Assembly: GCA_903952135.1 (NCBI GenBank)
Contig: CAJBER010000011.1
Coordinates: 1-37,118, forward strand
Direction: 5' to 3'
From: an uncultured Algoriphagus sp.
GTDB lineage: Bacteria > Bacteroidota > Bacteroidia > Cytophagales > Cyclobacteriaceae
Length of the DNA: 37,118 nucleotides
Of this stretch, positions 1 to 37,118 are shown piece by piece; position 1 is the first letter of the stretch, and every line of letters starts with the position of its first letter. The translations under genes were made by a program, and so were the position numbers. The notes beneath the pieces are model-generated. The model had not been told where the DNA came from and did no database searches. It was given only the letters and a program-made list of their open reading frames with translations.

Positions 1-13
1 AATCTCATCATTA

Positions 14-1369
14 TTATAAATTGAAGACATCAAAAATGCTAGTTCTATTGCCGGGTACTCTTTCCATTAAGATTTCCACAAGATTTGATGCTGAACTTCC
101 ATTAAAATCACAAATCTGTTGGAAATATACCTTGCCTAAAGAGAAAGGCTCCACGGTGAGTTTTCCTCCGTTGATTCCTTCTTTCTTGCAAATGTCTTTC
201 AGTGTATTAATAAAGGATCTATAATTATTTTCATTTAAATAATTCTTTGCATAGTCAACCCACTGATCTCTTCGTACTTCATTTCCTGAATCATCTCGCA
301 TCAAGTCACTTTTTGTCAAGACTACAAAAATAGCATCAGTTGATTTGTTGAATATTTTATGATTTTTAAAGTAAGTCGAGGCTGCGGCTAAATAATTGCT
401 TTGGGTAATCCCATTATGATCAGGCCTATTGTTTCTATTATAGTCAATAAAGAAAAAATGTATTTTCCGATTGCTATTCTTTAGGAATGAATTGAGCGTA
501 TTGAATGTATCTACGTGAGATTGAGATTGAAGTGGATCTCCTGCAGTTAAGTCAAAAAAGCATTTGAAAATTTCCCCACTCAACTCAATTAACGAAACGG
601 AGCGCACAGCGCTTTCAGTGGGACGTTTGAGGGTAAAGGGTAAATATTGGGTGTTTTCTAATGGGGTGGGCCCAGGAAGGTAATCGTTGGCAGCTCCATC
701 ATCACTAAAGATATTCATAAGCTGGGTAGCATACCGGTAACCGGGTCCTGTAGCTAGATTCAAAAACCCTTTTTTCTGTGCAACTTGCAATAAGGCCCCC
801 AAAGCACAGGTTTTTCCTGATCCAGGTGCTCCCCAAAAGTATACCTCGGTAAATCCAGAGGGAATAGCTTCAGGTGTCCTGCCAAGTTCTAATTGCTGAA
901 TTTCAACATTTTGTAAATTGTCAATTGCGGAGAGAGGTATGCCGCAACTCATCAATTCTTCAATTGAAATCGTATGGTGTAGGTAACTACTAATTTGAGA
1001 TGAGTTATAGGCGTTTGGGTTATTTCTAAGGTCGCTTAGTATTTTTTGTTTTTGAATTTTTGAATTTTCCTTTTGCCGTTCCAAAAAGGAGATTATTTGT
1101 CTTGCCTCCGCCACATGTTTTCCAGCAGGATGATTTGCTAGGTATGCTGAATAAGAAGCTTCGTCTCCTCCATTCTCAGCACGAAGCCAATCTGCCTCTT
1201 CCTTTGCTTCCAACTCATTGAGTAAGGAATTTATCTTGTTTCGTTTAATACTATTTAAATCCCCTGTTTGCACTAAGGCTTCCAAAGTGATATTACCTGC
1301 TTTGATTTCCTCAAAAAGTTGCTCTGCTGTTAGGCTAGCAGTATTTGCTAGAATTTTACTTTTTTCCAT
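14..1369 (-). CDS. P-loop GTPase-like protein of the Srf-like operon
   Basis: A 451-residue predicted cytosolic NTPase, last gene of the five-gene operon. Seen: Walker A GAPGSGKT at residues 180-187; a G3-like LIELSGE at 260-266, where classical GTPases have DxxG; and a G4-like TKSD at 352-355 preceded by the hydrophobic strand DAIFVVL. This pattern fits TRAFAC-type GTPases rather than AAA+ or STAND ATPases, but nucleotide choice is inference. Residues 55-93 carry an AxxDEASYxAYLxxxPxGxHxxEA motif, typical of helical TPR-like linker repeats in Bacteroidota proteins. No membrane segment is visible. An upstream ATG-less extension would overlap the preceding gene, so I chose the ATG at 1369 (MEKSKILANT), which leaves 22 bases after the neighbour's stop. 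It probably acts as a nucleotide switch for the neighbouring membrane protein and protease. The exact family is uncertain. Confidence 0.75.
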   Translation of the reverse strand: MEKSKILANTASLTAEQLFEEIKAGNITLEALVQTGDLNSIKRNKINSLLNELEAKEEADWLRAENGGDEASYSAYLANHPAGKHVAEARQIISFLERQKENSKIQKQKILSDLRNNPNAYNSSQISSYLHHTISIEELMSCGIPLSAIDNLQNVEIQQLELGRTPEAIPSGFTEVYFWGAPGSGKTCALGALLQVAQKKGFLNLATGPGYRYATQLMNIFSDDGAANDYLPGPTPLENTQYLPFTLKRPTESAVRSVSLIELSGEIFKCFFDLTAGDPLQSQSHVDTFNTLNSFLKNSNRKIHFFFIDYNRNNRPDHNGITQSNYLAAASTYFKNHKIFNKSTDAIFVVLTKSDLMRDDSGNEVRRDQWVDYAKNYLNENNYRSFINTLKDICKKEGINGGKLTVEPFSLGKVYFQQICDFNGSSASNLVEILMERVPGNRTSIFDVFNL

Positions 1370-1391
1370 CTTAATTTTTATGTTAAGGATT

Positions 1392-2318
1392 TTATAGTTC
1401 TTTATCGTCAGTAGTGGAAGCGCCAAAAAGCAGTTTCAATACATTACCTCTAATTCTTTCATGCCGCTTGGAAATAAGGTAAGAAAATAACATTAAAAAA
1501 ATTAAGCCCAAATGTATTGCAACACCTAAGGGGTTAAGTGGAGTTTCCTTTGTAAAAATGTCTGAAACTTGTTCAAAAGAAATGGGAGAATCAAAACTAG
1601 TAGTATTAGCTGCATTTAGAGGGTCAGAAGAATAGTTCTTTAGCTGTTCATTCCATGATTGTACTCCTAAATTGAGCTTATTTACTGTGCCTACTACGGT
1701 GATTGGAGACCAATTCTCTACTGCCGATTTTGAATCCGATAGCCAGCTCAAATCGCCTTTCATTTTGGAATAGTTCGAAGGCCTCAGTACTTGTTTCAAT
1801 AGATTTACGTTCGATTCTATTATTATGGCATCCGATTTTCCTTGTTCAAATCCTTCTGCTCTGTATTCAGATGGATTTACAAACTTTGCTTCAACGATAC
1901 TTTTTAGTTTACGTTCATATAAGTCAATGCTATTGTCTGCATAGGTATCGTACGCGTCAAATAGTCCCTCTGCTTCTGAAATATTTGAAAGGATACTGTC
2001 TTGTATTTGTTCTTTCTCCTGACTCACTGCGAAATAATGTGAGAGAGGGGAAATCGCAAAAAAACAAATAAGTAAGAAAACAAAAATTAGAATTGATTCA
2101 CTAATGATATTTGTCTTAAAATTCCTGGATACTCCTTTCAATGTTTTCAATACATAGGCTACAATTCCGAGAGCCAGCGCAAAGGATGTTGCCAAGATAA
2201 TACTCTTAATCGTGTCTCCTAGGGTTAAGAAATTATACCCCAGGAAAACAAGAAACCCGAAGGTTACAGCCCCCATCAGGGTAAGTAAGTCTGCCAATGA
2301 AAATTTAGATCGATTCAT
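1392..2318 (-). CDS. Four-TM protein with large periplasmic loop
   Basis: A 308-residue integral membrane protein that I cannot assign to a named family. Seen: hydrophobic segments at about residues 11-32, 38-58, 71-92 and 262-283. The short loop 59-70 (KTLKGVSRNFK) and the C-terminus (SKRHERIR) are positively charged. By the positive-inside rule this puts both ends in the cytoplasm and residues 93-261 in the periplasm. That loop is soluble, mixed helical and rich in N/S/D, without Cys pairs. The gene starts 21 bases after the protease gene and is followed 22 bases later by the GTPase gene, so it is co-transcribed with both. Its topology places it to connect the cytosolic GTPases with the predicted periplasmic protease domain; that link is inference from context only. 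Confidence 0.75.
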   Translation of the reverse strand: MNRSKFSLADLLTLMGAVTFGFLVFLGYNFLTLGDTIKSIILATSFALALGIVAYVLKTLKGVSRNFKTNIISESILIFVFLLICFFAISPLSHYFAVSQEKEQIQDSILSNISEAEGLFDAYDTYADNSIDLYERKLKSIVEAKFVNPSEYRAEGFEQGKSDAIIIESNVNLLKQVLRPSNYSKMKGDLSWLSDSKSAVENWSPITVVGTVNKLNLGVQSWNEQLKNYSSDPLNAANTTSFDSPISFEQVSDIFTKETPLNPLGVAIHLGLIFLMLFSYLISKRHERIRGNVLKLLFGASTTDDKEL

Positions 2319-2339
2319 TTTATTCTATTAATTAGTAGT

Positions 2340-4853
2340 TCAGTCTTTAATTTTGCTTAATTCTCCTTCAAGTAGCTCTAGCTGCTTTCTTAATCGTTCC
2401 ATTTCACGTAATAATTCATTTTTTCTCTCATTTCCAGAAGCAGGGGGAGCCTCAGGGCTGGAGCCATCACCCGAGCCATCACCCAAGGGGGGCGAATCCT
2501 CCTTACTTTGACAATTAGAAAAATCCCCCGATTTTACTTTTGCCAAAACTTGATCGAGTTGAACCAAATTACCTACATTGCCTTCGACAGGCTTTCCAGT
2601 CCCTTGGAGGATGCATTTGATTTGTTCTACCGTCAAATCTTTATTCAAACTTTTCATTAATGCAATGGTTCCCGTGATGATAGGAGCAGCCATACTTGTA
2701 CCTTCCCATGATTTATATCCATCATCTCCTACACTGCTGTAGATGGAAACTCCAGGTGCTGAAATAGTAGAATAATCACCGTAATTACTGAATCCTGCCT
2801 TTTCTAAATTTTTACTGTTTTTATCAAGAGCAGAAACAACCACAAAATTCTTGGGCCTATTTATAGGGTCAGCTCCTGCCAATATGTCGTCATTGCCCGC
2901 GGCAATTACTACGATAGCATTGTGCTTTTCTGCTATTTCCATTACCTTTTTATAAAGCCTTTCCTCAGACTTGAAACGATTGTTTTGTAAATCTTCTTGT
3001 TGAGCTTCCGAAAGTCCGGGGGGAAAGGCTTTTCCTAAGGAAACATTAATCACATCAGCACCTTGATACAAAGCATATAGTATCCCTCTAACAATGGAGG
3101 TGGTGGTCATTTGTCCTTGGTCATCTGCTACTTGAACAGGCATGAAAGCGCAATTTGGAGCAATACCTGTTAAGCCTTCTTGGTTGTCCATCAGGGCCAG
3201 TGCAGTCCCCGCTACGTGAGTTCCATGATCTTCCTCTTGAGCAAAAATTTCAGCTGATTGTTTCCATACGTTGTACGGCATGACGACCTTACTCTTGAGC
3301 TCAGGATGGTCTAAACTAAATCCATTGTCAACAATGGCAACGGTAACCTTGGGGGACCCTTTAGTAATATCCCATGCCTTAGGAGCATTTATTGTGTTGA
3401 GGTACCAGGCCTTGTCTTCTGAAGAAAATGCAGGATCATTTGGGATATACCCCGTTTCAAATTGGGATTCATCGAAAACGAATAACTTATATTCCGGTGC
3501 AAATTTTTCAGGAATTTCAGTCTGAAGGTTAACTCTTTCTGAGGATGGAATCTCAATTTGCATGTACTTCGCCTTGTCATCATAAAACACCACCTTATAG
3601 TTCTCGTCAGGATACTTGACTTTAAACGCTCGAGCAAAGTCCATAATCGACTTGTCCTCATTTTCCATCAGAATATTTAAGCGATTTCCAATAATAACAG
3701 GTTGCCCCGGTTCACGAATGATTTCTGTACTATCTATAGGAAGTAATTCGCCTTCAAAGGGTGGTAAGATATCCTCGTACCCAGGAGGTGTAGGTACTTT
3801 TTCGTAGGGATTTCCTGGATCATAAATACCTCCTTCATCACTTACCAAAGAGTCTTCTAGAACCCAAGGTTTATCCTCTATAGGATCAGGAATAGGTTCA
3901 GGTTTACTTTCACAGCATTGCAATAACCATAGCAACAAAAACAAAAGGAGTAAGAAGAGCAATAGCCACAGTAACCATCGTAGACATCCTCTGCCAAAAA
4001 AGAAGTTCCTGATCCAATTCCATAGTCGCATATACCAGGGTAATTCAACAATTGGAGGGATGATGGGAGCATATTGAGCCGTAAAGACGGTATCACCATC
4101 AGCTTGGAAATTAGTTGGATTTCGATCCCATCCTGTAAACTGGTATCCTTCCTTGGGTTCAATTCTTGGAATTTCATTTTCGGAAATGGATTCCCCCAGC
4201 GGTTTTTGAAATTCACTATTCCCTTGGATGTACCCATGTTCGCCTGGATTGAATTTGATATTGTGGAGGCTTTCACTAGGCTCACTAACTTCTACGACTT
4301 CTTCTGGTACTTCTTGGGTTGTCGCCTCGATCACAGGTGGGGCTATGACAGGGGCCTTCTTTTTTATTTTGAATAAATTTTTTGAAACCGTTCCTAATGA
4401 TTCCCTGTAATTCTCTTTCAATTGCATGCCCCAGATGCCCAAAACAAGGATCCCATCATAGCAATAAAGGAAATCGTCATTGATGAATTTTATCGCGCTT
4501 TCTAAGGTTTCTGCTTCGCTAGATTGATTCTCATTCTTTAAGTCATCGATTACCTTCTGGTAATGGCTGAGAGTTTCATTCTTTACCTTTTCATAGGTTA
4601 TTCTTTCCTCACCTTGCAATTCTGAGAACCGCACTGGAGTTTCGTTGTAGGGGGCTGAATACCAGGTTATTGTATCTCCCTCATCATCAGGTTCAGCTAA
4701 AAAATTCTGGTACTTCTCACTTACTTTCTTTTTGACAACACTTTCAATATCTGGATACCGATCAAATAAAGTGCGATCTCCAAAACCCTGAATAGACTTG
4801 AAGTATTTTTTCTCGCTACTACATAATTGCTCTTTACCTTTTATCCTAGTCAT
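2340..4853 (-). CDS. Membrane-anchored subtilisin-like (S8) serine protease
   Basis: An 837-residue multidomain protein. Order seen: residues 1-165, an unassigned charged domain without signal peptide; about 195-263, one region resembling an InlB/Listeria-Bacteroides repeat (GY.FTGW...TA.Y); 289-312, a Leu/Trp-rich transmembrane helix ending in CC; 313-390, an acidic Pro-rich linker; 391-490, a propeptide-like region; about 495-770, a subtilisin (S8) domain with all catalytic residues: Asp509 (AIVDNG), His543 (DHGTHVAG), Asn654 (AAGND) and Ser720 (GTSMAAP). After an acidic linker, residues 808-837 form a Leu-heptad coiled coil. Arg residues just before the helix suggest N-in/C-out, so the protease would be periplasmic. 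It lies third in the operon, 5 bases after the SrfC-like gene. The protease assignment is firm; topology is inferred; substrate unknown. Confidence 0.9.
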   Translation of the reverse strand: MTRIKGKEQLCSSEKKYFKSIQGFGDRTLFDRYPDIESVVKKKVSEKYQNFLAEPDDEGDTITWYSAPYNETPVRFSELQGEERITYEKVKNETLSHYQKVIDDLKNENQSSEAETLESAIKFINDDFLYCYDGILVLGIWGMQLKENYRESLGTVSKNLFKIKKKAPVIAPPVIEATTQEVPEEVVEVSEPSESLHNIKFNPGEHGYIQGNSEFQKPLGESISENEIPRIEPKEGYQFTGWDRNPTNFQADGDTVFTAQYAPIIPPIVELPWYMRLWNWIRNFFFGRGCLRWLLWLLLFLLLLFLLLWLLQCCESKPEPIPDPIEDKPWVLEDSLVSDEGGIYDPGNPYEKVPTPPGYEDILPPFEGELLPIDSTEIIREPGQPVIIGNRLNILMENEDKSIMDFARAFKVKYPDENYKVVFYDDKAKYMQIEIPSSERVNLQTEIPEKFAPEYKLFVFDESQFETGYIPNDPAFSSEDKAWYLNTINAPKAWDITKGSPKVTVAIVDNGFSLDHPELKSKVVMPYNVWKQSAEIFAQEEDHGTHVAGTALALMDNQEGLTGIAPNCAFMPVQVADDQGQMTTTSIVRGILYALYQGADVINVSLGKAFPPGLSEAQQEDLQNNRFKSEERLYKKVMEIAEKHNAIVVIAAGNDDILAGADPINRPKNFVVVSALDKNSKNLEKAGFSNYGDYSTISAPGVSIYSSVGDDGYKSWEGTSMAAPIITGTIALMKSLNKDLTVEQIKCILQGTGKPVEGNVGNLVQLDQVLAKVKSGDFSNCQSKEDSPPLGDGSGDGSSPEAPPASGNERKNELLREMERLRKQLELLEGELSKIKD

Positions 4854-4858
4854 GGCGA

Positions 4859-7705
4859 TTAGTTTTCTATAATTTCGAGGTCCTTAATTATCAGTCCCAA
4901 CCTTTCGTTTGCAATTGGATCATAATTGGGGATACCACTTGAAGTAACAAACCCTGCTTTAAGCAAATCATACCACATGAGGTAGTTGCGGTAGTTGGGT
5001 AGTAATTTTAGTTTTTCCTTGGGAAGGGGATTTTGATTAAGTAGTTCTGGCAAATTCCCCATTTGGGTAATCAAGTCTGCAACTTCTTGTTTGTTTGTTC
5101 TTTCAAATTCAAACTCATCGTGTTTCCAAGATAATCCGTTGATATTTTCACTTACTTTTTTCAGGTCATTGAAATTAGATTCATTATAATAGTCTAGCCC
5201 AACTGAATTAATGAATTTATTAATCATTTCGGTGCTTATATCAGAAATCATCTCGTAAACATCTTCGATGTTTCGATATCCATCTACGTAGCCTCGAATT
5301 CTTTCTCCAATTTTTTCTGTGATTTCAAGTTTTTTATACAATCTTCTAAGCATATCCTGGAATTCTTGAAGATCTTCTTGGGTTAAGACTTGCAAAAGGT
5401 TCTGCTGGTTTTTTTGCATGTACTCTTCAAACCAATACCTTTCTAGTTCATTAGCCAAAACTTGGTAAAAACTTTTTACTCGATCATTATTTCCATAAAA
5501 GAGTTCGTTTAGATCAATGCCCATTTCATTTTCAAAAAAGTGTTGACATTCTGTCAAGGAACTTTTTTCGTAATGTTTTCTCAGGCTCTCTAAATTATCT
5601 TGGAATGGTAAGTTGGGGTCAAGGCTTGAGACTTGGAGTCGAATCCCGCTGTACTTATCCATGTTAATCACATCTCTTTTTTCTATATCTCTAATTTTAT
5701 TCAGATATAGATTATACACATCGCTATTGCTCAACATTAATTCTCGCATCATAAACCCGAAAAAATATGGATTTTGTCCAAATGCGTTGTCTAGTTTTGC
5801 TTGAATCTTCCCTGCTTTTCCTATTGCTTTTAGTAGGTTTCCTGCTTTATCTGAATTATTATAAAATTCTGCTAAGAATGATATCGTGTTTTTCTGAATA
5901 CTTTTGAGGTCACTTAATGTTTTTTCAGAGCGTGCTTCATTTATGTTGCTTGCGGCTATATTTAATTTGTTAATTATGAGTTGTGTTCCATCTTGATTCA
6001 TACTTGCAGCACTATCCCAAGAATTAACCGGATCATCAAAATGCTTATTTACAAATTCATCATCAAGAAATGATTGACGGAGTTTAACTCTAAAATCCTT
6101 GAAATTTTCCGGTACTATTTCTTCTAATTCCTTTCTGTTTGAATTAAAGCCTTTAAAAATATGGCTTATGCTTTCAGACTTCTCAAAATCTCGCAAAAGG
6201 AAAATATTTGAAAAATTCTGTTTTGAATTTGTCCATTTTGTAAACCAACTGTAAGTCTCGGTATTTAGTAATTGTTCTGATAAGGTTTTAACAAATCGTT
6301 GATTCCATCTGTATTTAAAGGAAGATGTATCATTTACTTTATCTAACTGGGGGTTGTATTGTAAATTCACATTAAAGAATGTCCCAATGATAAATAAGGG
6401 AGGAACTTTACTTTTATGAATAAATTCTTCTCTTTTTTCAGGGGTTTCTCCGACTATTTTTGAAATCCAACCATTCAACATTTCAGGCATAGCCCGTTGT
6501 GCCGCTTGTTCATGTTTGGCACAAAAAAGCAGGATGTTTATCTTTTCGTTTTCGGAAAATTTATTGAATAGGTAGGCCACTTTGCCTCTCAGCAATAACT
6601 CAGGAATCATTTCCGTTTCAATCAAATTTTCTGGCAGGGATAAACGGGATCGTGCACCTGGAAAATCCAAAAGATCAGTCGTACTTAAAAATTCCTTTGT
6701 TTTTACCAATGTTTCAGGTTGATTAAACACCAATTCAGCACATAATGCACAAAGGATTGGTTTTCTAAAATTTAATTGCTGGCTTTGTTCGTTATTGAAA
6801 AACAGAACATTTGTTTCCGCTTTATAATCTGATTCTATTCTATCTGGGGTTAAATAAATTTCCTTTAAGCGCTTAACATCTAGCAACGTCCCGTGCTTGT
6901 ACAATACAGATTCTACAGGCAAATAGACACAATTCGAAAAGTTTAACTTTTTATATTCGTTGATTAGCTCTGAAAACAGGGAAGTAATTTTCTCGTTTTT
7001 ATTCCAAAGCATAGAAAAAATGTTTTTCCATTCATTTGGTTCTATATGTGATATTATTTTAGAAATATTATCAAAAAAGCCAGAAGAGAGAACTTCTCCT
7101 GCTTTTTGTAAATTATTGTTGAAATAATCTTTTAAATCCAAAACATCATCTTCTTCAATAATATTTTGAACAGGAGCCTTTTCTTTAAATTTTTCATTTA
7201 TACTAATTAGCTCTTCTGCAATAACCTCTGATTTTAATATTGTGTCGTGATTGGTTTTTATATCGCTATAAAAACTATCACATAATACTAAAATTATGTC
7301 TTTTGGAGACAATAGATTTGCTTTAATCGGGAAATTAGGGTCAAGTGGTTTGTAATTGACAGAAAACCTTGAAACCAAGCTAGTTGATTCCGACCCTCCT
7401 CCAGGAGGATTTATTTCTTCAATGAAATTGTAAGATTTATTATTTTGATCAACTAAGACAAACGGATTACCTTCTTCTGATAAGAGGCTACTAATCAAGT
7501 AGGATTTTCCAACTTGGCTTTCCCCATAAATGGCAGCTGCAGGGTTGCCTTCAATGGCAAATCTTTTCTTTTTTAGGTTTCTTCGGAAACCGACTAAATT
7601 ATTGTAGGCATTTTCCCCTTTTACCCCCTTCATTGATTCTGTTTCCTTCACCCACTTTATTGCTTTTTCAATAGATTGGATTTGGTCGGATATATATTTA
7701 ATCAT
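4859..7705 (-). CDS. srfC: SrfC-like dynamin-type P-loop GTPase
   Basis: A 948-residue protein. Seen: Walker A GESQVGKS at residues 61-68; a possible G2 Thr in the SESTSLVSRF stretch (104-113); and a G3-like TDLLDFPGARSR around 343-354 (DxPG instead of DxxG). A long, mostly helical C-terminal part follows from about 550, as in dynamin-like or SrfC proteins. No transmembrane segment is obvious. The assignment to the SrfC family (named from the Salmonella srfABC locus, annotated there as putative virulence factor) rests on these motifs, the length, and the SrfB-like gene directly upstream, 11 bases away. In this family the biochemical role is not established. The gene is AT-rich like the rest of the operon. 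The alternative is a generic dynamin-like GTPase unrelated to SrfC. Confidence 0.72.
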   Translation of the reverse strand: MIKYISDQIQSIEKAIKWVKETESMKGVKGENAYNNLVGFRRNLKKKRFAIEGNPAAAIYGESQVGKSYLISSLLSEEGNPFVLVDQNNKSYNFIEEINPPGGGSESTSLVSRFSVNYKPLDPNFPIKANLLSPKDIILVLCDSFYSDIKTNHDTILKSEVIAEELISINEKFKEKAPVQNIIEEDDVLDLKDYFNNNLQKAGEVLSSGFFDNISKIISHIEPNEWKNIFSMLWNKNEKITSLFSELINEYKKLNFSNCVYLPVESVLYKHGTLLDVKRLKEIYLTPDRIESDYKAETNVLFFNNEQSQQLNFRKPILCALCAELVFNQPETLVKTKEFLSTTDLLDFPGARSRLSLPENLIETEMIPELLLRGKVAYLFNKFSENEKINILLFCAKHEQAAQRAMPEMLNGWISKIVGETPEKREEFIHKSKVPPLFIIGTFFNVNLQYNPQLDKVNDTSSFKYRWNQRFVKTLSEQLLNTETYSWFTKWTNSKQNFSNIFLLRDFEKSESISHIFKGFNSNRKELEEIVPENFKDFRVKLRQSFLDDEFVNKHFDDPVNSWDSAASMNQDGTQLIINKLNIAASNINEARSEKTLSDLKSIQKNTISFLAEFYNNSDKAGNLLKAIGKAGKIQAKLDNAFGQNPYFFGFMMRELMLSNSDVYNLYLNKIRDIEKRDVINMDKYSGIRLQVSSLDPNLPFQDNLESLRKHYEKSSLTECQHFFENEMGIDLNELFYGNNDRVKSFYQVLANELERYWFEEYMQKNQQNLLQVLTQEDLQEFQDMLRRLYKKLEITEKIGERIRGYVDGYRNIEDVYEMISDISTEMINKFINSVGLDYYNESNFNDLKKVSENINGLSWKHDEFEFERTNKQEVADLITQMGNLPELLNQNPLPKEKLKLLPNYRNYLMWYDLLKAGFVTSSGIPNYDPIANERLGLIIKDLEIIEN

Positions 7706-7716
7706 TGTCTTTCCAG

Positions 7717-10700
7717 TTAATTCTTATAAAAACCTATATTGTTAAATGCACCTGAGTCTAACCAATAGGTGTCCGATTCATTCATACTTTGAATTTGTAA
7801 TTGGAAGTACGATAGAGGTAATTCATTTTGGTTTCGGTCCTCAATTGCTTCGATTTTTAAGTTTTCTTTATCTTCAAAATAATTTTCTCGGACGATTCTA
7901 ATTTTATAAGGGCTTAAAACCCGTAATCTTTCCAATTCCTTTACCACCAAGTCATTTATTTGAGTTTTATCATTGGTAGTTAATGAGAATTTTTCAATGA
8001 TTTTTTCTCTTATTTTCCCTTCATTAAAGTCCAATTGATAAAATGGCCTAGTTGGGTATTTTGTTGAATCTAACTGTCTTGTCCAGATCCGAAGCGGCAA
8101 TTGGGATACGTCTACAATTGCATTGTTTGCTTCGGGTGAGAGGAAAGAAACTTCAGTTTCTGATTTTGAAAAATACTCTGTTGTGGGTTTCATTTCATGA
8201 ATTAGCTCACTCAAGTCCAATGAAAACCCGTCGAGACTTCCCTTTGTCGACGCGTAATTGCCAATCATCGCTCCTACAGGGACTATGGATTTAGAATCAT
8301 TAAAATATCCCTTTCCATTTTGGAATGGGTACCAAGTTCCAATTCTATAGTTGTCCATTGTGATCAATCTATTTGGAGCAATGGCATAATACTTAAAAAA
8401 TAAATCGGAGAGCGGCTTTAACGAAGTTGGTCTACCAGTCAGCAAGACAATATCGCAGCCATAGTATGAAAGTAACGTTGAAATTTTGCCTACCAACGAA
8501 TCAAACGTACTCTCTACTATTTTAGAAATTTTTTCCTTGCTATAGCGCCAATTTATTTCAGTGATTGAAAAGCCAAAGTGTTTGGAAAAATGCTCCATGA
8601 CACGGTCTGTGGGCTTTGTTTTGGAGAAAATATCATCAAAACCTAAGGTTGCTTCTCCTACCTTATTTTCTTTAAGTAATTCAAGGAAGTATGTTGCTAC
8701 TGGAATTGATACCTGTAAATTAAAATCACTCCTTATTTGCCTATCAGAAATTGATTGGCGCGCATTGTCTTCTCCAAAAAAATCAAGAATCAACTTTGAG
8801 AAATCAGTATTTGGATTTTTTCTCAATTGATTTGGAATCTCAGCTTCATCACCTTCAATAACTATTCTTCGAATTATATTTTTTAATAGATCATCGCCTG
8901 CTAAATAAAAACTCTCCCAAAACAACGGCTTGGGAGTCAGAGTACCCTGATCTGCATCATCGTATTTGTATGCCGCAATCATGAGATCAGTAGTTCCAGC
9001 GCCAATATCTACACTGCCTATGGTGATGGATTTCTTTTGATAATTATTTAAATCAGTCCTTACCTTACCATAGAAGTCAAAGTACTCTTTGCAATTATTT
9101 TTATACCGCTGTGTTAATTCTGAATATAGGAAGACAAATTGAGAACAAGTTGCTTCATCATAAATCCACTCTTCCTTACCGTTAGTACTCGCAAGATTTT
9201 TGTAAGAGGGAAGGACTTTTACTTTACTCTGAAACTCCTTCAAATCCACCGCTTTTGTGGTCGTATCAGTATAGAATCTTTCCAAAATTATGGAGGCGTC
9301 TTCAGCACACTTTCTTAAGGCAGCCTGCTCAACTCGGGACATTGCTGTCGGTGTAGTCACAATTATTCTATCAATGCGTCGTGGTTTATTTTCAGCGCCC
9401 CATTTATGCCTAAACTCATAACTATTTATTTGCATTTTGGCTTGAGCCAAAATTTCTAAAAACGAAAAAGTCATTAAAGTCTTCCTAGAATAGAATTTAT
9501 CGATGGCTCCTTCTCCGTTAAGATTTAAAGAACCGTCAGCGTTCAATTGTTCAGAGACACCTTTAATTTGCAATAGATTATTTTTATTTTTATCTCCATT
9601 AAGTTTTAAAAACTCCCAATCTTTTTGTTGTGGTTTGGAATCCCATAGGTATCTCTTGGGACTTGAAAAAGTAGAAATTTTTTCTACCCCAGTGTTTAAG
9701 TTTATTGCTTGATGGATTAGGTTATTGGCTTCAACACCCAAACGAACTAAACTAGGAAAAACAAATTGCTTACTTCCTTTAAGCGTTTCGACACCAAAAT
9801 TAGCTTCTCTAAATGCAAGTCGCATGTCAAATGGCTTGTCATAAACGTTTAATTGACCATTTTCAATAGGATTGGATAAATCATTCAGAGATAAATGTTC
9901 TACTTTAGTAAAGTCATGGTTATCAAATAGAATGGCACAAGTGCGTGAGTTACCCATGTCCACAATTAAATCCACGTCTCCAAAAGCGACATTTTTATCA
10001 GAGAATAGGGTGATTTTAGGCAATAAGTTTAATTGCTGAATGTATTTTATGAAAAAAATATATTGAGCTAAATAATTCAATTTTGGCTTTTTAATATTTA
10101 GCTCATCTACAGTTTTTACATCGTGGTAGATTTTTAAGATGCATTCCTCAACCCAATCACAGTTGTAAGGATATTTTGAGCAAAAATCAAGTAATGAAAA
10201 TTCATTATTGCATAAAGCAAATTCTTTAGATTTATCATAACTACTGGCGAAAACCGGAGTTTCCATTAAATCTTGTTCCTCGAAATCTTCACTTTCGTAG
10301 GTAGTTCTTGTATCGAAGGCAAGCAATAAATTGTATTTTTTTATTGTACTTGAAGAAGTGTCAGGAACTAATTTGCACCGGCACCAATTGGTAGGTCCAA
10401 ATTCAGATTTGCCCTTACTTCCTAAAGTGAAAAATGGAAAGGGTAACCATTCATTTTCAAATTTCTCCCATCTGAACCTATTTGGAGATACCTGAAAGCA
10501 GTTTGTGATATTCCCATCAGTTTCCATGGGTGTAATTGGTTGATGTCCTTCTGCAAAGAAGTCATCTTTAATGTCTTCCCAGCTGTAAGGCTTAAACACG
10601 CCGTCTTCAATTCGACCTACCTTACCGTCTGTTAATCCTAAACCAAAAAGATTATAAATGTCTTTTTTATCAACCCAAATATCTTCCTCAGAAAAATGAT

Positions 10701-10833
10701 GAGCTATTTCAAGTTTTAATGTCTCATCTTTTATATCAAACCACTCATGAAAATACATTTTGAAATTATCGTTCAAATTCACTTCGAATGGAACGGTAAC
10801 TAATTGAATTCCAGTATTTGCTATTAGATTCAT
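7717..10833 (-). CDS. srfB: SrfB-like actin/Hsp70-fold ATPase
   Basis: A 1038-residue cytosolic protein, first gene of the operon. Seen: the three actin/Hsp70 superfamily motifs: phosphate-1 VDMGNSRT at residues 291-298, phosphate-2 DIGAGTTD at 609-616 and an adenosine-type LLTGRPTS at 797-804. It also has IVTTPTAMS at 491-499 and SPKRYLWD at 391-398. Residues 1-280 are an N-terminal extension I cannot assign. Length and motif spacing fit SrfB (about 1000 residues), the partner of SrfC in Salmonella-type srf loci. It probably binds and hydrolyses ATP and changes conformation or polymerises; its role in any host is not firmly known. ATG at 10833 follows a 391-base AT-rich gap, which should hold the operon promoter. 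Confidence 0.78.
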   Translation of the reverse strand: MNLIANTGIQLVTVPFEVNLNDNFKMYFHEWFDIKDETLKLEIAHHFSEEDIWVDKKDIYNLFGLGLTDGKVGRIEDGVFKPYSWEDIKDDFFAEGHQPITPMETDGNITNCFQVSPNRFRWEKFENEWLPFPFFTLGSKGKSEFGPTNWCRCKLVPDTSSSTIKKYNLLLAFDTRTTYESEDFEEQDLMETPVFASSYDKSKEFALCNNEFSLLDFCSKYPYNCDWVEECILKIYHDVKTVDELNIKKPKLNYLAQYIFFIKYIQQLNLLPKITLFSDKNVAFGDVDLIVDMGNSRTCAILFDNHDFTKVEHLSLNDLSNPIENGQLNVYDKPFDMRLAFREANFGVETLKGSKQFVFPSLVRLGVEANNLIHQAINLNTGVEKISTFSSPKRYLWDSKPQQKDWEFLKLNGDKNKNNLLQIKGVSEQLNADGSLNLNGEGAIDKFYSRKTLMTFSFLEILAQAKMQINSYEFRHKWGAENKPRRIDRIIVTTPTAMSRVEQAALRKCAEDASIILERFYTDTTTKAVDLKEFQSKVKVLPSYKNLASTNGKEEWIYDEATCSQFVFLYSELTQRYKNNCKEYFDFYGKVRTDLNNYQKKSITIGSVDIGAGTTDLMIAAYKYDDADQGTLTPKPLFWESFYLAGDDLLKNIIRRIVIEGDEAEIPNQLRKNPNTDFSKLILDFFGEDNARQSISDRQIRSDFNLQVSIPVATYFLELLKENKVGEATLGFDDIFSKTKPTDRVMEHFSKHFGFSITEINWRYSKEKISKIVESTFDSLVGKISTLLSYYGCDIVLLTGRPTSLKPLSDLFFKYYAIAPNRLITMDNYRIGTWYPFQNGKGYFNDSKSIVPVGAMIGNYASTKGSLDGFSLDLSELIHEMKPTTEYFSKSETEVSFLSPEANNAIVDVSQLPLRIWTRQLDSTKYPTRPFYQLDFNEGKIREKIIEKFSLTTNDKTQINDLVVKELERLRVLSPYKIRIVRENYFEDKENLKIEAIEDRNQNELPLSYFQLQIQSMNESDTYWLDSGAFNNIGFYKN

Positions 10834-11224
10834 TTCATAATTTTTTTAGGCAAAATAATTAGATGTTTCATGAAGTTTTCTTTGTTCAAAACAAATTGAA
10901 ACACCTCTTTGATCGCAATATTTTTGGTGAATAAAATCTTTAATTTGAATTATTTATTTATTTTTTTGTGAAAAAAAAAGAGTTTTGAATGTAGTTGTAT
11001 TTTTCTTAATTTTTTGTATTTCTTTCTTATGTTGTTTTTCAGAACAAGCACATCTAACATTCATTTAACCACTCAATAAGGCAATTTTTTTTCGCATTCA
11101 ATTACTCAAATTAGGGAGTATAGATTTTATCAAAATATAAAGGGATTAATTTACGTTAACAAGACTGCAGTTAAAAAAAAAAAATTGAATTGTCAATCAT
11201 TAAAGTGGCCAACAATTTTTTTAA
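10834..11224. other. Intergenic gap, AT-rich, upstream of the Srf-like operon
   Basis: 391 bases without a credible gene. It is very AT-rich, with long A and T runs (for example a run of A near 11173-11184). It must contain the promoter of the minus-strand operon that begins at 10833 and the 3' end of the gene at 11225. I found no exact TAnnTTTG box on the minus strand. A nested inverted repeat lies 31-70 bases before the operon start and is listed separately. Confidence 0.6.
10864..10903. promoter_or_regulatory. Nested inverted repeat before the SrfB-like gene
   Basis: Outer arms TGTTTCA (10864-10870) and TGAAACA (10897-10903) enclose a second, tighter inverted repeat TTTGTT-CAA-AACAAA (10881-10895). 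It sits 31-70 bases before the start of the operon, where an operator would be expected. The base composition is AT-rich, so chance symmetry is possible. No regulator gene is adjacent. Confidence 0.3.
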
Positions 11225-11767
11225 TTACTTCGAGACAATTCTACAAACTCCCCTTTTTTCTAGGTCTTTAAAACAGGCCTTCTGCCAGCGGTCAGCTACT
11301 TCTCGGGCTTTCCTTTCGAAGCTATTGTCCTGGTAACCCACTTCCTTGATTTCCTTGTCATAGGCCCGGTCGTCCTTGCCTGATCGGATATCCAAAAAAT
11401 GCTGGTACTCGTGAATTACCGTGTTCACCACCTCACGCAAATCCGCATGGCTTCCCCAGTACACGGTAATCACTTTACCCCGCTGCTGGTACGTTCCCAT
11501 CACCTTGCGATGCTTGTAATAGCGAAGATCCACTCGAGGCCAGGTTCGGCTGCGGGGCGGAAGTCCAAAATGTCCCACACACCATCGGATGACCTCCCGA
11601 ATAAAGGCAGCTTTGCTTACTCGAAGTTGGATGCCGCCCCCTCTACTTGAGCTTTCCTTGCCTTTTGATCCTTGCCACAACACCCAAAAAATCCAGACCG
11701 CTCCGCAAGCGGCACAGATTCCAATCCATTCACGTTCGCTTATCCCAGAAAATAATGACTCTAACAC
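11225..11767 (-). CDS. Membrane-anchored HExxH metalloprotease-like protein
   Basis: A 180-residue protein with one N-terminal hydrophobic segment (about residues 14-32) followed by a basic SKGKESSSR stretch. The soluble part has the zincin motif HEYQH at 119-123, in a helix after NTVI. A Glu-rich helix about 30 residues later (SFERKAREVAD, Glu151 and Glu156) could supply the third zinc ligand. This resembles small SprT/ImmA-like zinc proteases, but I cannot name the family. Base composition is clearly more GC-rich than the adjacent Srf-like operon, so it is probably an independent unit. A TATTTTTG match to the Bacteroidota -7 box lies at 11808-11815 on the minus strand. Substrate unknown. 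Confidence 0.7.
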   Translation of the reverse strand: MLESLFSGISEREWIGICAACGAVWIFWVLWQGSKGKESSSRGGGIQLRVSKAAFIREVIRWCVGHFGLPPRSRTWPRVDLRYYKHRKVMGTYQQRGKVITVYWGSHADLREVVNTVIHEYQHFLDIRSGKDDRAYDKEIKEVGYQDNSFERKAREVADRWQKACFKDLEKRGVCRIVSK

Positions 11768-12101
11768 CTCAGCTTAAATTTATTAACAACCCTATTCAAC
11801 CTATTTCCAAAAATACTTTTTTAACTGCAAAATGGATTTTACTACACTTGTCCGACAGTTTAGTTCCATCTATAAATTAACGCCGTTTTTCTGGAAATTG
11901 TATTTATTTATTGAGTATGCACTAACCTCCTGATTATGCACCAATACTACGAGTAAAAAAAGATTAGTGATTTTCAACCATTTGCCATTATTTTTGTTGT
12001 ACAAATGCATTAGTTATATAGAATGCTAGAGTAGTAATAGTGTAGTGAGCTCATTATTTACTTAAACTTAATTTGTCTTTTTTTACCCTAAACTGAATAC
12101 T
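11768..12101. other. Divergent intergenic region
   Basis: 334 bases between divergently transcribed genes, so it should hold both promoters. Visible items are the -7-like box at 11808-11815 on the minus strand, a near-match TTAATTTG at 12068-12075 on the plus strand (one base off TAnnTTTG) 27 bases before the WG-repeat gene, and a direct repeat TATGCACtAA / TATGCACcAA at 11916-11925 and 11935-11944, spaced 19 bases start to start. No ORF is credible here. Confidence 0.5.
11808..11815 (-). promoter_or_regulatory. Possible -7 promoter box for the HExxH gene
   Basis: Minus-strand TATTTTTG matches the Bacteroidota TAnnTTTG consensus and lies about 41 bases before the ATG at 11767. No TTG -33 box is found at the usual spacing; the nearest TTTG is only 12 bases away. 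Treat as a weak prediction. Confidence 0.3.
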
Positions 12102-13658
12102 ATGCGAAACCTATCAGGAGTTTTAAGCTTGGTCCTAATCAGCCTTGTGCTGCTGTCTTGCGGAGGAAATAGCGCCCCGTCCATTTCTTTGATCCCTGTC
12201 CAAAACGGGAAGGATTTCCAGTACATCGACAAGGAAGGCAAAATCATTATCAACCCTCAGTTTGCTGTTGCTTCCGTATTTCGTGAAGGATTAGCCTTAG
12301 TAAAAACCTCTGGCGATAAAGGGAAATTTGGCTTTATCAATGAGGATGGAAAGTATGAAATCGCCGCTAACTATAAAGACGGAACTGTCTTTAGCGAGGG
12401 TTTGGCTTGGGTAGTCTCGGAAAATGGTGCACCAACAGCAATTGATTCCAAAGGAGAAATAAAAATCACACTTCAAGATGCTGAAGCTGTTAAAATCTTT
12501 AGAGATGGATTAGCGGCATTCAGTATTCTCAAAGACGGGGAATACCAATGGGGATTTGTGGATAAAGAAGGTAAAGTAATCATCAGCCCACAGTTTAGTG
12601 CTACTGGAAATTTTTCTGAGGGGAAATGTGAAGTGCTCAACAAGGATGGTAAGTGGGGATATGTAGACGCTGAAGGTAAACTAATCATCAACTATCAATT
12701 CGATGCTGCCAATAAATTTGTTGACGGCCAAGCCGCTGTAGGATTTGATGGCAAAGCAGGAGCGATAGATGAAAACGGAAAATACGTGATTAATCCACAA
12801 TTCGATGAAATACGTACAGATGGAGATCTCTATGCAATTCGGCAAGGGGACAAGTGGGGTTGGTCCAATCGAGAAGGAGAAATTATCATTAATCCCCAGT
12901 TTGAATCCGTGTATTCATTCAGCGGCGGCGAGAGTGCTCCCGTTAAAATGGGTAAAGATTGGGGGTATGTGGATAAAGAAGGAAAGGTAAAAATCAACCC
13001 TCAATTCGATGACGCACTACCAATAACGAATGGATTTGGAATTGTTCAAAGTGGAAAAAAAATTGGTTTAATTGACGAAGAAGGCAAATACCTAGTAAAC
13101 CCTCAATTCGACGAAATTAATTACGACCTCTTATTTTACTTGATTTATGATGGGACATTTTATGAAAGTGTAACATCGGACTATTTCAATATTGCCCCAA
13201 TTGTGTCTCGAATCAACCTTAGCTCCCCCGAAGGCCTTACCTTAGGGAGTACCTTGGGAGATCTAATCAAAAAAGTGAACGTTAAAGAGGAGATTTTTAA
13301 TCAATATAGAGACACGCACCTAGTATTGGAGAATATTCCCTTAACTAGTGATGCAACCGTAAATTTTTCAGTGCAGGCAAAAAGCCATAAAGAAGTAGAA
13401 GACGGATGGTACTTAGTGTCAGTATTTAATTCTTCTGCCCCTATAACTGGATTTAGTTATACTATAAATCTTTCCGGAAAAGGATATAGCAAGGCTGATC
13501 AGGTGCTAGCCGCAATTGAAAAAGGAATCAAAGGGTTTAAAAAAGATGAAGCAGATCCGGCTAGTAAAGACTGGACTGTTTATACAAACGGCACCCAAAA
13601 AATCTATTTGAATATGAATGGGCCCCAAGTGAACGTTTGGGTTATGAAGGCCCAATAA
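12102..13658 (+). CDS. WG-repeat lipoprotein
   Basis: A 518-residue predicted lipoprotein with a hydrophobic signal and lipobox LLSC (Cys20). Residues from about 30 to 345 consist of nine beta-type repeats with the core D.EGK.IINPQF, the signature of WG (KWGFID) repeats; examples begin YIDKEGK, FVDKEGK, YVDAEGK and WSNREGE. The third copy (DSKGEIKITLQD) is degenerate. The C-terminal 170 residues lack repeats and form an unassigned domain. WG-repeat proteins are common in Bacteroidota and are thought to be surface or periplasmic binding scaffolds; the ligand is unknown. It is a single gene on the plus strand, flanked by minus-strand neighbours, and ends in a strong terminator. Confidence 0.85.
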   Translation: MRNLSGVLSLVLISLVLLSCGGNSAPSISLIPVQNGKDFQYIDKEGKIIINPQFAVASVFREGLALVKTSGDKGKFGFINEDGKYEIAANYKDGTVFSEGLAWVVSENGAPTAIDSKGEIKITLQDAEAVKIFRDGLAAFSILKDGEYQWGFVDKEGKVIISPQFSATGNFSEGKCEVLNKDGKWGYVDAEGKLIINYQFDAANKFVDGQAAVGFDGKAGAIDENGKYVINPQFDEIRTDGDLYAIRQGDKWGWSNREGEIIINPQFESVYSFSGGESAPVKMGKDWGYVDKEGKVKINPQFDDALPITNGFGIVQSGKKIGLIDEEGKYLVNPQFDEINYDLLFYLIYDGTFYESVTSDYFNIAPIVSRINLSSPEGLTLGSTLGDLIKKVNVKEEIFNQYRDTHLVLENIPLTSDATVNFSVQAKSHKEVEDGWYLVSVFNSSAPITGFSYTINLSGKGYSKADQVLAAIEKGIKGFKKDEADPASKDWTVYTNGTQKIYLNMNGPQVNVWVMKAQ

Positions 13659-13698
13659 ATCAGATTTCGTTAGTACATCCTTGATCATTTCAAAAAAA

Positions 13699-13729
13699 AT
13701 GCTTCCCATGAACGGGAAGCATTTTTTTA
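13699..13729 (+). terminator. Rho-independent terminator of the WG-repeat gene
   Basis: Perfect 9-bp stem ATGCTTCCC / GGGAAGCAT (13699-13707 and 13714-13722) with loop ATGAAC, followed by a T run and preceded by an A run. It should work in both directions. It lies 41 bases after the stop codon at 13658. Confidence 0.9.
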
Positions 13730-13954
13730 TGATTCATTTAAGGACAATCCAAATTTCACTAGAATAACACTACTGAAAAATGCCAAACTGCAAACTTGTA
13801 GACTCGTGAAAAACTCAATAACCATCCTAAAAAACAGTCAAGTTGTTATCCCCAATCCGAATAAAACTTCAAACTTTTCTCCAAGCCAAACAATCATTTT
13901 ATTAAGTAGGTATGTGATTACATTTTAGTTCATCACCATGTAGCCCTCAGCTAT

Positions 13955-14704
13955 TTACCCCTTCTCCTCAATATAAGCGAGCAACAGTCTCTTCAATAGC
14001 CTGCGCTCCTCGGCGATGGTTTCCACATTGGATTCCATATTGCTGAGCATGCCCTGCAAGTGGGCCACCGCATTGACTACCTTACGTAGCTGTTTGGGAT
14101 CTAGAGGTAGCAAATGGGGTTCTGGCTTTTTCCCCTCAAGCTTATCCATACCCAACCGAGGCATGTCATATACTTCTTCCATCAGTTCCAAAAGTTCTAT
14201 CCGCTTTTCCCGGTAGCGAGTCTGGTTGCCCATAAAAATCTGCTCCTTGCGTGCATATACCGACAAGTGGCGCACAATGCTGTCCGAACGAATCAAGCGC
14301 ATGTTGCCCGACTTTAGCTCGTCGCGCGTAGCCAAATTTTCCACAAAACTAATCCCGGTCACCAAAGAAGCCGAACCTGGCAAGATGAAGTAGGCAAACA
14401 AACTGTCTAAAAATGGCTTCTCTCCAAGACCTCCCTGCATCAGTGGAATCAAGGTATTGATCTGTTGCTCCTTTAAGGCATAATTGACCTTCACCTCTTC
14501 CATCCGGATGCTATCCAAGTCAAGATCCTCCACCAAACGCTGTGCATACTGCACCCCACGCGTATTTTCCCCCCAATTTTCACGCTGGTTGTCAGCAAAA
14601 AAACCCAAGGAAATCGCTGCAAACAGCATCAAAAACTCCATGGCATACTTTTTCCAGCTTGATTTTTTAGACTTATTCGTGGAGTCTGAGAGGTCCTTTT
14701 TCAT
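13955..14704 (-). CDS. DUF6090-like membrane protein
   Basis: A 249-residue protein with a basic N-terminus and a single transmembrane segment at about residues 21-38 (YAMEFLMLFAAISLGFFADN), then a long, mostly helical soluble part ending in a basic helix. The opening KKYAMEF...ISLGFFADNQRE resembles DUF6090-type proteins common in Bacteroidota, whose function is unknown; the assignment is from memory of that pattern. It has no enzyme motif. The gap after it, 13730-13954, shows no gene or clear repeat. The repeat protein gene lies 31 bases upstream on the same strand, so the two may be co-transcribed. Confidence 0.65.
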   Translation of the reverse strand: MKKDLSDSTNKSKKSSWKKYAMEFLMLFAAISLGFFADNQRENWGENTRGVQYAQRLVEDLDLDSIRMEEVKVNYALKEQQINTLIPLMQGGLGEKPFLDSLFAYFILPGSASLVTGISFVENLATRDELKSGNMRLIRSDSIVRHLSVYARKEQIFMGNQTRYREKRIELLELMEEVYDMPRLGMDKLEGKKPEPHLLPLDPKQLRKVVNAVAHLQGMLSNMESNVETIAEERRLLKRLLLAYIEEKG

Positions 14705-14735
14705 GGCCTTGATTTTTTAAAACCCTAAACTATTT

Positions 14736-15134
14736 TCAATAGAAAAAGAAGAAGAAAAATAGGGCGGCATTGGTGATCCGTACCCCCTCGTAATAGCCGA
14801 TAGTCCTGCGCGAACCATCCATCACCCGATCATCTTCAATGTAGCCAATCGTCCTACGGGACTGATCTGTTACTCGCCCATTTTCGATATAGCCTATTGT
14901 AGACCTCGATCCATTCATCACGCGACCATCTTCCACATAGCCAATGGTACGCCGCGATCCATCTGTCACCCGGTTCCCATCCAAGTAGCCAATCGTCGAT
15001 CGAGAGCCATTGGTGACCCGCTCTCCTTCGATGTAGCCTACCGTGCGGCGACTCCCATCCATCAGGCGCTGGGCAAGACTTGGTGTAACTCCTAGAGCAA
15101 AAAAAACAAGTAGGATAAGTAGAAAGGGTCTCAT
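14736..15134 (-). CDS. Small secreted 16-residue-repeat protein with poly-Phe tail
   Basis: A 132-residue protein with a signal peptide ending about residue 21 (VTPSLAQ). The mature part is almost entirely tandem copies of a 16-residue unit, GYIEDGRVxDGSRRTI, starting at residues 33, 49, 65, 81, 97 and 113, with a half copy before them. Each copy is probably a pair of short strands, as in small beta-flower or beta-propeller-like folds; this fold suggestion is inference. It ends in six consecutive Phe plus Tyr (AALFFFFFFY), unusual for a secreted protein and possibly a membrane or outer-membrane targeting tail. Function unknown. Confidence 0.75.
   Translation of the reverse strand: MRPFLLILLVFFALGVTPSLAQRLMDGSRRTVGYIEGERVTNGSRSTIGYLDGNRVTDGSRRTIGYVEDGRVMNGSRSTIGYIENGRVTDQSRRTIGYIEDDRVMDGSRRTIGYYEGVRITNAALFFFFFFY
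14769..15068. repeat. Tandem 48-bp coding repeats
   Basis: Six full units plus a part unit of 48 bp inside the secreted repeat protein, encoding residues 23-122. Copies share the GYxExxRVxxxSRxTI code but differ at many third positions, so they are not a recent amplification. Confidence 0.8.
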
Positions 15135-15154
15135 TAGATGTAAATGAATAGGAT

Positions 15155-15237
15155 TATCCGCAATTATGCCACTAGTTCAATAGAAATGTTTGCCCAGCGG
15201 GAATTTTTTGGTCAACAGCTAACAGTCCACCGTCAAT
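15155..15237. repeat. Composite dispersed repeat, copy 1
   Basis: TATCCGCAATTATGC at 15155-15169 and GTCAACAGCTAACAG at 15211-15225, continuing tCCACcGTCAA to 15237. The same two blocks occur in the same order at 36850-36864 and 36894-36916, with a further copy of the second block at 37027-37050. It lies in the 174-base gap between two minus-strand genes. No protein is predicted from it. Confidence 0.65.
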
Positions 15238-15308
15238 CGTGGTTAGAGTACGCTTTGCCTCAACAATTACAAGCTGCAGTCGTCCGTGGACAGTGGACCG
15301 TTGGCAAT

Positions 15309-16646
15309 TTAGGGCGATATCCGATACAAGATCATCCGCTTATCCACTTCCGATTTAGTTCGGGAGATCAACTCTTTTTCGTGAAGGGTTTGGTAATACT
15401 GATTGACCGCCTTGATGTACCTGGACCTACGCACCCTTCGGTAGTCCAAGCTTTCTAGGGCAGCCGTTCCAAATAAGTCGTCCAACTGATGTACATCTAC
15501 CAGCAAGCCAGGTTGGGCGAGTAGCTTGGCCACAAGTCGCTCGATATCTTCCACACCATCTACCGTACCCTGCTCCTCAGCAGGAGGAAGCTGTTCTGCC
15601 GGATTGGATTTTTTTCCACCTCGGTTTTTCCTCCACCAAAGCCCTCCACCTACTGCCATCAAGCCCACTAATGCCGCAAGAATGGAAAAAGACCAATCTT
15701 CTATCCCAAAGGAAGAGGCCTGAGGGTTCAATCGAATGTCTCCTACTTTCGTGAATTTTTCCAAAGGAGATGGTGGATGTAAAAGAAAAGTGGGATCTCC
15801 GTATCTGTCAAAAAACACGGCATTGTTTTCCAAGGCAACCGCCACCGAGAAATCCTTAAACCTCCCGAAGTCATTGTCTTTGGCAAAATGCAAGGTGTTA
15901 TCTTTTTTGTTTAGCAACAACAGCCCAAGGTGGGCTTCGAGCTGATACAATTGAACTCCATAGTCCTTCAAGTCGAAGGAGGGCATGATCCATGAACTCA
16001 GATTTTTTTGATTTGGAAAGTCCAATTCTATAGAACTCCAGGCTTTGCTCTTAAAGTCAAATACATACCCGTTTTTATCCGGATAAAAGACATTGGAAGG
16101 CTGGTGGATATTTTCCCCCAAAATGGAAATGACTCGGTCACCGTCTACAAAGATTCCCACACCCCCATAGTTCATAGGAGGAGAAGAGACCGGAACAAAT
16201 TCCCAATACCCAGTGTCAAAATCAAACTCGAGTAATTCGCTGTGCGCTCGCCAAAATCCATACCGCCCCATGGAATACAATTTCCCCTCTCGCACAAAAA
16301 AATGCGCATGACAGTTGAACCCAGAGCCCGTACCCTTGTACAAGTTTTCCCAACTTTCACCCGTCCAGCGTAAGACCTCAAATCTGCAGGGAATGACCGC
16401 TAAAAGTTTTTCCTGAACATAAAATAGGGTGATAGGATCATCGGTCGTGAGGTAAGGCGATGCGAGCAGTGAATCAACCATTACTTGGGTGATGCCTTGA
16501 GGAAGGGTTTCCCAAGCATAGCGATCGAATGATTCCTTAGGATTAATTTTTATCCAATCAAAGGAACCGAAGGTCTGCTTTTCGGATTGAGCAGAAAGAG
16601 TAAGACAAGAGAAAAAAACTCCAATAAAAAAAATAACTGCTTTCAT
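15309..16646 (-). CDS. Secreted/membrane beta-rich protein with cytoplasmic C-terminal domain
   Basis: A 445-residue protein from the ATG at 16646; a TTG two codons upstream is possible but less likely. It has a signal peptide ending near TLSAQ, then about 290 residues of beta-rich, Trp/Tyr/Gly-rich sequence suggestive of a kelch- or propeller-like sensor. One transmembrane helix follows at about 317-339 (WSFSILAALVGLMAVGGG) with a basic stop-transfer RKNRGGKK. Residues 350-445 form a cytoplasmic domain containing LDDLFG...LDYRRVRRSRYIKAVNQYY. The whole architecture is repeated in the protein at 33337-34620. It looks like a transmembrane sensor or adaptor; no known signalling output domain is recognised. 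Confidence 0.7.
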   Translation of the reverse strand: MKAVIFFIGVFFSCLTLSAQSEKQTFGSFDWIKINPKESFDRYAWETLPQGITQVMVDSLLASPYLTTDDPITLFYVQEKLLAVIPCRFEVLRWTGESWENLYKGTGSGFNCHAHFFVREGKLYSMGRYGFWRAHSELLEFDFDTGYWEFVPVSSPPMNYGGVGIFVDGDRVISILGENIHQPSNVFYPDKNGYVFDFKSKAWSSIELDFPNQKNLSSWIMPSFDLKDYGVQLYQLEAHLGLLLLNKKDNTLHFAKDNDFGRFKDFSVAVALENNAVFFDRYGDPTFLLHPPSPLEKFTKVGDIRLNPQASSFGIEDWSFSILAALVGLMAVGGGLWWRKNRGGKKSNPAEQLPPAEEQGTVDGVEDIERLVAKLLAQPGLLVDVHQLDDLFGTAALESLDYRRVRRSRYIKAVNQYYQTLHEKELISRTKSEVDKRMILYRISP

Positions 16647-16772
16647 GGTCAAACATTTTTCCTGCTGGTACTCAAACGCCAGAAATCAGGAATTTTATAT
16701 AACTAAAGGTACAAAAAACTCGAAAAAAGCCTACGCAAAATCTAGAGTAGCAAGATTCAGTCCAAAAATAGA

Positions 16773-16806
16773 AATCCCCCCTGCAGAAAAAACCACAGCG
16801 GGGATT
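16773..16806 (-). terminator. Probable fumC terminator
   Basis: Inverted repeat AATCCCC (16773-16779) and GGGGATT (16800-16806) with a 20-base loop, followed on the minus strand by TTCTATTTTTGG. It lies 35 bases after the fumC stop. The long loop makes this moderate only. Confidence 0.5.
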
Positions 16807-16840
16807 CCAGAAAACCTGAAAAAGGTGAAAAATTCTCCCC

Positions 16841-18241
16841 TTACTTCAAGCCTCCAATCATGTCTTCTGGCTTGACCCACTCGTCAAACTGCTCCGAGGT
16901 AAGCAAGCCCAAGCCTAGGGCTGCTTCTCGCAAGCTCGTTCCTTCCTTGTGTGCCTTCTTGGCGATGGCTGCGGCATTTTCGTAGCCAATGTAAGGATTC
17001 AATGCCGTCACCAGCATCAGGGAGTTTTCCAAGTGCCGCTGGATCATCGGTGTGTTTGGTTCTATTCCCACCGCACAGTTGACATCGAAGGAAACGCAAG
17101 CATCTCCTAGCAATCGAGCTGACTGCAGGAAGTTGGCGGCTATCAACGGCTTGAATACATTCAGTTCAAAATGTCCATTCGAGCCCCCTATGGTAATGGC
17201 GACATCGTTGCCCATCACCTGAGCGGCCACCATGGTCATCGCTTCCACCTGAGTCGGATTCACCTTGCCCGGCATGATGGAGGAACCGGGTTCATTTTCT
17301 GGAATTAAGATTTCCCCAATGCCCGAACGAGGACCTGAGGAGAGCATGCGAATGTCGTTGGCAATCTTCATCAAGGACACGGCCACTTGCTTCAAAGCCC
17401 CATGGGTTTCGACCATGCCGTCGTGCGCGGCGAGTGCCTCAAACTTGTTGGGTGCAGTCACAAAAGGAAGGCCTGTCAGTTCTGCAATTTTTTTCGCCAC
17501 CAACTCGGAGTAGCCCTGTGGGGTATTCAATCCAGTACCTACTGCTGTGCCACCCAAGGCCAATTCGGATAAGTGCGCAAGGGTATTGTTGAGCGCACGC
17601 AAACCGTGATCGAGCTGGGCCACGTAGCCGCTAAACTCCTGACCCAGGGTGAGGGGTGTCGCATCCATAAAATGCGTTCGGCCGATTTTCACCACTTGCT
17701 TGAAGGCTTCTGCCTTTGCCGCAAAGGTTTCGCGAAGCTGCTTCAGTCCCGGAATGGTCGTTTCCGCAACCATCTTGTAGGCCGCAATGTGCATGGCCGT
17801 AGGGTAGGTATCGTTGGAGGATTGAGACTTGTTGACGTCATCGTTGGGGTGGATTTTCTTCTTGGCATCTTCTAAGGAGCCGCCCAAAAGTACATGAGCT
17901 CGGTAGGCAATCACCTCATTGGCATTCATGTTGGATTGGGTCCCCGAACCCGTCTGCCATACCACCAAAGGAAACTGGCTGTCGTGCTGCCCTGTCAATA
18001 TTTCGTCACAAACTTGGGCGATGATTTCCGCCTTGGCGGGTTCCAATACCCCTAATTCTGCATTGGTCAATGCTGCCGCTTTTTTCAAGATGGCAAAAGC
18101 ATGGATGATCTCGATCGGCATGCGGTTTTTCTCTCCGCCAATCTTGAAGTTATTGATCGAACGCTGCGTCTGCGCTCCCCAGTAAGCCGATGCAGGAACC
18201 TCTACGGCTCCCATGGTATCTTTTTCTATACGGATGGACAT
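16841..18241 (-). CDS. fumC: Class II fumarate hydratase
   Basis: A 466-residue enzyme that interconverts fumarate and L-malate in the TCA cycle; cytosolic, expected tetramer. Seen: the fumarase/aspartase signature [11 protein letters not shown] at 319-329 in the flexible active-site loop, [10 protein letters not shown] at 187-196 with the catalytic His190, [14 protein letters not shown] at 137-150, and [13 protein letters not shown] at 97-109. These specific residues and the length favour fumarase over aspartase or argininosuccinate lyase. The ATG at 18241 ([11 protein letters not shown]) was preferred over an upstream in-frame start, because family members begin here. A minus-strand TACCTTTG box lies 34 bases before it. 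Confidence 0.96.
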
Positions 18242-18274
18242 GGTAGTCAAAATAAAAGGGTGAAGATTAGGCCA

Positions 18275-18282
18275 CAAAGGTA
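18275..18282 (-). promoter_or_regulatory. Possible -7 promoter box for fumC
   Basis: Minus-strand TACCTTTG is an exact TAnnTTTG match 34 bases before the fumC ATG. The -33 TTG box is not found at the canonical distance, so the call depends on position and consensus only. Confidence 0.4.
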
Positions 18283-18302
18283 CATCCAAAGTCCCTTTTT
18301 GC

Positions 18303-18800
18303 CTACAGCTTGTGTGAGGATTCCACGCTGCTGGGCGGAAAATTGATCACTTCCTGGAAAAGTTTCTTGCTGGGTAGCAGCTGCCGATAGAAGAAAAACA
18401 CCGCCAAGACATAGTTGAGCCCCATCAGGGAAAGGCATACTCCTCCTTGAAGGAATTGCTGAGAACCCAAAAAGAAAAAAAGCGAAAAGCCCAACAATAT
18501 CCCTGTCCAAAACCAAAGGAAAAATCGAGTAGTCGAAAAGAGTTGGTAGCGGACAAAAAGTATGCTTCCTCTCGGCGTCGCCTCCACCTTCCCTAAGAGT
18601 AGTGGAAGAAAATTATCTCCTTTATCAATCACTCGGGAAATGCGAAATCCATGTTCCCCCACTTGCCCATAAAATAGGGGCCGGAGCTCGGGGAGTCCTT
18701 CAGCCCGAGTCCCTCGGGTAACTGTAGCCAAGCGCTCTAGTAGCTCCTCCTTGGACAAGGCGCTGACGAGGGTTTCCCGACCAAAAGGCAGCCAGTTCAT
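18303..18800 (-). CDS. Small two-TM hypothetical membrane protein
   Basis: A 165-residue protein with a soluble N-terminal half (residues 1-88) and two hydrophobic helices at about 92-112 and 117-138, forming a helical hairpin, then a short polar tail. No catalytic motif or known family is recognised. It starts 3 bases after the ridA stop on the same strand, so it is probably translated from the same transcript. Function unknown. Confidence 0.7.
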
Positions 18801-18803
18801 GGA

Positions 18804-19184
18804 TTATTTAACTGCGATGCAGGAAATTTCCACCTGTACATTTTTGGGAAGCTTGCTGACCTCCACCGTCTCCCGCGCTGGTGGATCGGCCTTGAAGTAC
18901 TGCCCATAGGCCTCGTTGATGGCTCCAAACTGGCCCATGTCGCGGATAAAAATGGTGCATTTGGCTACATTGGCAAAGCCAAAACCTGCTGCCCGCAGGA
19001 CCGCTTCCATGTTTTTCATAACCGCATGGGTCTCTTCGGTGATGTTTTCATTGATCAGCTCGCCCGACTCAGGATCGAGGGCGATTTGACCGGATACATA
19101 AAGTGTGTCTCCCACTTGAACCGCTTGAGAATAGGGCCCGATAGGGGCAGGGGCTTCCGGGGTGAAAATGATTTTTCTAGACAT
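18804..19184 (-). CDS. ridA: RidA family 2-iminobutanoate/2-iminopropanoate deaminase
   Basis: A 126-residue cytosolic protein of the RidA/YjgF family, which hydrolyses reactive enamine/imine intermediates from PLP enzymes such as threonine dehydratase. Seen: APAPIGPYSQA at 11-21, LYVSGQIALDP at 28-38, the substrate carboxylate-binding Arg104 in PPARETVEV, and Glu119 in the closing strand QVEISCIAVK. Length matches the family (about 126-130). The ATG at 19184 (MSRKIIFTPEAP) was chosen; an N-terminal extension to 19271 is hydrophobic and not family-like. Expected to form a homotrimer. Confidence 0.95.
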   Translation of the reverse strand: MSRKIIFTPEAPAPIGPYSQAVQVGDTLYVSGQIALDPESGELINENITEETHAVMKNMEAVLRAAGFGFANVAKCTIFIRDMGQFGAINEAYGQYFKADPPARETVEVSKLPKNVQVEISCIAVK

Positions 19185-19330
19185 TGGATTTAGTTGATAA
19201 ATTATAAAAGAAATAAAGTTGAAATAATGTAGAAATATTCCGAGCAAAGCTCGGGAAATAAAAGATTTCAATCCGTTTATCTACCCTATTTCACGGAGCG
19301 TAGCGTAGTTTATTTCTACCCTATTTCCAC

Positions 19331-19370
19331 CGTATTTTGTACTTTGTACCAAGTAACTCGTACTAAGTAC
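19331..19370. repeat. GTAC-rich intergenic repeat, overlaps mazG 3' end
   Basis: The stretch CGTATTTTGTACTTTGTACC continues AAGTAACTCGTACTAAGTAC. It is the same kind of GTAC-phased repeat seen at 31336-31429 and 31486-31579. The mazG stop codon (19363-19365, TAG on the minus strand) lies inside it. Confidence 0.6.
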
Positions 19371-20166
19371 TTTTCTTCGCTTCCTCCCAGTACACATCCA
19401 TTTCCGCCAAACTCATCTCGCTTAGATTTTTGCCAGCCGCTTTGGCTGCGCGCTCCAAGTACTGAAACCGGGCGATGAACTTGATGTTGGTACGCTCCAA
19501 GGCCTCCTCCGGGTTGATGTCGATAAATCGGGCATAGTTGATCAGGGAAAAAAGCAGGTCCCCAAACTCCCCAGCAGCCTTTTCTTGGTCGATTTTGGTT
19601 CCAGCGCCGACGCGAAACTCCGCCTCAAATTCCCCCATTTCCTCCTTCACCTTCTCCCATACCTGCTCGGGCTCCTCCCAGTCAAAGCCCACACCTCGGG
19701 CCTTTTCCTGGATTCGCATGGACTTGATGAGCGCCGGCAAACTTTTAGGTACGCCACCAAGAACAGAGACATTTCCCTTCTCGGTCAACTTGATTTTCTC
19801 CCAATTTTGCTTGACGGTCTCCTCATCCTGCGCTACCGTATCCCCGTAGATGTGGGGGTGACGACGGATCAGTTTCTCACACAAGGAATCAATCACAGTG
19901 GCAATGTCGTAACTGCCCTGCTCCGAACCGATTTTGGCATAAAATACTAGGTGCAAGAGCAGGTCTCCCACCTCTTTCTTGATTTCCTCCGGATTGCCTT
20001 CCAAGATGGCATCCGAAAGTTCAAAGGTCTCCTCAATGGTCAGGTGGCGCAAACTTTCGGTGGTCTGCTTTTTGTCCCAGGGACATTGCGCACGCAACTC
20101 ATCCATGATGGTCAATAAGCGGTCAAAGGCAGCCAATTGCTCGGCTCGAGAACTCAAGTTGGACAT
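19363..20166 (-). CDS. mazG: Nucleoside triphosphate pyrophosphohydrolase MazG
   Basis: A 267-residue cytosolic NTP pyrophosphohydrolase that converts (d)NTPs to NMPs and PPi, part of nucleotide-pool or stress control. Seen: an N-terminal MazG domain with CPWDKKQT (28-35), the metal site EETFEL (45-50), and EIKKEVGDLLLHLVFYAKI (61-79, with Glu65 and Asp68). A second MazG repeat has KEEMGEFEAE (174-183) and GEFGDLLFSLINYARF (199-214). Length is typical for two-domain MazG of E. coli type. The ATG at 20166 (MSNLSSRAEQ) fits better than a longer start upstream. It is divergent from the small Cys-protein gene at 20239. Confidence 0.94.
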   Translation of the reverse strand: MSNLSSRAEQLAAFDRLLTIMDELRAQCPWDKKQTTESLRHLTIEETFELSDAILEGNPEEIKKEVGDLLLHLVFYAKIGSEQGSYDIATVIDSLCEKLIRRHPHIYGDTVAQDEETVKQNWEKIKLTEKGNVSVLGGVPKSLPALIKSMRIQEKARGVGFDWEEPEQVWEKVKEEMGEFEAEFRVGAGTKIDQEKAAGEFGDLLFSLINYARFIDINPEEALERTNIKFIARFQYLERAAKAAGKNLSEMSLAEMDVYWEEAKKST

Positions 20167-20214
20167 GTTGTAGGAAACTATGCTTGACGTGTAAACGTTT
20201 TCAAAGTAAAGCAT

Positions 20215-20231
20215 TAAATTTGCGCAAATTT
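20215..20231 (+). promoter_or_regulatory. Palindrome with -7 box before the small Cys-protein gene
   Basis: AAATTTGCGCAAATTT (20216-20231) is a perfect 16-bp palindrome in the 72-base divergent gap. Its left half is part of TAAATTTG (20215-20222), an exact TAnnTTTG box on the plus strand. The ATG at 20239 follows only 16 bases after the box, so any leader would be short. Operator plus promoter is plausible but unproven. Confidence 0.4.
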
Positions 20232-20238
20232 CTCCGGT

Positions 20239-20469
20239 ATGGCAACTTTCTTCATCACACTAGGTTTCATCGCCCTTTTCTTCGTTTTGATGTCCGTAAG
20301 GCTGATTTTTCTAAAAAATGGAGAGTTCAAAGGGACCTGTGCTTCACAAAGTCCTTTCCTCAACAAGGAGGGGATCACCTGCAACCTCTGTGGGAAAACC
20401 GTAGATGCCACAAGCAACTGCGCCAACCCGGACAATGAGGTAGACAAGGTGATGGCCAAATTCAAGTAA
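20239..20469 (+). CDS. Small membrane protein with four-Cys tail
   Basis: A 76-residue protein: one N-terminal transmembrane helix (about 3-22), then a soluble tail with Cys34, Cys48, Cys51 and Cys61 in GTCASQ and ITCNLCGKTVDATSNC. The CxxC pair and two further Cys suggest a metal site or disulfides. Similar small membrane proteins are, to my recollection, conserved in Bacteroidota, but without a known role. It is followed 47 bases later by the phosphohexomutase gene on the same strand. Confidence 0.75.
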   Translation: MATFFITLGFIALFFVLMSVRLIFLKNGEFKGTCASQSPFLNKEGITCNLCGKTVDATSNCANPDNEVDKVMAKFK

Positions 20470-20516
20470 TCTTTTCTCGCGTAGCCAACTATTTTTAACA
20501 TACAAAACTATTATTC

Positions 20517-21911
20517 GTGTCACTAATTAAATCAATCTCTGGTATACGAGGCACTATCGGCGGCAAGCCAGGCGAAGGCCTCACCCCCATTGATGTGGTC
20601 AAATTTACCGCTGCTTATGGTGCTTGGGTACTCGAGCAAACCGGCAACCCCAAGGTAGTTATCGGCAGAGATGCACGCCTTTCTGGGGACATGGTTTCCC
20701 GATTGGTAGCTGCCACCCTTCAAGGCTTAGGCATTTCGGTCATCGACCTAGGCCTCAGCACTACTCCTACAGTAGAATTTGCGGTACCAAGAGAAAATGC
20801 CGGCGGAGGCATCATCCTTACCGCTAGCCATAACCCTGCCCAGTGGAATGCCCTCAAGCTACTCAATGCGGTGGGTGAATTCATATCAGACGCAGAAGGC
20901 AAAGCCATTTTGGCCAAAGCCGAAACAGAGGACTTTACCTTTGCTGAAGTACGCAAACTTGGAAAATACACCGAAATCACGGACTACATGGATCGACACA
21001 TCCAGCATGTGCTCGACCTAGAGCTCGTCGATGTCGCGGCTATCAAAGCCCGCAACTTCAAGGTGGTCGTGGATGCAGTCAACTCCACCGGAGGCATTGT
21101 GGTCCCTAAACTTTTACGCGCATTGGGCGTCAGTGAAGTGGAGGAAATGTTCTGTACCCCTGACGGCAACTTCCCCCACAATCCTGAGCCGCTCCCTGAA
21201 AACCTACGTGACATTGCCAATAAACTCGAAAAAGGACATTACGACCTCGGCATCGTCGTCGATCCAGATGTAGACCGCTTGGCGCTTGTCAATGAGGACG
21301 GCTCTATGTTTGGCGAAGAATACACCCTGGTAGCTGTCGCTGACTACGTTCTTTCTCAGACCCCTGGCAATACCGTGTCCAACCTTTCTTCTACACGAGC
21401 GCTACGCGATGTGACCGAGAAGCGAGGTGGAAACTACACGGCATCTGCGGTGGGTGAGGTCAATGTGGTCAACCAGATGAAGGCCGTGCAGGCAGTGATC
21501 GGTGGAGAAGGCAATGGAGGTATCATCTATCCAACTTCCCATTATGGACGGGATGCTTTGGTGGGCATTGGATTGTTTTTGACCCACTTGGCCAAGTATG
21601 GCAAGTCTATCTCCATGCTTCGCGCTACCTACCCGAGCTATTTTATTTCCAAAAATAAGATCGAACTTACCCCCAACTTGGACGTGGATGACATCCTGCT
21701 CAAGATCAAGGCCCAATACAAAAACCATCCTATAAACGATTCCGATGGAGTGAAAATTGAATTTGAAAAGGAATGGGTGCACCTTCGGAAGTCCAATACC
21801 GAACCGATTATCCGGATTTATTCGGAGTCTGACTCGGAAGCCAAAGCAGAACACCTTGCCAAAAAAATCATCCAAGACATCAAAGAGGTTGTGAATGCAA
21901 CCTTGAGCTAA
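20517..21911 (+). CDS. glmM: Phosphoglucosamine mutase-type phosphohexomutase
   Basis: A 464-residue alpha-D-phosphohexomutase, probably converting glucosamine-6-phosphate to glucosamine-1-phosphate on the way to UDP-GlcNAc and peptidoglycan. Seen: the phosphoserine loop TASHNP at 102-107 (Ser104), the Mg loop DPDVDR at 249-254, the sugar loop GEGNGG at 330-335, and a C-terminal phosphate-binding RKSNTEPIIRIYSE. Length fits GlmM. The start is GTG at 20517 (MSLIKSISGIRGT); ISGIRGT is the typical N-terminus. Phosphomannomutase activity cannot be excluded. The cysteine desulfurase gene begins 30 bases downstream, so the pair may be co-transcribed. Confidence 0.88.
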   Translation: MSLIKSISGIRGTIGGKPGEGLTPIDVVKFTAAYGAWVLEQTGNPKVVIGRDARLSGDMVSRLVAATLQGLGISVIDLGLSTTPTVEFAVPRENAGGGIILTASHNPAQWNALKLLNAVGEFISDAEGKAILAKAETEDFTFAEVRKLGKYTEITDYMDRHIQHVLDLELVDVAAIKARNFKVVVDAVNSTGGIVVPKLLRALGVSEVEEMFCTPDGNFPHNPEPLPENLRDIANKLEKGHYDLGIVVDPDVDRLALVNEDGSMFGEEYTLVAVADYVLSQTPGNTVSNLSSTRALRDVTEKRGGNYTASAVGEVNVVNQMKAVQAVIGGEGNGGIIYPTSHYGRDALVGIGLFLTHLAKYGKSISMLRATYPSYFISKNKIELTPNLDVDDILLKIKAQYKNHPINDSDGVKIEFEKEWVHLRKSNTEPIIRIYSESDSEAKAEHLAKKIIQDIKEVVNATLS

Positions 21912-21941
21912 AGCAGGTCTTACTTTGCCAAAAAGCACACT

Positions 21942-23078
21942 ATGAAGCACGTGTACCTCGACAATGCCGCCACCACACCGATGGACGATCGCGTGATCGA
22001 GGCTATGCTTCCCTATATGCGTGCACACTTTGGCAATCCTTCCTCAGTACATAGCCATGGAAGAGAGGTTCGTACAGCAATCGAAAAGGCACGTAAAAAA
22101 GTAGCCGAACTCCTGCATGCCAGCCCATCGGAGATTTTCTTTACCTCCGGAGGCACAGAGGCAGACAATACAGCTCTGGTATGTGGAGTAGAATCTCACG
22201 ACATCAGCCATGCCATTACCTCTCCCTTGGAGCACCATGCGGTACTCCATACGTTGGAGATGCTCGCCAAAAAAGGCAAAATCCAACTGAGCCTTTTGGA
22301 TGTCAATGAAAAGGGGGAAATCAATTTGCAGCAATTGGAGTCCCTGCTCCAAGCCCATCCCAGAAGTTTGGTATCCCTCATGCAGGGCAACAATGAGATT
22401 GGCAACCTGAATGACCTGGAGCGAATAGGAACCCTTGCGCGTACCTACGATGCCTTCTTCCACTCGGACACGGTACAGACCATGGGGCATTATGCCCATG
22501 ACTTGTCTCAGCTTCCTGTGGATGCCTTGGTGGCCGGTGCACATAAGTTTCACGGTCCCAAAGGAGTTGGATTCCTCTATGTACGAAAGGATAAAAAAAT
22601 TCACCCTTTCATCCACGGTGGTGCGCAGGAGCGCAACATGCGGGGTGGAACAGAAAATGTAATTGGCATCATCGGGCTAGCCAAAGCGCTGGAAATTTCC
22701 CTTGAGGAACTTGCCGCACACCGCAGTCATATCGAGAAGATTAAGGGCTACTTCGTAGAAAAACTCAAGCAGAACATCCCAGGCGTGGCTTTCAATGGCT
22801 GCTCGGCAGACCTGGATAAAAGTTTGTATACCGTACTCAACGTCAGCCTTCCTCCATCCGAGTCCAATCGAGGTATGCTCCTTTTCCACTTGGATCTAGA
22901 AGGCATTTCTGCTTCGGGAGGCTCAGCCTGCAGCTCGGGCGCTACTGTGGGATCCCATGTATTGCGAGCCCTCCACCATCCTGCAGAACGCGACGCAGTG
23001 CGCTTTTCCTTCAGCCGCTTTACGACACAAGAAGAGGTGGATTACACCTTAGGGAAGCTGAAAGCGCTTTATATCTAA
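21942..23078 (+). CDS. Cysteine desulfurase, NifS/IscS type
   Basis: A 378-residue PLP enzyme that removes sulfur from L-cysteine for Fe-S clusters and tRNA thiolation. Seen: YLDNAATTP at 5-13, TSGGTEADN at 68-76, His98 in LEHHAV, SDTVQ at 175-179, the PLP lysine Lys202 in AGAHKFHGPKG, RGGTEN at 234-239, and the catalytic loop SGGSACSSG with Cys330. The SSG-type loop and length place it in group I (NifS/IscS) rather than SufS. No iscU or sufE neighbour is present, so its acceptor is unknown. Overlapping codons with neighbours are absent. Confidence 0.93.
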   Translation: MKHVYLDNAATTPMDDRVIEAMLPYMRAHFGNPSSVHSHGREVRTAIEKARKKVAELLHASPSEIFFTSGGTEADNTALVCGVESHDISHAITSPLEHHAVLHTLEMLAKKGKIQLSLLDVNEKGEINLQQLESLLQAHPRSLVSLMQGNNEIGNLNDLERIGTLARTYDAFFHSDTVQTMGHYAHDLSQLPVDALVAGAHKFHGPKGVGFLYVRKDKKIHPFIHGGAQERNMRGGTENVIGIIGLAKALEISLEELAAHRSHIEKIKGYFVEKLKQNIPGVAFNGCSADLDKSLYTVLNVSLPPSESNRGMLLFHLDLEGISASGGSACSSGATVGSHVLRALHHPAERDAVRFSFSRFTTQEEVDYTLGKLKALYI

Positions 23079-23468
23079 TAGTCGATAATCAACTACCGTT
23101 TATTTATTATTGAATTTTTTGCCCGAGAGCAACCTGCCCGACGCGGCGGATTGCGGGGATATATTTTTTCTTCTCGCAAAGGCGCCAAGCCTGCCCGCCG
23201 CGGTAGGTAGGCCCCAAAGCAATCCTACTTTTCCCATTTTACGCGAAAGGTTGACAAGCCTCAACAAATTCTTTGCGCCTTATGCGGCTTTGCGAGAAAA
23301 ATCAAACCCTTAACCTGCCGCAGGCAGGTCATTTAGAATTATTGTCTATTTACCGCCTGCCTTCGCTAATCCTTTAAAAATTTTTTAGTCTCGCAAAGGC
23401 GCGAAGCCTGCCCGCCGTGGCGGACTGCGGGACGAAATAAAAAATTAGAGAGGATATTCCCGGTCCGT
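23079..23468. repeat. Intergenic repeat cluster (CTCGCAAAGGCGC / CCTGCCCGCCG)
   Basis: 390 bases without a credible gene. TCTCGCAAAGGCGC is present at 23172 and 23389, each time followed by AAGCCTGCCCGCCG and a GC-rich tail. A partial inverted copy GGCTTTGCGAGA is at 23286-23297. A perfect palindromic hairpin CCTGCC-GCA-GGCAGG lies at 23314-23328. ORFs here are repeat translations. It separates the plus-strand cysteine desulfurase gene from the convergent gene at 23469. Confidence 0.7.
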
Positions 23469-24212
23469 TTATTTACCCGGTTTATACCCCAGTGCATAGG
23501 GTGTCCAAATCTCGTAGATGGGCTGCCCTTGGGAGCTCAAACCACTGTGGTGCCATTCTCCATCGATGACCTGGTAGTCGAAGCCAAGGCTTGCGCCCAC
23601 ACGAGAATTGTCTCTCGAGAAAAAGGTGATGGTTTCCACGTATTTTCCTCCTTGAGCACTGTAGGTTCCTCCGCCCGTGCCTGAAAACTCCCGAGTTTCG
23701 GAGTTGAAGGCCACCCACTGGAATCTACCTCCACTGAGAATTTTGATGGTACGTCTGGCCCCTGGGGTGGAGCGTTGAAGTTGATCCTCACGTTTTCTTC
23801 CCGTAATCACCCAGTTGCCCGTAAGGTCATCTTTGCTATCCGATAGGCGCTCCCAGGTTTCTACAAGAGGGCCTTTGGGGGTGGTGCCTGATACCGTCAG
23901 CCGGTTTCCTTGAAGACTTACTTCAAAGGAAGTGACCATCCCTACGATTTCTGGATTGAGCGTAAAAAACTCCAAGGTCTCCTGAAGCTTCCCGGAAGTC
24001 ATTGAAAAAGGTCCTCCACCTGCACCTACAAAGGAGTTGTCCGCCAGATTCTTGACCCCAAAAGCAAAGTAATTGTCTTGATAGATTTTGATAAACTCTT
24101 GGCCGGTGACGGGGACTTGATTTTGGCTCACCAGTTTCCAGGCGCCTTCTACCTGTTGGGCGCTGAGGGAAAAGGCAAAAAACAAAAGGGGTAGCAGGAG
24201 GAATTTTTTCAT
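23469..24212 (-). CDS. Secreted protein with two lipocalin-like domains
   Basis: A 247-residue protein with a signal peptide ending near SLSAQQ. It is an internal duplication: residues about 20-125 and 132-240 each start with G.W (GAWKLVSQ, GNWVITGR), have F.. GxGGG.(F/Y)S, then K..ET(L/I).FF, and end with a strand and W(E/T). This pattern suggests two eight-stranded beta-barrels of the lipocalin-like type seen in Bacteroidota secreted proteins. Ligand unknown. No enzyme motif is visible. Confidence 0.7.
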   Translation of the reverse strand: MKKFLLLPLLFFAFSLSAQQVEGAWKLVSQNQVPVTGQEFIKIYQDNYFAFGVKNLADNSFVGAGGGPFSMTSGKLQETLEFFTLNPEIVGMVTSFEVSLQGNRLTVSGTTPKGPLVETWERLSDSKDDLTGNWVITGRKREDQLQRSTPGARRTIKILSGGRFQWVAFNSETREFSGTGGGTYSAQGGKYVETITFFSRDNSRVGASLGFDYQVIDGEWHHSGLSSQGQPIYEIWTPYALGYKPGK

Positions 24213-24311
24213 GGTAGGTTAGGGAATTGGCGATAGAAGATGGAAATTGAAAAAGATTCCACGAAAAACCAAGCACTCTTTTAGTAGCAAAAGAACCTTC
24301 CCTTTCCTCCC

Positions 24312-24635
24312 ATGCATACTTTCCAGTTTGGCAGCAGCAAAGAAGACGTACTCCAGGCCATACCCGAACGCAAAATCAAAAAATTGACGGCAGGTGAAAA
24401 GCGCCTGGCGGTCCTGCGCATCGGGGAGCTCATCCATGTCTTTGATGCCCAATGCCCACATCGCGGGGCAGACTTAAGCCAGGCCAACATCAATGGGGCA
24501 GGGGAAATCATCTGTCCCCTACACCAGTACCGCTTTGACTTGAAGACGGGAGATGTGCGGTCAGGCTACTGCACTGCCCTGCCTGTGTACCGCAACGAAT
24601 TGACCGAAGCAGGTCTCTGCATCTACCTTCCTTAA
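24312..24635 (+). CDS. Small Rieske [2Fe-2S] protein
   Basis: A 107-residue soluble protein of the Rieske ferredoxin type. Cluster ligands are Cys48 and His50 (AQCPHRGADL) and Cys68 and His71 (IICPLHQYRFDL). No signal peptide or membrane anchor is seen, so it is probably a cytosolic electron carrier or a ferredoxin component of a dioxygenase- or nitrite-reductase-like system; no oxygenase partner is nearby. Its stop overlaps the stop of the convergent csaA gene by four bases. Confidence 0.88.
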   Translation: MHTFQFGSSKEDVLQAIPERKIKKLTAGEKRLAVLRIGELIHVFDAQCPHRGADLSQANINGAGEIICPLHQYRFDLKTGDVRSGYCTALPVYRNELTEAGLCIYLP

Positions 24636-24970
24636 TGCAAGGGAGCACCATTGGGAACGGGCTGGTCCGCGGTGGCAATCCATATCCCTCCTTCGGCACT
24701 TGAAAATCCCGTAATGAGCACCTCCGACATGAAGTCTGCGACCTGACGAGGGGCCAAGTTGCAGACACAAAGCACCTGCTTTCCCAATAAGTTTTCGGGT
24801 TGGTAATGGACCGTAAGCTGGGCGGAAGATTTTTTGATTCCGAGTTCTGGACCTAGGTCTACCCATACCTGATAGGCGGGTTTTCGAGCTTTTTCAAAAG
24901 GCTCCACCCGCAGAACAGTTCCTACCCGAAAGTCTATTTTTTTGAAATCTTCTAGATCAATCGTTTGCAT
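24632..24970 (-). CDS. csaA: CsaA-like tRNA-binding-domain protein
   Basis: A 112-residue OB-fold protein of the CsaA/tRNA-binding (EMAP) family. Seen: DFRVGTVLRVEPFEKARKPAY at the start, then GIKKSSAQLTVHY, GKQVLCVCNLAPRQVADFMSEVL and a C-terminal GG...TADQPVPNG. Length matches CsaA (about 110). In Bacillus it has a proposed chaperone role in protein export; tRNA binding is also shown for the family. It converges on the Rieske gene, with a 4-base overlap of the two stop codons. Confidence 0.9.
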   Translation of the reverse strand: MQTIDLEDFKKIDFRVGTVLRVEPFEKARKPAYQVWVDLGPELGIKKSSAQLTVHYQPENLLGKQVLCVCNLAPRQVADFMSEVLITGFSSAEGGIWIATADQPVPNGAPLH

Positions 24971-25032
24971 TGCCGATATATTTTCTATTTTTAAGGACGT
25001 TTTTCGAAAGCTAACCCGTATTTCAATAAATT

Positions 25033-25392
25033 ATGTGGAACTGTTCAAGAATATTTGCTGGTAAAGTTGCCCTGCTGAGCATGGCTGCTTTCGGCTACTT
25101 GCTCCTCCCATCTGAAGCAAGGGCTCAGGAGGAAAACACGAAGAAACCCTTCGAAAAACCCATTTCAGAGGAGTCTAGCATCCTTCCGGAAGCTGGAACG
25201 GCTACTCCACTAACCGTTCAAAAGACGGCAACAGTGAAGCCAGGCGTACCGCTACCCTTGCCTAGAAAAGAGGTACATACTACCACCCATCTCCAGGAAA
25301 GAGAATCCAAAAAGAACGAATCCCCCTCCACCTTATCCTTCAATATTTTTTTATACATCGTAGATAAGTTTAAAGAGGATCAGGATAACTAA
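25033..25392 (+). CDS. Secreted Pro/Thr-rich hypothetical protein
   Basis: A 119-residue protein with a signal-peptide-like N-terminus (hydrophobic to about residue 28, ARAQ at 29-32) and a mature part that is polar, rich in Glu, Thr, Pro and Lys and probably disordered. A final more hydrophobic stretch (LSFNIFLYIVDKF) may form a helix. No known family. The stop codon runs into a strong terminator immediately downstream. Confidence 0.6.
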   Translation: MWNCSRIFAGKVALLSMAAFGYLLLPSEARAQEENTKKPFEKPISEESSILPEAGTATPLTVQKTATVKPGVPLPLPRKEVHTTTHLQERESKKNESPSTLSFNIFLYIVDKFKEDQDN

Positions 25393-25426
25393 AAAAAAGA
25401 GGAGGTATTAACCTCCTCTTTTTTTT
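25391..25426. terminator. Bidirectional rho-independent terminator
   Basis: A perfect 16-bp stem (25391-25406 and 25411-25426), A8-GAGGAGGT / ACCTCCTC-T8, with loop ATTA. It serves the plus-strand hypothetical gene, whose stop (25390-25392) enters the left arm, and the minus-strand HisA-like gene, whose stop (25425-25427) uses the right T run. Both convergent genes share it. Confidence 0.95.
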
Positions 25427-26159
25427 AGATCGATGCAATAAATTCTTCGAGATCCTTCAAACTGATTTTTCCTTCGTAATAGGCTCGGCCAAAAACGGCT
25501 GCCTGAAGACCCAAGTCACGCAATCTTTTGAAATCATCGATGCCGCGAACACCACCTGAGGCGGCAATGTATAGATTGGGAAAGCGGTCCACTACTTCTT
25601 TGTACAGGTCAAAGTTTGGACCTTCCATCACTCCATCACGGGTGACATCGGAGCACTTGACATGTTTGAGCCCGCGCTCGTAAAAAAATTCAATGTGTTC
25701 AAATAGGTCTAGTTCTGTTTTGGTAAGCCAGCCCTTGATCTTGATTTTGTAATCGTTCGGGTTGGTATCTGCCGCCAAGTAAATTTTCTCCCGCCCATAG
25801 GATAGGATGAATTGGGCGAAGCGCTCTGGGAATCTAGCCGCCGCAGAAGCGATGGTCACTGTTTTGGCACCAAACTCAAAGCACTTGATCACATCTCCGT
25901 CAGTGGAAATACCTCCTGTGAAATCCACTTCCAAGTCGGTATAGCCTGCAATGGCTTCTAGGATATTGTAATTTTTGGGCTCCCCTCTTCGAGCTCCATC
26001 CAAATCCACCAAATGTACCCGCTTGATGCCAATCCCTTCGAAGGCCTGCGCAATCTCAAGGGGGTTGTGGGAGATGACTTCTTCGGTAGCAAAATCGCCC
26101 CGCTTAAGCCGCACACACTTGCCGTTGATCAGCCAAATGGAAGGAATAATTTCAAACAT
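25425..26159 (-). CDS. HisA-like TIM barrel, catalytic Asp replaced by Trp
   Basis: A 244-residue (beta/alpha)8 barrel close to HisA, the histidine-pathway isomerase of ProFAR to PRFAR. Seen: HLVDLDGAR (49-57), TGGISTDGD, ADTNPND (130s), the strand SDVTRDGVMEGPN and the phosphate sites ASGGVRG and VFGRAYYEG. The first strand, however, reads IIPSIWLINGKCVRL, where HisA/PriA has PxIDL: the general-base Asp is Trp9 (codon TGG). The second catalytic Asp, in ADTNPND, is kept. No other his genes adjoin it. It therefore may be a HisA paralogue with altered or lost isomerase activity rather than hisA itself. Confidence 0.85.
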   Translation of the reverse strand: MFEIIPSIWLINGKCVRLKRGDFATEEVISHNPLEIAQAFEGIGIKRVHLVDLDGARRGEPKNYNILEAIAGYTDLEVDFTGGISTDGDVIKCFEFGAKTVTIASAAARFPERFAQFILSYGREKIYLAADTNPNDYKIKIKGWLTKTELDLFEHIEFFYERGLKHVKCSDVTRDGVMEGPNFDLYKEVVDRFPNLYIAASGGVRGIDDFKRLRDLGLQAAVFGRAYYEGKISLKDLEEFIASI

Positions 26160-26320
26160 GGTGGTAGGATATAGAAGAATACGCGTGAAAAATTGAACTC
26201 AGTGATTTAAATATACAATCCTCCGTGTTTTTTGAAAGCAGGAACCCCGAAAAAATTGCAATTATTTTTACAAACCCCCTCTAAAAATGACACCCTTTTA
26301 ATAATTCGTGTCAATTTTCA

Positions 26321-27331
26321 TCAATACACTAATTTTCCAAGACGTCCTTGGCCTCCTGAAGCCCAAAGTGCTTTTCCCCCTGGCGCCGCCTTGACGGCAT
26401 GGTAACCCGTGGTAGAAAAAGGCTGCCAACTGTGTGCTCCGTCAGTTGAGAAGTCCGAACCGCCAGGACCTACCGCCACTACCCAGCCTTTGTCTTGAAG
26501 ATGAGCAACTCCAGAACGGTAGCCACTAGGACCCTCACTGGTAGAAATGGTCACCTCACCAAGAACTAGTAATGCATTGGCAATTCGATGTTCAGGCTTC
26601 AAGTAATCCCCACCAACCAATACCAATCCTCCTTCTCCAGGTAGTGAGGTGGCGGCAAATACTCCTTGAGAAGGTTCGCCTTGTAGCATGTCTGTCAATT
26701 CGCGCACTGCCCAAGATTGGGAGGCGAACGCATACCGATGCAAACGCGACACGGCGCCGCCGGTGGCAAATACCAGTCCCTCTGAATCAGCCAGCAAAGA
26801 GGAAGAACTTGCCGCAAATGCCGCTTCTCCTGACACAGCATCCGGTAGATTGGCTAGGGTATGCCAACTTCGGCCTCCATCGAGCGTCTCCAAGATCATC
26901 CACTTCCCGCCTATGGGATCGCCCAAGACATAGCCACGCTGAGCATCGATAAATTGGATTGCATCAAAAAAGGCTTCTCCTCCTTCCTGATGTACTTTTT
27001 CCCAAGTCTTTCCTCCATTGGCTGTTCGGTAGATCACCGCAGGCTGTCCTGCCGAAGCCGCCACCGCTGTCTGCGCATCAAAGGCATGGATGGACCGAAA
27101 GTCTACGGTATCCAAACCCGCCACCGTACCCGTCTGCCAGCTTGCTCCACCATCCTCGGTCTTCAGCCAAGTTCCTCCACTCCCACTTGCCCAGCATACC
27201 TGCTCCGAAATGGGGGATAAGCCTCTCAAAGAGGCTTTCCCTGGAGATTGAAACTGTTTCCATTCGGGGTTTTGGGCAAAACTTAGGCTAGTCCATAGCC
27301 AGGCACTTAGGAGGAAGAAAACTTGCTTCAT
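26321..27331 (-). CDS. Secreted YCF48/BNR-like propeller protein
   Basis: A 336-residue exported protein (signal peptide to about LSFAQ). It contains repeated blades with TEDGGASWQ, TANGGKTWEKV, TLDGGRSWHTL and STDGAHSWQPF, the Asp-box/BNR signature of sialidase-like and YCF48 photosystem-assembly-type propellers. The latter only share the fold. It is the last gene of a minus-strand operon, overlapping the preceding gene by 4 bases. Probably a structural or binding protein of the envelope; no catalytic residues can be identified. Confidence 0.82.
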   Translation of the reverse strand: MKQVFFLLSAWLWTSLSFAQNPEWKQFQSPGKASLRGLSPISEQVCWASGSGGTWLKTEDGGASWQTGTVAGLDTVDFRSIHAFDAQTAVAASAGQPAVIYRTANGGKTWEKVHQEGGEAFFDAIQFIDAQRGYVLGDPIGGKWMILETLDGGRSWHTLANLPDAVSGEAAFAASSSSLLADSEGLVFATGGAVSRLHRYAFASQSWAVRELTDMLQGEPSQGVFAATSLPGEGGLVLVGGDYLKPEHRIANALLVLGEVTISTSEGPSGYRSGVAHLQDKGWVVAVGPGGSDFSTDGAHSWQPFSTTGYHAVKAAPGGKALWASGGQGRLGKLVY

Positions 27332-28242
27332 TTCACATCAACTTTTCGGTAGGCATCAATCAGTGCCAACTCTCCTGCTTTTCCTGGAAGTGCGTTGCCA
27401 TGCTCCATGCCCAAGATTCCCGTAAAGCCTTTTTTGTGGATGTACTGAAATACATTGGCATAGTTGACCTCTCCAGTTCCCGGCTCTTTTCTTCCTGGAT
27501 TATCCCCAATCTGGATGTAGGCGATTTCCGACCAAGTTTTTTCCATGGTCGCGATCAGGTTGCCCTCGTTGCGCTGCATGTGGTAGGCATCGTACAGCAA
27601 CTTGCAAGCAGGGCTACCTACCGCTCTACAGATCATGTAAGTCTGATCGGCATGGCGCAGAAATAGGTCCGGATTGTCACTCAATGGCTCCAAGACCATC
27701 GCCATGCCATGGGGCTCAAAAATCTCCGCACCCCGCTTGAGCGCATCAATGACATTCCCAGTCTGTACCCCAATCTGTAGATTGCGCTCAAAGTAGCCAG
27801 GCACCACAGTCATCCACTTCGCATTGACCCGCTTTGCTGTCTCCACGGAGGCCTTGCAGGTGGCTACGAAATTGTCCAAAAACTCCTGCTTCCCCGTCGT
27901 GAGGGAGACTTTCCAGTTGTCGCCTCCATCTACTACAAATACGCCCATCCGCATTCCAAGTTGATCGAGGGTCTTCCCGATCAGCTCCTGATCCGCGATG
28001 GGTCGTTTGAGGAGGCCATTGTCCTCCAAGGAACGGAATCCTTGATCTGCCATAAATCGGAGTTCATCCGCCAATCCACCCGGAGCATGCTCTTTAAACA
28101 TGCCAAAGTGGGGGGCAAAATCTAGTTTAAAAGGTGCTCCTGCCATTTTTTCCTTGGCAAAAGAAGGGAGAGAGAGCATTCCTGCTCCACTCATTACCGC
28201 AGTACCGAGGCCTAGCCTCTTGATAAATCCTCTTCGTTGCAT
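27328..28242 (-). CDS. Tat-exported hydroxypyruvate isomerase-like TIM barrel
   Basis: A 304-residue protein of the xylose isomerase-like/hydroxypyruvate isomerase (Hyi) family. N-terminal twin-arginine signal QRRGFIKRLGLG followed by a hydrophobic stretch suggests folded export to the periplasm. Barrel motifs: VLEPLSDN (Glu185), LLYDAYHMQRNEGN (Asp218, His221), YIQIGDNPGRKEPGTGEVNY and GMEHG (Glu280), consistent with a divalent-metal site. The PGRxEPGTGE(V/I)NY motif is typical of Hyi. It is 3 bases after the oxidoreductase gene and overlaps the YCF48-like gene by 4 bases, so it is co-expressed with both. The actual substrate is probably a sugar or keto-acid, not confirmed. Confidence 0.88.
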   Translation of the reverse strand: MQRRGFIKRLGLGTAVMSGAGMLSLPSFAKEKMAGAPFKLDFAPHFGMFKEHAPGGLADELRFMADQGFRSLEDNGLLKRPIADQELIGKTLDQLGMRMGVFVVDGGDNWKVSLTTGKQEFLDNFVATCKASVETAKRVNAKWMTVVPGYFERNLQIGVQTGNVIDALKRGAEIFEPHGMAMVLEPLSDNPDLFLRHADQTYMICRAVGSPACKLLYDAYHMQRNEGNLIATMEKTWSEIAYIQIGDNPGRKEPGTGEVNYANVFQYIHKKGFTGILGMEHGNALPGKAGELALIDAYRKVDVK

Positions 28243-28245
28243 GGC

Positions 28246-29559
28246 TTAGATTACTTTAGTTTTTCCAGGTATTGCATGCGGGTAGTAGCCATCTGCGTTT
28301 GGCAGCAGCTTTGGTGCCGCATCCCAAGCGAGGGTATCGGGGAAAAGATCCACCTGCCCATTGAGGGATTCCTCCCAGGTCATCACCTTTCCAGAGTAGG
28401 TGGCATAGCGACCCATGATGGCTGTCATCGTGGACTTGGCTGCATTTTCTGCATCTGCAAATTTGTACTCTCCCTTTACCAGTGCCGCCCATAGTTCGTC
28501 GTGCTCCTGCTGATACGGATTGGGTTGGTTTTTACGATCGTGATCGTAAATCACATTCCCCTTCCAGTCGGTGAGCAAGCCGTGGTTGCCTGCACTGAGG
28601 TAGGCTTTTCCTTTGGTGCCTTGGAAGGTCTCGTCGACACGATTGGCAGCCCCTGGAAAATGTCGGCACTCGGAGTGAATCACGCTGCCATCCGCATAGG
28701 TGAAGGTGAGCACATGGTGATCAAAAATCTCCCCATGGTCCTTGCCTGTACGCACAGCACGTCCGCCTGTGCCCTCAGCTTTGACTGGATAGCCATTCTT
28801 GGCCCAGTTAGCCACGTCAATGTTGTGCACATGCTGCTCCACGATATGGTCCCCGCAGAGCCAGTTGAAGTAGTACCAATTGCGCATCTGGTACTCCATC
28901 TCCGTTTGGTCAGGAGTCCGTGGCTTCACCCAAACACCCCCATCGTTCCAGTACACCTGTCCTCCGACAATATCGCCGAGGGCTCCGTCCTGAATACGCT
29001 TCATGGATTCCCGATAGTTGTTTTGGTAGTGACGCTGCAAGCCCACTACCACGTTGAGTTTTTTGGCTTTGGCCACTTCTGCCGCAGCCAGCACCTTCCG
29101 AATTCCGGCGGCATCTGTGGCTACGGGTTTTTCCATAAAAATCTGCTTGCCTTGTCGCACGGCTTCCTCAAAATGGGAAGGGCGAAAGCCTGGAGGAGAA
29201 GCCAAAATCACTACATCGGCTTCGGCAATGGCCTTCTTGTAGGCATCAAAACCTACAAAGCGCCGCTCCTGCGGTACATCGACCTTGTCCTTGCCGTACT
29301 TTTCAATAATCGGTTTGTAGCTGCCCTCGAGTCGATCGCCAAAGGCATCGGCCATCGCTACCAACTTGATGGGATGTCCTGTATCGAAGGCTTGAAATAC
29401 AGCGCCGGTGCCACGACCTCCACAGCCAATCAAGGCCAGCTTCAGCGTATTTTGTGGGGCAGCATAGGCTCCTGGAACTAAAAATGAGGGAGCGAGTAGA
29501 CCTCCCGTCAGCAGGGCGGAGGTCTTCATAAATTCTCGACGGTTTGGATTTTTTTTCAT
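28246..29559 (-). CDS. Tat-exported Gfo/Idh/MocA-family oxidoreductase
   Basis: A 437-residue NAD(P)-dependent sugar dehydrogenase-type protein. N-terminal Tat signal NRREFMKTSALLTGG ends near AYAA. The Rossmann motif ALIGCGGRGTG is at about 42-52 and the family motif MEKPVATD at 142-149. The C-terminal part has the H- and W-rich substrate domain (for example WYYFNWLCGDHIVEQHVHN). Periplasmic members of this type often act on glycans as glycosidase-like or epimerase enzymes with tightly bound cofactor. It is second in the operon, 18 bases after the SUMF1-domain gene. Substrate unknown. Confidence 0.92.
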   Translation of the reverse strand: MKKNPNRREFMKTSALLTGGLLAPSFLVPGAYAAPQNTLKLALIGCGGRGTGAVFQAFDTGHPIKLVAMADAFGDRLEGSYKPIIEKYGKDKVDVPQERRFVGFDAYKKAIAEADVVILASPPGFRPSHFEEAVRQGKQIFMEKPVATDAAGIRKVLAAAEVAKAKKLNVVVGLQRHYQNNYRESMKRIQDGALGDIVGGQVYWNDGGVWVKPRTPDQTEMEYQMRNWYYFNWLCGDHIVEQHVHNIDVANWAKNGYPVKAEGTGGRAVRTGKDHGEIFDHHVLTFTYADGSVIHSECRHFPGAANRVDETFQGTKGKAYLSAGNHGLLTDWKGNVIYDHDRKNQPNPYQQEHDELWAALVKGEYKFADAENAAKSTMTAIMGRYATYSGKVMTWEESLNGQVDLFPDTLAWDAAPKLLPNADGYYPHAIPGKTKVI

Positions 29560-29577
29560 GGGGAGGTGAGTTTGGGG

Positions 29578-30534
29578 TCAATAATCAACAATGGGTGCCT
29601 GTGTGTAATAGGCGAAAATTTCTTCGGTGGAGGGTGGAATCAAGGGACGAACCAGCCGCATGCCCACAAAGGGTGCTTCCGGAAACCACCATTGACTTTT
29701 TGGTATTTGGGGATCTATTCGTTTCCATACAGGATCTGAATACTCCCGAAAGGAGGAGCCAAGACTGGCTTCTGTAGTTGCAAAGTTTCCCCCTCTGAGG
29801 GAGTGGGGATAGAGTTTAGTACCTCGATTGACGGGATTGCTCGCAGTAGATTTGCTGTAAAAATCAGGGGCATAGGCGTCAATCACCCATTCGGTCACAT
29901 TGCCATACATATCGTGCAGCCCCCAGGGGTTGGGGTTTTTGGTTCCTACCACCTGCGTAGTTTGTTTGCTATTGGCAGCATACCAGGCATAGTCTCCTAG
30001 GGCAGCAGGTGCAGCGCCAAAGAAAAACCGTTCCTCTGATCCCGCTCTTGCTGCATACTCCCACTCGGCTTCGGTAGGGAGACGGTAGAAAATCCCGGTC
30101 TTCAGGTACAGCCAATGGCAGTATTGAATGGCTCCATACTGAGTCATTCCTACGGCAGGCTTTCCTTCCTTGCCCATGCCAAAGGTCATGTCTAGGTAGG
30201 GCAAACTCGGACGCGAAAGCGCATCTACCCGTGCGGGCACTCCTCCTTCGGTGATCGTTTGCTCGTATTGCTTGTCCAGAAAAAGTTCAAATGCATCCCA
30301 GGTCACTTCATGGGTTCCCATCCAAAAGGCATCGAGCTTTACCTGATGTCGCGGTTGCTGATCCGGGAAAGAGGGGTCTGCTGATCCCATCCAAAAGCTG
30401 CCGGCGGGAATTGGGGTCATGTCAAAAGAAACCGACGTCCCGCCCAGGGTTTGGGTGTAAGGCTCAAATACAGGAGCAGGATTGAGTTGGAAACTCATCA
30501 AAATCAGGAAAAATAGGCCGAAGATTCTTTTCAT
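29578..30534 (-). CDS. Secreted SUMF1/FGE-domain protein
   Basis: A 318-residue exported protein (hydrophobic N-terminus MKRIFGLFFLILMSF). It has formylglycine-generating-enzyme-fold motifs: MTPIPAGSFWMGS (39-51), EVTWDAFELFL, RLPTEAEWEYAARAG (151-165), WGLHDMYGNVTEW (204-216), SLRGGNF and GMRLVRP. The region that carries the two active-site Cys in true FGE reads RGGNFATTEASLGSS, with no Cys, so sulfatase activation is unlikely. It is first of four genes in the operon. The ATG at 30534 was chosen over an upstream start because the signal sequence begins here. Probably a structural or glycan-binding role. Confidence 0.85.
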   Translation of the reverse strand: MKRIFGLFFLILMSFQLNPAPVFEPYTQTLGGTSVSFDMTPIPAGSFWMGSADPSFPDQQPRHQVKLDAFWMGTHEVTWDAFELFLDKQYEQTITEGGVPARVDALSRPSLPYLDMTFGMGKEGKPAVGMTQYGAIQYCHWLYLKTGIFYRLPTEAEWEYAARAGSEERFFFGAAPAALGDYAWYAANSKQTTQVVGTKNPNPWGLHDMYGNVTEWVIDAYAPDFYSKSTASNPVNRGTKLYPHSLRGGNFATTEASLGSSFREYSDPVWKRIDPQIPKSQWWFPEAPFVGMRLVRPLIPPSTEEIFAYYTQAPIVDY

Positions 30535-30681
30535 CAGGTCAGCGGGTACGACATGCCCATGAAAATACACATTTTCTCTCAGCTAGGATAGCGCATGTGA
30601 TAAATGGTCAAGCAATTTTCCATGAGGATGGAAAAAAGCCTCACCGGAGAGAAGCGAATGAGGAAGGGTATAGCGTAAAAA

Positions 30682-31332
30682 TTAAAGACGCTTGACCACC
30701 TCTTTTTTGGGCAGTCGCAAAGCCCACATGCCGCGAAGATCTCCCTGCGCATAGCCGGTGGCTGGATCTTGGGGGTATAGCTGCTTGAGTTTGGCGGCAG
30801 TTTCGGGAGCGATGTCCTTTTTGGGATCGCCGTGGCAACTTAAGCAGAGGGCATTGGCCATCAAGATGGGTTTGGTGTAGAGGAGGACTTCCCCACCCTC
30901 GATTTTTTGGATGCTCGGGTCAGCCAAAATGTTGTTTTCAGCATTGTAGGCATACGCATCCAAAAGAGGAATTTCCTGTGCATTGGGGGCATCTGCAGGA
31001 TTTCTAGGCTGGGAAGATACCCGACGAAGGGTCACTGCATGTTTGGATTCTAAGGACTTCAAAAGGGGCAAGGCATTGACCTTACAAAAATCTAGGGCCC
31101 CCGCAGGTCCATTGGCCGCAATTGCCTCTTGCAGTTGGGCGGTCAATTGGGCTTGAGCTTCCTGGGTGATGGATTCCCCCCAGACCATGGCCTCTTCCAA
31201 AATCGCTACCTCGGTAATTCGCTTCACCTCATTGTTGAGCTGCACCTCATTAAATGCTTCCTGGGAAACCCGCTCCTGCGGACCGCAGGAAAAAATTAGA
31301 ATTGTTATGAGAAGAAGAAGGAGGTTTTTCAT
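30682..31332 (-). CDS. Tll0287-like heme-binding lipoprotein
   Basis: A 216-residue lipoprotein (lipobox IFSC, Cys16). The C-terminal region has the c-type heme motif CLSCH at 163-167. The overall pattern (DFCKVNALPLL, LRRVSSQPRNPADAPN, PILMANALCLSCHGDP, GDLRGMWAL) matches the Tll0287-like/DUF3365 family of periplasmic heme or redox-sensing domains. Probably a small periplasmic electron carrier or sensor. It is flanked by GTAC repeats. The 147-base gap 30535-30681 after it shows no gene. Confidence 0.85.
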   Translation of the reverse strand: MKNLLLLLITILIFSCGPQERVSQEAFNEVQLNNEVKRITEVAILEEAMVWGESITQEAQAQLTAQLQEAIAANGPAGALDFCKVNALPLLKSLESKHAVTLRRVSSQPRNPADAPNAQEIPLLDAYAYNAENNILADPSIQKIEGGEVLLYTKPILMANALCLSCHGDPKKDIAPETAAKLKQLYPQDPATGYAQGDLRGMWALRLPKKEVVKRL

Positions 31333-31335
31333 GAG

Positions 31336-31429
31336 GTACGAAATACGAAGTACGAAATACGGAATTGAGTTGTATAAGGTACCAAGTACGAAAGAAAGTG
31401 TGAGGTACGAAATACGAAATACGGAATGA
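31336..31429. repeat. GTAC-rich repeat before the heme lipoprotein gene
   Basis: Three to four copies of GGTACGAAATACGAA-type units, including GAGGTACGAAATACGAAGTA and a second GAGGTACGAAATACGAAATA, directly upstream of the ATG at 31332. Similar units in opposite orientation follow at 31486-31579. Confidence 0.65.
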
Positions 31430-31485
31430 AAGTTAATATCGAATGTCGAACGTTAAATGAAGAATGTCGAAGAAATCCTGCCTAT

Positions 31486-31579
31486 GAAATTTCGTACTTC
31501 GTATCTCGTATTTCCTACTTTGTACATTGTACTTCGTACTTGGTACAAAGTTGTACTTGATACTAGCTACTTGATACTA
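31486..31579. repeat. GTAC-rich repeat overlapping the GNAT gene 3' end
   Basis: Units such as TTTCGTACTTCGTATCTCGT, CTTCGTACTTGGTACAAAG and TACTTGATACTA repeated, in the inverse orientation to 31336-31429. The stop of the minus-strand acetyltransferase gene (31577-31579, TAG) lies in its right end. Confidence 0.65.
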
Positions 31580-32101
31580 TTCTTCCCCCCTCACCCGTAC
31601 GTACTGAAAGATATCGCCTACGGTACCGCGTTTGATAAATCCTTTTTTCAAGATGGCCTCTGGGATGTAGCCGGCTTTTTCAAGGACATTCATGGATTCC
31701 CCATTGAAGTCATAGACTTGGGCGAAGATTCGTTGGATATCAAACTTGTCAAAGATGTAGTCGGTGTAGAGCTTCACTGCTTCGGTAGCAATGCCCTTGC
31801 CCCAAAAGGGTTCGCCTACCCAAAATCCCATCTCCATGTTGGTTCGCAGTTCGTCTTTTCCCCGTTCTGCACCGATGGCACCCGCCAGTCTACCTTCAAA
31901 TTCGATGGCAAAGTTTTGTGCGGGATTGAACTTTTGATTGTGCTCGATCCAGTGTCTGGCATCATGAATCGTGTAGGGATGCGGATAGCTATCCCGAAGG
32001 TTCATGGCAATTTTTGGATTGTTGGCAATGGGGTACAGTTGATGAAAATGAGATTCATTCCAAGTTACTAAGTGAATCTCTCTTTCTCCTTCGATAAGCA
32101 T
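31577..32101 (-). CDS. GNAT acetyltransferase, RimJ/RimL type
   Basis: A 174-residue acetyl-CoA-dependent N-acetyltransferase. Seen: EFEGRLAGAIGAERG, then MEMGFWVGEPFWGKGIATEAVK (90-110), which contains the pyrophosphate-binding GKGIAT, and NGESMNVLEKAGYI near the C-terminus. These are the A and B motifs of RimJ/RimL-like enzymes. The substrate (amino-terminal, ribosomal, antibiotic or small amine) cannot be told. It stands alone between a GTAC repeat and prfA. Confidence 0.93.
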   Translation of the reverse strand: MLIEGEREIHLVTWNESHFHQLYPIANNPKIAMNLRDSYPHPYTIHDARHWIEHNQKFNPAQNFAIEFEGRLAGAIGAERGKDELRTNMEMGFWVGEPFWGKGIATEAVKLYTDYIFDKFDIQRIFAQVYDFNGESMNVLEKAGYIPEAILKKGFIKRGTVGDIFQYVRVRGEE

Positions 32102-32177
32102 GTGGGGTGTAGGTTAACTCGTTCTGCGTGATTTTTCGAATATACGGGCTTCTAGCCTTCTTTACAAGGTCAAAAGG

Positions 32178-33251
32178 TCAGTCTATGCCTCCCGCCTGCA
32201 TTTTTTCTAAATTTTCTGCCATGCGGAGGGCAGAGATAAATTCTTCGATCCGACCATCCATCACCTCGGGGAGGTTGTACACGGTCTTGTTGATGCGGTG
32301 ATCGGTGACGCGCGACTGGGGATAGTTGTAGGTGCGGATCTTGTCCGAGCGATCTCCGCTGCCGACCATGGACCTGCGTTGGGCACCCACGGCCTCGTTG
32401 TGCTTGGCTAGCTCGATTTCGTAAAGTCTGGAGCGCAGTACTTTCAGTGCCTTTTCAAAGTTTTTGATTTGGGATTTTTCATCCTGGCAAGTTACGACCA
32501 GCCCGCTGGGGTTGTGGGTCAAGCGTACGGCGGAATAGGTGGTATTGACCGACTGTCCACCAGGTCCTGAGGAGCAGTAGGTATCCTTGCGGATATCGTT
32601 CATGTCGAGGTGTACCTCCACTTCGTCCATCTCGGGAAGAACAGCCACTGAGGCGGCTGAAGTATGCACTCGCCCTTGGGATTCGGTAGCGGGCACGCGC
32701 TGTACCCGATGCACGCCTGATTCGTACTTTAGCATTCCGTACACATCAGCTCCCGAGACGGTGGCGATGATTTCCTTGTAGCCTCCTGCGGAGCCGAAGG
32801 TCAAGTCCAGGACGGTCAACTTCCAATTCTGCATTTCGCAGAAGCGCTCGTACATTCGGAAGAGGTCGCCTGCAAAAATGGCCGCCTCATCCCCACCCGT
32901 ACCCCCTCTAATTTCCAGGATACAGTCCTTGGAATCATTCGGGTCTTTGGGAGTGAGGAGGTGCTTGAGTTCTTCTTCGAGAACGACTTTCTTCTCCCGC
33001 AACTCATCCAGTTCCGCCTTGGCCATTTCTCGAAATTCGGGGTCTTTTTCCTTTTCTAAGATTTCCTTAGAACTGTCAATGTTTTGCAAGACCAAGGAAT
33101 AGGCGTCCGCTACGCTTACGAGCTTTTCCAAGTCTTTGTATTCCTTGGTCAGCTTGGCATAGGAACTCATATCGGCCATGGAGTCTGGCATGATGATGAG
33201 CTGCCCTACTTCTTCAAATCGGTCTTTAAGGCTTTGTAATTTCTCGAGCAT
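32178..33251 (-). CDS. prfA: Peptide chain release factor 1
   Basis: A 357-residue class I release factor that ends translation at UAA and UAG. Seen: the catalytic GGQ at 231-233 in [14 protein letters not shown] and the codon-reading PAT at 187-189 (PxT, as in RF1; RF2 has SPF). [20 protein letters not shown] at 111-130 and [20 protein letters not shown] are highly conserved. Length is standard. The ATG at 33251 ([12 protein letters not shown]) was preferred over a start 7 codons earlier. A minus-strand TACTTTTG box lies at 33270-33277. The usual prmC neighbour is absent here. Confidence 0.97.
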
Positions 33252-33269
33252 GGGGAGTAAAAATCCGGA

Positions 33270-33277
33270 CAAAAGTA
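33270..33277 (-). promoter_or_regulatory. Possible -7 promoter box for prfA
   Basis: Minus-strand TACTTTTG, an exact TAnnTTTG match 19 bases before the ATG at 33251. No clear -33 box. The leader would be short, so this is a weak prediction. Confidence 0.35.
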
Positions 33278-33336
33278 CGGCTATATTCGGGGATGACCTT
33301 CACTCCTAGAGAAGAATTTATTGAAAAAGAGCAGTC

Positions 33337-34620
33337 CTATGCTTGGATCTTGTAAAACACGTAGCGCTTGTCCTCTGCTCTTTTTTCGCGGACAATCAAT
33401 TCTTTCCCTTTTTGAGCCAGGTACTGTTCGTTGATGTCGTTGATTAGGCGGGCACGCTTCATGCGTCTGGAATCGAAATTTGCCTGGCTATCGATGCCAA
33501 GCAGCTGATCCAGAACTTCGGTAGACAGGCTCTGCCCTGAATAAGGCAAGAGAATTTCAAGAGGCTCAGGCTTTTTTGGCTCCTTTGTCGGAACCAACTC
33601 TTTTTTCATTTTTGGCAAGACTTGTCTTACCACTACCCAACCTACCCCTACCAGTAGGAAAAAAATGAGGTAACCCCAAGTAGAACTTGCCTCAATTGCA
33701 TCTCCTTCTTTTACTCGGATATAGCCTACTTCTTTGGATTGCTTACGGATTTGATCGAGGTCCAAAGTTTTGAGTTCGCCACTGGGAGCTGTGTAGCGAA
33801 GTACATTGCCTACAATTTCAAGGTAGGGCCCTATCCCCATATCGATGTTTTTCGAATCAAAATAAAAAATCTTACCCGTTTCCTTTTCGATGAGGTTCCA
33901 GCCAATATTATTCAACACAGTGGTAGATGCCCAAAAGGCATAGTCTTGAGTTTGAGTAAAATAAAGCCCTCCTTTTTCGATTAAATCCTTCAAATCCAAC
34001 CCTTCTATTTGGATTTCAATTTCTTTCCACTCCTTGGTTTTCCAATCCAAAAAATAGCCTTGGGAATTTTTCAAATCAAGGCCGTCACGTTGATTAAATT
34101 GCTCCCCAAAAAGGGAGTAAATCCCCTTCGAGTTTTGATACACTCGGGCTGAAAAATAATTAGGGGGTTGGTTTTTGGTCACTACTAATTCCCAAGAACC
34201 ATGCAATTCATCAAAGGAAAGGAGATCGAGGTGATTGGTCCAGAAACCATGCCCACCAAGCATGTAATGCGTATTGTCCCGAACAAAGGTATTGGTGCCA
34301 CAGGTATAGCCTCTATTGGAGTAGATGTACTTGTTTACCAGCTTGCCCTCTTGGATTTCATAGAGGTCAAAGGTGCAACGAACTTGGATGAAGAGTCTTT
34401 CATCCAATTCATAAATAATATAGTTGTAAGGAAATTTTTTGTAAATCTTATCCAAAGAATCCAGTACAGCGAGGGGAATCTTTCCTTCTAGAAATTCGGA
34501 TTGCCCACTGTTTTTCCAGGAATTTGTAGACGTACTAAACCAAGTATAGTCAGCGCCCAAACTGGCTGAGGTGAGCAGCAAGGCAACTAGCAGGGGAAAA
34601 ACAAACTTTATTTTCATCAT
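33337..34620 (-). CDS. Membrane beta-rich protein, paralogue of 15309-16646
   Basis: A 427-residue protein: signal peptide (to about LTSASLGA), a beta-rich extracytoplasmic domain (24-310), one transmembrane helix at about 315-332 (WGYLIFFLLVGVGWVVV), and a cytoplasmic C-terminal domain (350-427) with LDQLLGIDSQANFDSRRMKRARLINDINEQY. Layout and motif order (FDLYEI..., C-T-N-x-F-V-R, GGHGFWTNHLDLLSFDE, YFLDWKTKEWKEIE, LDxLLG...RRxKRxRxIxxIN) match the protein at 15309-16646, so the two are paralogues. It looks like a one-TM sensor or adaptor. A hairpin lies 50-85 bases upstream. Confidence 0.72.
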   Translation of the reverse strand: MMKIKFVFPLLVALLLTSASLGADYTWFSTSTNSWKNSGQSEFLEGKIPLAVLDSLDKIYKKFPYNYIIYELDERLFIQVRCTFDLYEIQEGKLVNKYIYSNRGYTCGTNTFVRDNTHYMLGGHGFWTNHLDLLSFDELHGSWELVVTKNQPPNYFSARVYQNSKGIYSLFGEQFNQRDGLDLKNSQGYFLDWKTKEWKEIEIQIEGLDLKDLIEKGGLYFTQTQDYAFWASTTVLNNIGWNLIEKETGKIFYFDSKNIDMGIGPYLEIVGNVLRYTAPSGELKTLDLDQIRKQSKEVGYIRVKEGDAIEASSTWGYLIFFLLVGVGWVVVRQVLPKMKKELVPTKEPKKPEPLEILLPYSGQSLSTEVLDQLLGIDSQANFDSRRMKRARLINDINEQYLAQKGKELIVREKRAEDKRYVFYKIQA

Positions 34621-34670
34621 TAGCGCTATGAAAATTGCTTCCTACACAAGTTTACTAAAAAAGAAGGCAT

Positions 34671-34704
34671 AAAAAAAGGAGGGGAAAACCGTGACTCCCC
34701 TCCT
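34671..34704 (-). terminator. Hairpin with T run in front of the paralogue gene
   Basis: Stem AGGAGGGG (34677-34684) and CCCCTCCT (34697-34704), 12-base loop. On the minus strand the stem is followed by seven T (34671-34677), the form of a rho-independent terminator. It lies 51 bases before the ATG at 34620, so it is either a second terminator for GH2 transcription or a leader attenuator, depending on where the promoter is. Confidence 0.7.
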
Positions 34705-34756
34705 AAAAAAAATAAACAAAAAGCCTTATGACAACTTTTACCTAAGCTACAGCCTC

Positions 34757-34840
34757 GATACGTAGTCTGGAAAAATTTTCGTGTTAATTAGGTGCTAAGG
34801 GTATTGTTACGTATTGATACATAGTTTAAAAAAATTTTTT
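34757..34840. repeat. Imperfect direct repeat upstream of the paralogue gene
   Basis: GATACgTAGTcTggAAAAATTTT at 34757 and GATACaTAGTtTaaAAAAATTTT at 34816, 59 bases apart. Between terminator hairpins, in the 350-base gap 34621-34970 that has no gene. It could be a pair of binding sites or chance similarity in AT-rich DNA. Confidence 0.3.
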
Positions 34841-34901
34841 TAAACCCCGTTTTTTCAAGTTACATACCTTCATTTAATTCCGCTTTTCAACACAAAAAAT
34901 A

Positions 34902-34951
34902 AGGATTAAGCTTCAAAAATGCATATAAATGTATTTTTGAAGCTTAATCCT
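34902..34951 (-). terminator. Long-stem terminator of the GH2 gene
   Basis: A 23-bp inverted repeat (34902-34924 and 34929-34951) with one mismatch and a 4-base loop ATAA. Arms start AGGATTAAGCTTCAAAAATG. On the minus strand it is followed by TTATTTTTTG. It begins 20 bases after the GH2 stop codon. The stem is longer than usual for a terminator. Confidence 0.8.
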
Positions 34952-34970
34952 CAAGCCGAAAGCAGGTAAA

Positions 34971-36797
34971 TTACTTCCGCTTCTTCTGGTAAAGTTTCTG
35001 GTGGATTTGAAAAAGCACTTCTGTAGGAATTTTGATCACTTTTCGATCGTAGGTCATCAATCCATTCGTTTCAATTTCTACATCTGTGGTCTGTGTATAG
35101 ACTGCAGCAGCCAATCCTTTAGGTATTAATTCATTCAAATCATCTACTAAAGTGCGGTAACGCGCCTCCAATTCTTCTTTAGATTTGAAACTCTGGTATC
35201 CCCAATTGTCTTTTTGCTGCCAAGTATGCCCCTCAAGTGGCAATCCCAATCCTCCATATTCGCCTAGCACTAAACTGATTGATGTTCCAAAAACGGCTGG
35301 ATCTGGCATCACAGGATCTGGGTAGTTGTGCAAATCCAAAATGTCTCCCACGACGCGATTGCCCTCCAGTTCAAAATTGCCTCCGCTAGCACTGTTGATC
35401 AGGCGCGTTGGATCCAATTCACGGGTAAGCGCGGTGATTTCCGTGGTTTTGAACTGCCCCCAGGCTTCATTGAAGGGCACCCAAACTACAATCGAGGGGA
35501 AGAATTTGAATTCCTTGATGATTTCAGTCCACTCCGTCGTAAAGATCTTCTCGCTAGCCGCTGTTCGTTCCCTATTCACTCCTTTTCGGATGATCCCTGG
35601 GCGAACTTCCCATCTATTGCCCAAGTCGCCACTTGGCATGTCCTGCCAGACCAGCATCCCCAGCCTATCGGCATGGTAATACCAGCGGGCTGGCTCCACC
35701 TTCACGTGCTTGCGGATCATGTTGAAGCCCATTTCACGCGTTTTTTGAATGTCAAATAGCAAGGCTTCATCCGTAGGAGCCGTGTACAAGCCATCCGGCC
35801 ACCAACCCTGATCTAAAGGTCCATAGTGGAATACCTCTTCTCCATTGAGGAGCATCCGCTGGTGCCCATTGGCATCCTTCGCCATTCGTATGTCTCTAAA
35901 TGCCGCATAACTTTGTGCTTCGTCCAACAGATTTTTTCCTTGGTACAACTTGATGCTTACCGGATATAGAAATGCATCGCCTGGAGACCAAGGTTTCGGA
36001 TTAGGCAAGTGAATTTGGATCGGCTCTCCCAACTTGGCTGACTTAGTTTCTGAAAATCCTTGTGGATCCGTGACGCTAATTTGAACCGTCAGGTCCTGAC
36101 GATTGCTTTGAATCTCTGGGGTGAAAATGAGGTTGTTGTTTTCCCAATCCGTTCTAGAAGTCACTGCTGTAATGTGCTGAATCGGGACGGTCTCCAACCA
36201 GACGGTTTGCCAAATTCCAGTCACCGGCGTATACCAAATTCCCTTAGGATCTTGAACTTGCTTGCCTCTAGGCTGGGGGCCAGCATCGGATGGATCCCAG
36301 ACACGCACGCGAATCGTTTGTTTATCCCCCTTGATCAGAAGCTCCGAAATATCAAAGCTGAATCCGTCAAAGCCTCCTTGGTGGCTGCCTGCGCGGGTTC
36401 CATTGACCCAGACTTCGGCTTCCCAATCAACCGCCCCAAAATGCAAAAGGGTCCGCTTGTTGGTTCGATTTAGGGATAGTGTCAGCTGTCGCTCATACCA
36501 GAGTTCCTGATCCGGCCCCACCGTCTTCTGTACGCCAGAAAGAAGGGATTCCACCGCAAAAGGAACGGTAATCTTTCCTTGAAATCCTGCCTCTGGAACT
36601 GTTCCCTTGGGCAAAATCGCATAATCCCATTGGCCATTCAAGTTTTGCCAGGAATTCCGAACGAGTTGCGGCCTTGGGTATTCCGGCAATGGATTGGCAG
36701 GATTCACCTCATCGGTCCAATTGGTTTTTAAGGTTTGGGTATGCCCACTAGTCAGATTGAGGAGCAGGAGCAGCAGCAGGGGAAATAAACGCTTCAT
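34971..36797 (-). CDS. Secreted glycoside hydrolase family 2 enzyme
   Basis: A 608-residue exported glycosidase (signal peptide with a Leu-rich core, cleavage near SGHTQ). Domain order: N-terminal jelly-roll sugar-binding domain (about 45-200: RNSWQNLNGQWDYA, ETVPIQHIT), an Ig-like domain (205-300), then the TIM barrel (310-600). Catalytic acid/base Glu444 is in PFNEAWGQF and the nucleophile Glu513 is in LVLGEYGG. GFNMIRKHVKVEP and WQDMPSG are also typical. GH2 includes beta-galactosidases, beta-mannosidases and beta-glucuronidases; specificity cannot be fixed here. It is shorter than E. coli LacZ, as in many Bacteroidota GH2 enzymes. Single gene with its own terminator. Confidence 0.93.
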   Translation of the reverse strand: MKRLFPLLLLLLLNLTSGHTQTLKTNWTDEVNPANPLPEYPRPQLVRNSWQNLNGQWDYAILPKGTVPEAGFQGKITVPFAVESLLSGVQKTVGPDQELWYERQLTLSLNRTNKRTLLHFGAVDWEAEVWVNGTRAGSHQGGFDGFSFDISELLIKGDKQTIRVRVWDPSDAGPQPRGKQVQDPKGIWYTPVTGIWQTVWLETVPIQHITAVTSRTDWENNNLIFTPEIQSNRQDLTVQISVTDPQGFSETKSAKLGEPIQIHLPNPKPWSPGDAFLYPVSIKLYQGKNLLDEAQSYAAFRDIRMAKDANGHQRMLLNGEEVFHYGPLDQGWWPDGLYTAPTDEALLFDIQKTREMGFNMIRKHVKVEPARWYYHADRLGMLVWQDMPSGDLGNRWEVRPGIIRKGVNRERTAASEKIFTTEWTEIIKEFKFFPSIVVWVPFNEAWGQFKTTEITALTRELDPTRLINSASGGNFELEGNRVVGDILDLHNYPDPVMPDPAVFGTSISLVLGEYGGLGLPLEGHTWQQKDNWGYQSFKSKEELEARYRTLVDDLNELIPKGLAAAVYTQTTDVEIETNGLMTYDRKVIKIPTEVLFQIHQKLYQKKRK

Positions 36798-37118
36798 TGG
36801 AGGAGGGTTAGGGGTTTCGAAAATGATTCAACACCTTAAGCTACGGGAATATCCGCAATTATGCGAGGGAGTCAGATGAAGGGCTTTAATTTTGTCAACT
36901 GCTAACAGACCACGGTCCACAGCCGATTCGTTTAACACCAAGTTTAGTATCCAAATTTTAATACGTTTTTAGTAGCATATACCTACCGATTGTGGTCTGT
37001 CGACCGTCAACTGTTGACTTTATTTAGTCAACAGCTAACAGACCACAGTCAATTGCAGTCTGGCACTAAAAAACGTACTTAAATTTAGATTCTAAGCCAT
37101 GTCGCACCACGAATCGGC
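36798..37118. other. Intergenic region with dispersed repeats
   Basis: 321 bases to the window end without a credible gene. It holds the composite repeat copies listed separately and presumably the promoter of the GH2 gene; no TAnnTTTG box on the minus strand was found. Confidence 0.5.
36850..37050. repeat. Composite dispersed repeat, copies 2 and 3
   Basis: TATCCGCAATTATGC (36850-36864) and GTCAACTGCTAACAGACCAC (36894-36913) repeat the two blocks of 15155-15237 in the same order, 44 bases apart instead of 56. A further GTCAACAGCTAACAGACCAC is at 37027-37046. An inverted-looking GTGGTCTGTCGACCGTCAAC follows at about 36996. Function unknown. Confidence 0.65.

Follow-up and report, generated by a model that had tools for sequence, protein, structure and literature searches.

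Do five adjacent genes in an uncultured Algoriphagus genome encode a machine that spans the cell envelope, and if so, what might it do? A preliminary description of the window (the whole stretch of DNA analyzed, 37,118 nucleotides of contig CAJBER010000011.1) proposed a single operon with gaps of 5 to 22 bases. It assigned the genes to a SrfB-like ATPase, a SrfC-like dynamin-type GTPase, a membrane subtilisin, a four-TM protein, and a second GTPase, and suggested that they might serve anti-phage or envelope defense.

Gene content and order

All five ORFs lie on the minus strand between positions 14 and 10833 (Table 1). Successive ORFs, from gene 1 to gene 5, are separated by 11, 5, 21, and 22 nt, in agreement with the proposed operon. 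For gene 5 we used the ATG start favored by relatives; the ORF listing begins at a TTG at position 1426.

Table 1. Features of the operon in the window
Feature	Position	Strand	Length	Basis
Gene 1, SrfB, actin/HSP70-fold-like ATPase	7717..10833	-	1038 aa	PF07520
Gene 2, SrfC, P-loop NTPase	4859..7705	-	948 aa	PF10139
Gene 3, SrfA fused to S8 subtilisin	2340..4853	-	837 aa	NF040486, PF00082
Gene 4, four-TM protein	1392..2318	-	308 aa	Hydropathy
Gene 5, DO-GTPase-like GTPase	14..1369	-	451 aa	PF19993 below cut-off, plus family-level homology
Putative first codons of gene 6 (ATG ATG AGA), truncated where the contig stops	1..11	-		Sequence

The first two identities held. Gene 1 matched the SrfB family far above its curated cut-off (E = 6.8e-197; 657.1 bits versus 27.1), and gene 2 matched the SrfC family well above its own (E = 1.6e-111; 374.5 bits versus 28.1). 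Neither protein has a predicted TM segment. The conserved columns of SrfB in 30 relatives include DMGNSRT, DIGAGTTD, and a GRPTS box. We take the first two to be the phosphate-1 and phosphate-2 motifs of an actin/HSP70-like fold. A sequence search of solved structures returned no informative SrfB relative.

In 60 aligned SrfC proteins the invariant residues are G61, S63-Q64, G66-K67-S68, E106, T108, R113-F114, D347, and P349-G350. The G1-, G2-, and G3-like motifs are conserved, and a G4-like site falls at T442/N445 (TxFN, not TKxD); these motif assignments are our own reading of the conserved blocks. However, the term dynamin-type found support in motifs only, with no profile behind it. Dynamin_N was absent from the Pfam matches at E ≤ 1. 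Comparison by hhalign gave 0.6% against E. coli b4109 (which we take to be rdcA, a dynamin-like protein) and 3.5% against a Der-like GTPase, each a weak test because one side consisted of one sequence. We therefore do not regard SrfC as a proven dynamin. When relatives were searched with Dynamin_N, the matches at the seven loci inspected looked like ABC proteins and Era-, Der-, or MnmE-like GTPases and not like dynamins. Matches of SrfC to solved structures, mostly to nanobodies and designed helical proteins, were set aside as chance.

Gene 4 has the four TM segments claimed for it, which our hydropathy script placed at residues 8-26, 39-57, 71-89, and 261-279. The loop of about 170 residues from TM3 to TM4 is predicted to be periplasmic. 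No Pfam family matched gene 4 above its cut-off, DUF2157 reaching just E = 0.0021.

To see how often these genes travel together, we collected 80 loci through SrfB, of which 12 had too little DNA for the order count. Among the 68 relatives in which SrfB is followed by at least 8.8 kb of DNA, 62 keep the order B-C-A/S8-TM-GTPase, when split ORFs of one family are merged and unlabeled intervening ORFs (in eight order-keeping loci) are ignored. Gene 4 was recognized in 62/68. Five of the other six loci lack only a recognized TM gene, and L077 lacks both the TM gene and the GTPase. This recurrence exceeds chance. The count covers loci found through SrfB. Within that scope the five genes co-occur in a fixed order, and genes 1 and 2 match the SrfB and SrfC profiles; neither of the outcomes that the preliminary description named as refuting it was seen.

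The contig stops 13 bases past gene 5. In relatives, gene 5 is followed by gene 6, often by genes 7 and 8, and by a variable tail. Gene 6 is the ORF directly after gene 5 in 32 of the 34 loci fetched further downstream, and a gene-6 HMM matched in 33 of them (the exception is L087), which rules out a closed five-gene set. Therefore, the window holds the 5' part of a longer operon that is interrupted by the contig end. Going by the relatives' gene order, the last codons in Table 1 are possibly the start of gene 6. We found no gene-6 match in the same genome, an absence that is uninformative by itself. The relatives' gene 6 encodes a TM protein, gene 7 an N-terminally anchored protein, and gene 8 a signal-peptide protein. 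The tail proteins have signal-peptide-like starts and surface-type domains; the domains found include FnIII/lectin-like, SH3, Ig-like, BACON, and vWA domains and second proteases.

The SrfA protease and the second GTPase

Gene 3 consists of a SrfA domain (residues ~10-190), a single TM segment by hydropathy (293-311), an S8 domain (502-752; PF00082, E = 7.4e-46), and a coiled-coil-like tail. Residues 10-190 matched NF040486 (SrfA_fam) with E = 7.1e-10 and 38.9 bits, which is under the curated cut-off of 150. An HMM built from six proteobacterial SrfA proteins matched residues 21-190 plus the TM region (290-317) with E = 3e-15. These two matches rule out an unrelated, extra membrane subtilisin. 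The S8 domain and membrane segment of the original label stood, but the gene is not an addition to the srf genes. Its sequence identifies it as SrfA carrying an S8 protease past its TM segment, so SrfABC is complete in the window. The five genes and their order are thus retained, but they are SrfABC plus two genes at the incomplete start of a longer operon.

The S8 triad and oxyanion asparagine (D509, H543, S720, and N654) are invariant in 43 of 43 aligned proteins, a count that covers these 43 and not the remaining S8 proteins of the set. Among 73 S8 proteins of at least 600 aa, 45 (window copy included) have the SrfA N-terminal match and 26 have no SrfA-HMM match. A C-terminal SrfA domain was detected by HMM in 12 of the 73; the window copy is without it. 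S8 and SrfA form one gene in most loci with detectable SrfA. At one divergent locus (G356, L197) they are split into an S8 gene with a TM segment (14420-15829) and a SrfA gene (15826-17979; SrfA HMM, E = 1.9e-6). In L063 and L077, an S8 protein without a SrfA match is accompanied by a separate downstream gene that is weakly SrfA-like (E = 5.6e-5 and 9.3e-5). Because the same pair occurs both fused and split, this suggests that S8 and SrfA act together.

Gene 5 has a GxxxSGKT P-loop, a Walker-B-like ELSGE, and TKSD. Its match to PF19993 was under the 27-bit cut-off (E = 0.0015; 18.7 bits), and a relative in G158 exceeded that cut-off (33.2 bits). Among 40 aligned family members, 11 matched DO-GTPase2 and 6 matched DO-GTPase1 (E ≤ 0.1), and G265, E266 (the Walker-B glutamate), K353, and D355 are invariant in 40/40. 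Alignment of the family with four classical DO-GTPases by hhalign gave 96.1% (E = 3.2e-9). The second GTPase was thus borne out, and profiles place it as a distant DO-GTPase with homology at the family level. In a search of solved structures by sequence, its helical N terminus resembled YfiO/BamD repeats; there was no informative relative for its GTPase part or for gene 6. Two divergent SrfABC/S8 loci from this family, G440 and G356, likewise have gene-5-like GTPases nearby, encoded at G440 on the opposite strand, and no gene-6 HMM match was found at either. Two gene-5-like genes are near the G440 operon, and relatives such as L024, L025, and L073 have two GTPase-labeled ORFs.

Gene 6 occupies the position of GAP1, and we considered it as a GAP1 candidate. 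It was rejected: there was no GAP1 match among 27 members, several of them incomplete, and hhalign against GAP1-N1 gave 0.4%, i.e., no homology to GAP1-N1.

Distribution and possible function

The operon has a patchy distribution within Bacteroidota, being carried by 2/296 genomes of the phylum and 4/196 of the family, the source genome counted. According to record titles, the hosts are free-living and gut bacteria alike, and cultured carriers include Flavobacterium cellulosilyticum, Gelidibacter maritimus, and Niastella yeongjuensis. Some copies are plasmid-borne; the plasmid copy of Runella sp. SP2 is immediately downstream of BREX. SrfB is preceded in six relatives by a tyrosine recombinase and by inverted repeats, the latter compared with separate control regions. 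This suggests phase variation. Upstream of SrfB in the window there was no recombinase and no convincing inverted repeat.

The anatomy, the conserved order, the identity of SrfA, the catalytic residues, and the DO-GTPase homology are shown here. On top of these we tentatively favor a trans-envelope, protease-linked SrfABC sensing and response machine, a reading that we put somewhat short of an even chance, with the 5' part of its long operon in the window. We infer its topology, for which hydropathy and the positive-inside rule are the sole basis, as well as the formation of a complex, the signal, the substrate, and the role. SrfA would be the inner-membrane anchor of the complex. Its N-terminal domain would be cytoplasmic and touch the ATPase SrfB and the P-loop NTPase SrfC, and its S8 protease would be on the periplasmic side. 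The four-TM protein, together with genes 6 to 8 in relatives, might relay a signal across the membrane to the DO-GTPase switch. An envelope stimulus would alter the NTPase/GTPase state and so activate the protease, which would then cut periplasmic or surface partners, perhaps the variable-tail proteins. The role could be a response to envelope injury or contact conflict, patchily retained and perhaps phase-variable in some hosts. For this reading we count the conserved order, the SrfA identity, the invariant S8 triad, the S8/SrfA pair that is fused or split, the DO-GTPase homology (with gene-5-like GTPases near the G440 and G356 loci), the patchy carriage, and the recombinase with inverted repeats in six relatives. 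Proteobacteria add the serine protease genes beside SrfA or srfABC, the reported co-precipitation of the Xenorhabdus Srf proteins, and the TagQRST/PpkA-type or vWA/ABC/permease/FGE-sulfatase-type genes at srf loci. Against it we count the S8 proteins without a SrfA-HMM match, the missing C-terminal SrfA domain of the window copy, the missing GAP1 homology of gene 6, the G440 and G356 loci without a gene-6 match, the three plasmid srf loci without vWA/ABC/FGE genes, and the window's lack of an upstream recombinase or convincing inverted repeat. Housekeeping envelope proteolysis would also be expected to show much of the same anatomy.

Such housekeeping or envelope-stress proteolysis would govern surface-protein quality, assembly, or turnover, with no adversary involved. 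It would account for a membrane-anchored S8 protease, an actin/HSP70-like SrfB, and tail proteins that look destined for the surface. However, rare, patchy, partly plasmid-borne, and (in six loci) recombinase-linked carriage is atypical for housekeeping, and we consider this explanation rather unlikely.

Patchy carriage, the plasmid copy next to BREX, and the recombinases adjoining SrfB in six loci would fit anti-phage defense, in which the NTPases detect infection and the S8 protease sets off a response, as in ATPase-subtilase pairs. The S8 domain matched the PADLOC models "subtilase" (E = 1.3e-21) and IetS (E = 4.7e-5), and DO-GTPase systems are predicted conflict systems (passages of PMC7159879). 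However, these S8 matches may stem from the common S8 fold alone. They were the only PADLOC matches of note: SrfB and the gene 4 TM protein had none, SrfC and the GTPase matched weakly (E = 0.0063 and 0.042), and no described anti-phage system was present with its full gene set. Among 149 of the 370 upstream neighbor proteins, PADLOC matches were isolated, each of the 25 families listed, of 80 matched, being matched by a single protein; we therefore rejected a general defense island. SrfC matched none of 50,697 phage records and no SrfB relative was confirmed in viral contigs, so a phage- or virus-borne system was rejected as well. Of the defense proposal in the preliminary description, one BREX neighbor thus speaks for it and these PADLOC and viral results against it; we regard an anti-phage role as unlikely.

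A further explanation, prompted by the label "virulence factor" and by work on Xenorhabdus, takes SrfABC as an exported effector or toxin complex. SrfA, SrfB, and SrfC of Xenorhabdus stockiae, purified or expressed, were reported to assemble into a complex and to be cytotoxic to HeLa cells; co-precipitation of the three Xenorhabdus proteins was also reported (passages of PMC6950479). However, NTPase motifs are present in the window's SrfB and SrfC, which have no predicted TM segment, and SrfA is membrane-anchored. In Bacteroidota the set comes with a TM protein and a DO-GTPase, and its hosts include both free-living and gut bacteria. Moreover, passages of PMC3608642 state that later work did not support SsrB regulation of srfABC. 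We consider an effector role very improbable.

A bolder form of the reading we favor is an immune machine that crosses the envelope and is phase-variable. Its variable surface proteins (FnIII/lectin-like, Ig-like, vWA, and second proteases) would sense contact or injury, and the periplasmic subtilisin of SrfA would set off a cascade of proteases. The cytoplasmic NTP-dependent switch would consist of SrfB, SrfC, and the DO-GTPase. We consider this doubtful. If true, SrfABC, long named a virulence factor, would lie at the center of a widespread envelope-conflict system, uniting the srf/TagQRST loci of Proteobacteria with DO-GTPase conflict systems. The Bacteroidota form offers a concrete handle on the poorly understood SrfABC, with a defined protease active site in SrfA and a GTPase switch from a family predicted to run conflict systems. 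Several carriers are cultured and are not known to be pathogens, so the system is open to deletion and active-site mutants. If the segments that look invertible in six relatives do invert, expression should switch on and off inside one population.

Comparison with known systems

One of the closest known systems is proteobacterial srfABC (NF040486, PF07520, and PF10139). SrfB and SrfC match almost over their full length, and gene 3 shares the SrfA N-terminal domain and single TM segment. However, the order there is A-B-C and here B-C-A, the S8 protease lies inside SrfA here, and the Bacteroidota set continues with the TM protein, the DO-GTPase, and, in relatives, genes 6 to 8. IetAS, an AAA ATPase plus a subtilase, likewise combines an ATPase with an S8 protease, and the window S8 domain matches IetS weakly. 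However, none of the five window proteins matched IetA, and the window protease is membrane-anchored on SrfA.

In alphaproteobacteria, another serine protease (Trypsin_2) adjoins SrfA in 2/4 loci. Hap is presumably a serine protease too. Passages of PMC3608642 place a Hap-like gene beside srfABC in Deltaproteobacteria and describe proteobacterial srf loci adjoining TagQRST/PpkA-type sensor genes. The TagQRST/PpkA threonine phosphorylation pathway resembles our system in having envelope-sensing genes beside SrfB and SrfC and a Hap-like neighbor. However, none of the five window genes matched a Pfam family of ABC transporters, permeases, kinases, or FGE-sulfatases. Among seven annotated plasmid srf loci, four have vWA/ABC/permease/FGE-sulfatase-type genes and three are without vWA/ABC/FGE genes.

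DO-GTPases provide the switch in predicted NTP-dependent conflict systems (Kaur et al. 2020; passages of PMC7159879), and 38% of the DO-GTPase/GAP1 systems described there have two paralogous GTPases. Gene 5 is homologous to them, including the Walker-B glutamate whose conservation is described there as a DO-GTPase feature. Also shared are the membrane setting, peptidases, and variable partners with FnIII, SH3, and vWA domains (the last in relatives of our operon), and HSP70 is present in some DO-GTPase/GAP1 systems. However, the window and its relatives have no detectable GAP1, the window has one GTPase and not a pair, and the core is SrfABC. The string "srf" does not occur in the main text of PMC7159879. 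Our literature search found no description of the five-gene set, as the preliminary description had supposed, and no experiment on the Bacteroidota SrfABC/S8 form.

The five-gene set and its conservation

Positions 14-10833 are filled by five minus-strand ORFs with intergenic gaps of 11, 5, 21, and 22 nt, so the compact operon of the preliminary description is borne out, as are its SrfB- and SrfC-like first two genes (see table). The anatomy of this set is solid. The contig ends 13 bases past the gene 5 stop with ATG ATG AGA, which could be the first codons of a further gene. The source assembly is 2.84 Mb with 89.9% completeness.

Features of the operon, its surroundings, and related loci
Feature	Sequence	Positions	Strand	Matches and remarks
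Gene 1	window	within 14-10833	minus	Pfam SrfB, E 6.8e-197
Gene 2	window	within 14-10833	minus	Pfam Virul_Fac/SrfC, E 1.6e-111
Gene 3	window	within 14-10833	minus	Pfam Peptidase_S8, E 7.4e-46
Gene 4	window	within 14-10833	minus	weak: Pfam DUF2157, E 0.0021
Gene 5	window	within 14-10833	minus	weak: Pfam DO-GTPase2, E 0.0015
180-aa protein upstream of SrfB	window	11225-11767	minus	weak: Pfam Peptidase_M90/DUF3920; HEYQH motif
518-aa protein	window	12102-13658	plus	eight WG-repeat matches; lipoprotein-like start
SrfB, SrfC, S8, and later genes	L121 (Runella sp. SP2 plasmid)	2170-28873		directly downstream of BREX
Classical DO-GTPase genes with GAP1-N1	L186 (Bacteroidota)	2533-6464		
Classical DO-GTPase genes with GAP1-N1	L185 (Bacteroidota)	3497-8418		GTPases putative

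We scanned one genome per species with a 30-protein SrfB alignment. At least 576 stretches contained a relative and the best 80 were kept; therefore, the set represents the closest relatives and is no random sample. Among these 80, the order SrfB, SrfC, SrfA/S8, transmembrane (TM) protein, GTPase was kept in 62 of the 68 loci with at least 8.8 kb downstream; in these loci, all found through SrfB, the five genes co-occur. In eight of the 62 the series was interrupted at some point by an unlabelled ORF, and several loci had a gene broken into two ORFs. Carriage is patchy (2/296 phylum genomes and 4/196 family genomes, both counts including the window's own genome). G440 and G356, the most distant of the family carriers, have SrfB, SrfC, S8, and SrfA genes all together, with gene-5-like GTPases close by. 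Two operons under the record titles Limnohabitans (L005) and Clostridiales (L038) were Bacteroidota-like, and these contigs are likely misbinned. Literature searches, with subscription papers mostly outside their coverage, found no published account of the five-gene set, in agreement with its being called undescribed.

The nucleotide-binding motifs of SrfB are kept across 30 relatives. SrfC had been called a dynamin-type GTPase. Across 60 proteins it has an invariant P-loop core, a switch-like ExT...RF, and a DxPG motif, but TxFN at the G4-like site; its GTP specificity and dynamin fold are at most putative. In L062, a 456-aa opposite-strand ORF separates two SrfC pieces, perhaps because of an insertion.

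A protease within SrfA and a DO-GTPase

Gene 3 had been described as a membrane subtilisin. The S8 assignment stands, but this is not an extra gene: it is SrfA. Residues 10-190 match NCBIfam SrfA_fam (E 7.1e-10). This is under the model's curated cut-off, so we built our own HMM from six proteobacterial SrfA proteins in plasmid records. In the window protein it aligned to residues 21-190 and the TM segment (290-317), with E 3e-15; one TM was likewise predicted in each of eight proteobacterial SrfA candidates examined. Of the 73 S8 proteins with 600 aa or more, a count that includes the window's, 45 had the N-terminal match and 26 had no match at E<=0.01 (16 of them short, 616-698 aa). In 12 of the 73, matches also occurred C-terminal to the protease; therefore, the S8 domain sits inside SrfA there. 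The window copy lacks this last SrfA domain. Asp509, His543, Ser720, and Asn654 were invariant in all 43 aligned proteins.

G356 encodes SrfA and the S8 protease in separate adjoining genes, and L063 and L077 have an S8 protein without a SrfA match and a downstream gene that is weakly SrfA-like (E 5.6e-5 and 9.3e-5). A trypsin-like gene directly precedes SrfA in Cereibacter and Mesorhizobium. The preceding gene is annotated as something other than a protease in Enterobacter, Klebsiella, and Rahnella and, by record annotation alone, as "hypothetical protein" in Gluconobacter and Rhizobium. A Hap-like gene is reported near srf loci of Deltaproteobacteria (PMC3608642).

Judged by its sequence, gene 5 is a DO-GTPase. 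At E<=0.1, 11 of 40 aligned gene-5 proteins matched DO-GTPase2 and 6 matched DO-GTPase1, and the copy in the G158 operon scored above the curated DO-GTPase cut-off. Comparison of the gene-5 profile with four classical DO-GTPases that neighbour GAP1-N1 proteins gave 96.1%, E 3.2e-9, with the P-loop, SGE, and TKSD aligned. The helical N terminus is YfiO/BamD repeat-like in some family members. In the L186/L185 loci, one GAP1 is fused to a PNP_UDP_1 domain.

Recombinase genes and inverted repeats upstream of SrfB

A related tyrosine recombinase-type gene lies upstream of SrfB in 8 of 80 loci. In six (L012, L018, L022, L027, L028, and L075) it adjoins SrfB at 291-1064 bases, and the stretch between the two contains inverted repeats that are separated by 148-330 nt and have perfect cores of 15-20 nt; any 15-nt repeat arose in no more than 2 of the 300 shuffles of each locus. 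L010 and L069, where the recombinase gene is distant, had no such repeats. The arrangement in the six loci is probably an invertible promoter.

Perfect repeats of at least 13 nt within 1.2 kb upstream occurred in 13/72 loci versus 4/180 control windows, 10/316 windows further upstream, and 1/37 control gene starts. Seven of the 13 had no such recombinase adjoining. L033 has a similar repeat pair, and no recombinase was found nearby. The Bacteroides promoter pattern was present in strict form in 1 of 9 segments (L033) and in looser form in 3 (L027, L033, and L075). Upstream in the window there is only a 13-nt pair with a gap of 638 bases.

Possible role and the genes downstream

We infer that the operon encodes an NTPase machine of the cell envelope, anchored in the membrane and linked to a protease, whose likeliest use is in injury or conflict. 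Anti-phage defence is one of several possibilities. The Runella plasmid copy directly behind BREX points toward it, but when 149 of the 370 proteins encoded next to the operon on its upstream side in 68 loci were scanned with PADLOC (E<=1e-10), 80 families were matched, and each of the 25 families listed was matched by a single protein. SrfB was matched in 142 plasmid records, 114 of them Klebsiella. In four plasmids (L122, L123, L125, and L146), proteobacterial srf genes are followed by vWA, ABC ATPase, permease, and FGE-sulfatase-type genes.

Beyond the GTPase, a gene-6 HMM matched in 33 of 34 loci fetched further downstream (all but L087); it was trained on incomplete copies, partly from loci later scored. 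Four loci had no part in the training: L120 (E 9e-49) and L198 (E 5.3e-65) matched, and L195 and L197 did not. Gene 6 was the next ORF in 32 of the 34, and in L112 a small opposite-strand ORF intervenes. It encodes 427-888 aa, with a TM segment in the second half of the copies inspected. Often there follow a ~300-aa protein with an N-terminal hydrophobic segment, a ~310-aa protein with a signal-peptide-like start, and then a variable tail. A Pfam scan of ten chosen tail proteins found FnIII with an Lcl_C match, SH3, BACON, TPR with aspartyl protease, Trypsin_2, Sel1, papain, and CarboxypepD_reg/SpaA, one with vWA. Tails vary strongly from relative to relative, and those of L092, L098, and L118 encode second proteases (trypsin-like, papain-like, and aspartyl).

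We considered gene 6 as GAP1 and rejected it: the position is right, yet homology is not detectable.
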